From positions 105,783-164,325 of the forward strand of contig JBBHKE010002830.1 of assembly GCA_037447655.1 (NCBI GenBank): 58,543 nucleotides of DNA, given 5' to 3'. The notes beneath the pieces were generated by a model. It saw nothing but the letters and a program-made list of their open reading frames with translations, was not told the DNA's origin and ran no database searches. Numbering within the stretch: position 1 is the first letter of the stretch; every line of letters begins with the position of its first letter. This DNA is from Zygnema cylindricum. Lineage: Eukaryota > Streptophyta > Zygnematophyceae > Zygnematales > Zygnemataceae. Positions 1-58,543 of this stretch are shown here, in pieces. The position numbers and the translations under genes are program-made.

Positions 1-310
1 TAATGATTTAAGCCATTTGCAAGCGCTTTCTTAGTGCGCTAAACCTCAATATTAAGTTTTCAATATCGATACCCACATGAATCCGCCATCACGCTCCAGA
101 TTTATTATCGACCCATGGTAACTTTGCCCAATTCCCAGTTTAATCATTTAGACCTCGCACTACCGCCTAAGTACACCCATAGCTATAACTTTTGAATTAT
201 AACTCCAAATCGCGTGATTCTTTCGCGAACGTTTACCGAATTTAGTAATCTATAATCATAACTCCTAAATACTCTTTAATAATTAAGTTCGATCCGATAT
301 TACTGTTACA
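1..310 (-). repeat. Ty3/gypsy 3' LTR, partial
   Basis: It matches the right LTR over roughly 6780-7090 in long blocks, for example TATAATCATAAC and AAGTTCGATCCG, and ends in the same CTGTTACA. The two copies differ at many positions, which fits an old insertion. The window edge truncates it. Confidence 0.9.
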
Positions 311-330
311 TCATCCCCACCTTATTTTTA
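311..330 (-). promoter_or_regulatory. polypurine tract of the Ty3/gypsy element
   Basis: On the minus strand a purine-rich run (AATAAGGTGGGGATGA) lies directly before the LTR start TGTAACAG. This is the expected place for plus-strand DNA priming. Confidence 0.7.
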
Positions 331-341
331 ACTGCCCTCAG

Positions 342-2075
342 TTAAAACATCTCCTCTATATTATTGTCTCTCCAATACCTCTGTAAAAATTCAGAATTTT
401 TATCCTCTAAAGTCAACTGATCCTCAGGCCTTCCTCGATAATGCACTTGCCAGAATATAGTATCGCCGACCGTGAACCGTTGACCAACCCAATCTTTTAC
501 CCATCTGTGGACTTCGGGTTCTATAATTATTGAGGGATCCAATTCCAATTCTCCTTCGGTTGGTCGAAGATTCGTTGTTTTCAATTGGCTAATATGTATC
601 ACTGGATAAATTTTTGTTGACAACGGAAAGTCCAATTTGGCAGCAACTGACGATATCATCTCGATTACAGTAAATGGTCCAATGAACTTAAGAGCAAATT
701 TCCCTGTAGGATCCGATTGTCCCTCGATCTTGCACCGGCAATGAGTTGTAGAAAGCCAAACTTTGTCACCTGTGCGTAACACCCAATTACCCCGTTTGCG
801 GTTGGCATTTAATTCTTGTCTCCTTTGTGCCTCTACTAATGCATCACGGACAGTTCTCCAAACTGTTTGAATGTATTCCCAAAACTCTGTTCCAGAACCT
901 TTATTCTCATGAGTGACCCCTGTTATTAAGTCTAATGCTTCTCTAGGTTGGTATCCGTATGCTACTTTAAATGGTGAGAAACCTGTACTAGCATGTTTAC
1001 ATGTATTGTATGCAAATTCTATTAATGGCAGTTTAGATTCCCATGAGTACTGAACTCCACTGCAAACAGTCCTAAGCATTTCCTTTAGTGTACGTTTCAT
1101 CTTTTGTGTTTGTCCATCTGTCTGAGGATGATGAGCGGTACTCATTTTCAATTCAGTGCCTAAATTTTGCTGTAAATTTTTCCAAATAGAAGACGTAAAT
1201 TTAGAATCTCTATCACTGACAATAGATAGAGGAACTCCATGATGTCTGACCTCGTTGTCAAAATATAACTTTGCAATATCTACAACTGAATAGGTGGTTT
1301 TGGAAGGGATAAAGATTGCCATTTTACTGAACCTATCAACTACAACCATGATAATGTCATTTCTTCTAGATGTAGCTGGCAACCTGAGAATAAAATCCAT
1401 ACTGACAGATTCCCATGGTCTTTCAACGATATCCAACGGTTTTAAGAGACCTCTAGGTTTTTGGTTACTAGGTTTGCTCTGCTGGGGAAAGACACAACTT
1501 TCCACATGTTTCGACACCCCTTTTGCCATCCCGGGCCAAAACAATCTATTCTGCAAGCGGCTTAGAGTTTTATCTCGACCTAGATGTCCTAAATGCTCAT
1601 GAGCTTCTCGAAAAAGTAGTTTTCTTAAGTCTCCCACTTCAGAAATGCATAATCTATCCCCTATTTGCAGATATAATAAACCATCCTCTAGTCTTAAGTT
1701 TTTGACATGCCTCTCATTCAATGGGTCAGAATTCCCTCCCGAAATGTTTTTGCAAATCACAGCAAAATATGGATCTTTATCATAACCATTTCTAACGGGA
1801 TCTAAAAACAATTCATCTTGTACCATAACACTTATTTCAAAACATCTACTTAAAGGACCTACTACTACATTTGTTTTCCCAGGAATATGTTTGACATTAA
1901 ATTTGAAATATGCCAATTTCTGCATCCACCTAACTTGTCTGCCAGTCATAATCTGTGCATCGCTTAATATTTGTAGATAAGAAAGTGCTTTATTATCACA
2001 GTGAACCGTAAATTCTTTATTATGCAAATAACAACGCTATTTCACCAATGCATGTACAATTGCTAGTAATTCCTT
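342..2075 (-). pseudogene. Ty3/gypsy RNase H tail and integrase, inactivated
   Basis: The 561-codon open part begins with the RNase H tail and connection region (residues 1-62). The integrase zinc region has H143, H148 and C178, but the expected second Cys is Pro181 (CVFPQ). The catalytic core has D211 and D272, but the expected Glu 35 residues further on is Gln308 (GQTQKMKRTL where the family has GQTER). A chromodomain-like tail lies near the C-terminus (VHYRGRPEDQLTLED). Upstream, two in-frame TAG stops separate it from the reverse transcriptase: one after NYPA and one after ALVK. Both ends share a frame, so this was once one pol gene. Catalysis is very unlikely. Confidence 0.9.
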
Positions 2076-2078
2076 TTC

Positions 2079-3464
2079 CTATGCTGGATAATTCCTTTCA
2101 GCATCATTGAATTTTCTGGACTCAAAAGCAATAGGATGAAAGTGTTTACCGACTTTCTGACTTATGACTGCACCTAGACCTTTATCAGATGCATCTGTAG
2201 TGATCAGAACTTCAAATTCTTTAGCAGGGTCAGGATACACCAGTGTAGGGGCAGAGGTCAACTTCCCTTTTAGTTCCTCGAATGCTCTCTCTTGATCAGC
2301 TCCCCACACAAACGTCTCCTTTTCCCGAAGTAAATCCGTCAAAGGTGCGGCGATCATACTGAAGTTCTTGATAAATTTCCTGTAGTAAGTGGCCAATCCC
2401 AAAAATGATCTAACTTCCGTGACATTAGTAGGTTGCTTCCAATTTTGGATTGCAGTGATTTTGGATGGATCTGTTTTAACACCTTCCCCACTAACTATAT
2501 GTCCCAAAAATAATTGTTCAATTTTAAAAAAGCTGGATTGTGACAATTTTCCGTATAATTTTCTTTCTTTTAACCTTTCCAACACTTTTCTTAAATGAAT
2601 TACATGTTGTTCTTTAGATTCACTGTAAATTAGAATATCATCAATAAACACCTGAACAAACTCATCTATGTAATCAGAAATAGTTTGGTTCATTAATCTT
2701 TGGTAAGTAGGCGGTGCATTCGTTAAGCCGAATGGCATCACTATCCATTCAAAATGACCTACCCTAGTCCTGAAAGCAGTTTTATCAACATCCTCAATTC
2801 TAATTGGCACCTGATTAAAGCCACTACGCAGGTTAATCAAAGAAAATACTTTAGCACCTTTTAAACGATCTATCATATCATAAATTAAAGGTAACCGATA
2901 TTTATCCTTCACCGTAATCTTGTTCAGACTACGATAATCGACACACATTCTCAACGTTCCGTCCTTCTTTTTGACGAAGAGAACTGGTGCTCCATACGGT
3001 GATTTGCTGGGCTGAATATGTCCTTTCTCTATGAGTTCTTTGATCTGTTTCTTTAACTCCTCTTGCTTAAAGAAACTGTGCTTATAAATTCCTATGACAG
3101 GAGGATTGCATCCAGGTTCAAGGTTAATAACATGTTCTATATCTCGGGAAGGTGGCCTTCCTGAGGGTAAATCACTTGGAAAAACATCTCGAAATTCAAA
3201 AATCAAATCTTTAACAACAACATCAGATGTATTAATGTCAGTTACAACATCAGATTTTAGTTTTTTGAAAGTTTTAGTGGTGTGTGATTTAGGGATGACA
3301 TCAATGTTAGTGTTTTCTCCCCCCCTTTCATCAGTAACTGTCTCAGTTACTAATAACAAGAAAGCATGATTCGTTTTATCTTTTAAGTGCTTTTTAAATT
3401 GTTTAGCAGATATCAAACCTTCCACTCCCAATCTGGTTATGTTATTTATATGATTCCTATGCAA
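2079..3464 (-). pseudogene. Ty3/gypsy reverse transcriptase and start of RNase H, inactivated
   Basis: The 461 codons contain CVDYRSLNK (about 174-182), MPFGLTNAP, the palm motif FIDD (273-276) and the RNase H start TTDASDKG (about 423). The first catalytic Asp is changed: [10 protein letters not shown] has Asn211 where the family has IDLRSG, from one G-to-A change (codon AAC). The frame ends at a TAG inside RNase H and resumes after about 50 bases. The upstream join to protease needs a frame change near 3460. The family copies RNA to DNA in cytoplasmic particles; this copy should not. Confidence 0.92.
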
Positions 3465-4015
3465 TTTTTCTTAGGAGATAATGCTTGCAAAACCTTCCAA
3501 CCGTTTTCAGACTTCACTTTTAAGGTGTTAATTTCCCAATTAATTTGAGGATTATGTTCTGTTAACCAAGGCTTTCCCAGAATTAGTTCCTCACTTCCTA
3601 AATTCATTATTTCACACACAACTTTCATTTTATGACCCTGAATATCCACTTCAATTGTGTCAGTTTGTAAGTCTAATGTGGACTTATTACCATTTGCCAC
3701 TTGAACATGTAAAGGTTTTTCCCTTATGACAGTAGGAATTCTGTTTTCCTCTACAAACTTATGTGTAGCACTTGAATCGACCATTACTCTTAATGGTTTT
3801 CCCTCCACTAAAGACTCGAATCTAATCAAACTGTGTCTGGTGTCCTCATTACTTAACTGTCCAAACATAGGTCTGTTGTTGAGAATTTCATCCGAAGGAT
3901 TCTTCAAACTATGCAGTGTGGCAAGAATCATAATAAATTCAGCTATCCTAGCCTTTCCATTAATTAATTTGCCCTCCAGAGTTAACTCCTTAACATCTGG
4001 ATTTGGTTGACTCAA
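3446..4015 (-). pseudogene. Ty3/gypsy aspartic protease region
   Basis: The 189-codon frame has the retropepsin-like motif VDSSATHKFV (the family has VDSGATHNFI), followed by hydrophobic strands and ILGKPWL. The family enzyme cleaves Gag-Pol. The Gly-to-Ser change in DSGA is tolerated in some retropepsins (DTG/DSG/DSA types), so activity cannot be judged. It lies one frame away from both the zinc-knuckle segment and the reverse transcriptase, which points to indels. Confidence 0.85.
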
Positions 4016-4029
4016 CTGAGGACTTTCAG

Positions 4030-4518
4030 TTAGTCTTTTCTGTTTCCCACCTCTTGGGCTTCCTGCTCAGCTAGGTATAATGCAATATCCTCTTGGGGAC
4101 CTTCATTTATATCGACTGTTTTGAGAGAACCTTTATCTGTACAGTCCTTAGAGTAATGATCTGGACCCCCGCATTTGAAACAAGTGACTTTCTTTTTGGG
4201 TTTTGTGCACTCTCTACTGAAATGTCCCTCCTCTCCACAATTATAAGAGTTAATCTTTTTCAGTTGTGCACACTCAAATGCTCTATGACCCCTTTTTTGA
4301 CAAATAGTGCACATGGGTATGGTAAGGCTAGACTTCTGAGTATTAATGCTCGGTTTAGAACTCTTAATGTATCCCCCTCTATTGTTAAATGTGTTTCTTG
4401 CATTAACACTTTGTCCACCCTTTTGATTTCTCCTGAAGATATTTTGCCTATTGACCAGACCAGCATTCAGACCCTCTTTAACCAATTCTTCCTCATCACA
4501 CTCTGATACTTCATTCAA
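4030..4518 (-). pseudogene. Ty3/gypsy Gag C-terminus with three CCHC zinc knuckles
   Basis: Three knuckles are visible: CTICQKRGHRAFEC, SYNCGEEGHFSREC and CFKCGGPDHYSKDC. The middle one has lost its first Cys (Ser). Knuckles of this kind bind the genomic RNA during packaging; three in a row is more than the usual one or two. The segment is out of frame with gag upstream (sharing only about 4 bases) and with protease downstream. Confidence 0.88.
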
Positions 4519-5351
4519 ATTACCCTGAGTGATTGAGTTTCCCGATTATACCCCAACTGGTCCTCTAATTCCAATGACTTATCTTGTAATTCCTTCAAAT
4601 TATTAAAATTTTGATATTTTAGTTCTGATTTCAGTATAGGATTGAGATAGTTTAACAAATGTAACTTAGCCATTTCATCAGTCAAACCTATGACATGAAT
4701 GCTAGATGAGTCAAATTCCACAATATAATCCTTCACAGATCCAGTCTGCTTACAATTCAGCCACTTTTCTTCCATTCTGGATTTAAAAGTGACAGACAAG
4801 AAACGCGATTTGATCGCGGTTTTAAAAGTTTCCCAATCAGCATTATCAGGAATCAATTTAGATCTTCTCTGGGTATAATACCAAATCTGAGCATCACCTT
4901 TCAGACAACTAACAGCAAAAGAAGTGTAATCATCACGATCACAATTTCTAGATTCCAAATAATACTCCATATGAAAAATCCAAGCATCCAACTCATCAAT
5001 CTTCTTACCATCAAACGATGGTGCCTCACTAATAGACAATTTCAGATCTCTTATCTTCTTAGGTCTATCATGATCATCCTCCCTAAAACTGGCATTTCTT
5101 TTACTACTCTCACCCTTTTGGTCATTCATATTATTGTTGGTCTGAATTAAGCTAATAAGTTCATCTAATTTCTCATTTGAAACATTTCCATTTTCTTTAA
5201 CAACTTTCAATTCACTTTTCAATTCGGAAATGGTTTCATCCACAGCGGTAGCATGATTATTAAATCTTTTGACCAATTTCACAGTTCGCTTCTTCAACAC
5301 ATTCAAAGCATTCTCCATTTCACGTTTCCATGCAGAATTTGCCATTATCAC
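4515..5351 (-). pseudogene. Ty3/gypsy Gag N-terminal and capsid region
   Basis: This 278-codon frame begins at an ATG just inside the leader. An N-terminal helical, probably coiled-coil stretch (about 20-75) precedes a capsid-like region with the retrotransposon-gag pattern (LDAWIFHMEYYL, CLKGDAQIWYY, WETFKTAIKSRF, SVKDYIVEFD). The family forms the particle shell. The frame is intact up to the zinc-knuckle segment, where a shift separates them. Confidence 0.85.
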
Positions 5352-6109
5352 ACAATTAAATCAAGCAAAGGAAAGATAGAGTATAATTTCCCAAAGAAAT
5401 TTGCTGCAGGTTTGAATTCCTTAGATTGCTCCAATCCAAAACTTCTTCTCTTTAACAAATCCTTTGAAAAGATCAAGGTCTGAGAAATTAAAAAGACATT
5501 GACAATAAGTTAGTACAAATTCAAATTTTTAATTTCCTAACATTGAAACAGAAATGTAAGAATTTCCCCCCAAATTTTGCAATAGCAAAAATTGAAAGCT
5601 CTCGAAGGTAGATTTAACCACAAATTTTGCAACAACAAAATTGAAAGCAATCAAAGGTAACAATTTAGGGTTTGAAAAGTTTCGAGTAATTTTTGGACTC
5701 CTTCGCTCTTGAAGAAGTAAAGTACTCCACTTTCCTTCTCCTCCATTAGCAAATTTCCCACTTCCCACTCCATCAGGATCTTTTACTTTTTAATCCCCAC
5801 ATCCTCACCCTTCATGGCTTCAAGCCCTCCCTCTACACATGAATCATTGCTAAGAGAAGGCAAGTTTGTTTGGCCTTTAGGTAATTGGAGTGAGCTTCAG
5901 CGGTGGCTACACTGCCCACCCCGCCTTAGTCTTTAGGACCTAAGCACGCCCCACATCTAACTAGCGGTCGCTGGCTGTGTGATCACTCAGTTTCCCTCCA
6001 ATCCCCTACCACTTCATATTGTGGTTCTACCGACACACGTTAGAGCACCCTCACCGGTCACGGCAATCGATTTTTGGGTGAGCAAACTTCTCCCTGGTTT
6101 CTAACTAAA
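5352..6109 (-). other. Untranslated leader of the Ty3/gypsy element
   Basis: This lies between the primer site and the gag ATG, about 750 bases, with no frame of note. It holds low-complexity AT-rich repeats (AAATTTTGCAA repeated around 5570-5640). Gypsy leaders usually carry packaging signals; none could be identified here. Confidence 0.6.
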
Positions 6110-6121
6110 GCTCCGATACCA
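6110..6121 (-). promoter_or_regulatory. Primer-binding site, initiator Met tRNA 3' end type
   Basis: On the minus strand TGGTATCGGAGC lies 2 bases after the 5' LTR. Eleven of its 12 bases match the common plant site TGGTATCAGAGC. It is a conventional 3'-end primer, unlike the anticodon-arm primer sites of the copia elements further right. Confidence 0.8.
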
Positions 6122-6123
6122 TA

Positions 6124-7090
6124 TGTAACAGGATCTCCTACCTCTCAAAGAAATCCCATTACTACAAACAATCCCAACCACATATTCCACATATTGGAAA
6201 ATACACATCCACATTGGACAACACTCACATAAGGATAAACTTTAAATTAGAAGAAGCTTTTGTCCGCATAACATCAGCTTGGTCTCTTGCCCTCGTGGCT
6301 CAACCCTTCTTATTAAAGTGTTTCCATTACCCTCCACTCTTAATAATTCTATCTCTTAACTACTAAAACACTATTTAGTTAGTAGGAGATTTCAATGCAA
6401 AATGCCTTTTCTCCAATTTGGTATTAATCGCTTAGGACCAAGATCAGCCGGAATTTCCACAAAGTTTTCCAAAGGAAAAGATGTCTACTCTCCTCTTACA
6501 CTTCACTATTTATCCATCATCGCCCTGGATTTGCCAGGCCAGAGTCAACGCTCCGTTTTAACAGGCTTTTACCTGGCCAATCATTGATCACCAAGGGCTC
6601 AGACTGACCAATGCAAAAACGTGCGAAATCTCAAACTAACTACTTAGCACTTTACTAAATAATCAAACGTTACGTTTCACTACGTAACATTTCCGTGCAA
6701 AAGTGCGTGCCAAACGAAACGCGACTTCGCACGATCGTGCGTAACAAATTTCGCACGCGAAACTTCCCACAAAATTCCCTTAAGTGAAAGTGACGTTTCG
6801 TACTGAAATTTGTACGAAACGAACCACCGTGCATACTAAACGTTTCATTAGAACTTTATGAAACGTACGCGCGTAATTTCGGTACTAATTTGACCCTTAA
6901 CCCGTTTCGATGATACCCACTTGTTATTTAGACCCCACGCTGTCACCTAAATACACCCATCGCTATAACTTTTAAAATATAACTCCAAATAGCGTGATTT
7001 TTTTGCGGGCGTCTACCAAATTTAGTACTCTATAATCATAACACCTAAATACCCCTTTATAAACAAGTTCGATCCGCTATTGCTGTTACA
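6124..7090 (-). repeat. Ty3/gypsy 5' LTR
   Basis: The ends are TGTAACAG and CTGTTACA, length 967. The right part matches window positions 1-310. Positions 6655-6890 are packed with short inverted motifs (CGTTTC/GAAACG, TCGCAC/GTGCGA), including the 14-bp palindrome CGCACGATCGTGCG at 6728-6741. This is a candidate promoter or enhancer block. Confidence 0.9.
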
Positions 7091-7221
7091 GTGGAGGTGG
7101 TCAAAGTTTTTGTCAGTAAGGGTGGTAGTTATTTTTGCTGAAACACAAAAGGGCCAGGGTTAACCTAAGGGCTTCGTGTGAGCTGCTCATTCTGAGGACC
7201 TATAGAGGTCTCAGAATTGCA
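7091..7221 (+). repeat. Right end of an older copia-type LTR
   Basis: It resembles the last 130 bases of the copia LTRs at 15541-15674 and 53779-53909: a GTCTG/GTCAG-GGTGG block, GAAACACAAA, GGCTTCGTGTGAGCTGC and the terminal GAGGTCTCAGAATTGCA. The rest of this LTR should lie left of the window, because the gypsy element is inserted in it. Confidence 0.8.
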
Positions 7222-8625
7222 AATACACAAAAACGAACCCATAACAAATTTCAAAATATTCGACACATAACAATGACTTAAACCCGTTAAAACATTCCCT
7301 TGTGTGATAATTTTTTTAAAATTGATTATATTTTTTTGTCTTAAATACATGAGATAGATAAAAAAAGCCTTAAATAACATAAGGGTGGAGGAAAATAACG
7401 TTTTCGTCAATATACGTATCGAAGAAAATGGGCAAGGTTTATTTTGTGATGGAGTTTCTCCAAATCTTTTTATGGTTGTTGTGTTGTTTGAGAATAGACA
7501 GTATCACATAAAGTCATGACTTTCGCATATATTGCGTAAGTTAGTGTCAAGTTATATGTCATACTTTTGTGACGTTGTATACATTTGGGAATTTGACATG
7601 TTGTCGTCGTCACTCTTATATTGAGACTATCAACGTCAGTGTTGTTGAAGTTTTCCACAATTTGTTAAGTTTTTTTTTTTTGCCTTTTCTTTCTTGACAT
7701 TTCATCAAATTTTCTCGTAAAGAAAAACAATTTATTTTGTATTTTTATTTTATATCATAACATTTATGTCATGATTCATTTTATCAAAAGGGTGTGACGA
7801 TAAGGATTGTGAAATATATATCGTCAAGTTATGAGTATGTAGAGTTTTGAAAATAATGTTGGAGGTTAGAAAACCTTGTTTTTTTCATTGTATAAATGTT
7901 TGTGAAAAACGAGTACTATGTACTTTCTCTCGTGGAAAACAGTTGAGATAGGGTGAAATGCAAAAAAGATCCAAAATACTCGTTTGTAAGTGTCACTTGG
8001 TTATATAGTGGTTCTCGAGGTCATTGATGATTAAGTTTTAATCTTATTACACATGACATAGTTATGAGTCAAATATTATTACATGGTTACCTAAAGTGCA
8101 TAACAAGTTTTAAGATGGCGCAATCGTACTTCCATTTATACATTGTTTTTTTGAGTAACGATTTTTGTGTAACATTCAATTATCATGGAAAACAATCACA
8201 ATATCCCTTTACCTTTAACAATTTCATGCATACCCTCGGTCTAAAAATGTTTGAAAAAATCTTCTTACTCTGACATTCGTGATGGAAACTACTCATTCAG
8301 CAAAGTTTTGCGGAGACAATCAGAATTTATACGATGTATACAATTTTTTTCACCTACAAATAACAAATGAAAATGTACTCTTGTCCACACCTATAAGTAG
8401 TTGTTTGCGTGATACCTAATCTAAGCATATTAGTCGCACAAAAACATTTAATAAGGGATATCTACTTTCGCAATCCAATGGGAACAAATGTTATGAAACT
8501 CAACTTTATTTTACTCATTTTTATGCAATTAAATTGCCAAACTTGTCGTAAAAGGCACCGTTAGGTTTCGGAATGCGATGTAGACTAAATACGGGTACTA
8601 AATCTTTCGTATGTAAACTCATATA
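7222..8625. other. Gene-free AT-rich interval
   Basis: Only short frames without recognisable motifs are present, with several poly-T runs. I see no coding region, RNA gene or defined repeat here. Confidence 0.6.
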
Positions 8626-9135
8626 TGTTGAAACCTGAGGTTTCTATTTTGTTTTTTCTAGGTCAGTGTGTAGCAAAAAAACAGGTCTCATTGGGCATTC
8701 AAGCTTTGCTTTCCCTCTCTCCGGTCCCCACCAGTCAGTGAAGACCGGTGAGAGAGAGATAGAGCCATGGGTGCCTGAGCAGCGAAATGAAAATAGGGGG
8801 ATCAGCCCTTTGCAAAAAGCTGACGGACCAAAGACTACACTTGATCATGGTCCCTATAGACTGTCAGACTAGCTGGCCGTCTTTTGTTATATTCTACAGA
8901 CTGCCAAACTAGCCGGCTGTCTTTTCTTATAGTCTAGTACCTGTGTTGGCCTGTATAGGGTTTGATAGCTATATAAATAGGAAAAAGTGGATTACTCGAT
9001 TTACGAAATTTTGGGACTGTAACATAACTTCATTTAGGGATTTTTCAGCCAGATGGATACTCGTACGGACCGAACGAAATTCACAGGTGTGGACACAAAA
9101 TTTCGATGGCACAAATTAAAAGTAGATTAACATCG

Positions 9136-9450
9136 TGTAGAAATTACTGGTTATTTTAGTGATTTCTAGGTCTAAAATTAAATGCAGAAAAGTAGCAGAG
9201 GTAGTTTGCCTCTTTCCTCTCTTCAGCTCCCACATTTGTAGCAGTCACTAAAGGTTAATGAGGGAGCTAGAGCCATGACTGCCTATGATGTTTGGCGATA
9301 GAGAGACAGGTGGTAGATTTTGGTAGGTTTACCAAAATATACTTGACTGACTCAAAACTTGATCCTAGTACCTACCGTCCGTCAAGTTAGAAGTAGCCGG
9401 TAGCTTTATCATAAAATCTAGGATTGGTGCTAAGATGTATAGGGTTTGTT
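9136..9450 (+). repeat. Element J 5' LTR fragment
   Basis: It starts TGTAGAAATT, then has the shared TTTCTAGGTC, the U3 hairpin region with AGTCACT, AGAGCCATG and the antisense tRNA-like block. It stops where the internal deletion begins. Confidence 0.75.
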
Positions 9451-10181
9451 GAATAGTGTGGAACAAGGTGTCATTATCTTAGACGAGTAATTAGGTCCTG
9501 AAGAACATAAGTTCAACTATTTCTTACAGGCAAGTAGTGCGAAGCCTAATCTATTTTATAAATTGTACCCGGCCGGATTAAGCTGCAGCTGTAGGAGTGC
9601 TAAGTAGAAGTTTAAATGCTCCCACTAAGAGAGATTGGGAGGTAGCTAAGAGAGTCTTTAGATATTTGATAGGAACTAGGGATCTAAAATTGCATTTAGG
9701 TGGGGAGAATACAGAAATCACTACTTCGAGTGATGCCGGTTATGGTGATGCTCTGATAAGGAGATGTACTTCTGGATATGTATTATATATGGGTGATCGA
9801 GCTTGTTGTTGGAGTAGCAAACATCAAAAGGTTTTTGCTCAGTCCACCATGAAGGCTTATTATATGGCCTCTTGCTCTGCTGTAAAAGAATTAATGTGGG
9901 TCAAGTCATTGCTTGGTGAGCATGGTCACCTTAAAAGTGGTGAGCACAATTTTATTTGTGATAATCGATAGCAATCGCTATTGCTGCCAATCCTAAACAT
10001 CATTTTAAAGCCAAACACGTGGACATTAGACTCAGCTTTGTCAAAGAGAAGGTAGAAAAAAAAAATCAGTTTAGAGTACAGACCAAATAGCGAGATGGTA
10101 GCACATATGATGACTAAACTTGTGCCTTCCCCTAAGCTAATTTTCTGCAGGGAGAAGTGGTTGAAATTAAAGAGTGACTAG
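9451..10181 (+). pseudogene. Copia RT/RNase H remnant of element J
   Basis: The translated 9597-9971 part (124 codons) matches the RNase H end of copia-1 closely: GYVLYMGDRACCWSS, then QSTMKAYYMASCSAVKELMWVKSLLGE. The preceding bases still spell the stretch with GEEHKFN..YRQV and NCTRPD, with stops. The acidic and conserved positions STMEAEYMA are changed to STMKAYYMA. A stop follows CDNR where copia-1 has CDNQAAIAI. It is a dead fragment. Confidence 0.85.
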
Positions 10182-11067
10182 AAAATAAGGGGAGTGTAGT
10201 AATTAATGGTTCTTTTAGTATTTTCTAGGTCTAAAATGAAATGCAGAAAAGAAGCCGAGGCAGTCTGCCTCTAACTCCTCTCTTCAACTCCCACACTTGT
10301 CGCAGTCACTAAAGGTTAAAGAGGGAGCTAGAGCCATGGCTGCCTATACTGTTTAGAGATAGAGAGACAAGCGGTAGATTTAGGTAGGTTTACCAAAATA
10401 TACTTGACTGACCCAAGATTTGATCGTGTACCCACCGTCCGTGAAGTCAGAAGTAGCTGGTAGCTTTATCCTATTGTCTATAATCAGTGCTGAGACGTAT
10501 AGGGTTTCATAGATATTTAAATCTGAAGGATTACATAAATTCATTTAATAGCGCCAACAAACATGTAACATAGACATAGTTAAAACATACGTACGGCGTA
10601 CAGTACTTTTCAAAATGAGTACCGCGCATTTGTTCCAACGGCGAAACAAATACCGCGCATTGATTTTCCACTGCTATAATCAAATGTCGATTTTAATCAA
10701 ACATCCACGATAGGTGCCGAGATCGCAAAATAAGCGCTTTCGCGTTTTTTATCCGCGCCATGTTAAGCGTCACGTGGCACGACGTCATTCGCTTATTGCA
10801 TCTTCGGTGAATATGGGAACAAATCTCGATATGGCAAGCGTGAACATTTCAGCCGTGATATCATGCGTTAAAACATAATTTAATTTACTTCGTTACATCT
10901 TTATTTCAAAATATTAGACAATAAGGTTATATTTGACGGATATTTAGATACAATAACCGATGTCGGAAAACCTTTAACCAATGTAGAGTAGTTGCCTAGC
11001 CTAGTACCAAACTTTAGGGTTAGGGGTGTCGAGTCAAGGGTTTTTGAGTTTCGTCTCGTACCTACAC

Positions 11068-11155
11068 CAGAGGTGGCAACCGGATACCTGAATTCGTACC
11101 CGACCGGCCGCGTCATATCCGGAACGGATTCGGGTGCCGAATTTTGCGACCTCTG
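11068..11155. mobile_element. Very small hAT-like inverted-repeat element
   Basis: The ends are CAGAGGTGGCAA and, reverse-complemented, CAGAGGTCGCAA. CAGAGGTG-type termini are usual for hAT transposons. The flanking octamers ACCTACAC and ACGTATGC agree at 5 of 8 positions, so the duplication is at best eroded. It is 88 bases and codes for nothing. Confidence 0.45.
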
Positions 11156-11166
11156 ACGTATGCATC

Positions 11167-11304
11167 AGGATGCTTTCCCGATGAAAAACAATTATAGATT
11201 AGCACATCGGAATTGTATCGTCACAGGCATAGCATAGGATGCTTTCCCGATGAAAAACAATTATAGATTAGCACATCGGAATTGTATCGTCACAGGCATA
11301 GCAT
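11167..11304. repeat. 69-bp tandem duplication, two copies
   Basis: A unit starting AGGATGCTTTCCCGATG and ending GGCATAGCAT is present twice, at 11167 and 11236, with essentially no differences. This points to a recent duplication. Confidence 0.9.
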
Positions 11305-12844
11305 CGGTAGCCTTAAGGCTTGCCAGTAGTGGCGTATCGGATTGCTACGCTTGGCATCGATAGTACTGGAAATATCGCATCGCTACCAACCAAGACCTAG
11401 CATTTGGCCGTGTTCACACACCCGATTTGTCGGGTAGCGCTGTTTTTGACTCCTCCATGAAGAATCCTTTTGTCTCCCTTGACAGGTTGGACAAACAGCC
11501 AGTAGGAGCTCAGGTCCTCAGCTTGACCGTACATACGTGCGAAAACCCATTCGGAAGCATACTTATAATGACGGCAAAATCTCTGCACCACTAAGAAGCG
11601 GCTCAGCTCCCACTCTTTCGGAAGAACTGAAATTCTTTTGTGAACGCGCATTCCGGGACACTTATCACGGCTTGTCCACACTCTCAATGTTATCTGTTTT
11701 TCAGTACAGTACACCGCCAATCGTTATTAGCGTAGAAGTTTCTTTAGCGTATTTGAATAATTACCGTGCTTTACGCTAATTAAGAATTTGAAAATTTTGA
11801 AAAAAAACATACATTCTAATTGTTTAATAATTAAAGGGAATTGCTAATCGCAGAGACAATTTTTGTTGCGCGCAGGAAGTTGTCAGAAATTGTACATTTG
11901 AAGTACAGTTTCTACATGCTAATTGATGGCCGTACAGAAAGTACATCGGCACATGTACTTTTATGTACGACACAGTAATATTATTGGTGTTGTATTCTAG
12001 TAATATAAGGTTTAGAGAGGGATTTAGGACTTAGAAAATTTGGTAGGTAGACCCCTCTCTCCCAGAGAGCTCGTATACAAAAGGTCAACTTTCACCCTTC
12101 ATAACTTACTGCTCAGGGGAGCAAATTTTGCTATCGACTCAGGGGAGTCTTCTCTTGAGAGGGGTGAAGTTGGTTAGACTTTATATCAGTTTGGGTGGAA
12201 GTTATTCTTGTGGAAACTTTAAGGGGTTAGGGTTATCCTAGGGGCTTCGGTTGAGCGGCCTACTCTGAAGGCCATTGGAGGTCTCATAGTTGCACATTAG
12301 ACGACTCCCATCCAAGCCGCCATTGCAAAATGGTCGCCTTCACTGTTTGCAGTCATCACGTCACCGAACACCACGTGGCGACCAACAAGTAGCTTGTAGA
12401 TTTCACGGGAAACACGGAGATGAGTCTAGAGGTAACACGCTTCCCTCCCATGGCCATATTGTAGAGTGGTCGTACAGGAAATACATCGGCCGTAGTACCT
12501 TCTTGTACTGTATATTCATTTGATTGGTTCCGTACTCATTACTAAGGGGTTTAGAGAAGGGTTTAGGACTTAGAGATTTTGAGCAAGTAGCCGCCTCTCT
12601 CCCATGGAGCTTATATAAAAACTGGCATCCTTGCCACATGATAATTAATTGTCTGGTTGGGCATTTTGAGTAATTCATTTTCCATTGGGCTCAGGGGAGT
12701 CCACCCTTCACAAGGTGAAGGCAGTCAGAGTCATTGTCTACCAAAGTGGTAGTTGTTCTAAGGAGAAGGGAGGCACTTAAAATTATCATAGAGGCTTCAA
12801 GTAAAATGCATATTTTGTGTACCAATGGAGGTCACAAAATTACA

Positions 12845-14640
12845 ATATAAGAGCTTTTAAAGGATTAAAAGACTCATATGGCTTTTCACATCTATATGTC
12901 ATCTTTATATTTTATAATTAAGAAATATTTAGTCTCACACCAATTTATTATATTGAAGGTTTTGTCAATTCTCATGTCATAGCCATGAACATCAGTATGG
13001 GCGTTGGTCGTTGACTTAGAATAATAGCCTCAAATTTGGGTTTTGTGGTAAAGTGGAGTCTTTTTAACGTATAAAAAACGTTAAGCCGTTGTTGGGCTAG
13101 GTCGTCTACATTGTTTCATTCGATGATACAACCACATGTGATGTACCGTCGTTATCACTTAAAGGTTGTTGAAACGGTTTTGGGGAGCTTTTATTTCTCA
13201 TTAGAGCTAAGAACATCAATCCCCAATAGTTGCGTATGTGATGTAAGCATCATAGAAATCACCTTTACCTCATTCACTGAATTGGGAATAAGGATGACTT
13301 TTGTATTAACGATAGGTCTGTCTTATGTTCGTTATTGGTGTAAAACAATCTTAGACCTATTGGGTTTTATAACTCAATCTTTCGAATGAGAGTCATTAAA
13401 CAACCCATCGTTGTTAGAACTTTATCGTTTTTAACATTTTTTTTCCCTATGTCGAATCCTCGATAGCATTTTTTCGATTTTTCACTCTAGATCAATCTTA
13501 AATTTGTACTTAGACATGATGAAAAAATTATGGCTCATAAAAGAAATAATACATTATAAAGTCACTTGTATATATATTAGCCTTCAAGTATCAATGAGCA
13601 AGGTTGGTGGATAGTTACATGTACATCAAAGAAAACAAGTGTTTAACTATCTTGCTCACTAAATATTTGTCCTAAAACCATACTTTTACGATCTTCTATA
13701 ATGTCAAATCTTATTATTGACTTATTATTCATCACCATAAAGATGACCAACCTAGACCAAGATTCATTTGAGACAAGGGTTTCAAAAAATACAAAGGATT
13801 AAGAAAAAACTCTTTGGCATTGCGTTTTATTTAAATGAAATTCGTTTTTTTAACGTATTTATTCAAACATGAGGTTATATTGCCTCAAACTTCTCTATCC
13901 TTATAATCGTTGTTTTTTAAGCATGTCAGAATGAAATTTGCTTTGTGGGGTGTTTACTTAGGAGCACCATTTTACACAAAAGTTGTTTATTATTTATTGT
14001 TTTCCTTAAGAGCTTAATAATGGCGGTTACGCAGGTAAAAAATGTCGTGGTGTATTTGGGGGTGTGTTTAAAGATCAATTCTCTAATTTTGATTACTCAA
14101 GGTGTACACAGGTGCTAAAATCTCACCTACTCGCTTTATTTTTGTAGGTGGTGTTGAGTATACCAATCGTATTCACGTATCGAAGTAACCCAGTTGGTAA
14201 GTTTAAGGAAACCGCATGGTTTTACATAAGGTTATCAAGTTTAAAACGTTGTTATTTCATATTTTAATTTTTTTATTGGAATTAAGTTCGGAAGGCTTCG
14301 ATCATTCAACTTCTTATCTAACTTGGAAATCTTAAAAACCAAATTAAGGGTTTTATTATAAATCCTCACATTGTAGACATTACACCTTTAATCGATATTA
14401 ACGTTAATTTGGCGACCCCATATTTTGACCCTCGACCCTAAAATAAAATTAAAATTTATATTTTTTCATACGTCAATTTAAGTATTGTTTAATTAGCGTT
14501 AATGACTGTGATTTGGACTGTTTTGAATAGTGTAATGTAAGAAATGTGTTTCTACGGAGTAAAACTGCTCATTCTTTTACACAAATGCCCGTGCGCATAT
14601 TACGTACAGTATAAAGTAACAAAAACTACGCACGGTACAT
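12845..14640. other. Gene-free AT-rich interval
   Basis: No recognisable coding region is present. The 92-codon frame at 13111-13389 has no motif and ordinary intergenic composition. Around 14376-14420 the string ACACCTTTAATCGATATTAACG resembles, in pieces, the inverted-repeat ends seen near 57522, so an eroded copy may lie here. Confidence 0.5.
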
Positions 14641-15674
14641 TCTAGAAACAAAAGGTTATTTTTAGTATTTTTTAGGTCAAAAAAGGCAAAAAAGAAGACG
14701 AGGTAGTCTGCCTCTAACACCTCTCTTCAGCTCCCACACTTGTCGCAGTCACTGAAGGTTGAAGAGGAATCTAGAACCATGGCTGCATATGCTGTTTAAA
14801 GATAGAGAGACAGGTGGTAGATTTACCAAAATATACTTGACGGATCCAGGATTTGATCTTAGTACCCACCGTACGTCAAGTCAAAAATAGATGGTAGATT
14901 TATCCTACAATCTACGATCGGTAGTGAGATATATAGGGTTTGATAGATAATTAAATCTGTACGACTACATGAAATCATTTAACGGCGCAAACGAGCATGT
15001 AACATAGATACAGTAAAGACGTATGTACGGTGTATGGTTCTTCCCGAAATAAGTATCGTGCATTTGTTTCGACAACAAAACAATTACCGCGCATTGATTT
15101 TCGACGGCTAAAATCAAATGTCGTTCTTAATTCGACGGCCACGATAGGCAGCGGGATCGCGAAATAGGCGTTTTGGCGTTTTCGGTCAGCGCCACGTCAA
15201 GCACCACGTGTCACGACGTCATAGGTTTAAGGCGCCCCTGGAAAATATGAGAGCTAATCTGGATATGGCAAAGATCAACATTTCGGCCATGCCGTACGAT
15301 GACTATACATAAAGTACATCGGCACCTAAATTTTTCTATACGACACATTAATCTTATTAGTGCCGTACTCTAGTAGTATTAGGTTGAAAGAGGGATTTAG
15401 GACTCACAAATTTTGGTAGGCAGACACTCTCTCTTAGAGAGCTCTTGTACAAATGGTCAAAATGGTCAACTTTGACCCTTTATAACTTACTGCTCACGGG
15501 AGCAAATTTAGTGATTCTTTTTGCTATCGACTCAGGGGAGTCTTGCCTTCATAGAGGTGAAGGTGATCAAAGTTTTTGTTTGCCACGGTGGCCGTTATTC
15601 TTGCTGAAACATAAAGGGGTTAGGATTATCCTAGAGGCTTCGTGTGAGCTGCCTACTTTGAGGACGTGTGGAGG
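14641..15674 (+). repeat. Element B 5' LTR, main part
   Basis: It begins TCTAGAAACA (the 3' copy has TGTAGAAATT) and runs to GGAGG, where copia-1 is inserted; its last 14 bases are at 22123-22136. It carries the U3 hairpin, the antisense tRNA-like unit (14828-14935), CACGTG at 15205, GACGTC at 15215 and twin AGGG-type hairpins near 15488-15545. Confidence 0.85.
14828..14935 (-). promoter_or_regulatory. Antisense tRNA-like Pol III unit in the B 5' LTR
   Basis: Read on the minus strand: an A-box-like region, a B-box-like AGATCAAATCC (top strand 14849-14859), and a 7-bp closing stem CTTGACG/CGTCAAG (14874-14880 with 14836-14842). A TTTT terminator (14828-14831) follows 4 bases beyond. A box, B box and a T run are the standard parts of a type 2 RNA polymerase III promoter. 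It is not an intact tRNA. Confidence 0.55.
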
Positions 15675-15754
15675 TCTAGAAACTAATGGTTTTATTAGTA
15701 TTTTCTAGGTCTGAAAAGAAATATAGAAGTCGAGGCAGTCTATCTCTAACTTCT

Positions 15755-15799
15755 CTCTCCAACTCTCAAACTTGTCGCAGTCACTGAGAAATTGGAGAG
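15755..15799 (+). promoter_or_regulatory. Conserved U3 hairpin of the copia LTRs
   Basis: CTCTCCAA (15755-15762) pairs with TTGGAGAG (15792-15799) around a loop holding ACTTGTCGCAGTCACTGA. In other families the loop core is retained while both stem arms change together; LTR K, for example, has CCGGTC with GACCGG. CCATGG follows within about 15 bases in nearly all copies. Confidence 0.65.
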
Positions 15800-15873
15800 G
15801 AAGCTAGAGCCATGGCTACCTTGGCTATCCTGAGGTTTACGGGAATTTTATATTAGGGTTTATATATTTAATT

Positions 15874-15976
15874 AAAATGTATGTGCCGGCGGCAGGATTT
15901 GATCCTTGTACCTGCCGGCCGGCAGATACAATGTAGCCGGTAGCCTTAGCCGTTTCATCTAGCGGTAGTGTTACCT
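15874..15976 (-). promoter_or_regulatory. Antisense tRNA-like Pol III unit, copia-1 5' LTR
   Basis: On the minus strand: a tRNA-like 5' region, a B-box-like GGATCAAATCC, a closing stem made of GCCGGC-GGCAGG with CCTGCC-GGCCGGC (instead of the CTTGACG/CGTCAAG of other families), and TTTT (15874-15877). The same unit lies at 21274-21376 in the 3' LTR. Confidence 0.5.
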
Positions 15977-16339
15977 AGCATATAGTTTGATAATTATTTA
16001 TATATGTATACAAGCGATAAACCATTTAACTAGAATTAATTACGGGATACATAGATCCAGTAATATGTAATGTACGACTTACGGTACGGACATAAATCAG
16101 TACCGCGCATTTGTTTCGTAAATGAAACAAATACCGCGCATGTATTTATTACGGCTACGATTAAAGCCGAATTTAATCGGACGGCCGGGATTAGCGCCGA
16201 GATCGCGGAGGAAGATTTCGGCGGTTTGTGGCCATCGCCACATCGGATGACGCGTGGCAAAATTCCGTTGGATTGTGGAAACTCCGGAGATTATGGCACC
16301 GAATCCGGATTTGACATGTGTCGACATTTTGGCCATGTC

Positions 16340-16414
16340 GTACAATATCCGTACATAAAGTACACCGGCAGCTGTACTTTTGCGTACGGAACTCAATTCT
16401 GATTGGTTCCGTAC
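16340..16414 (+). promoter_or_regulatory. GTAC cluster upstream of the copia-1 core promoter
   Basis: Six GTAC tetranucleotides start at 16340, 16351, 16360, 16374, 16384 and 16411, against about 0.3 expected. ATTGG (inverted CCAAT) lies just before the last. GTAC is the core bound by plant SBP-box factors, including the copper regulator SPL7. A comparable cluster is present in all copia LTR families here. Confidence 0.55.
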
Positions 16415-16526
16415 ATCAGTAGATAGAGTCTGTGAGAGAGATAGGACTTAGAAAAATTAGAAGATAGGACCCTCTCTCCCAGAGAGCTTCTGTACAAAAG
16501 GTCAACTTTGACCCTCCATAACTTAC

Positions 16527-16578
16527 TGCTCAGGGGAGCAAATTCAGAGATTCTTTTTGCTATCGACTCAGGGGAGTC
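16527..16578 (+). promoter_or_regulatory. Twin AGGG-loop hairpins in the transcribed leader
   Basis: Two short hairpins with the same loop: TGCTC-AGGG-GAGCA (16527-16540) and GACTC-AGGG-GAGTC (16565-16578). They lie about 35-90 bases after the TATA-type position, so they should be in the 5' leader of the RNA. They could serve packaging or dimerisation. Confidence 0.55.
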
Positions 16579-16703
16579 TTGTCTTCACAGGGGTGAAGTT
16601 GGTCAGAGTTTTTGTCTGCCAGGGTGGAAGTTATTTTTGCTTAAACACAAAGGGGTCAGGATTATCCTAGAGGCTTCTTGGAAGCTGTCCACTCTGAGGA
16701 CTT

Positions 16704-19700
16704 ATGGAGGTCTCAGAGTTTCAGGTTATGGGCCCACCCTCTAGGGTGCCAATATTTAATGGAACTGGCTTCATATACTGGGAAAGTATGATGATAGGAG
16801 CTCTATGCGAAAAAAGGTTTTGGGGGATAGTGAGTGGACGATTGGGGCGTCCATCAAGTCTTGGAATTCCTCCAGGGTTTAAAGGAAGCAGATTCACCAG
16901 GAAAGAGGATTCACCTTCAACGGAGGAAACAAAGGAAGGAGAGGTGGTGGACAAAGGAAAGGAGAAGGAGGCGACCACACCAATAGCAACTGGTTTAGCA
17001 TTCATGTCACCTATTCCGAGGAACGAGGAGAATGATACTGAAACCTGGGACTTCAACAATATGGCGGCAAAGCACTTCATCCTACGCCATCTCACTCAAG
17101 GACTTGCATGTCCTCATTTGCAGGTAGAGAGGGCATCCGATCTTTGGATGGCTCTCATAGAGATGTACCGAAGTGGTACGATTCAGCAACAACAGTTGGC
17201 TGATCAGAAAGTTAAGGAGTATGTATACAAAGGGGGAAATATGTTGGATTTTTGCAATGAGCTTGCTACACTCTTCATGGAGCTAGAGAGTGCGGGTAAA
17301 GTTTTTAGTGAAAAAGAAAAAGTTAACTGTTTACTAATGAAGTTACCTGATGAGTTCGAGAACATAGTCAACCGTGTGCAGGACTTGCCGGACTCAAGGT
17401 GGATATGGAACTCAGTGGTAGGGATGATTCTCGTTCGAGAGAATACGATTGAGATCCGAAGGGGAGGAAAGAGTGGCCAAGCCTTGGCAACAGCGACCGA
17501 TTGGAGGAACAAGGATTCCCGGAAACCAGTCAGAAACTATGGGGGTAGGGAGCGGGAAAAACAGGTTGGCGAGTTCGAACCAAGGGCTCCCAAAGGTTTA
17601 TGTCATTTTTGTAAGAAACCTGGGCACTATATGGCAGAGTGCACCAAGCTAACCGAGCTTCGGTTAAAGGAGGGGCAGACCGGTGGTACCCCGAGAGGAA
17701 AGAAAAAGGCCCTTGTCACACAGGTACTTGAGGCGGAATCCGAGGACGAGGACGATGAGCTCCTTTTGGATGAGGAGTTGGAGGCGAAAACTGAGGTTGA
17801 AATTCCACGAAGGCAGAAATGTGCTTACGGTGGATTGAAAGGTGAAGCAGGCTGGATTATAGATTCAGGTGCCTCAATGCACATGTGTAAGGATAGACAC
17901 CTGTTCACTAAGATAAGAAAGATTCCCACCGTAGAGATAGAGTACGGGGATGGGAGGATAGTCACCACTACTCTTGTAGGATCGGTAGATCTGAAAGTGT
18001 TAGTTGAAGGAAAGACATCCATATTAACATTCTCCGATGTATTGTTTATTCCGGAGCTGAACAAAAACCTTATCTCTACATCAGTATTAGATGATAAGGG
18101 TTTTTTCACTAGCACTAGGGAAGGAGTCTTTACTGCTAGTTTTGAGGAGGATGTCTATTTCATTGCTGAGAAAGGTAGCCATGGGATGTTTAGGCTGATC
18201 TTAAGTAATGAAACGAAGAAACTTTATTATGCTGGTGTTCATGATATTATGATGTGGCATAAGAGGCTTGGGCATGTGAATCTAGATAAGTTAAGAGAGA
18301 TGAAAAAGATGGGAGTGGTGGAAGGGATTCAGTTCAGTGAGAGTGATGATATAAGTGATTGTAGTGGGTGTGCTCAAGGTAAAGCACACAGATTACCCTT
18401 TCCAAAAACAGCCACCTACAAGGGAGAAAAACTTCTAGATCTAGTACACACAGATATTTGGGGACCGGCTAGAGTGCCCTCACCGGGGGGGAAGAGATTT
18501 ATGATGACTATAACTGATGATTGGTCTCGGTATTCCCGAGTATATTTTTTGAAAAACAAGTCAGAAGCTGAGGACTGTTTTAGACAATATAAAGCATGGA
18601 GCGAAAAACTCCATGAAACTCCAATCAAGAGAGTAAGGAGTGACAATGGTGGAGAGTATACTTCTAACCAGTTTGAGGATTTTTTGAGGGAAGATGGGGT
18701 TCAACACCAAAAGACAGTGCCAGAAAATCCTGAACAGAATGGGGTAGCTGAAAGGTTAAATAGAACACTAAGTGATAGTGCTAGAAGTATGTTGTCGGAT
18801 AAGAAGATAGGAAAAAGGTTTTGGGCAGAAGCAATGAACTGTGCTAATTACCTCAAAAATAGAGTTCTTACTTCAGCTATAAAAGATCAAACACCTTATG
18901 AGAGATGGACAGGCCGGAAACCAGACTTATCTCATTTAAAGGTTTTCGGCAGTCAAGTATTCAGTCTAGATACTGATCGGTCCAATTGGAAGCTAGATCC
19001 TAAAGGAAAACCGGGATACTTATTAGGATATGATGAGGATGTTAAAGGATATAGAGTTTATGATCTAAAAAGAGAAGATATAATCTTAGTAAAGCATCTA
19101 GTAGTTATGGATGAAGGAAAGTCTGTGGATCCCTTCAAATATACAAAGTCAGTAAAAATCAGATTTGAGTCAGAAAATTCTGATGACTTTGAGCTTCCTA
19201 ACTATCCAGGTTTTAGAGACGATGACATTCTTGCAGGAACAAATCAGACAGAAAAGGACTCGGCTGTGGAAACTCCAGTGACAACTCTACTCGAAGCGGA
19301 AGACGTTTTGGAAAATGATTCGGAATCAAGGGATAGGGGAGAAGCCGAGTTTGTTCGAAAGAATCCACGAGAACCATCTATTCCGGCCTCAGATTTTGAG
19401 GGAGGGAGGAGAAGTAGCAAAAGACTGCAAGAAAAACAGGTTAATAACAAGGTAACTAAACTATCTCATCAAGATGAACCTCAAACTTATCGAGAGGCGA
19501 TGACTTGTCCAGAAAGAAACCGGTGGAAGACAGCCATCAATGAGGAGATGGCTTCAATCATGGCAGCCGATACTTGGGAGCTGGTGGACTGTCCACCTAA
19601 CCGAAAACCAATCGGTTGTAAGTGGGTTTTCAAACTGAAACTGAACCCAGATAACACAATCGAGCGCTACAAGGCCAGATTAGTGGCAAAGGGATTTACA

Positions 19701-19778
19701 CAAAAGGAAGGAATTGACTACGAGGAAACCTTTGCTCGGTGGTCAGATTTCCCTCCGTCCGCATACTTCTCAGTTTAG
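16704..19778 (+). CDS. Copia-1 Gag-Pol polyprotein, N-terminal 1024 residues (Gag, protease, integrase, start of RT)
   Basis: The first ATG lies in the last 20 bases of the 5' LTR. The frame reads through the LTR end and the primer site (a second ATG at 16728 gives MGPPSRVP). Domains: copia-type Gag (about 10-260), one CCHC knuckle (CHFCKKPGHYMAEC, 300-313), aspartic protease (DSGA from 387), integrase zinc region (H519, H524, C553, C556) and DDE core (D584, D647, E683 with 35-residue spacing), then the start of reverse transcriptase (WKTAINEEM, CKWVFKLK, about 935-985). All catalytic residues seen are intact. The frame fails at TFARWSD, where relatives have TFAHVVRF: one base is missing near 19737. 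Protease and integrase before reverse transcriptase defines Ty1/copia. Confidence 0.95.
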   Translation: MEVSEFQVMGPPSRVPIFNGTGFIYWESMMIGALCEKRFWGIVSGRLGRPSSLGIPPGFKGSRFTRKEDSPSTEETKEGEVVDKGKEKEATTPIATGLAFMSPIPRNEENDTETWDFNNMAAKHFILRHLTQGLACPHLQVERASDLWMALIEMYRSGTIQQQQLADQKVKEYVYKGGNMLDFCNELATLFMELESAGKVFSEKEKVNCLLMKLPDEFENIVNRVQDLPDSRWIWNSVVGMILVRENTIEIRRGGKSGQALATATDWRNKDSRKPVRNYGGREREKQVGEFEPRAPKGLCHFCKKPGHYMAECTKLTELRLKEGQTGGTPRGKKKALVTQVLEAESEDEDDELLLDEELEAKTEVEIPRRQKCAYGGLKGEAGWIIDSGASMHMCKDRHLFTKIRKIPTVEIEYGDGRIVTTTLVGSVDLKVLVEGKTSILTFSDVLFIPELNKNLISTSVLDDKGFFTSTREGVFTASFEEDVYFIAEKGSHGMFRLILSNETKKLYYAGVHDIMMWHKRLGHVNLDKLREMKKMGVVEGIQFSESDDISDCSGCAQGKAHRLPFPKTATYKGEKLLDLVHTDIWGPARVPSPGGKRFMMTITDDWSRYSRVYFLKNKSEAEDCFRQYKAWSEKLHETPIKRVRSDNGGEYTSNQFEDFLREDGVQHQKTVPENPEQNGVAERLNRTLSDSARSMLSDKKIGKRFWAEAMNCANYLKNRVLTSAIKDQTPYERWTGRKPDLSHLKVFGSQVFSLDTDRSNWKLDPKGKPGYLLGYDEDVKGYRVYDLKREDIILVKHLVVMDEGKSVDPFKYTKSVKIRFESENSDDFELPNYPGFRDDDILAGTNQTEKDSAVETPVTTLLEAEDVLENDSESRDRGEAEFVRKNPREPSIPASDFEGGRRSSKRLQEKQVNNKVTKLSHQDEPQTYREAMTCPERNRWKTAINEEMASIMAADTWELVDCPPNRKPIGCKWVFKLKLNPDNTIERYKARLVAKGFTQKEGIDYEETFARWSDFPPSAYFSV
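16724..16738 (+). promoter_or_regulatory. Primer-binding site complementary to the initiator-Met tRNA anticodon arm
   Basis: GGTTATGGGCCCACC directly follows the LTR end TTTCA. It is the exact complement of GGTGGGCCCATAACC, the anticodon arm of plant initiator tRNA as I know it; the animal form would mismatch near the end. Drosophila copia and yeast Ty5 use such internal half-tRNA primers. The ATG inside the site pairs with the CAU anticodon and is also an in-frame gag codon. Confidence 0.85.
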
Positions 19779-21061
19779 CAGCGGCGGAAGACATGGAAGT
19801 GCACCAGATGGACATCAAAACAGCCTTTTTGCATGGAGAATTAGAAGAGGAGATCTTCATGCGACAACCCGAAGGGTTTGTGGAAGAAGGAGAGGAGAGT
19901 AAGGTATGCCGGCTGATTAAATCTCTTTATGGTTTGAAACAGGCGCCCCGACAGTGGAATAAGAAGCTTGATGATTTTCCTACCGGTCTAGGATATATTC
20001 GGATCAGCTCAGATCACTCAATCTATGTTTTCGAAGATGAGGAAGGTTTTATATTTATTGCAATTTATGTTGATGATTTGCTTGTTTTAAGTAAATCAAT
20101 GGAAAAAATTAATAAACTGAAAACCGATCTTAAGGGGAGATTTGAAATGAAGGATATGGGGGAAGCAAAATATATTTTGGGAATTCAAGTAGAGAGAGAC
20201 CGAAAAAGAAAAATTATAAGATTGACTCAAAAGGAAGCAATAGGAAACATGCTTGAAAAATTTCAAATGGATAAAGCTAATAGTTGCACAACTCCAATGG
20301 AATTGAAGAAGGGAAGTGAGGGGAGTGAGGAAGAAGGAGTCATAGTCTTAGACGAGGAATTATCTCCTGAAGAACAGAAGTTCATGCAGACTATTCCTTA
20401 CAGGCAAGTAGTGGGAAGTCTAATCTATTTTATGAATTGTACCCGGCCGGATTTAGCTGCAGCTGTAGGAGTGCTGAGTAGAAGTCTAAATGCTCCCACT
20501 AAGAAGGATTGGGAGGCAGCTAAGAGAGTCCTTAGATACTTGGTAGGAACTAGAGATCTATGGTTGCATTTGGGTGGGGAGAATACTGACATCACTACTT
20601 GGAGTGATGCCAGTTATGGTGATGCTCCGATGAGGAGATGTACTTCTGGATATGTATTATATGTGGGTGATGGGGCTTGCTGTTGGAGTAGCAAACAGCA
20701 AAAGGTTATTGCTCAGTCCACCATGGAGGCTGAGTATATGGCCTCTTGCTCTGCTGTAAAAGAATTGATGTGGGTCAAGTCTTTGCTTGGTGAGCTTGGT
20801 CACCTTAAGAGTGGTGTGCAGAAAATATTTTGTGATAATCAGGCAGCAATCGCTATTTCTGCCAATCCTAAACACCATTTTAAGGCCAAACACATGGACA
20901 TCAGACTCAGCTTTGTTAGAGAGAAAGTAGAAAACAAAATAATCAGTTTAGAGTACAGACCAGATAGTGAGATGGTAGCAGATATGATGACCAAACCTGT
21001 GCCTTCCCCTAAGCTATTTTTTTGCAGGGAGAAGTGTGGTCTGAAATTAAAGATTGACTAG
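19739..21061 (+). CDS. Copia-1 Pol C-terminal part (reverse transcriptase and RNase H)
   Basis: These 440 codons continue the polyprotein after the 1-base deletion; no independent start is expected. The reverse transcriptase has MDIKTAFLHGEL (first catalytic Asp about residue 25), SLYGLKQAPRQW and IYVDDLL (YVDD 110-113). RNase H follows, with WSDASYGD, CCWSSKQQKVIAQSTMEAEYMA and CDNQAAIAI; ADMMTKPVPSPK closes the protein. All expected motifs are present. Copia-1 would need only one base change to be a full polyprotein, so it must have been active recently. Confidence 0.94.
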   Translation: MVRFPSVRILLSLAAAEDMEVHQMDIKTAFLHGELEEEIFMRQPEGFVEEGEESKVCRLIKSLYGLKQAPRQWNKKLDDFPTGLGYIRISSDHSIYVFEDEEGFIFIAIYVDDLLVLSKSMEKINKLKTDLKGRFEMKDMGEAKYILGIQVERDRKRKIIRLTQKEAIGNMLEKFQMDKANSCTTPMELKKGSEGSEEEGVIVLDEELSPEEQKFMQTIPYRQVVGSLIYFMNCTRPDLAAAVGVLSRSLNAPTKKDWEAAKRVLRYLVGTRDLWLHLGGENTDITTWSDASYGDAPMRRCTSGYVLYVGDGACCWSSKQQKVIAQSTMEAEYMASCSAVKELMWVKSLLGELGHLKSGVQKIFCDNQAAIAISANPKHHFKAKHMDIRLSFVREKVENKIISLEYRPDSEMVADMMTKPVPSPKLFFCREKCGLKLKID

Positions 21062-21108
21062 AAAATAAGGGGAGTGTAGAAACTAATGGTTTTATTAGTA
21101 TTTTCTAG
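21058..21108 (+). promoter_or_regulatory. Polypurine tract within an inverted repeat at the 3' LTR junction
   Basis: AATAAGGGGAG lies just before the LTR start TGTAGAAAC (21075). CTAGAAAATA (21058-21067) and TATTTTCTAG (21099-21108) form a perfect 10-bp inverted repeat around it. The pair recurs in B, J and the D and F families. Confidence 0.75.
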
Positions 21109-22122
21109 GTCTGAAAAGAAATATAGAAGTCGAGGCAGTCTATCTCTAACTTCTCTCTCCAACTCTCAAACTTGTCGCAGTCACTGAGAAATTGGAGAGG
21201 AAGCTAGAGCCATGGCTACCTTGGCTATCCTGAGGTTTACGGGAATTTTATATTAGGGTTTATATATTTAATTAAAATGTATGTGCCGGCGGCAGGATTT
21301 GATCCTTGTACCTGCCGGCCGGCAGATACAATGTAGCCGGTAGCCTTAGCCGTTTCATCTAGCGGTAGTGTTACCTAGCATATAGTTTGATAATTATTTA
21401 TATATGTATACAAGCGATAAACCATTTAACTAGAATTAATTACGGGATACATAGATCCAGTAATATGTAATGTACGACTTACGGTACGGACATAAATCAG
21501 TACCGCGCATTTGTTTCGTAAATGAAACAAATACCGCGCATGTATTTATTACGGCTACGATTAAAGCCGAATTTAATCGGACGGCCGGGATTAGCGCCGA
21601 GATCGCGGAGGAAGATTTCGGCGGTTTGTGGCCATCGCCACATCGGATGACGCGTGGCAAAATTCCGTTGGATTGTGGAAACTCCGGAGATTATGGCATC
21701 GAATCCGGATTTGACATGTGTCGACATTTTGGCCATGTCGTACAATATCCGTACATAAAGTACACCGGCAGCTGTACTTTTCCGTACGGAACTCAATTCT
21801 GATTGGTTCCGTACATCAGTAGATAGAGTCTGTGAGAGAGATAGGACTTAGAAAAATTAGAAGATAGGACCCTCTCTCCCAGAGAGCTTCTGTACAAAAG
21901 GTCAACTTTGACCCTCCATAACTTACTGCTCAGGGGAGCAAATTCAGAGATTCTTTTTGCTATCGACTCAGGGGAGTCTTGTCTTCACAGGGGTGAAGTT
22001 GGTCAGAGTTTTTGTCTGCCGGGTGGCAGTTATTTTTGCTTAAACACAAAGGGGTCAGGATTATCCTAGAGGCTTCTTGGAAGCTGTCCACTCTGAGGAC
22101 TTATGGAGGTCTCAAAGTTTCA
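21075..22122 (+). repeat. Copia-1 3' LTR
   Basis: It has the full TGTAGAAAC start and TTTCA end, 1048 bases. It differs from the 5' copy at about six sites, among them 21704/16304, 21782/16382 and a 1-base length change near 22020. It is followed directly by the 14-base tail of the B 5' LTR and the B primer site. Confidence 0.95.
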
Positions 22123-22151
22123 GTCTTAGAGTTGCAAGTTATGGGCCAACC
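22123..22151 (+). promoter_or_regulatory. Element B LTR tail and primer-binding site
   Basis: GTCTTAGAGTTGCA (22123-22136) completes the B 5' LTR cut by copia-1. AGTTATGGGCCAACC (22137-22151) is the B copy of the half-tRNA primer site, with two changes from copia-1. Confidence 0.75.
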
Positions 22152-23227
22152 CTCTAGGGTATCCAAATTTAATTCAGAAGGCTTCATATATTAGGAAAGT
22201 ATGATGATAGTGGCTCTATAAGAAAAGAGGTTTTGGGGGATAGTAAGCGGACGAGTGAGGCGTCTATTCAGTTCAGCCATTCCTCCAAGGTTTGGGGGAG
22301 GCAAGTTTACTAGAAAAGCAGATCGAATTCCACCGAAGGATTCGGAGGACGGGGAGAGCATTGTGCTGGAAAAAGGGAAAGATAAGAAGACAGTAACACC
22401 GATAGTAACACCTATCGCAACCTGTTCAGCATTCATGTCACCTATTCCGAGAAATGAGGAGAATTATGTTGATACTTGGGACCACAACAATATGGCGGCA
22501 AAACACTTCATTCTCTGCCATCTCACTCAAGGACTTGCATCTCGAAATTTGCAAGTGGAAAGGAAATCTGATCTGTGGATTGCCCTCATACAGATGTACC
22601 GGAGTGGTACAATTGAGCAGCAGCAATTGGATGATCAAAAGATAGATACATATGTATACAAAAGGGGAAAAATGCTAGACTTTTGTAATGAGATTGCAAC
22701 CCTTTTAATGGAACTAGAGAGTGTTAGAGAAGTAAAAATAGAAAAGATAAAGGTTAACTGTCTGCTCATGAAGTTACCTAATGATTATGAAAACATAGTC
22801 AACCGTGTGTAAGATTTGTCGGATTGACTATGAAAACATAGTCAACCGTGTGCAAGATTTGCCAGATTCCACGTGGATCTGGAATTCTGTGGTAGGGATG
22901 ATTCTCGTCCGAGAGAATACAATTGAGATCCGACGGGGAGTTAAGAGTGGACAAGCTTTGGCAACATGAACTGATTGGAGGAGCAAGGACCCTAGAAAAT
23001 TTGTAGGGAACTATGGAAGAGTAGGATAGAAAACTCAGTCTGACGAATCAAGACCGAGGGTCTCTAAGGGGTTGTGTCACTTTTGCAAGAAACAAGGACA
23101 CTATATGGCAGAGTGTACTAAGTTAACCGTGCTTCGGTTAAATGAAGGGCAGACCAGTGGACCTCCGAGAGCAAAGAAAAAGGCCCTTGTGACACATGTA
23201 CATGAGGCAGAATCCGAGAACGAGGAC
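22152..23227 (+). pseudogene. Element B gag, broken
   Basis: It aligns with copia-1 Gag throughout: FGGGKFTRKADR, PIPRNEENYVDTWDHNNMAAKHFI and MYRSGTIEQQQLDDQKI in the open frame 22255-22812, then the knuckle CHFCKKQGHYMAEC near 23077. Defects: a TAG in the first codons (FIY*ES), a 43-bp tandem duplication (22786-22871) that shifts the frame and adds a stop, a TGA after ALAT, and further stops. It breaks off at AGGAC (23223-23227), where element H is inserted. Confidence 0.88.
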
Positions 23228-24115
23228 TGAAATTCTGTGGTCTCCATTGACACACAGAATGAGCTGCCTATGTAAAGCCTCTAGGATAACATTTGCCCCT
23301 TCTACTTTCCCGCTGAATAAGCGCCGCCCAGGCACACAAATATTCTGAGCACTCTCACCCCTGTGAGGATAAGACTCCCCTAAGTCAAACGCAAAAAGAA
23401 TCACTGAATTTGCTCACCTGAGCAGTAAGTTATGGCTGGTCAAAGATGACCTTTATAGTTACAAGCTCTCTTAAAGAGAGAGGTACCTAAATATTACTAA
23501 GTCTCGGTCTGCCTACTCACGACTACCTACTATTAAACCCTAGTCCAATAGGAACACTATAAAGTACAAGAAAGTACAATGGGCGATGTACTTATTGTAC
23601 GACCATTGTACGACAAGGTCTACAAGGTGACACCTATCATATCGGAAGCCATGGTTCCTCCTCCCATCTTCTCCGGTATCAAATAATGTGGCGCCACGTG
23701 GCACCGCGTGACGCTATATCCGTATGCCACCAAAAAGCTCACTTCGCGTGGCGGCTATAATGCCGGCCGTTCGATCAAAACATATTTTACACGGTTCAGA
23801 TTTGCGTACATGCAGAAATTGCTCTTTTTGGTTAGTCTGCTGTTAATTAGCTGTTTCGTTAATATTTATATGTTTATGAAACCCGTCGTGTATCGTTTTG
23901 TAACGTCTTAATGGTTAAGGCGTTAGGCTATAGAGAATCTAGAGGTCACAGGTTCAAATCTAGACATAGACATTATTTTAGTAAAATACCCTTAACTGCA
24001 AAAACTGCCACTTTTTAAATATGGCGGCAGCCATGGCGCGCCTTTGATCCTTACTCTCTTTCTTTAAAACAAAACTAAAATAGGGAAGTGAACTATTAAT
24101 TACTTCTTTTCAACA
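23228..24115 (-). repeat. Element H 3' LTR
   Basis: It runs from TGAAATTCTG to TTTTCAACA. The family differs from copia-1: 150 bases shorter and without the AGTCACT hairpin loop. It shares the twin hairpins (TGCTC and GACTC types), the GTAC cluster (about 23560-23615), CACGTG and the antisense tRNA-like unit. Confidence 0.92.
23907..23979 (+). promoter_or_regulatory. tRNA-like Pol III unit antisense to element H (3' LTR copy)
   Basis: TTAATGGTTAAGGCG (about 23908-23922) is A-box-like. GGTTCAAATCT (23951-23961) is one or two changes from the B-box consensus GGTTCGANTCC. TTTT follows at 23976-23979. Box spacing is near that of tRNA genes. The other copy is at 29229-29301. It is not an intact tRNA: the acceptor stem is poor. 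Confidence 0.6.
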
Positions 24116-27100
24116 CTCCCCTTAATTCCTAGTCACTTTTCAATTTTAATCAACAGTTTTCTCTGCAATAAATCAACTTAGGGGAAGGCACTGCTTTTGT
24201 CATCATGTCTGCAATAATTTCTCTATCAGATTTATGAACCAGTTTAATAATTTTATTTTCTACCTTCTCTCTGACAAAGCTTTGTCTAATATCCATATGA
24301 TTAGTTTTGAAGTGATGTTTCGGATTAGCTGCAATCGAGATAGCAGCTTGATTATCACAAAAAACATTTTGAGTTCCAGACTTCATGAACCCAAGTTCTT
24401 CAAGAAGAGATTTAACCAACATTAATTCTTTGGTGGCAGCACAGGAAGCCATGTATTCAGCCTCCATAGTGGACTGAGCAACTACTTTTTGTTGCTTGCT
24501 ACTCCAACAACATGCACGGGATCCAATTTGCAACACATATCCAGTCGTACACCTCATTAAAGGCACATCTCAATAACTGGCATCACTCCAAGTGGTGATG
24601 TCAGTGTGCTCCCCTCCCAAATGCAACCATAATTCCCTTGTCCCCACCAGATACATCATCACCCTTTTGGCAGCCTCCTAATCTCTTTTTCTTGGTTCAT
24701 TTAGATTTCTACTAAGGACACCTACAGCTGCAGCTATATCCGGACGGGTACAGTTCATAAAATAAAGTAAACTGCCTACAATCTGCCGATAAGGGATATT
24801 TTCCATAAATTTTCTTTCTATCTCGTCCATCTCATCATTAATGATGAATATTCCTCCCTCTTCACTCCCCTCACTCACTTTCTTCAAATCCATGGGAGTA
24901 GTACATCCGTTTTCTTTCTCCATTTGAAATTTTTCTAGCATATTACCGATTGATTCTTTTTGAGTGAGTCTTATAATTCTATTCCCTCTATCTCTCTCCA
25001 TCTGAATTCCCAAAATGTACTTTGCTTCCCCAAGATCTTTCATATCAAAACTGCTTCTAAGATCCCGTTTTAGTTTGTTAATTTTATCCAAGGACTTGCT
25101 TAAAACCAACAAATCATCCACATAAATAGCAATAAATATCACTCCATCCTCATCCTCAAATAAATATATGGAGAGATCTGAACTAATTTTTGATATACCC
25201 CAAACCGGTCAGGAAATTCGTCGAGCTTTATATTCCACTGTCGCGGGGCTTGCTTAAGCCCATAGAGTGATTTTATCAGTTTGCAAACTTTGTTTTCTTC
25301 CCCACTTTCCACGAATCCTTTCGGTTGCCTCATGTAAATTTCTTCTTCCAACTCTCCGTGCAAAAAGGCAGTTTTAATATCCATCTGGTAGATTTCCATA
25401 TCCTCCGCTGCTGCTATACTTAAAAGGATTCTAACAGAAGGAAATCTGACTACATGTGCAAAGGTTTTTTCATAGTCTATCCCCTCTTTCTGTGTGTAAC
25501 CTTTTGCAACTAACCTAGCTTTGTACCTCTCGATGGTATTATCCGGGTTTAATTTAAGTTTAAACACCCACTTACATCCGATCGGCTTTCGGTCCGGTGG
25601 ACAATCTACCAACTCCCATGTATTGGCTTCCATGATAGAGGCCATTTCTTCATTTATACCTGTGATCCACCGGCTACTTTCTGGAGTGTTTATGGCCTCT
25701 AAGTATGTTTGAGGTTCATCTGGGTGAGACATCTTTGTGAGTTGGTTATTTACTTGTCTTTCTTGAAGTCGTTTACTACTTCTTCTTCCCCCTTCAAAAT
25801 CGGACGCCGGTATAGAAGGTATCCTTGGGTTTCGTTTTGGGAGATTTTCAGCTCCCCTATCTTCCAATTCCGGTGTCTCATCAAGTTCCTCATCGGTTTC
25901 CACTTCGTATTGCGGCGTTGCCTCGGATGTTGTCCTTTTCTCCTTCTCCTTTGGTAGATCTGCAGATTTTTCTTTTTCTCCCTCTTCCTTCTCTTCATTT
26001 GCAAAGTCAAAGTCAAAAAACTGATCCGTTTCAAATCTGATTTTGACTTCTTTATTATATTTGAATGGATCAATGGACTTCTCTTCATTCATCACCACTA
26101 TGTGTTTTACCAGAATTATATCTCTCTTTTTCAAGTGATACACTCGGTATCCTTTTGTGCTCTCATCATATCCTACAAGATATCCTGGTTTCCCTCTTCC
26201 CTCTTACTTCCATTTAGTCTTATCGGAATCCAAACTGTAGACTTGACTTCCGAACACTCTCAAACTAGACAAATCAGGCTTTCTTCCTGTCCACCTCTCA
26301 TGCGGAGTTTCCTCCTTATTTGCTGAAGTTAGGACTCTATTTTTGATGAAATTAGCATAGTTCATAGACTCAGCCCAAAACTGCAGCCCTATCCTCTTGT
26401 CACTTAACATACTTCTGGACATATCTCCTAAAGTTCTATTCACTCTTTCTGCTACTCCATTTTGTTCCGGATTATAGGGAACAGTTTTCTCATGATGAAT
26501 TCCTTCTTCTTTAAGATATTCTTCAAAATCCCTTGAGGTGTATTCTTTCCCATTATCACTTCTTATCTCTTTTATTGAGGTTTCATGTAGCTTTTCACTC
26601 CATACTTTATACTCTTTGAAACATCTTAATACCTCTGACTTATGTCTGAGAAAGAATACCTTCGTGTATCTAGATCAATCATCTGTGATAGTTAACATCC
26701 ACCTCTTCCCCCCATGTGAAGCATATATAGCAGGTCCCCAAAAATTGGTGTGAATTAGATCCAATACTTCCTCTCTCCAAAATGTGGTTGTCTTTGGAAA
26801 TGGAAGTCTATGAATCTTCCCTTGGGCACATCCACTACAATCATCAAAGGTCTCATCATCTTCAAAAGTAATACCCTCCACTATTCCCTTTTTCTTCATT
26901 TTCTTTAATCTATCTAGATGTACATGCCCCAACCTTTTATGCCAAAGCATCATCTCACTTGCACACGAGTAGAGAACACTATTTTCATTGCAAAGTACAA
27001 TTCTGAACATTCCTTGACTGCCTTTCTCAGCTATGAAATAAACCTCATTATCAAAGCTTGTTGTGAAGATTACTTTTCTAGTTCCTGTTTCAAACTCCTT

Positions 27101-28531
27101 TTCATCTAGGACAGCTGTTGAGACTAGGTTCTTGCTAAGCTGTGGAATGTAAAAAACGTCTGAGAGTGTTACAATTGAGGCCTTTCCATCAACTAGAACC
27201 TTCAAGTCAACAGTTCCAACAAGACTTGTGGTTTCTACTCTACCATCTCCGTACTCTATCTCAACTGTTGGGATCTTTCTCAGTTTAGTGAACCACCGCT
27301 TATCTTTGCACATATGCATTCAAGCCCCTGAGTCTATGATCCACCCATCCTCGGGTGGATCCCTCTTACCTCCGAAAGCACGCTTTTGTCTCCGTGGAAT
27401 GTCGACATGCTTTTCAGTGTTTTTCGGATAAATGAGAAGCTCCTCAAGCTCCTCTTCAGCTTCAGTTTTTTCTTCCACTTCCTCATCAAGAACTTGAGTC
27501 AGGAAAGCCTTTTTCTTTCCTCCGTCCTTTGAGGTTCCTTGACCATCTTTCAGTCGAAGATCTGCAAGTCTGACACAATCTGCCATATAGTGTCTTGGTT
27601 TCTTGCAGAAGTGACATAATCCTCCTCGAGAAGTTCCTCTCCCCTGTCTATCAAATCTGCCACCCCCTTGTCCTCTTCCACCAAAGTTTCAATAGGGATC
27701 TTTCCCTCTCTCCTCATCACGCTTCCGCCAATCAGCTCCTGCAGACAATGCTTGAACACTTGGACTCCCTCTCCTAAGCTCTATGGTACTTTCTTTCACT
27801 AAAATCATTCCCATAGTGTCATCCCAATTCCAATTGCTATCTCCTATGTCCTACAATCGGTTAATGATATTCTCATACTCTTCAGGTAGTTTGATCATTA
27901 ATGTGTTCACTCTTTGTCTCTCAGACCATGAGTTACCTGCACTCTCTAACTCTCCAAACAATGCTTCTAAATCATTGCAATAATTATTCATTCTTCCTCC
28001 CTTATAACTATAAGCTGCAATCTTGTATTCTGCCAACTGTTGTTGCTCCAATGATCCACTCTTATATTTGTTAACTAGTGATATCCAAATCTGAGATGAA
28101 GATTTGACATGCATAAGGGGAATGGCAATACCCTTTGCTACACTTTTAAGAATTAAGAGCTTAGCAACCTTGTCTTTGTAGTTCCACTTTTCATACTCTG
28201 ATCTTTCGGTCTGAACCCTTGTCGTTGTTGCTGGTGGTGCTGCTACCGGTATCGCCTTCGGCAATAGTGTTACTTGAGTTGCAACTTCTTCCTTTTCTCC
28301 TTCCATGACAATCTCTTCTCCTTCCTCATCTTCATCCTCGGTGATGGTGGCAGCAGTTCTACCAACTATAGAGGCGGAGGTGCCAGAAAAACGTGTCCCT
28401 CCAAACCCAGGTGGAGGTGGGCATCGAATTTGTCCAGACACTATGCCCCATAGATGCTTCTCAAATAGTTCTCCCTCCATCATCATTTCCCAATAAAGAA
28501 AGTCTGATCCATCAAATATGGCCACCCTAGA
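24116..28531 (-). pseudogene. Element H Gag-Pol polyprotein, several breaks
   Basis: Minus-strand order: Gag from MGPPSRVAIFDG (28543 down to 27851); a TAG where relatives have Gln (NRL*D); the zinc-knuckle region; protease DSGA followed by a stop at 27320; integrase (HKRLGHVHLDRL, CSGCAQGK) to 26675 and 26204-26443; reverse transcriptase (25139-26143, MDIKTAFLHGEL) with a frameshift after KLDEF; IYVDDLL (from 25142); a stop after RKRD; and RNase H to 24150 (CCWSSKQQKVVAQSTMEAEYMA, CDNQAAISIA). The integrase first Asp is changed (LIHTNFWGP, Asn for Asp). The U5-located ATG reads METREF and then a TAG, so only the primer-site ATG could start this copy. Confidence 0.9.
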
Positions 28532-28532
28532 G

Positions 28533-28547
28533 GGTGGGCCCATAACC
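28533..28547 (-). promoter_or_regulatory. Element H half-tRNA primer-binding site
   Basis: The minus strand reads GGTTATGGGCCCACC, identical to the copia-1 site, next to the 5' LTR. Confidence 0.85.
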
Positions 28548-29437
28548 TAAAATTCTCTGGTCTCCATTGACCCACAGAATGAGCAGCCTATGTAAAGCCT
28601 CTAGGATAATATTTGCCCCTCCTACTTTCCCGCTGAATAAGCGCCGCCCAGGCACACAAATATTCTGACCACTCTCACCCCTGTGAGGACAAGACTCCCC
28701 TGAGTCAAACGCAAAAAGAATCACTGAATTTGCTCACCTGAGCAGTAAGTTATGGCTGGTCAAAGATGACCTTTATAGTTACAAGCTCTTTTAGAGAGAG
28801 AGGTACTTAAATATTACTAAGTCTCGGTCTGCCTACTCACGACTACCTACTATTAAACCCTAGTCCAATAGGAACACTATAAAGTACAAGAAATTACAAT
28901 GGGCGATGTACTTATTGTACGACCATTGTACGACAAGGTCTACAAGGTGACACCTATCATATCGGAAGCCATGGTTCCTCCTCCCATCTTCTCCGGTATC
29001 AAATAATGTGGCGCCACGTGGCACCGCGTGACGCTATCTCCGTATGCCGCCAAAATGTTCACTTCGCGTGGCGGCTATAATGCCGGCCGTTCGATCAAAA
29101 CATATTTTACACGGTTTAGATTTGCGTACATGCAGAAATTGCTCTTTTTGGTTAGTCTGCTGTTAATTAGCTGTTTCGTTAATGTTTATATATTTAGGAA
29201 ACCCGTCACATGTTTCTTTTCGTTACGACTTAATGGTTAAGGCGTTAGGCTATAGTGAATCTAGAGGTCACAGGTTCAAATCTAGACCTAGACATCATTT
29301 TAGTAAAATACCCTTAGCTGCAAAAACTGCCACTTTCTAAATATGGCGGCAGCCATGGCGCGCCTTTGATCCTTACTCACTTTCTTTAAAACAAAAATAA
29401 AATAGGGAAGTGAACTATTAATTACCTCTTTTCAACA
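28548..29437 (-). repeat. Element H 5' LTR
   Basis: It pairs with 23228-24115. It ends at TTCAACA just before the AGGAC duplication. The antisense tRNA-like unit is at 29229-29301: A box about 29230-29244, B box 29273-29283, TTTT 29298-29301. Confidence 0.92.
29229..29301 (+). promoter_or_regulatory. tRNA-like Pol III unit antisense to element H (5' LTR copy)
   Basis: Same parts as 23907-23979. The boxes are unchanged although the bases just upstream (29195-29230) differ a good deal between the two LTRs, which may hint at constraint. Confidence 0.6.
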
Positions 29438-29925
29438 AGGACGATGAGCTTCTATTAGATGAGGAGTTGGAGGAGAAAAACGAGGTCAAAATTCCACGAA
29501 AGCAAAAATGTGCTTTCCATGGATTGAAAAGTGAAGCAAGCTGGATTGTAGATTTAGGTGCCTCCGTGCACCTGTGTAAGGATAAACACCTTTTCACTAA
29601 AATAACAAATTTTCCCACCGTAGAGATAGAGTACGGGGATTGGAGGATAGTCACTACTACTCTTGTAGGATCGGTAGATCTGAAAGTGTTAGTAGAAGGA
29701 AAGACATATATAGTTACATTTTTCGATGTATTGTTTATTCCGGAGCAGAACAAAAACCTCATCTCCTCATCTAAATTAGATGATAAGGGTTTTGATACTA
29801 GCACTAGGAAAAGAGTCTTCACTGCAAGTTTTAAGGAGGAAGTTTACTTCACTGCTGAAAAAGGTAGCCAATGGATGTTTAGGTTGATTTTAAGCAATGA
29901 AAAAAAGAAACTTTACAAGCTAGTG
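29438..29925 (+). pseudogene. Element B protease and start of integrase, resumed after H
   Basis: It continues the B frame (DDELLLDEELEE) through QKCAFHGLKSEASWIVDLGAS and SVDLKVLVEGKTYIV to KGSQWMFRLILSNEKKKLYK. The protease motif is DLGA instead of DSGA, so the active-site Ser is lost. The reading is cut at 29925 by element C. Confidence 0.85.
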
Positions 29926-30924
29926 TGTTGAAATTAAATGTTTTCTTATGTATTTTCTGGGTTTCTTAATTGATCTAAAATGAGGAGGAAAAAGCAAAGG
30001 CAGCCTGCTTCTAACATCTTCTCTGGCCCCATACTTACCGTAGTCATTGAAGATTGGAGAGGAAGTAAGAACTATGGCTGCCTATGCTTCTCTTAGAGTC
30101 ATAAGGCAGCTATTTTTGGTAAACTTACCAAAAATGGTTGACAAACCCAGGATTTGAACCTGGTGCCTATCGTCCCTCTAAGTAGCCTAGTATCATTACC
30201 ATTTAGCCTAGCACCAGTGTTGAAATATATAGGGTACATTAGTTATTTAACAACATGGAAATACAGAAGTTCATTTAACTGACGAACGAACCACAATCAC
30301 AAAAAGATAGTTAGATAGAGTTACGTCGGAAATACTACTTGTATTTTCGACGGCCTTGAATTATAGGCGATATCAATCGGATGGCAGAGGAAGAAGTCGG
30401 CATTGCGGAATGGATGATTTGGCGGTTTGCGGTCACAGCCACACCAGGTGACACCTAGCAATATGACATTGGATAGCGGCATCTTCGAGACATACCATGG
30501 CGAACACCGATATGGCACGCATCCTCTTCTCAACCATGTTGTACAATAGCCGTACAGAAAGAACTCTGAACCAAGAACCTTTCTGTATTGTATAGTGATT
30601 AAATTGGGTCCGTACTTTGGCAGTAAGGGATCAAAGAGGGGTTTAGGACTTGGGAGAATTAGAAGTAGCCGCCTCTCTCCCAGAGCACTCCTATATAAAA
30701 GGTCATCTATGACCATTGATTATATACTGCTCAGGGGAGCAAATTCAAGGATTCTTTTTGTAGTGGACTCAAGGGAGTCTGCTCTTCCAAGGGTTATAGT
30801 CGAATCAGTCTGTATTCTATTAAGGTGTCAGTAATACTCATACAAAGACTAAGGGATAAAGGCTATCCTAGGGGCTTCTACTAAGCTGCCTACTCTGAGC
30901 ACCAATGGAGGTCTCAGAGTTGCA
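29926..30924 (+). repeat. Element C 5' LTR
   Basis: It starts TGTTGAAATT and ends GAGTTGCA, 999 bases, with a TATA box TATATAAAA at 30692-30700, twin hairpins (CTGCTC-AGGG-GAGCA and GACTC-AAGG-GAGTC) and the best antisense tRNA-like unit of the window. It is inserted in the B pol region. The C 3' end is lost, so no duplication can be tested. Confidence 0.85.
30130..30212 (-). promoter_or_regulatory. Antisense tRNA-like Pol III unit in the element C LTR (best copy)
   Basis: On the minus strand: A box TAGGCTAAATGG (top 30199-30210), 38 bases, then B box GGTTCAAATCC (top 30150-30160) in a perfect T-arm CCAGG-TTCAAAT-CCTGG, then TTTTT (30130-30134) directly after CAACCA. The A/B spacing and terminator distance fit a tRNA-type Pol III gene. 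A 5' acceptor strand is not evident. Confidence 0.65.
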
Positions 30925-31870
30925 AGTTATGGGCCCTCCCTCTAGGGTGCCCACATTCAACGGGACTGGGTTCATCTACTAGGAGGGTATGATGATGGGA
31001 GCCCTATGTGAGAAAAGATTTTGGGGAATAGTGAGTGGGCGAGTAAAGCGTCCATTTGGTCTTGCTATCCCTCCAAGGTTTGGAGGAAGCAGATTTGCTA
31101 GGAAACCAGATCCACCGCCATCATAGGACTCAAAAGACGGAGAAAGCATCGTGATGGAAAAGGGGAAAGAAAAAGAATAAACCTCACCTATAGCAACCGA
31201 TTATATTTTCATGTCTCCTATTTCGAGGAATGAGGAGAATGACATCGATACTGAAGACAACAACAACATGGTGGCCAAGTAATTTATCCTCCGACATCTC
31301 ACACAAGGACTCACATGTCCTCATTTGCAGGTGGAAAAGGCATCTGATCTGTGGGATGCGCATATAGATATGTACCGGAGCAGTACGATTCAGGAACAGA
31401 AGCTGGCGGAGCAAAAGATCAATGGATACTTTCACAAAAGAGAGAAGATGATCGATTTCTGCAATGAGTTGGCTAAACTCTTCATAGAGTTAGAGTGTGC
31501 CGGAAAAGAAGAAATCGAGAAGGCAAAAGGTCAATGCTTACTCATGAAACTACCCGATGGTATGAGAACATTATGAACCGGGTACAAGATCTGCCGGACT
31601 CGGAATTCGGTAGTTGTTATGATCCTCGTCCGAGAGAATACAATCGAAATTCGGAGAGGAGTTAAGAGTGGACACGCCTTGGCGGCAGGAGCAAGTTGGA
31701 GAAACAAAGATTCACGGAAAACCCTTGGTAGTTATGGAGGGGAAGACCAAAAAAATCAATCCGATGAGTCCGGAACAAGGGGACCTAAGGGGCTTTGTCA
31801 TTATTGCAAGAAACTCGGGCATTAAATGGCGGAATGTACCAAACTGACCGAGCTTTGGATAAAAAAAGGG
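30925..31870 (+). pseudogene. Element C gag, broken and truncated
   Basis: It begins with the primer site AGTTATGGGCCCTCC and MGPPSRVPTFNGTGFIY, then a TAG. Gag remnants follow (LTQGLTCPHLQVEKASDLWDAHIDMYRSS, 31325-31576; MILVRENTIEIRRGVKSGHALA, from 31619) and a knuckle (CHYCKKLGH) before a stop. It ends at AAGGG, where D1 starts. Confidence 0.85.
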
Positions 31871-32495
31871 TGCAATTTTGTGTCCTCCATTGGACTACAG
31901 AATACAGGAAGCCTCTAGATAATGTTTAACTAACCCACTTCAAGCCACAACCGCTGCTGCCCAAAAAGGTAAACTGACAATTTGACTCTACCCCTGTGCA
32001 CCCTGGACTCCCTTGAGTCCGTAGCAAAAAGAATTACTGAAAACGGCCAACGAGCCGATAAGTTATGAGTCGGCAAAAATGACAAGTTTTATATAAACTC
32101 TCAAAGGGACAGACGTACCTATCTACCAAATTCTCTAAGTCCTAAATCCCTCTCACAACCCGTATCTATTGAAATACGAACCAATCAGATCACTGTAGGG
32201 TACAAAAAAGTACTATGGCCGATGTACTTTCTGTACGGCCTATGTACGGCAACGCCATTGTGTGGACGCGTGTCCACTTTTAACTTGTCCTTATGTTCGC
32301 CGGAATTCCTGCAACCAAATTTTATCCCTTCGCGTGGCGCCACGTCATGCCACGTCCATAAACGCCAAAGTGACCATTCCGCGATCTCGGCAATGATATA
32401 CGCCGTCGGGTTAAATCCAACATTAAATGTCCGCCGTCAAAACAAATGTCCGATTCATTTGTTTTCGTGCGAGATAATGTTCGCACTATATAACA

Positions 32496-33781
32496 TGTTG
32501 TCCATAGCCATTTCTAGCCATGGATTCACCCTCGGAAGCACCACAGACTACCCCAAAAACAGCCTAATTTGGATACACGCAGAATTCAACAGAATTAACA
32601 AAAAAACCTGAAACTACACTTACAGATATTATATAAGCTATAGAATAACCTCACAAAGTTTCAGACAAAAATAATAATCAGAGTGATCACATCATCTAGT
32701 CAAATTTGCAGAAAAAACAGAAACTTCACAATAAAGTAAAACACAGACCAGGCACACAATAAACCTGAAAATCTGTGACAATATTAAAAATACAAAGAGG
32801 AACACACATGCAGAATTTCAGATAATTCTGCCAACAGATCTGAGAGTAATCCTCAGATAAAATTACCGAAAATCACCATAAACAGTTTTGGTCCAAAAAG
32901 TTCCTAGGACTAAAAATGACTAAGTCCTGCAAATATACGTGAGCTCATTACTGGGTGTACGGAGGCATACCAGCCATACGCAATCTACTAGCTACCTCTA
33001 TTAAAGTTAGTATACCCGAATACTTCGAGGTATGTCAAAATGAGTAAATCTACACTAATAACTAATACACATAAAGACAAACCATTGTTGTAAATATTTA
33101 CAAAGTACACACAATCTTACAAAATCGTATGCTCAGTCATGCTGAGTCACTCAATGGAACTCTTCGAATTTCGTCAAACAATCCGAGACGTCCAAAATAA
33201 CATCGTGTGATTGACGCGATTTCGCGTCCCCACTACTTGAAAAATATCGGCGGCCTATATCCGTCGTCCGTCGATCTTATTCGGCACCCTTGATGTCGCG
33301 CCACATGGTCACAAAAATCTAAACGAAATCCACGCGAGTCGTCAAATATCCCACAACGTCGCGAAGCCAATTTAGTCATTCACGTCCACTTGTTAAAATA
33401 ATAATCGTACAACCGAAATCATTTCCGTATCGCAGCCGCGTCCTTTGCAATAAATGCGGCAAATAACGTACACGTCATTTGTCGTAAACGTCGCTTGTCG
33501 CATATAAATTACATTTGTTCAAATTATATGTTCCTTACCGGCGACGTACATTTCGTAAACTTCACATCGGATCGCGTCGCGATCCGCCATCCATTTCTTA
33601 ACGCATTCCGCGCCACTCAATTACTACCTCACGTCCCTTTAATTTTACTCGTACATTTACTCCCCCAATCCGCAAATCCATTCGAACCACCACATTACTT
33701 TCGATAATATATTATCCACGCGAAACGTCGCCTACACACAAAATGTCGAGTACGCACGAAACCAACTTTTCAAAAACAACA
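32496..33781. repeat. Solo LTR E1 of a separate family
   Basis: The ends are TGTTGTCC and AACAACA (TG...CA), with a perfect 5-bp duplication TAACA (32491-32495 and 33782-33786). It is homologous, in reverse orientation, to E2 at 55294-56257; both share, for example, ATCCATGGCT and CGGATCGCG..CGATCCG. It is not related by eye to the copia LTRs around it. No internal region is present, so the element type is unknown. Confidence 0.8.
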
Positions 33782-33890
33782 TAACATTGGTTCTATGTTC
33801 TTCTGTTCGTCATCCCGTTAATTGGAATCATGGTTTTAACAGTGTTTATATAATTATCAAACCTCATGTACCCTAACGGACTTCTATGAC

Positions 33891-33963
33891 AGACTGGTTA
33901 GAGCTAACGGCTACGCCGCGCTCTGCCGATCAGAGGTTCAAGTCCTGTCGAACTTGACCTTTT
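33891..33963 (+). promoter_or_regulatory. tRNA-like Pol III unit antisense to D1
   Basis: A box GACTGGTTAGAGC, middle arm, B box GGTTCAAGTCC (33935-33945) and TTTT (33960-33963). Of all copies its D-arm and T-arm text looks most like a real tRNA gene, but no 7-bp acceptor stem closes it. Confidence 0.58.
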
Positions 33964-34168
33964 GTTGAGAGTGACATAAGTCACTCTTTAGCCCTGCCTG
34001 CTTAAGCTAGGACAGCCATGGTTTAGCCACCCTCTCTATCTCTTAATGACTACGACAACTATGATGGGGAGAAAGAGGAGATGGAGGCAGGTTGTCCGCA
34101 TTTTTCCTTTTTCTATTTGTACTAAATTTAGACCTAGAAAATACCATATAAAACTAATAATTTCAACA

Positions 34169-34401
34169 CTCCCCTTATTTTCTAGTCCAATTTTAAATTC
34201 TGTTTTAGTCCACACTTTTTTCTGCAATATTTTAACTTGGGAGAAGGCACTGGTTTTGTCATCATATCAGCTACCATTTCCTCATCAGATCTATATACAA
34301 GATTCACGATTTTATTCTCAACTTTTTCTCTTACAAAACTTAATCTTATGTCCATATGTTTAGCCTTAAAATGATGTTTTGGATTAGCTGCAATTGCAAT
34401 G
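34169..34401 (-). pseudogene. D1 RNase H C-terminal end
   Basis: It encodes IAIAANPKHHFKAKHMDIR, then VREKVENKIVNLVYR and ADMMTKPVPSPK, the conserved copia Pol end, open from 34402 down to 34182. The upstream part of the same gene is at 45998. Confidence 0.9.
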
Positions 34402-35415
34402 TGCAATTCTGTGTCCTCCATTGGACTACAGAATACAGGAAGCCTCTACATTGTATTTAACTAACCCACTTTAAGGCACAACCACTGCTGCCCAAGAAGG
34501 CGAACTGACAATTTGACTGCACCCCTATGCAGCCTGGACTCCCCTGAGTCCGTAGCAAAAAGAATCACTGAAAACGGCCAACCAGCCGATAAGTTATGAG
34601 GCACCAAAAATGCCAATTTGTACAAACTCTCAAGGGGGAGAGGTGACAACCTACCAAAATTTTCTAAGTCCTGATTCCTTCTAATAACTTTTATCTACTG
34701 AAGTACGGACCAATCAAATTACTGTATCGTACCAAAAAGTACTACTGCCGGTGTACCTTTTGTACGGCCTATGTACGACAAGGCTATTAAGTGGACGCGT
34801 GTCTGCTTTTTATTTGTCTGTACATTCATCGGAATTCCTATGACCGAATGTCATCTCTCCACGTGGCTCCAGGTCATGCCACGTCACAAAACGCCAAGGT
34901 GACCACTCCGGGATTTCGGCGATGACGTGCGCCGTCCGATTCGTAATGAGACGTAATCTTAACCGTTATAATTACTTGCGAGATATTTGTTTCGCTGTCA
35001 ACCAAATGCGAGGTATTCATTCTGAAATGATGTCGTACTAAAACTGTGTCTATGCACGCCGTATCTAGTTTTAGTTAAATGGATTTCTTACTTCCTAAAT
35101 GTATATATATCTATCATACTCTATAGCACTTAGCATTGGTCCTAGTCTAGTAGGATAAAGCTGATCGCTATCAGCCAACTTGACGAACCGCAGGTTCTGG
35201 GTTCAAATCTTGGGTTCGTCAAGACAAGTGTTGGGTATCAAGGACCTTTTGCCGATATTCGATATATATATATCGAATTTCAGGTACCCGATAATCGATA
35301 TATCGCTTTGATATATCGAAAACCAAATCATCGCGATATATCGCCGATATATTGCCGATATATCGTATCGACAATATATCGAAAATGAAAATTTAAGAAA
35401 GTTTATTTAACCCCC

Positions 35416-35459
<44 letters not shown>

Positions 35460-35870
35460 ATCCGTACGATTTTCTGTAAATTCCGCGTACGCTTTTTGTA
35501 CGGTTTTCTGTACTCTGACTGTACGGACACGCAATTTTTGCGATATATATCGCGATAATAATTTATGTTGGTCCCGGTACGATATATCGAGGAATCTGCT
35601 CGATCGATATTCGATATATCGAATATCGAAATTATCGCGATATGAAACTACCCGATACCCAAGACTAGTCAAGACTATTTTTAGTAACCTTCTAAAAATA
35701 ATTGCCTGTTGAACTAAGGCGGCCATGGATCAAACACCTTCTCTATCCTTTAGTGACTACAACAAGTATGGGGGCTAGAGAAAGGAGGTGGAGGCAGATT
35801 GTCTGTCCTTTTTCTTTTTCCTAACATATTTAAACCTAGAAAATACTATATAAATCTATGAATTTCAACA
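34402..35870 (-). repeat. D2 3' LTR, interrupted by a hAT-like miniature element
   Basis: It runs from TGCAATTCTG to ATTTCAACA. Without the 442-bp insert and its 8-bp duplication it is about 1019 bases and matches 44979-45992 at about 97 percent by eye. The antisense tRNA-like unit has its B box at 35200-35210. Confidence 0.88.
35226..35667. mobile_element. hAT-like miniature inverted-repeat element
   Basis: Flanked by a perfect 8-bp duplication GTCAAGAC (35218-35225 and 35668-35675), the hAT hallmark. The D2 5' LTR has the uninterrupted site. The termini AAGTGTTGGGTATC and TAGTCTTGGGTATC agree at 12 of 14 positions. The body is packed with nested palindromes such as TCGATATATCGA and holds a 36-base poly-G run (35418-35453). 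No coding capacity. Confidence 0.85.
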
Positions 35871-38800
35871 CTCCCCTTATTTTCTAGTCTTATTTTAATT
35901 TTTCTTTTAACCCGCATTTCTCCCGACAATATTTTAATTTAGGAGAGGGCACATGTTTGGTCATCATGTCAGCCACCTTTTCTTCATCAGGCCTATACAC
36001 AAGATTTAAAATTTTATTTTCAACTTTTTCTCTTACAAAGCTTAATCTTATGTCCATATGTTTTGCTTTGAAATGGTGTTTTCGATTGGCTCCGATTGCG
36101 ATTGCAGCTTGATTATCGCAAAAGATTTCATGCACTCCCTCCTTCATATATCCCAGTTCTTGCAACAATGACTTCACCCACATTAGTTCTTTTACAGCAG
36201 AACAAGACGCCATATACTCAGCCTCCATAGTAGACTGAGCAACCACCTTTTTTTGCTTACTACTCCAACAGCAAGCTCCTTCTCCCACATACAAAACATA
36301 TCCAGATGTGCATCTTCTCATAGGTGCATCCCCATAACTGGCATCACTCCAAGTGGTGATATCAGTGTGCTCCCCTCCCAAATGCAACCATAATTCTCTG
36401 GTTCCAACCAGATATCTCCTGACTCTCTTGGCTGCCTCCCAGTCTCTCTTCCTAAGATCATTAAGACTCCTACTGCCTACTCCAACTGCTGCCGCTATGT
36501 CCGGCCTGGTACAGTTCATAAAATAAATTAAACTTCCTACGACATGTCTATAAGGGATAGACTTCATAAACTCTCTCTCCTCTGGACTCATCTGATCATC
36601 TAAGATCATCACTCCTCCTTCTACACTCCCATCACTTACTTTTTTCAAGTCCATGGGAGTGGTACAACTGTTAGCATTTTCCATCTAGAATTTCTCAAGC
36701 ATATTACCTATTGCTTCTTTCTGAGTAAGTCTGATAATCTTCTTCCCCCTATCTTTCTCCATTTGGATCCCCAAAATATATTTTGCCTCCCCTAAATCCT
36801 TCATATCAAATCTGCCCCTAAGATCTTTCTTTAGCCTATTGATATTCTCCAAAGACTTACTTAACACAAGTAGATCATACACATAAATTGCAATAAAAAT
36901 GACACCATTCTCATCTTCAAAAATATAGATAGAATGGTCAGAGCGGATCCGAATGTATCCCAGATCGGTGAGAAACTCATCTAGTTTCTTATTCCACTGT
37001 CAGGGAGCCTGTTTCAATCCATATAAGGACTTTATGAGCCTGCAGACTTTGCTGTGTCTCCTTCTTCCACAAACCCCTCGGGTTGCCTCATAAAAATTTC
37101 TTCCTCTAACTCACCATTAAGAAAAGCAATCTTAATGTCCATCTGGTGTATTTCGATGTCTTCCGCTGCGACCAGACTGAGGAGAATCCTTACTGATGGG
37201 AACCAAACAACTAGAGCAAAGGTCTCCTCATAGTCAATCCCCTCCTTTTGGGTGAACCCTTTCGCTACCAATCGAGCCTTATATCTCTCAATGGTATTAT
37301 CTGGGTTCAGTTTTAATTGAAATACCCATTTACATCCAATAGGTTTTCTGTCTGGAGGACAATCCGCTAGTTCCCAAGTATTTGCTTCCATGATAGAAGC
37401 CATCTCATCATTTATGGCTCTAATCTATCTTTCTTTCTCTGGACTATTCACTACCTCTAAGTAAGACTGAGGCTCATATGCGTGAGATAGCTTAGTTACC
37501 TTATGAGCAGCTTGTTTTTCCTGTATCTTTTTGCAGCTCCTCCTTCCTTCTTCAAACTCCGAAGCTGGAATGGATGGAAGTCTTGGATTTCTTCTCACTG
37601 TCTTATCGGCTCCCCTGTCCATGGAAACCGGTTCTTGTCCCGCTTCTTCTATCTCCTCGGAGTCCATAGGAGTATGTGAGGTTTCCGGTGAGTCTCCCGT
37701 ATCTTGGATCTCCCCTGAATTTGTAATCACGGTTTCATTCATGTCCCTTTCGGGAACGACCGAATTCTCATCACTTTCGGACTCAAATCTGATCCTTATC
37801 TTCTTTGTATATTTGAAGGGGTCAAATGACTTCCCTTCATCCATGACAACTAAGTGTTTGACCAGAATGATATCTTTCTTTGCTAAGTCATAGATTCTAT
37901 ATCCCTTAACATCCTCATCATATCCCACAAAGTATCCAGGTTTTCCCTTAGCATCTAGTTTCCAGTTTTTCCTATTCGTGTCAAGACTGTAAAATTGGCT
38001 ATCGAATACTTTAAGGTTGGAGATATCTGGTTTCATTCCAACCCATCTCTCATAAGGTGTCACTCCCTTTACAACTGAGGTAAGGACTCCATTGTTAATG
38101 TAGTTGGCACAGTTCATTGCTTTTGCCCAAAATCTCTTTCATATTTTCTTGTCGGCCAACATACTGCATGCACTATCTCCTAGTGTTCGATATAATCTCT
38201 CAGCTACCCCATTTTGTTCCGGGTTATATGGTACAATTTTCTGGTGCTGCACTCCCTCATCTTTCAAAAATTCCTCAAACTGGTTAGAGGTATATTCCCC
38301 CCCATTATCACTACTTATTCTCTTAATGGGGGTTTCATGCAATTTCTCACTCCAGGCTTTACATTCTTTGAAATAAGTTGATGCTTCAGACTTTGTTTTA
38401 GAAGGTAGACTCTAGAGTATCTAGACCAATCATCAGTTATGGTCATCATGAACCTCTTTCCTCCAACCGAAGGTACTTTTGCGGGTCCCCAAATATTTGT
38501 GTGGACCAAATCTAACACTTTCTCACCTCTATATGTGGCGGCTTTGGGAAAGGGAAGTCTGTGAGCCTTACCTTGAGCACAACCACTACAATCATCCATC
38601 ATTTCGTTATCCCCAAACTGAATGTCATCTACTACCCCAAGCTTTTTCATTTCCCTCAACCTATCAAAATGCACATGCCTCAACCGCTTATGCCAAATCA
38701 TCACGTTAGAAACACCAACATAGTAAGCATTCTTCTTTTCATTACTCAGGTTAAGCCTAAACATTCCTTGGCTACCCTTATCTGCTGTGAAGTAAACTCT

Positions 38801-39212
38801 ATTCCCATACTTAGCTGTAAAGACTCCCTTTCTGGTGAAGGTATCAAACTCTTTGTCATCTAACACAGACGTAGAGACAAGATTTTTACTCAGCTGTGGA
38901 ATGTAAAGCACATCTGAGAATGTAAGTATAGAAGTCTTACCCTCCACTAAGACTTTCACATCTACTGATCTCACTAGATCTGTAGTATGCACTCTCCCAT
39001 CCCCATACTCTATCTCTACATTAGGAATCTTTCTTAGCTTAGTGAAGAGTTCTTTATCACGACACATATGCATGGATGCACCTGAGTCGAAGATCCATCC
39101 TTCCTGTGGAGCTTCCCGAATTGCACCAAGGGCACACTTCTGCCTCCAAGGGATCTCCTTCTCCTCCAGACTCTCGTCAAGAAGAAGCTTCCCATCCTCC
39201 TCAGAGGACTAT
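35871..39212 (-). pseudogene. D2 pol, first copy: protease, integrase, reverse transcriptase, RNase H
   Basis: From 39212 downward: the protease end (a CALGAI-type linker, SGASMHMCRDKELF), integrase (HKRLRHVHFDRL, DDCSGCAQGK, VHTNIWGP with Asn in place of the first Asp) to 38315, the D-to-E core (SDNGGEYTSNQF, EQNGVAERL), integrase tail (37425-38117), reverse transcriptase (37032-37403; MDIKIAFLNGEL), DDLLVLSK with MYDD in place of YVDD (36882) and RNase H to 35890 (CCWSSKQKKVVAQSTMEAEYMA, CDNQAAIAI). Several stops and shifts separate these parts. The 264-codon last segment is intact. Confidence 0.88.
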
Positions 39213-40286
39213 CCTGCGGAGAAGCTCCAAAAAATCTTCATCCTCGTTCTCCTCTTCCCCTTGTTCCTCCTCATCAACATTCCAACTTCTAATTTCTTTC
39301 AAACTAGGACACTCCTCCATATAGTGACCCGGTTCCCTACAAAAGAAGCAAACCCCTTTTTTCAAAGCTCCCCTTTCTTTTCCTCTCCCTCTCTTTCCAC
39401 CAAAATTCCGATAAGGTTTACCTTTGTCTTTCTTCCTCTCATCACGCTTCTGCTCGTCACCGCCGTTCCTCTCATCACGCTTCCACCAGCTGTTAGTGCA
39501 TTCACCCTGTTACTTCCCCTACGAAGCTCCAAATTGCTTTCCCTCACAAGAATTATCCCCATGGTAATGCTCCAAGTCCATGAGGAGCCATCCATTTCCT
39601 GCATACGGTTAATGATTTTTTCGTACTCATCTGGGAGTTTCATGATTAGTGTGTTAATCTTTCTCCCGTCAAATTCTACATATCCCGCACTAGCAAGCTC
39701 AACATACAACGCAACAATATTATTGCAAAACTCTATCATGCTACCGCCTTTATAAACATAGGCCCCTATTTCTTGTTTTACTAACTGTTCCCTCTGTATA
39801 TTCTCACTCTTATAAATCTGTCTTAATGTTTCCCAGATTTCTGAAGACTTCGTTAGATTTTAAAGAGTGATTGCTATGGACTTAGACACATTTCTAAGTA
39901 TGAGATGTTTTGCTATAATATTTTTACACTCCAATATTCTACTGTCAATTTCTTCAGTTTTAGTTATAACCCCTACAAGTGGGACCGTGGCCGAGTTCCT
40001 TGCTCCCCTCATCATAGGTGTTCCTTTTTATTTCTCCCCTTTTCCCCCTTCCATGGCAATGATTTTCCCTTCACCTTCCGTTGCATTTGAAATCCGGTTG
40101 GTTTTTCGGGAAGCCCCAGATGAATCTCTGTAGTGAGCTCCACCAAAGCCCGGTGGCGGCCACCTCAATTGTCCCGAGACAATTCCCCATTAGTGTTTTT
40201 CGAAAAGCAATCCCTCTATCGTTAACTCCCAATAAGTGAAGTCTAATTCATCAAACATAGGTACCCTAGATGGTTGGCCCATAACC
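39213..40286 (-). pseudogene. F-type gag fused to D-type pol (F1 remnant)
   Basis: It matches the gag of F2, for example the knuckle residues CFFCREPGHYMEECP and the acidic EEEQGEEENEDEDF run, not D gag. From the f1 primer site (40272-40286, with one change: GGTTATGGGCCAACC) it encodes MGQPSRVPMFDELDFTYWELT, then Gag pieces (39362-39739) with stops. At 39213 it joins D-type protease through a short ambiguous stretch (ATCCTGCGGAGAAGC). Confidence 0.82.
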
Positions 40287-41470
40287 TGAAAGTCTGAGAC
40301 CTCCATTGGTCCTCAAAGTAGGCAGCTCTCAAGAAGCTTATCTGTTAGTGCCGACTCCAAGTTGATACAAACCCAAATGATTGACCCCTTGATAATCACA
40401 ACCCTAATACAACTTCACCCCTATGAAATAAGACTTTATGTGTGCTCAGTTCCACCACAGAATGCAAAGTTAGAATATGAGTTTTGGACACATTTACCCA
40501 CTTTGACTTTCCCTTAGTAATGCAGCCACCGTGGCACGAACGACTCTGTGTAGCGTGGAATCCCCTGAGTCCGCAGCAAAAAGATTCACTGAATTTGGTC
40601 AACCGAGTGAATTTTAATTAAATGGAAAAGTTTGCCTATTTATATAGATGCTCTCTGGGAGAGAAGCGAGTACCTACCAAAAAATTCTAAGTCATATTTC
40701 CTCTCTAAAACCCCATCTACTGAATTACGGTCCAATCATGGGACTGTACCGTACAAAAAGTACAAGTACCGGAGTACTTTGTGTATGGTAACGGTACTAC
40801 CTGGCCAAAACAATGACATTTGTCACATTCATATTTGTTGTCTTGCTCTCCGAAGATTCCGAAAACCCGTACGATGCTGCCACGTGTTATCTGGAGTGGC
40901 GACTTCCGGAAAACGACAAAATGCCCTTTCCGTGATATCGGCTCCTTTCACGGCCGTTCGATGAAGTTCGGATTGAATATTTGCCGATGAAATAAATGTT
41001 CGTAGCATTTATTTCATGCGGTACTATAGTACAAAACTTATTCTATGTTATACCGTACTATTCATTAGTTAAAGGAAATATCATATTTGTAAACGTTTAT
41101 AAAACTATCAAACCCTATATATTTCATCAGTAGTCTAAGACTTAAAAGAAAAAGCTAACGACAGATGGGTTTGTCAAACTGTAGGTACCAAGATCAAGTC
41201 CTGGGTCTTTACCAGACTCCTTTTTGGTAAATCTACTAGTTTCTACCGTTGTCTCTCTAGAAGACCTGGGTCCGTCAGACTCCTTTTTGGTAAATCTACC
41301 AGTTTCTACCCTTGTCTCTCTAGAAGACATACGCAGCCATGACTCTAACTCCCTATCCAAGCCTCCAGTGACTACAACAAGTGTGGGGGCTTGGAGAAAG
41401 GAGTTAGAGGTAGATCGCCTATTCTTTTTTCTATTCTAAAACAGACCTAGAAAATACACAAATATCAACA
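40287..41470 (-). repeat. F1 5' LTR (f1)
   Basis: It runs from TGAAAGTCTG to AATATCAACA, 1184 bases, clearly related to the F2 LTRs (GTTCCACCACAGAATGCAAAG shared in pieces). Its antisense tRNA-like block (about 41130-41225) is followed by a 63-bp tandem duplication (41214-41339) that doubles the CTTTTT terminator-like run. Its right edge cuts the D2 reverse transcriptase at ACCTATTGC. Confidence 0.85.
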
Positions 41471-43995
41471 ACCTATTGCTTCTTTCTGAGTAAGTCTTAT
41501 AATCCTTTTCCCACTATCTCTCTCCATTTAAATCCCCAAAATATATCTTGCCTCCCCTAAATCCTTCATATCAAATCTGCTTCTAAGATATTTTTTTAAC
41601 TTATTGATCTTTTCCAAATATTTAATTAACACAAGCAGATCATCCACATAAATTGCAATAAAAGTGACACCATTCTCATCTTCAAACATATAGATAGAAT
41701 GGTCAGAGCTGATCCTGATATATCCTAGACCGGTGAGAAACTCATGTTGTTTCTTATTCCACTGTCAAGGAGCCTGCTTCAGTCCATATAAGGTCTTGAT
41801 GAGCTTGCAGACTTCGCTCTATTCTCATTCCTCCACAAATCCCTGTGGTTGCCTCATGAATTTTTTTTCCTCTAACTCACCATTAAAAAAGGCAATCTTA
41901 ATATCCATCAGGTGTATTTCCATGTCTTTCGCTACAGCCAGATTGAGGAGAATCCTTACTAATGGGAACCAACAACTGGAGCAAAAGTCTCGTTATAGTC
42001 AATCCCCTGTTTTGGGTGAACCCCTTTGCTACCAATCAAGCGTTATATCTGCTAATAGTATTATGTGGGGTCAGTTTAAGTTTAAACACCCATTTACAAC
42101 CAATCAGTTTTCTGTCCGGAGGATAGTCCGCTAGTTCCCAAGTATTTGTTTCCATGATAAAGGCCATCTCATCACTTATGGCTCTAATCCATTTGTCTTT
42201 CTCTGGGATGTTAAATGCCTCTGAGTATGACCGAGGCTCATCTCGGTGAGATAGCTTAGTTACCTTGTGAGCGGCCTGTTTTTTTCCTGAATCCTTTTGC
42301 TGCTCCTTCTCCCTCCCTCAAACTTTGAAGTTGGTATAGAGGGAAGTCTTAGATTTCTCCTTATTGTCTCATCTGCTCCCCTATCCATAGAAGTCGGTTC
42401 CGGTTCCTCCTCTTTTGTTTCCTCGAAGTCCATAGGAATATGTGAGGTTTCCGGTGGATCGCCTGTGTCTTGGTTCGCCCTTGAATCTACAATTTGTGTT
42501 TCACTCATGTCTTTTTCGGGAAGGACGAAGTCCTTCTCACCTTCAAACGCAAACGTGATTCTTATCTTTTTTGTATATTTAAAGGGGTCAAATGACTTCC
42601 TTTCATCCATGACAACTAGGTGTTTCACAAGAATGATATCTCTCTTTGCTAAGTTATATACTGTATATCCCTTGAAATCCTCATCGTATCCCACAAAGTA
42701 TCTAGGTTTTCCCTTAGCATCTAGTTTCCAATTTTTCTTATCCGTGTAAAGACAATAAACTTGGCTACCGAATACCTTAAGGTGAGAGATATCTAGTTTC
42801 CTTTCCACCCATCTCTCATAAGGTGTCATTCCCTTTACACCTGAGGTAAAGACTCTATTTTTAATGTAGTTGGCACAGTTCCTAGCCTCTGCCCAAAATC
42901 TCTTTCTTTTTTTCTTATCCGCCAACATACTGAATGCACTATCTCATAGTGTTCGGTTCAACCTCTCAGCTACTCCATTTTGCTCCAGGTTATATTGTAC
43001 TGTTTTCTAGTGCTGAACTCCCTCATCTCTCAAGTATTCCTCAAACTCGTTAGAGGTATATTTCCCCCCATTATCACTCCTTATTCTCTTAATGGGTGTT
43101 CCATGCAACTTCTCACTCCAGGCTTTATATTCTTTGAAGTAAGTTGATGTTTCAGACTTTGTTTATAATAAGTAGACTCTAGAGAATCTAGACGAGTCAT
43201 CGGTTATCGTCAACATAAACCTCTTTCCTCCAACCGAGGGTATTTTTGCAAGTCCCAATATATTTGTGTGGACCATATCTACTACTTTCTCACCTCTATA
43301 TGTGGCGGCTTTGGGAAAGGGAAGTGTGTGAGCCTTACCTTGAGCACAACCACTACAATCATCCATCATTTCATTATCCCCAAACTGAATGCCATCTACT
43401 ACCCCAAGCTTTTTCATTTCCCTCAACTTATCAAAATGCACATGCCCCAACAGCTTATGCCAAATCATCACCTTAGGAACACCAACATAGTAAGCATTCT
43501 TTATTTCATTACTAAGGTTAAGCCTAAACATTCCTTGGCTACTCTTATCTGTTGTGAAGTAAACTTCATTCCCATACTTAGCTGTAAAGACTCCCTTTCT
43601 GGTGAAGGTATCAAACTCTTTGTCATCTAACACAGACGTAGAGACAAGGTTTTTACTCAGCTGTGGAATGTAAAGTACATCTGAGAATGTAAGTATAGAA
43701 GTCTTACCCTCCACTAAGACTTTCAGATCTACTGATCCCACTAGATCTGTAGTAACCACTCTCCCATCCCCATACTCTATCTCTACAGTAGGAATCTTTC
43801 TTAGCTTAGTGAAGAGTTCTTTATCACGACACATATGCATGGATGCACCTGAGTCGATGATCCATCCTTCCTGTGGAGCTTCCCGAATTGCTCCAAGGGC
43901 ACACTTCTGCCTCCGAGGGATCTCCTTCTCCTCCAGACTCTCGTCAAGAAGAAGCTCCCCATCCTCTTCAGAGGACTCATCCTCGGTTTCTCTTG
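41471..43995 (-). pseudogene. D2 pol, second copy: protease, integrase, partial reverse transcriptase
   Basis: From the top: protease-integrase frame 43163-44011 (282 codons; IIDSGASMHMCRDKELF, HKLLGHVHFDKL, DDCSGCAQGK, VHTNILGL), integrase tail 42260-42928 (RVFTSGVKGMTPYERWV, YFVGYDEDFKGY) and a reverse transcriptase region (41471-42250) broken by many indels. It ends at the f1 LTR. Compared with the first copy the reverse transcriptase is far more damaged, while integrase is similar. Confidence 0.87.
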
Positions 43996-43999
43996 ACAC

Positions 44000-44978
44000 T
44001 TTTGTAACCACAAGTGCCTTTTTCTTCCCTCCGGAAGAACCCCCTCCACGGTTCTCTTGGAGCCTCAGCTCTGATAGCTTGACACAATCTGCAATAAAGT
44101 GTCCCGGCTTTTTGCAATAATGACAAAGACCCTTTGGGGGCCTTTGTCCCCCAGTATGATCTCTCTCCCCTCTATAAGGCTTCTTCGGGTCCTTCCCCCA
44201 TCAGTCCTCTCCTGCTGCTAGAGCTTGAATGCTCTTTCCTCCTCTCCTAATCTTCATTGTGTTTTCTTGCACAAGTATCATCCTGACTAATGTGTTCCAT
44301 TTCCATGAACTATCAGACATTCCCTATACTATATACACTATGTTTTGGAACTCATCTGGTAATTTCATGATAAGGGTGTTAACTTTCATTTTTATTGTAT
44401 CTGTCCACCCGGCACTTTCCATTTCCATATACAAACAACAAAGATCATTACAGTAATCTAACATCTTTCCTCCTTTGTAAGTGTAACTCAATAGCTTTTG
44501 CTCAGCCAACTAGAGCTCCTGAATAGTTCCAGATCTATAAATCTCCACCAAACTCTCCCACAACTCCTCGGCCTTGTAAATGTGAAGATGAGGAGTGGCC
44601 AAACCTTGAGTGAGGTGCCTCAGAATGAAGTTCTTGGCAGCCATGTTTACATCCTCCCACATTTGAGTATCGTTCTCCACGGTCTTCACGGTCGCCGCTC
44701 CGGATACTGTGACAATAGGAGTGAGGGGTGTCTTTTTCCCTTTCTCCTTTTTGGACACATTGCTGTCCCCATCATCTGCCTCCTCCGCTGAGGCAGCCGT
44801 TTTTACAGAAAACCTTACTCCCCAAAATCGTGGTAGAGTTCCCGAAGGTGGACGTTTCACTTGTCCACTGACGATACCCCAGTATCGTTTCTCACACAAA
44901 GCTCCCATCATCATGGCTTCCCAATAGATGAACCCAGATCCATTGAAGGTGGGCTCCCTATAGGGTGGGCCCATAACC
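44000..44978 (-). pseudogene. D2 gag
   Basis: It starts in the LTR end (MEDTKLQVMGPPYREP, from 44998) and continues GFIYWEAMMMGALCEKRYWG, LRHLTQGLATPHLHI and EIYRSGTIQEL, then a stop where relatives have QQQLAEQK. The frame continues to 44324. The knuckle (CHYCKKPGHFIADC-like) lies near 44090. The primer site GGTTATGGGCCCACC is at 44964-44978. Confidence 0.88.
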
Positions 44979-45992
44979 TGCAATTTTGTGTCCTCCATTG
45001 GACTACAGAATACAGTAAGCCTCTAGATAGTATTTAACTAACCCACTTTAAGCCACGACCAATGCTGCCCAAGAAGGCAAACTGACAATTTGACTGCACC
45101 CTTATGCACCCTGGACTCCTGTGAGTCCGTAGCAAAAAGAATCACTGAAAACGGCCAACCAGCCGATAAGTTATGTGGCACCAAAAATGCGAATTTGTAC
45201 AAACTCTCAAGGGGGAGAGGTGACTACCTACCAAAATTTTCTAAGTCCTGATTCCTTCTAATAACTTCTATCTACTGAAGTACGGACCAATCAAATTACT
45301 GTAGCGTACCAAAAAGTACTACTGCTGGTGTACCTTTTGTACGGCCTATGTACGGCTATTAAGTGGACGCGTGTCTGCTTTTTATTTGTCCGTACATTCC
45401 TCGGAATTCCTATGACCGAATGTCATCTCTCCATGTGGCTCCACGTCATGCCACGTCACAAAACGCCAAGGTGACCACTCCGGGATTTTGGCGATGACGT
45501 GCGCAGTCGGATTCGTAATGAGACGTAATCTTAACCGTTATAATTACTTGCGAGATATTTGTTTCGCTGTCAACCAAATGCGAGGTATTCATTCTGAAAT
45601 GATGTCATACTAAAACTGTATCTATGCACGCCGTATCTAGTTTTATTTAAATGGATTTTTTACTTCTTAAATGTATATATATCTATCATACTCTATAGCA
45701 CTTAGCATTGGTCCTAGTCTAGTCGGATAAAGCTGACCGCTATCGGCCAACTTGACGAACCGCAGGTTCCGGGTTCAAATCCTGGGTCCGTCAAGAGTAT
45801 TTTTAGTAACCTTCTAAAAATAACTGCCTGTTGAACTAAGGCAGCCATGGATCAACCACCTTCTCTATCCTTCAGTGACTACAACAAGTATGGGGGCTAG
45901 AGAAAAGAGGTGGAGGCAGATTGTCTGTTCTTTTTCTTTTTCCTAACTTATTTGAACCTAGAATATACTATAGAAATCTATGAATTTCAACA
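44979..45992 (-). repeat. D2 5' LTR (d3)
   Basis: It runs from TGCAATTTTG to TTTCAACA, 1014 bases. The uninterrupted hAT target GTCAAGAG is at 45790-45797. The GTAC cluster lies at about 45305-45355 and the TTTGTTTCG dyad near 45550-45600. Confidence 0.92.
45712..45804 (+). promoter_or_regulatory. tRNA-like Pol III unit antisense to D2 (uninterrupted copy)
   Basis: A-box-like TAGTCTAGTCGG (about 45714-45725), B box GGTTCAAATCC (45772-45782) in a good T-arm (CCGGG-TTCAAAT-CCTGG), a 7-bp closing stem CTTGACG/CGTCAAG (45751-45757 with 45789-45795), then TTTTT (45800-45804). The hAT-like element in the sister LTR landed between the closing stem and this T run. Confidence 0.65.
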
Positions 45993-45997
45993 CAATG

Positions 45998-48025
45998 GTA
46001 GCTTTATTATCACAAAACACTTCATGCACTCCCTCCTTCATATACCCCAGTTCTTGCAGCAAGGACTTCACCCACATCAACTCTTTCACAGCAGATCATC
46101 CACATAAATTGCAATAAAAATAACACCATTCTTCTCTTCAAACATATATATAGAATGGTCAGCGATGATTCGAATATATCCTAGACCGGTGAGAAACTCC
46201 TCTATTTTCTTATTCCACTATCGAGGAGCTTGCTTTAGTCCATATAAGGACTTCATGAGCCTGCAGACTTTGCTCTCTTCTCATTCTTCCACGAACCCCT
46301 CAGGTTGTCTCATGAAAATTTCTTCCTCTAACTCACCATTAAGAAAAGCAGTATTAATGTCCATCTGGTTTATTTCCATGTCTTTCGTTGCCGCGAGACT
46401 GAGGAGAATCCTTATTGATGGGAACCAAACAATTGGAGCAAAGGTCTCCTCATAGTCAATCCCCTCCTTTTGGGTGAACCCTTTCGCTACCAATCGAGCC
46501 ATATATCTCTCAATGGTATTATCTGGGTTCATTTTTAATTTAAATACCCATTTACACCCAATACGTTTTCTGTCTGGAGGACAATCCGCTAGTTCCCAAG
46601 TATTTGCTTCCATGATAGAGGCCATCTCATCATTTATGGCTCAAATCCATCTTTCTTTTTTCGAACTATTCACTCCTCCGAGTAAGAATGAGGCTCATCT
46701 GGGTGAGATAGCTTAGCTACCTTATGAGCGGCCTATTTTTCTTGTATCCTTTTGCTGCTTCTTCTCCCTCCCTCAAACTTTGCGGCAGGAATGGATGAAA
46801 GTCTTGGATTTCTCTTCACTATCTCAACGGCTCCTCTGTCCATAGAAGCCGGTTCTGGTCCCACGTCTCTTATCTCCTCGAAGTCCATGGGGGTACGTGA
46901 GATTTCCAGTGAGTCTCAAATATCTCATATCTCCCCTGAATCTGCAATCACGGTTTCACTTATGTCCCTTTCGGGAACTATCGAGTCCTCCTCACTTTTA
47001 GACTCAAATTTGATTCTTATCTTCTTTGTATATTTGAAAGGGTCAAATGACTTCCCTTCATCTATGACAACTTAGTGTTTGACCAGAATGATATCTTTCC
47101 TTTCTAAGTCATAGAATCTATATCCCTTAAGATCCTCATCATATACCACAAAGTATCCAGGTTTTCCCTTAGCATCTAGTTTCTAGTTTTTCCTATTCGT
47201 GTCAAGAATGTAAAATTGGCTATCGAATACTTTAAGGTTTGAGATATCTGGTTTCATTCCAACCCATCTCTCATAAGGTGTCACTCCCTTTACAACTGAG
47301 GTAAGGACTCCATTGTTAATGTAGTTGGCACAGTTCATTGCTTTTGCCCAAAATCTCTTTCATATTTTCTTGTCGGCCAACATACTGCATTCACTATCTC
47401 TTAGTGTTCGATATAATCTCTCAACTACCCCATTTTGTTCCGGGTTATATGGTACAATTTTCTGGTGCTGCACTCCCTCATCTTTCAAAAATTCCTCAAA
47501 CTGGTTAGAGGTATATTCCCCCCCATTATCACTCCTTATTCTCTTAATGGGGGTTTCATGCAATTTCTCACTCCAAGCTTTACATTCTTTAAAGTAAGTT
47601 GATGCTTCAGACTTTGTTTTAGAAAGTAGATTCTGGAGTATCTAGACCAGTCATCGGTTATTGTCATCATAAACCTCTTTCCTCCAACCGACGGCACTTT
47701 TGCAGGTCCCCAAAAATATGTGTGGACCAAATCTAAAACTTTCTCACCTCTATAAATGGAGGCTTTGGGAAAGGGAAGTCTGTGAGCCTTACCTTGAGCA
47801 CAGCCACTACAATCATCCATCATTTCATTATCCTCAAATTGAAAACCTTCTACTACCCCAAGCTTTTTCATTTCCCTCAACATATCAAAATGCACATGTC
47901 CCAACCGCTTATGCCAAATCATCAACTTAGGAACACCAACATAGTAAGCATTCTTCTTTTCATTACTCAGGTTAAGCCTAAACATTCCTTGGCTACCCTT
48001 ACCTGCCGTGAAGTAAACTTCATCC
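45998..48025 (-). pseudogene. D1 pol remnants: RNase H, reverse transcriptase, integrase
   Basis: A short RNase H piece (KELMWVKSLLQELGYMKEGVHEVFCDNKATI) is joined by a deletion at about 46097 to reverse transcriptase (IFIAIYVDD; 46281-46625 with MDINTAFLNGELEEEIF). The integrase follows (47360-47563 SDNGGEYTSNQF, EQNGVVERL; 47536-47985 HKRLGHVHFDML, DDCSGCAQGK, VHTYFWGP with Tyr for the first Asp). Several stops. It ends at CATCC, where F2 is inserted. Confidence 0.87.
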
Positions 48026-49197
48026 TGAAACTATGTGTGTACCATTGCCCACAGAAATCACAGATCCAAAAGAAGCTTATCTAGATAGTGCCGACTCCAA
48101 GTTGATATAAACCCAAATGACTGACCCTTTGACAATTAAAAACCCATTATAACTTCACCCCTGTGAAATAAGACTTTCTGTGTGCTTAGTTCCACCACAG
48201 AATGCAAAGTTAGAATATGAGTTTTGGACACATTCACCCACTTTGACTTTCCTTTAGAAATTCAGCCACCCTGGCAGGGAAAAACTCTGACCGAATACAC
48301 ATCTGTGTAGCCTAGACTCTCGTGGGTTTGCAGCAAAAAGAATCACTGAAAATGGTCAAGTAAATTGATAGTTATGGCTGGCCAAAGTTTGCCATTTATA
48401 CAAGATGCTCTCTGGGAGAGGCAGCTACCTACCCAAAATTTTCTAAGTCCTATTCCCCCTCTAAAAATCTATCTACTGAAGTACGGCACGAATCAAATTA
48501 TTGTGTCCTACATAAAAGTACAGGTGCCGGTGTACTTTATGTACGGCCATTGTACAACATGGTCAAAATGATGACACGTGTCAAATCAGGATTTGTTCCC
48601 GTAATCTCCAAAGTTCCCATAATCCAATGTTATTACGTCACGTGTCATCTGACGTGGCAAAAACCCTAAAACGCCAAAAGTACCTCTTCCGTGATCGCGG
48701 CGCCTATCGCGGTCGCCCGATCAAAACCGGCTATAATCCTAGCAGCTGAAATCTGACGCGCGGTATTTATTTCGCTATCGAAACAAATGCGCGGTATCCG
48801 TTCCGTCCCCATACCGTACTCCGTACTAAATCAAACAGTATCTATGCACTAGTTTATATTCTCTGTTAAACAAATTAATCTACGTGTAACAATTTATATA
48901 TTTATCAAACACTATATATCGTAATATTATTCTTAGACTTAACGGTTAGAGCTAACGGCTACGGTAACTTGACAGACGACAGGTACCAGGATCAATTCAT
49001 GTGTCCGTCAAGTACTTTTTGGTAAATCTACCTAATCCACCCCTTGTCTTCTCTAGTGAGCTTAGGGTGCCATGGCTCTATCTCCCTATCAAGCCTTTAG
49101 TGACTACAACAAGTGTGGGGGCTTCGAGAAGGGAGTTACGAACAGACTGCCTTTGCTCATTTTCTATAAAGCCCTAGAAAGTACTCAAATATCAACA
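48026..49197 (-). repeat. F2 3' LTR (f2)
   Basis: It runs from TGAAACTATG to ATATCAACA. It is nearly identical to f3 over its last 990 bases, but about 14 differences fall in the first 180 (the U5 end in element sense). The tRNA-like block lies at 48938-49020 with A box TAACGGTTAGAGC, a weak B box and TTTTT (49016-49020). Confidence 0.92.
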
Positions 49198-49425
49198 CTC
49201 GCCTTATTTTCTAGTGTACTTCCTTTCAACTCTTACAAACAAATAAACAAACACTCCTTCCCCTATTTCTTTTTTCCTTTTATAAAACTTAAGAAAAATA
49301 CTCTCGTATTTAAAACAATGCATTAGATGAACTGAAATAATAATTGCATCACACATTTCATTTAGCACCCCACTTATCATAAATCCGATCAAAGATTTCA
49401 TCAACCTCCTCCCTTTTTCATCCAA

Positions 49426-51093
49426 CTAGAATCTACTTTCCCTTTTGCATTTCCAACAGTCAGCCCCATCCCCAACCTGCAACACATACCCGGATGATAA
49501 CCCTTTTACAGGCACATCTTCACAAGCGACATCACACCAAGTAGTGATGTCAAATCCATCCACCCCCAAATATTCCCAAAAAACACTAGTCCCCACTAAG
49601 TTCCTCATAAGTTGTACATTTTCCGTACTCATATTTTTATCTATGATAATTACCCACTTTTTTGAACTTCCCTCACTCTCTCCCATAGAATTCTTTCCAC
49701 TATCACTTTCTAATTTAATTCCCAATAAATATTTTTTCTCCCCTAAACCTTTAATCAAATATTTCTCTTCTCCCCTATCCTTTAAAACCTCTTCGAGTTT
49801 CACTTCTCCCGTTTCCTCAGAAACCATTGAAGTCTCCCTTTCCGACCAGTTTTCTGTTTCCCTATTATCTATAAAATTATCCTCATTAATTTTATCTTTC
49901 CCGTTTTCACTTATGGATCCTAGATCTGACTTTCTCATTTCTAAGTCATACACTTTACACTCCTCGACATCCTCAAGTACCTCCTCTCTCTTTACTTCCC
50001 TTATACCTCCAAAAGCACACTGTTGCTTTCGTGGAATTTCTGTGTGCTTTTCTCTCTTCCCCATACTACTAATCCAGAGAAGCTCTAAAATATCTTCATC
50101 CTCTTTCTCCTCTTCCCCTTCTTCCTCCTCATCCACATTCCAACTTCTAAGTTTTTCCAAACAAGGGCATTCCTCCATATAATGACCCGGTTCCCTACAA
50201 AAGAAGCAAACCCCATTTTTCAAAACTCTCGTTTCTTTTCCTCTCCCTCTCTTTCTACCAAAGTTCCGATAAGGTTTACTTTTGTCTTTCTTCCTCTCAT
50301 CACGCTTTCGCTCGTCACCGCCGTTCCTCTCATCACGCTTCTGCCAATCACCACCAGCTGTAAATGCATTCACTTTGTCACTTCCCCTACGAAGCTCCAA
50401 AGTGCTTTCCCTCACAAGAATTATCCCAATGGTAAAGCTCCATGTCCATGAGGAGACATCCATTGCCTGCATTTGACAAATGATGTTTTCGTTCTCATCT
50501 GGGAGTTTCATAAATAGTGTATTAATCTTCCTCTCCTCAAATTTTACATATCGTGCACTAGCAAGCTCAACATATAGCGTAGCAATATCATTGCAAAACT
50601 CTATCATGCTACCGCCTTTATAAACATAGGCATCTATTTCTTGTATTACTAATTGCTGCCTCTGAATAGTCTCACTCTTATAAATCTGACTTAGTGCTTC
50701 CCATATCTTTGAAGCCTTCGTTAAGTTTATAAGAGTGATAGTTATAGACTTAGACACGTTTCTAAGTATGAGATGCTTTGCTATAGTGTTTTTGTATTCC
50801 AATATTTTTCTGTCATTTTCTTTAGTTTTAATTCCTACAAGTGGTACCATAGCTGAGAGCCTAGCTCCCCTCACCATACGTGTCCCTTTTTCCTTCTCCC
50901 TTATTTCCCCATCCACGGCAAGGTTTTTCCTTTCACCTTCCGTTGCATCTGAACTTTGGTTGATATTTTGGGCAGCCTCAGATGATTCTCCATAGTAAGC
51001 TCCTTCAAAGCCAGGTGGCGGACATCTCACTTGACCCGAAACAATTCCCCATAAGTGCTTCTCAAAAAGCAATCCCTCCATCATAAATCCCAA
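49426..51093 (-). CDS. F2 condensed Gag polyprotein, 555 codons
   Basis: A single open frame. Gag: EGLLFEKHLWGIVSGQVRC to about residue 240, a basic linker, one CCHC knuckle (CFFCREPGHYMEEC) and an acidic run (EEEEGEEEKEDED). Relics of pol then follow in frame: CAFGGIREV (protease linker), KVYDLEMRKSD (integrase tail), GEKKYLLGIKLESDSGK (reverse transcriptase; relatives have GEAKYILGIQMERDRGK) and DITTWCDVACEDVPVKGLSSGYVLQVGDGADCW (RNase H). All catalytic motifs (DSGA, DDE, YVDD) are gone. The frame survives at least four deletions, which argues for selection on a Gag-like product. The listed first codon is TTG; the nearest ATGs are codons 4-5. The U5/primer-site ATG is one base out of frame and meets TGA. 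Confidence 0.8.
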   Translation of the reverse strand: MGFMMEGLLFEKHLWGIVSGQVRCPPPGFEGAYYGESSEAAQNINQSSDATEGERKNLAVDGEIREKEKGTRMVRGARLSAMVPLVGIKTKENDRKILEYKNTIAKHLILRNVSKSITITLINLTKASKIWEALSQIYKSETIQRQQLVIQEIDAYVYKGGSMIEFCNDIATLYVELASARYVKFEERKINTLFMKLPDENENIICQMQAMDVSSWTWSFTIGIILVRESTLELRRGSDKVNAFTAGGDWQKRDERNGGDERKRDERKKDKSKPYRNFGRKRGRGKETRVLKNGVCFFCREPGHYMEECPCLEKLRSWNVDEEEEGEEEKEDEDILELLWISSMGKREKHTEIPRKQQCAFGGIREVKREEVLEDVEECKVYDLEMRKSDLGSISENGKDKINEDNFIDNRETENWSERETSMVSEETGEVKLEEVLKDRGEEKYLIKGLGEKKYLLGIKLESDSGKNSMGESEGSSKKWVIIIDKNMSTENVQLMRNLVGTSVFWEYLGVDGFDITTWCDVACEDVPVKGLSSGYVLQVGDGADCWKCKRESRF

Positions 51094-51132
51094 TAAGTGA
51101 AACGTGTTCCATCAAACATAGGCACCCTAGAT

Positions 51133-51147
51133 GGTGGGCCCATAACC
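51133..51147 (-). promoter_or_regulatory. F2 half-tRNA primer-binding site
   Basis: The minus strand reads GGTTATGGGCCCACC, unchanged from the other families, so F2 keeps the reverse-transcription signal although it has lost the enzyme. Confidence 0.85.
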
Positions 51148-52319
51148 AGGAACTTTGTGTGCTCCATTGCCCACAGAAATCGCAGATCCAAAAAAAGCTT
51201 ATCTAGATAGTGCTGACTCCAAGTTGATATTAACCCAAATGCCTGACCCCTTGATAATCACAAACCCATTATAGCTTCACCCATGTGAAGTAAGCCTTTC
51301 TGTGTGCTTAGTTCCACCACAGAATGCAAAGTTAGAATATGAGTTTTGGACACATTCACCCACTTTGACTTTCCTTTAGAAATTCAGCCACCCTGGCAGG
51401 GAAAAACTCTGACCGAATACACATCTGTGTAGCCTAGACTCTCGTGGGTCTGCAGCAAAAAGAATCACTGAAAATGGTCAAGTAAATTGATAGTTATGGT
51501 TGGCCAAAGTTTGCCATTTATACAAGATGCTCTCTGGGAGAGGCAGCTACCTACCCAAAATTTTCTAAGTCCTATTCCCCCTCTAAAAATCTATCTACTG
51601 AAGTACGGCACGAATCAAATTATTGTGTCCTACATAAAAGTACAGGTGCCGGTGTACTTTATGTACGGCCATTGTACAACATGGTCAAAATGATGACACG
51701 TGTCAAATCAGGATTTGTTCCCGTAATCTCCAAAGTTCCCATAATCCAATGTTATTACGTCACGTGTCATCTGACGTGGCAAAAACCCTAAAACGCCAAA
51801 AGTACCTCTTCCGTGATCGCGGCGCCTATCGCGGTCGCCCGATCAAAACCGGCTATAATCCTAGCAGCTGAAATCTCACGCGCGGTATTTATTTCGCTAT
51901 CGAAACAAATGCGCGGTATCCGTTCCGTCCCCATACCGTACTCCGTACTAAATCAAACAGTATCTATGCACTAGTTTATATTCTCTGTTAAACAAATTAA
52001 TCTACGTGTAACAATTTATATATTTATCAAACACTATATATCGTAATATTATTCTTAGACTTAACGGTTAGAGCTAACGGCTACGGTAACTTGACAGACG
52101 ACAGGTACCAGGATCAATTCATGTGTCCGTCAAGTACTTTTTGGTAAATCTACCTAATCCACCCCTTGTCTTCTCTAGTGAGCTTAGGGTGCCATGGCTC
52201 TATCTCCCTATCAAGCCTTTAGTGACTACAAGAAGTGTAGGGGCTTGGAGAAGGGAGTTAGGGACCGACTGCCTTTGCTCATTTTCTATAAAGCCCAAGA
52301 AAATACTCAAATATCAACA
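51148..52319 (-). repeat. F2 5' LTR (f3)
   Basis: It pairs with f2, same length of 1172. The tRNA-like block is at about 52060-52142 with TTTTT at 52138-52142. The dyad and G-box/ACGTCA region (GTCACGTGTCATCTGACG) lies near 51758-51777. Confidence 0.92.
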
Positions 52320-52346
52320 CATCTCCATACTTCGCTGTAAAGACTC
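52320..52346 (-). pseudogene. D1 protease scrap
   Basis: The minus strand encodes GVFTAKYGD, which matches GVFTAKYGN of the D family and continues the D1 frame across F2. It ends at the deletion junction with element B. Confidence 0.7.
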
Positions 52347-52850
52347 ATATTGCATTTGGGTGGCTGGAATACTGACATCACTACTTAGAGTGGTGCCAAT
52401 TATGGTGATGCTTCGTTTAGGAGATGTACTTCTAGATATGTATTATATGTGGGTGATAGGGCTTGTTGCTGGAGTAGCAAACAGCAAAAGGTTATTGCTC
52501 AATCCACCATAGAGGCTGAGTATTTGGCCTCTTGCTCTACTGTAAAATAATTGATGTGGGTCAGGTCTTTGATTGGTGAGCTTCGTCACCTTAAGAGTGG
52601 TGTGCAGAAACTTTTTTGTGATAATCAGGCAGCAATCGCTATTGCTGCAAATCATAAACATCATTTTAAAGCCAAACACATGGACATTAGACATTAGCTT
52701 TGTTAGAGAGAATGTAGAAAACAACATAATCAGTTGAGAGTAGAGACCAAATAGCGAGATGGTAGCAATATGATGACCAAACCTGTGCATACCCCTAAAC
52801 TAATTTTCTCCGAGGAGAAGTGTGGTCTGAAATTAAAGAGTGACTAGAAA
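52347..52850 (+). pseudogene. Element B RNase H end
   Basis: It encodes LHLGGWNTDIT, then YVLYVGDRACCWSSKQQKVIAQSTIEAEYLASCS, a TAA in place of Lys, VQKLFCDNQAAIAIAAN and the Pol end with small indels, directly before the polypurine run and the B 3' LTR. It closely follows copia-1. This fixes element B's 3' side on the plus strand. Confidence 0.88.
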
Positions 52851-52860
52851 ATAAAGGGAG

Positions 52861-53909
52861 TGTAGAAATTAATGGTTATTTTTAGTATTTTCTAGGTCTA
52901 AAAAGGCAGAAAAAAAAGTTGAGGCGGTCTGCCTCTTACTCCTGTCTTCAGCTCCCACACTTGTCGCAATCACTGAAGGTTGAAGGGGGAGCTAGAGCCA
53001 TGGCTGCCTATACTGTTTACAGATAGAGAGACAGGTGGTAGATTTTGGTACATTTACCAAAATATACTTCACCGATCTAGGATTTGATCTTGGTACATGT
53101 CGTCCGTCAAGTCTGATATAGATGGTAACTTTATCCTATAGTCTACGATCGGTGGTGAGATATATAGGGTTTGATAGATAATTAAATCTGTACGACTACA
53201 TGAAATCATTTAACGGTGCAAACGAACATGTAACATAGACATAGATAAGACGTATATACGGCATACGGTACTTCCTGAAATAATTACCGTGCATTTGTTT
53301 CGACTACAAAACATATACCGCGCATTGATTATAGACAGCTAAAATCGAATGTCGGTCTTAATCGGACGGCCACGATAGGCGTCGAGATCGCGGAATAGGC
53401 GTTTTGGCTTTTTTCGGCCAGCGCCATGTCAAGCGCCACGTGGAACAACGTCATTGGTTTAAGGCTTCCCTGGAAAATATGGGAGCTAATCTGGATATGG
53501 TAGGCGTCAACATTTCGGCCATGCCATACGATTTCCGTACATCAAGTAAATCGGCACCTATACTTTTATGTAGGATATAGTAATCTTATTAGTTCCGTAC
53601 TCTAGTAGTATACGGTTTACAGAGGGATTTAGGACTTAGAAATTTTGGTAGGTAGATCCTCTCTTCAGAGAGCTCCTTTACAAAAGGTCAACTTTGACCC
53701 TTCATAACTTACTGCTCAGGGGAGCAAATTTAGTGATGTTTTTTTTCTATCGACTCAAGGAAGTCTTCCATTTACAGAGGTGAATGTGTTGAGGATTTTT
53801 GTCTGTCTGGGTGGCAGTTATTCTTGTTTAAACACAAAGGGGTTAGGATTATCTTAGAGGCTTCGTGTGAGGTGCCTACTCTGAGGACCTATGAGGTCTC
53901 AGAGTTGCA
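52861..53909 (+). repeat. Element B 3' LTR
   Basis: It starts TGTAGAAATT after AAATAAAGGGAG and ends GAGTTGCA, 1049 bases. It is about 10 percent or more diverged from the 5' copy, as expected for the oldest member of the nest. An eroded antisense tRNA-like block is at 53059-53155. Confidence 0.88.
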
Positions 53910-55293
53910 TACACATCAAACGATTTTGACAAGTTAATGAGATGCGTACCTTACTTTACCCGTACCTTACACCGTACATTTACGTACCGTGTCAATATAT
54001 ATCAACACTTTTTAAGGTAATTTAAGGGGGTTTTTAGGGATTTAGGGTACATTGTCGTACATTCCATATATTCTAGATTTTTAGTATAACTGTTTTACAG
54101 TATATCCCCATATACTTCTAACTTAGGGATCTTACTTTGTATTTTAGAATGGATCCGCCAAACCCGGTTTTCAAGTGTTTCGATGTGTAAGAACAAAATC
54201 ATAATTTGCGTTTGTGACGATTCTATACGTCCACAATGCCTGTTTCAGTTATCAATGTCTTCAATTTATGTTGCCGCACGTTACTTTTTGGAACTGGTTA
54301 TGATGCCACACGTCTTTCCATGACATTGTAGATGTATCGCCCTCCAACTTGTGCCTTTTCATAGATGAAGAAAATGCATTTTGCCTTTACGTCCCTTGTC
54401 CGATCGATGTCAAAAGACATCGAAATCTTGAAGACCCATGCAAAAAAAAAATGTACCGGAAAAAAACGAAAAAAAACATAGTGAATCGTGTACTTTTCTT
54501 CATCGCATGAAATCGTTTGATTTTCTTTTAGAATTTACACACGTGCAAATTTGTGTTCCTATTTGTTTACCGAAAATACTTTGATATAAGTGTTTTAAAT
54601 AATTTTTTGAAGATGACGTTTATTGACGTGGCTTTGGGTCGAAAAACGCAAGACAAAAACATATAATATATTCTAAGTTAGAAGATGATGCAAAATGTAC
54701 TTCTACTTTTTTCTATTTATTTGTACGGTGGTAACTCGGGCGCCACGGCGCTAAGTTCTAAAGGAAAATGATAGAAAAAACCTTTAGTTTGGCACATGGG
54801 GTTATACCCTTACACTTTTTATTCATCTATATACAATGTACGTATTTTCCGTACTTTTTAGGGTTGTTTATTATGGTTTATAAGGATCGTACATTACCGT
54901 ATAACTGCGATACATTTTTAGTACACTTATGTACAATGACAACATTTTAGTACTTTTAGGGGTTATTATGTCGGGGGTTTAACGGTTTTAAAGGTACAAC
55001 TTTGTACGCTTCATCATATTTTAGTACAGTTGCCTTAGATTTTATCTACTTTTGGGTTTTAGGGTAGACATTCCGTAGCGTTCCATATATTTATGTTTAT
55101 TTCTCGTTCTTTTAAAGATTTTTGAAGGATTTTTTAAGATTACGCTTTTCGTACATTCTCGTACATTTTCGTACAAAAAAAATAGTATGAAATTTACGAA
55201 AAATATAAAATCGGCGAATACTACGTAGTTTTCGTAAAAAAATCAAAATCCGTACAAATTGGACATCGTTATTCTGTATAATCGTACAGATTA
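53910..55293. other. Gene-free interval rich in GTAC
   Basis: No coding region is supported. CGTAC/GTACG and GTACATT strings are frequent throughout (for example 53946-53990 and 54835-55270), with AT-rich spacers. The source of this enrichment is not clear. Confidence 0.5.
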
Positions 55294-56257
55294 TGTTGTT
55301 TTGAAAAGTTAGTTTCGTGCGTACGAGACATTTTTATGTGCAAAACTGCTAAGTGGATTTAATATGGAGACTCGAATAGATTCATGGATTAGGGGAGCAA
55401 ACGTATGGACATTATTAAAGTGACGTGAACAAGCACTGACAAATTGATGGCGGATCGCGAAGCGATCCGATATGGAATGAACGAAATATTGAAATATGCG
55501 CTGCCGGTACGGCGGAGCTGCGACGCAGCTAAGTGAACGCAGCTGCGGCTATTTTTATGATACGTACGGAAAGCGCAGCCAGCGCAGCTAGCGCAACGAC
55601 GGATAATATGAATAGGATAGATCTCAAGTAATGATGATTAAACGATAGTGGTAGCTTAGTGGTTGCTTAGTGGTAGCTTAGTTTCTGACATACGAATAGT
55701 ACGGTGTAAATATTATGTACAACAGAGGTTTGTCCTTTTGAATAGTTAGGATATTATAGTAGATACAGTACGGCTGGTATGTCTCCGTACTCTGAGTATA
55801 ACTTGCAGGACTTAGATTATTTTATGTATCGCAGTCAAGTTTATCAAAGCAATGGCAGGCTGTTTTCTGCATCTTTGACCTGTTGGTGTGATCACTCTGT
55901 TTGGTGCTTTCATATGAAACTTTGTGGAGTTATTCCATAATATATAATCTATATGTGTGTGAAGTTTCATTATACTACAGTATCTTTGTAAGATTTTGTG
56001 AGCAGTCTAAGTGGTTAGTTTATGAAGCTGTCAGCTGTTTTTGTGAAACTCTGGAGCCTATATCTTCTAGATACCTTGGTGGATTTAGCTGTAACTTTGG
56101 GAGTTTATTGTGTATATGTTATACTGCATATTGGTGCAGTTTGAGGTGATTCTATTTATTTTGGAGTAACTTGTGCTGTCCGAAACATAGCTGTTTTTGA
56201 GGTAGTCTGTGGGTGTTTCCGTGAGTAATCCATGGCTGAAATAGGCTATGGACAACA
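55294..56257. repeat. Solo LTR E2
   Basis: The ends are TGTTGTTTTG and GGACAACA; the flanks GATTA (55289-55293) and AATTA (56258-56262) match at four of five. It is homologous to E1 in inverted orientation. It contains the hairpin GGATCGCGAAGCGATCC (about 55454-55470) and a cluster of GCAGC/GCTGC repeats (55500-55600). Confidence 0.75.
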
Positions 56258-57519
56258 AATTAAATGCACTTTCCCATGTGATAAAGTAAGGTTTTTTTTC
56301 TATCTTTTTCCTCCAAAACTTAGCCAGCAATGAGAAAATCCGGAGCCGTACCAAAAATGAAAATACCACAGTACAATTTGTGCCAATTTGAAACTTTAGG
56401 TGTACTGCAGTTTGTCGTCTAGCGCGTTTCGACCCACTTTCGCGTCCCTCTAGCTCATCTTCAAACTTCTACCCAAATCACCTCCTGAGGTGATTTTAAC
56501 TAAAGTTTTATGATGTGAACGAAGAGGCAGACGTTGTCGCACGTGTTAGAGACTTTTGAAAACTTTTATGCGCGGAGCACCAGAAAAAAATCCATTTCAC
56601 GCTTACAGTTTGTGCATACTTTTTTCGGTGCACTTTTTTCCGTACAAGGGCCGTAGAGGGGTCTTGAGCAACGGACGCCATTTCATCAAAAGCGAAGTCG
56701 GTGAAGGCCCGTCCTTCTCCCTCCCTCTCCCATTAACGCATCTATCTCACAATTATTGCAATGAAAAACGACAAGAATGGTATCAACTGAAAGATATTTG
56801 AAAAATATTACTTTTGTTTGTCTTTGGGCGTATTTTTATGGCAATTAGAGTGAGAAAGGAAGAAAAAACATATCGGGAAACCATGGCGAAAAGTTTTAAA
56901 TTTAGTGACGTTGATGTTATCATAAGTGAGCGTGAAGTCAAAATATCACAAACCTTAAACATCTACAATTTCACAAGAAACCACTATAGAGTAGACGCCT
57001 ACAACCGTCGCTCTTTTGTAAACGTCATCAATTGTCGCAATTTTTGTAGTCGTCTACAACCGTCACAAATTACATCCACGTCTACATCCGTCACAATTTA
57101 AAGTAACGATTTCATTGCGTTATATCGAAACGCTTTGAGAGTAGTACGGAAAAATTTCGCTACAAAACAAAGTAACAAGACTAAGTTTTGGTTACATGGG
57201 AAAGTTCCCTAAGTGTCATATAAAGGCATCGACACTGGAATTTGAGTGCGTTGCCACGGAAAAGCGCACTCAGATTTGATTCCCAATCATAAATATGAGG
57301 GAAATTCTTGAGAACTTATTCTCACATGTCCAAGTGTCGAATATGTGAACACAAACTTTTGCGGATTTAATATGGGAGTGTGTATCTAAATTAGTGTTAA
57401 GTGTATAAATTAACGTTAATGTTTGTTGGCGGTAGGCCCCTTAAACCCAAAATAGAGTTAATAACATTAATTGTTTCTTTGCACTAATTATTTTTTAACT
57501 TTGATAGCGATTTACGGTG
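56258..57519. other. Gene-free interval
   Basis: Short frames only (81 codons at 56556 and 95 codons at 56814), without recognisable domains. Positions 56995-57105 contain repeated CGTCTACAACCGTC-like strings (GTCGTCTACA, TACATCCGTCAC). Confidence 0.45.
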
Positions 57520-57521
57520 TA

Positions 57522-57729
57522 CACCGCGAAACGATATTAGGGTTAATCACGCTAATTCGGCGCCCCTAAATTTTTACCCAAATTCTTAAATAGAGTGATT
57601 ATAAAAACCCTTAAAAACAAATTAGAGTGACTAATTTTCTTGAAAATCTCAAAATTCCCAATTAGCGTTAATCACACTAATTTTCTTTTAACACTAAATA
57701 TTTGTTAACGCTATTAGCGATTCGCGGTG
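57522..57729. mobile_element. Eroded TA-type miniature inverted-repeat element
   Basis: The left end CACCGCGAAACGATATTAG and the reverse-complemented right end CACCGCGAATCGCTAATAG agree at most positions. The left flank is TA; the right flank is TT. It is related to 58094-58310. Confidence 0.6.
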
Positions 57730-58093
57730 TTGTATTGACACACTGAACTTCCATGTTAACGAAGAGCGAGACCCTCCTCGATATTGGAATACATATCGGA
57801 GAAGACGAGAAAGCATTTCCGTCTTTTTGCTTTGCCCTTTTTCTAAAAGGGAAAAGCATTGTAGTCGCCTTCGTCTCTGGTGACAACGAGAATTGACCGT
57901 CGATGTTTTATGTGTAAGATCTTGAACCGTTGAGGGTTTTGAGTTAGGATTGGCGTCTTTGGTGACAAAGGAAAGGGACACGTGGTACAATCCTATTTGT
58001 TGTATTTCACGTGGTTGTAGTGGTATGATAAATGTCCAGACAAAATCGACGTCACGCCAAAATGTCGTGTTATCAATACCGTAGAGTACAGTA

Positions 58094-58310
58094 CACCGCC
58101 AATCGCTATTAGCGTTGTGTACGCTAATCCCGTCCCGCTTTTTTTTGTTTTTATTCTCAAATAGAATTATCCACACTATTTTAAAAAAGCCCTAATTCCT
58201 AATTAGAGTAATCGATTTTTTCCAAAATTTCCAAATTCCCAATTAGCGTACACCACGCTAAATAATAGTATACGCTAATCAAACCTACACGCTAATAGCG
58301 ATTGGCGGTG
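58094..58310. mobile_element. Stowaway-like miniature inverted-repeat element
   Basis: A 22-bp perfect inverted repeat begins CACCGCCAATCGCTATTAGC at both ends, flanked by TA on each side (58092-58093 and 58311-58312). This is the Tc1/mariner pattern. It is 217 bases, AT-rich inside, with subterminal ACGCTAAT repeats. No coding capacity. Confidence 0.82.
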
Positions 58311-58543
58311 TAACGTATTGTATCGTACTTTTAACTTTTGCGCGTGCGATCTGTCACATCACGCCACGCTGTCGTGTTCTCAAATATCCGTACACTACTT
58401 TACTGTACCGGAAACGGATTGATACGTGGAGTACATGTAACTCCTACGAAAAATTGTGACGCTCCTATTGGTCCGCGTGTACAAAAACGATAGGCCCTTG
58501 ACAATCAAAGGGCAAAGCACCGGGTCGCCCGCGACTATTATTT
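58311..58543. other. Gene-free end of window
   Basis: No supported feature is seen beyond scattered GTAC and TACGTG motifs. Confidence 0.4.

Follow-up and report, generated by a model that had tools for sequence, protein, structure and literature searches.

LTR retrotransposons are the textbook case of transcription by Pol II, and the locus analyzed here raises the question of why the LTRs of its Copia elements should carry, on the strand opposite to the element, a block resembling the internal promoter of a tRNA gene. The window (the whole stretch of 58,543 nucleotides that was analyzed) was taken from a 352.8-Mb assembly and is packed with nested Copia elements on both strands. The presence of an antisense tRNA-like block in the Copia LTRs was confirmed. 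Judged from the alignments, the block is tRNA-like and constrained between families, and since its key letters have been kept while the surroundings changed, it probably still does something.

An antisense tRNA-like block in the U3 of Copia LTRs

The LTRs, which start with TGTTGAAAT, TGTTGATAT or TGTAGAAAT, are by themselves about 890-1170 bp long and adjoin gag-pol reading frames. For an element of family C, both ends were fixed by a 5-bp target duplication (GTCCT), the 5′ LTR (TGTTGAA...TTTCA) being located at 28548-29437 on the minus strand (ends ±2) and the 3′ LTR, ending with TTTCA, at 23228-24115. The copia-1 region at 15675-23227 showed the order LTR-internal-LTR-internal. When the U3 of the second copia-1 LTR was searched against the genome, 39 other scored matches, the first window LTR among them, were 99-100% identical, indicating a very recent spread; in family C, identity was 94-95% among the best matches. 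First-look genome counts ranged from 727 to 5335 per LTR query (overlapping and unscored), and a protein search with the reverse transcriptase (RT) gave identities of 46% or less among the best 120 of 4140 matches. The U3 regions were found to be homologous across the LTR families, which indicates that the block was inherited once and not acquired repeatedly. A Ty3-type element with several reading frames was also recognized by eye from the ORF translations at 342-5351 on the minus strand.

Thirteen copies of the block from 8 alignable LTR families were scored in the window, other LTR pieces (e.g., near 54007) lying outside this set, and in the aligned families the block was situated 140-290 bp into U3. 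All 13 copies were on the strand opposite to the element and all matched GGTTCRANNCC at 7-9 of 9 positions (8-9 of 9 once position 54 may be A), bearing out the initial annotation with regard to the constant antisense strand and to a B-box-like motif common to the LTR families. The T4-T5 run was recovered in 12/13 copies, but at 14-19 bases past the B box and not at the 4-15 bases that had been proposed. The A-box-like motif could be recognized as 12-mers matching TRGYNNARNNGG at 5-8 of 8 positions; it was, however, weaker and more degenerate than the B box, and in families C and H the best-scoring 12-mer was not at the aligned place. Where the A motif was at the aligned place, the A-B gap was 38-48 nt. 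Such a gap, with a T run 14-19 nt downstream, fits yeast tRNA genes, for which the pertinent passages of PMC5356446 give an A-B gap of 31-93 nt and name tau-B on the B box as the main determinant. When the whole unit (A, B and T4) was compared with dinucleotide shuffles, families P, C, B, H and copia-1 stood out, 0-1% of shuffles reaching the median, whereas D, E and A were not above the shuffles (11%, 14.5% and 20%, respectively).

On the minus strand, the family P block (30130-30212) consists of a T5 run at 30130-30134, a B box at 30150-30160 (GGTTCAAATCC) and an A-box-like part at 30199-30210 (TAGGCTAAATGG). It had been presented as one of the best copies; its perfect B box, however, is private to it, A being found at position 54 in 27/27 other P copies compared. 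The two copia-1 LTRs carry the block on the same strand, the first at 15874-15961 (T4 15874-15877, B box 15895-15905 reading GGATCAAATCC, A-box-like part 15950-15961) and the second at 21274-21361 (T4 21274-21277, B box 21295-21305, A-box-like part 21350-21361). Family A is represented there by a block at 53059-53145 (T4 53059-53062, B box 53080-53090, A-box-like part 53135-53145) and by a second copy at 14828-14919 (T4 14828-14831, B box 14849-14859), whose best A-like 12-mer reached just 5/8.

The remaining copies lie on the plus strand. The family B block at 45715-45804, in an element on the minus strand, has an A box matching at 8/8 (45715-45726), a B box matching at 9/9 (45772-45782) and a T5 run (45800-45804). 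In family D, the first copy (48934-49020) comprises an A-box-like part at 48934-48945, a B box at 48989-48999 and a T5 run at 49016-49020, with a closing stem of the CTTGACGGAC/GTCCGTCAAG type, and the second (52056-52142) has the same parts at 52056-52067, 52111-52121 and 52138-52142. The B-box sequence earlier reported for family D needs correction, GGATCAATTCA being read in the window and GGATCAATTCC in 6/20 other copies; A was found at position 54 in 20/20 other D copies. The family H block (33891-33963) shows a D-arm-like GGTTAGAGC near 33897, a B box at 33935-33945 and a T4 run at 33960-33963, and 11/20 other H copies read exactly GGTTCGAGTCC. The family C element carries the block in its 5′ LTR at 29229-29301 (D-arm-like ATGGTTAAGGC, B box 29273-29283, T4 29298-29301) and in its 3′ LTR at 23907-23979 (B box 23951-23961, T4 23976-23979). 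The family E block was located at 41131-41225, with a weak A-box-like part, a B box at 41191-41201 (AGATCAAGTCC) and a T5 run at 41221-41225.

Copy J, a member of family B, retains the A box (35143-35154) and B box (35200-35210) of a block at 35143-35210, and its T run, the one missing among the 13 scored copies, is separated from the block by a 445-bp insertion. This insertion (35224-35668) is flanked by the 8-bp sequence GTCAAGAC on each side, ends with TTGGGTATC/GATACCCAA, contains a run of 36 G at 35418-35453 and looks like a small DNA transposon.

Conservation of the block between and within families

A genome-wide sample was collected with two flanking U3 motifs and therefore blind to the B box; 258 places were found, and none with the reversed control. 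From about 100 listed of these 258, 40 LTRs were picked by eye for diversity (80 letters shown), and they fell into 26 clusters at 80% identity. Column counts were made on 25 cluster representatives, the misaligned L194 (H type) being omitted. With A or T allowed at position 54, a B box of at least 8/9 was found in 32/40 LTRs on the antisense strand and in 0/40 on the sense strand, against 5.3% of mononucleotide shuffles; at 7/9, the figures were 39/40, 4/40 and 46%. A T4 run within 35 nt was found in 36/40 LTRs vs 26% in shuffled flanks, and in many families it sits in a longer motif, TTTTRGTAAA.

The near-invariant columns between clusters included those that define tRNA arms and Pol III boxes. 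On the D-arm side, T8 was kept in 24, G10 in 25, G18 in 24, G19 in 23 and A21 in 25 of the 25 representatives, and on the T-arm side, G53 in 23, T55 in 25, C56 in 24, A57 in 25, A58 in 24, T60 in 23 and C61 in 25. Positions 52, 59 and 62 were variable, and position 54 was restricted to A (21) or T (4). While these box positions held at 23-25/25, identity beside the block dropped to about 0.4-0.5 between clusters. Positions 11-13, 25 and 26 were also near-invariant. Across the 8 window families, conservation in U3 peaked at the B box (0.83 vs a mean of 0.53), and 0.9% of 11-nt U3 windows were as conserved. With the divergent family C removed, the U3 mean was 0.58 and the B box 0.82, and 5.2% of windows equaled it, so that in this reduced set the B box is one of several conserved motifs. 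Motifs conserved about as well in U3 are TATTTTCTAGGTCT, TTGTCGCAATCACTG, AGCCATGGCTGCC and GTTTGATAGATAATTA (sense), e.g., at 52861-53200.

The A part gave a mixed picture. Its core TNGNNNANNNG was present in 19/39 copies against 0.7% of shuffles, 20/39 being without the 4-base core, and this core (T1, G3, A7, G11) is the same as the query motif given in the relevant part of PMC11724288. Position 11 was A in 24/25 representatives, where the A box consensus wants a pyrimidine. Among the parts of a type 2 Pol III gene, the B box and the downstream oligo-T terminator were present, and the A box expected 31-93 nt upstream was found to the extent just given. A full tRNA gene with cloverleaf was ruled out by ARAGORN, which found 0 tRNA in the window, and by the Rfam tRNA model (RF00005), for which there was no match at E ≤ 1 in the window nor at E ≤ 10 in 10 loci. 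One family B copy gave a sub-threshold match to the model of the tRNA-like mascRNA (19.7 bits, E 2.9).

Variation within families was assessed by comparing 27 copies of P besides the window copy (from 40 hits), 20 each of C, B, D and H (40 scored each), 14 of A and 6 of copia-1; E was represented by a single copy. The mean minor-allele frequency of the block exceeded that of all U3 in 6/7 families sampled, namely C (0.043 vs 0.022), B (0.035 vs 0.024), D (0.062 vs 0.043), H (0.058 vs 0.047), A (0.079 vs 0.070) and copia-1 (0.009 vs 0.004), and was lower in P only (0.056 vs 0.066). For the B box alone, it was lower than in all U3 in B (0.017), A (0.058), copia-1 (0) and P (0.057), equal in D (0.043) and higher in C (0.029) and H (0.064). 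The decay at the LTR rate which the initial annotation had named as contrary evidence is therefore seen, at that rate or faster, within 6/7 families, and between families it is not; within a family, dead copies should show just such decay of the block. In copia-1, 6/6 fetched copies retained the B box and T4, and a B box of at least 8/9 was found in 20/21 copies of family C and in 16/20 of family H.

A proposed Pol III promoter and its rivals

The reading which we put first, with about even confidence, is that the block would be a type 2 Pol III promoter module of tRNA origin, which became fixed antisense in U3 in the ancestor common to this Copia lineage and has since been kept between families by selection. 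We infer its tRNA origin from the conserved tRNA positions. Binding of TFIIIC, transcription and a benefit to the element, which we also infer, would then be as follows. The block would most likely act at the DNA level, with TFIIIC recognizing the B box and the degenerate A box assisting, and Pol III would make an antisense RNA of about 90-120 nt ending at the T4-T5 run; alternatively, TFIIIC alone may mark the LTR. The element may benefit because U3 chromatin is kept open or because sense transcription is interfered with. Against a promoter as the only explanation, positions 44-51 and 63-65, which lie outside the boxes, were also conserved and mostly matched the initiator tRNA (tRNA-iMet). 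Taken with the conserved positions 11-13, 25 and 26, this makes the B box alone insufficient as an explanation.

The likeness to tRNA-iMet led to the main rival, a serious one. Host tRNA-iMet genes, which we take to be of the land-plant type, were found as 5 pattern matches. In six families, the LTR is immediately followed by GGTTATGGGCCCACC or a close variant, the reverse complement of the iMet anticodon stem-loop. One such primer binding site (PBS) lies at 16724-16738 on the plus strand; further exact copies of the core, TTATGGGCCC, were found at 30927 (plus) and at 28545, 44976 and 51145 (minus) and copies with one mismatch at 22139 (plus) and 40284 (minus), making five places exact and two with one mismatch. 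For families A and H, no PBS was located. By this complementarity to the iMet anticodon stem-loop, priming is of the half-tRNA copia/Ty5 type, known from Drosophila copia and Ty5 (PMC5371799).

In a bipartite PBS, the T-arm complement in U3, at the 3′ end of the sense genomic RNA, would pair with the T-arm and variable loop of iMet, and the anticodon stem-loop would be left to the 5′ PBS; we consider it possible, yet on balance unlikely. The antisense orientation would be obligatory here, because any RNA that is to pair with a tRNA must have the reverse-complement sequence. Besides the PBS cores of six families, which are complementary to the iMet anticodon loop, the geometry is favorable: the PBS covers iMet bases 25-39 and the match of the block starts at 43 (43-64), so that the segments tile the tRNA. 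The T-arm, which reads AGGTACCAGGATCAAATCCTGG in several clusters, agreed in its majority state with iMet at 19/22 positions over the 25 clusters. The tRNA comparison set held 33 sequences (32 of few isotypes plus iMet), with Ala added later and Ser, Leu, Val, Gly and others absent; within it, iMet was the best of the compared tRNAs in 20/25 clusters, above tRNA-Ala in 25/25, and of rank 1 of 33 in 25/27 extra P copies and 8/14 window copies. The pairing of a U3 segment with the primer tRNA also has a precedent in Ty3, as set out in the corresponding passage of PMC5371799.

Several observations do not agree with such docking. Three positions were fixed off iMet, namely 48 (A or T, 25/25), 57 (A, 25/25) and 60 (T, 23/25), of which 57 would still give a wobble pair and 60 an A.A mismatch, and T54 recurs among clusters. 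A54 was discarded as an iMet-only mark, tRNA-Ala also having A54. In families C and H, both of which have multiplied, likeness to iMet was absent (iMet at rank 17-19 and 30 of 33, respectively), yet the B box and T run were kept. Moreover, 5/25 clusters were closer to other tRNAs than to iMet, the A part was likest elongator D-arms (Arg best in 15/25, ties included) and not iMet, and a primer of the half-tRNA type would lose its T-arm. In an RNAduplex scan of whole LTRs against tRNAs, which was too noisy to decide, the best iMet window was at the block in only 5/10 LTRs, and other tRNAs reached similar energies. The fixed mismatches, together with the B box kept in C and H without iMet likeness, lead us to prefer the B-box reading over docking. 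Either reading would be compatible with a T-arm derived from the primer tRNA.

A hairpin in the 3′ region of the sense transcript, serving as a packaging, export or stability signal with the tRNA likeness being incidental, was judged improbable. A 15-pair hairpin (outer stem and T-stem) was scored in 19 sequences drawn from D, P, B, A, copia-1 and E; 85.2% of its cells were paired, and in the slid control this fraction did not exceed 56%. Five of its 15 pairs were changed on both sides (33/500 shuffles as high), its covariation was 0.143 vs 0.107 (8/500), and the imperfect T-stem cells, 14 A-C (G-U on the sense strand) and 8 G-U, leaned slightly to the sense strand. However, the alignment was made without C and H, which do not fit the fold, and for H another possible fold was noticed by eye around the same B box. 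RNAalifold returned no structure on the first window alignment, and the invariant positions are loops rather than stems. The exchange of the closing stem between families, which the initial annotation had pointed out, is real (CTTGACGGAC/GTCCGTCAAG in D, TGCCGGC/GCCGGCA in copia-1) but not general, a perfect outer stem of at least 6 bp being found in 4/25 genome-wide clusters (null 3.9%; mean longest stem 4.4 vs 2.9). RNA structure was thus rejected as the main constraint, the hairpin holding in D, P, B, A, copia-1 and E and not in general across the 25 clusters.

Little probability was likewise given to an ordinary U3 enhancer in which a Pol II transcription factor would bind the palindrome CCAGGAT-CAA-ATCCTGG. 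A frequent form is indeed a perfect 7+7 inverted repeat, and neighboring U3 motifs are conserved about equally, but in the T54 families the palindrome is broken while the B box is kept, and a palindrome would leave the T run and the tRNA-like spacing of the conserved D-arm positions unexplained. The least probable and already disfavored reading is that of a fossil without present function, left by a SINE or tRNA that inserted long ago into the ancestral LTR. This reading agrees with the unslowed decay of the block within families, but not with box positions kept in nearly all representatives amid diverged neighbors, nor with the retention of the block in recently spread families such as copia-1 and C.

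Known retroelements with related units

tRNA-like promoters in LTRs have already been published for the non-autonomous Helenus (TRIMp3; Kojima 2024, PMC10886601), whose LTR, in the sections describing it, shares with ours a tRNA-like sequence, in Helenus with A and B boxes. According to the same sections, fungal forms are thought to depend on Copia, fungal PBSs mostly match anticodon loops, and the template RNA of this short TRIM (about 0.3-1.3 kb) is proposed to be transcribed from that promoter. The LTRs of the window, in contrast, belong to large gag-pol elements and carry the unit antisense, a word which does not occur in the main text of PMC10886601; its author argues, in the passage on this point, that transcription of the autonomous partners must rely on Pol II. 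Cassandra TRIMs resemble the case proposed here in having a Pol III promoter conserved inside plant LTRs and, as far as the accounts at hand extend, differ in that the promoter is of the 5S type and the element non-autonomous.

In foamy virus, a short hairpin RNA is driven by A and B boxes in the U3 of an autonomous retroelement (PMC8674446, passages on this virus), similar to what is proposed here; it is, however, an animal virus whose miRNAs were shown by sequencing, and those passages contain neither a tRNA-like arm nor an antisense unit. In Ty3, arms of the tRNA-iMet primer are bound by U3 in the genomic RNA (PMC5371799, in the part concerned), as docking would have it here, but Ty3 primes from the intact 3′ end, whereas our elements have their PBS at the anticodon loop (copia/Ty5 type) and mismatches with iMet at key T-loop positions. 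Extra-TFIIIC (ETC) sites, described in a portion of PMC5356446, are yeast host loci occupied by TFIIIC alone; the candidate sites here were recognized by sequence and lie in LTRs. In a literature search with most subscription papers beyond reach, neither a tRNA-like nor an antisense Pol III unit came up for the LTR of an autonomous Copia element.

We put forward only tentatively that a whole autonomous Copia lineage may have kept, from a time before its families diverged, a working antisense Pol III unit in each LTR, partly derived from tRNA-iMet and possibly docking it. If so, each insertion would plant a TFIIIC/Pol III site and make a short RNA complementary to the 3′ end of the element's genomic transcript. 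With hundreds to thousands of insertions per family, a Pol III module that is kept would distribute potential TFIIIC sites throughout a plant genome, which would affect chromatin, nested insertion and small RNAs. A copia version of the Ty3 U3 primer dock would be equally informative, and the two readings predict opposite outcomes.

Two further observations were made during the RNA searches. In the B/J LTRs, sub-threshold Rfam matches to the C/D snoRNA sn2429 were obtained in the element sense at 34791-34862 (35.0 bits) and 45352-45434 (27.4 bits) on the minus strand, the gathering score being 50. A genome search with the tRNA family gave 24,620 first-look candidates, 63 of which were scored, and a large tRNA-like repeat population may be present in this genome.
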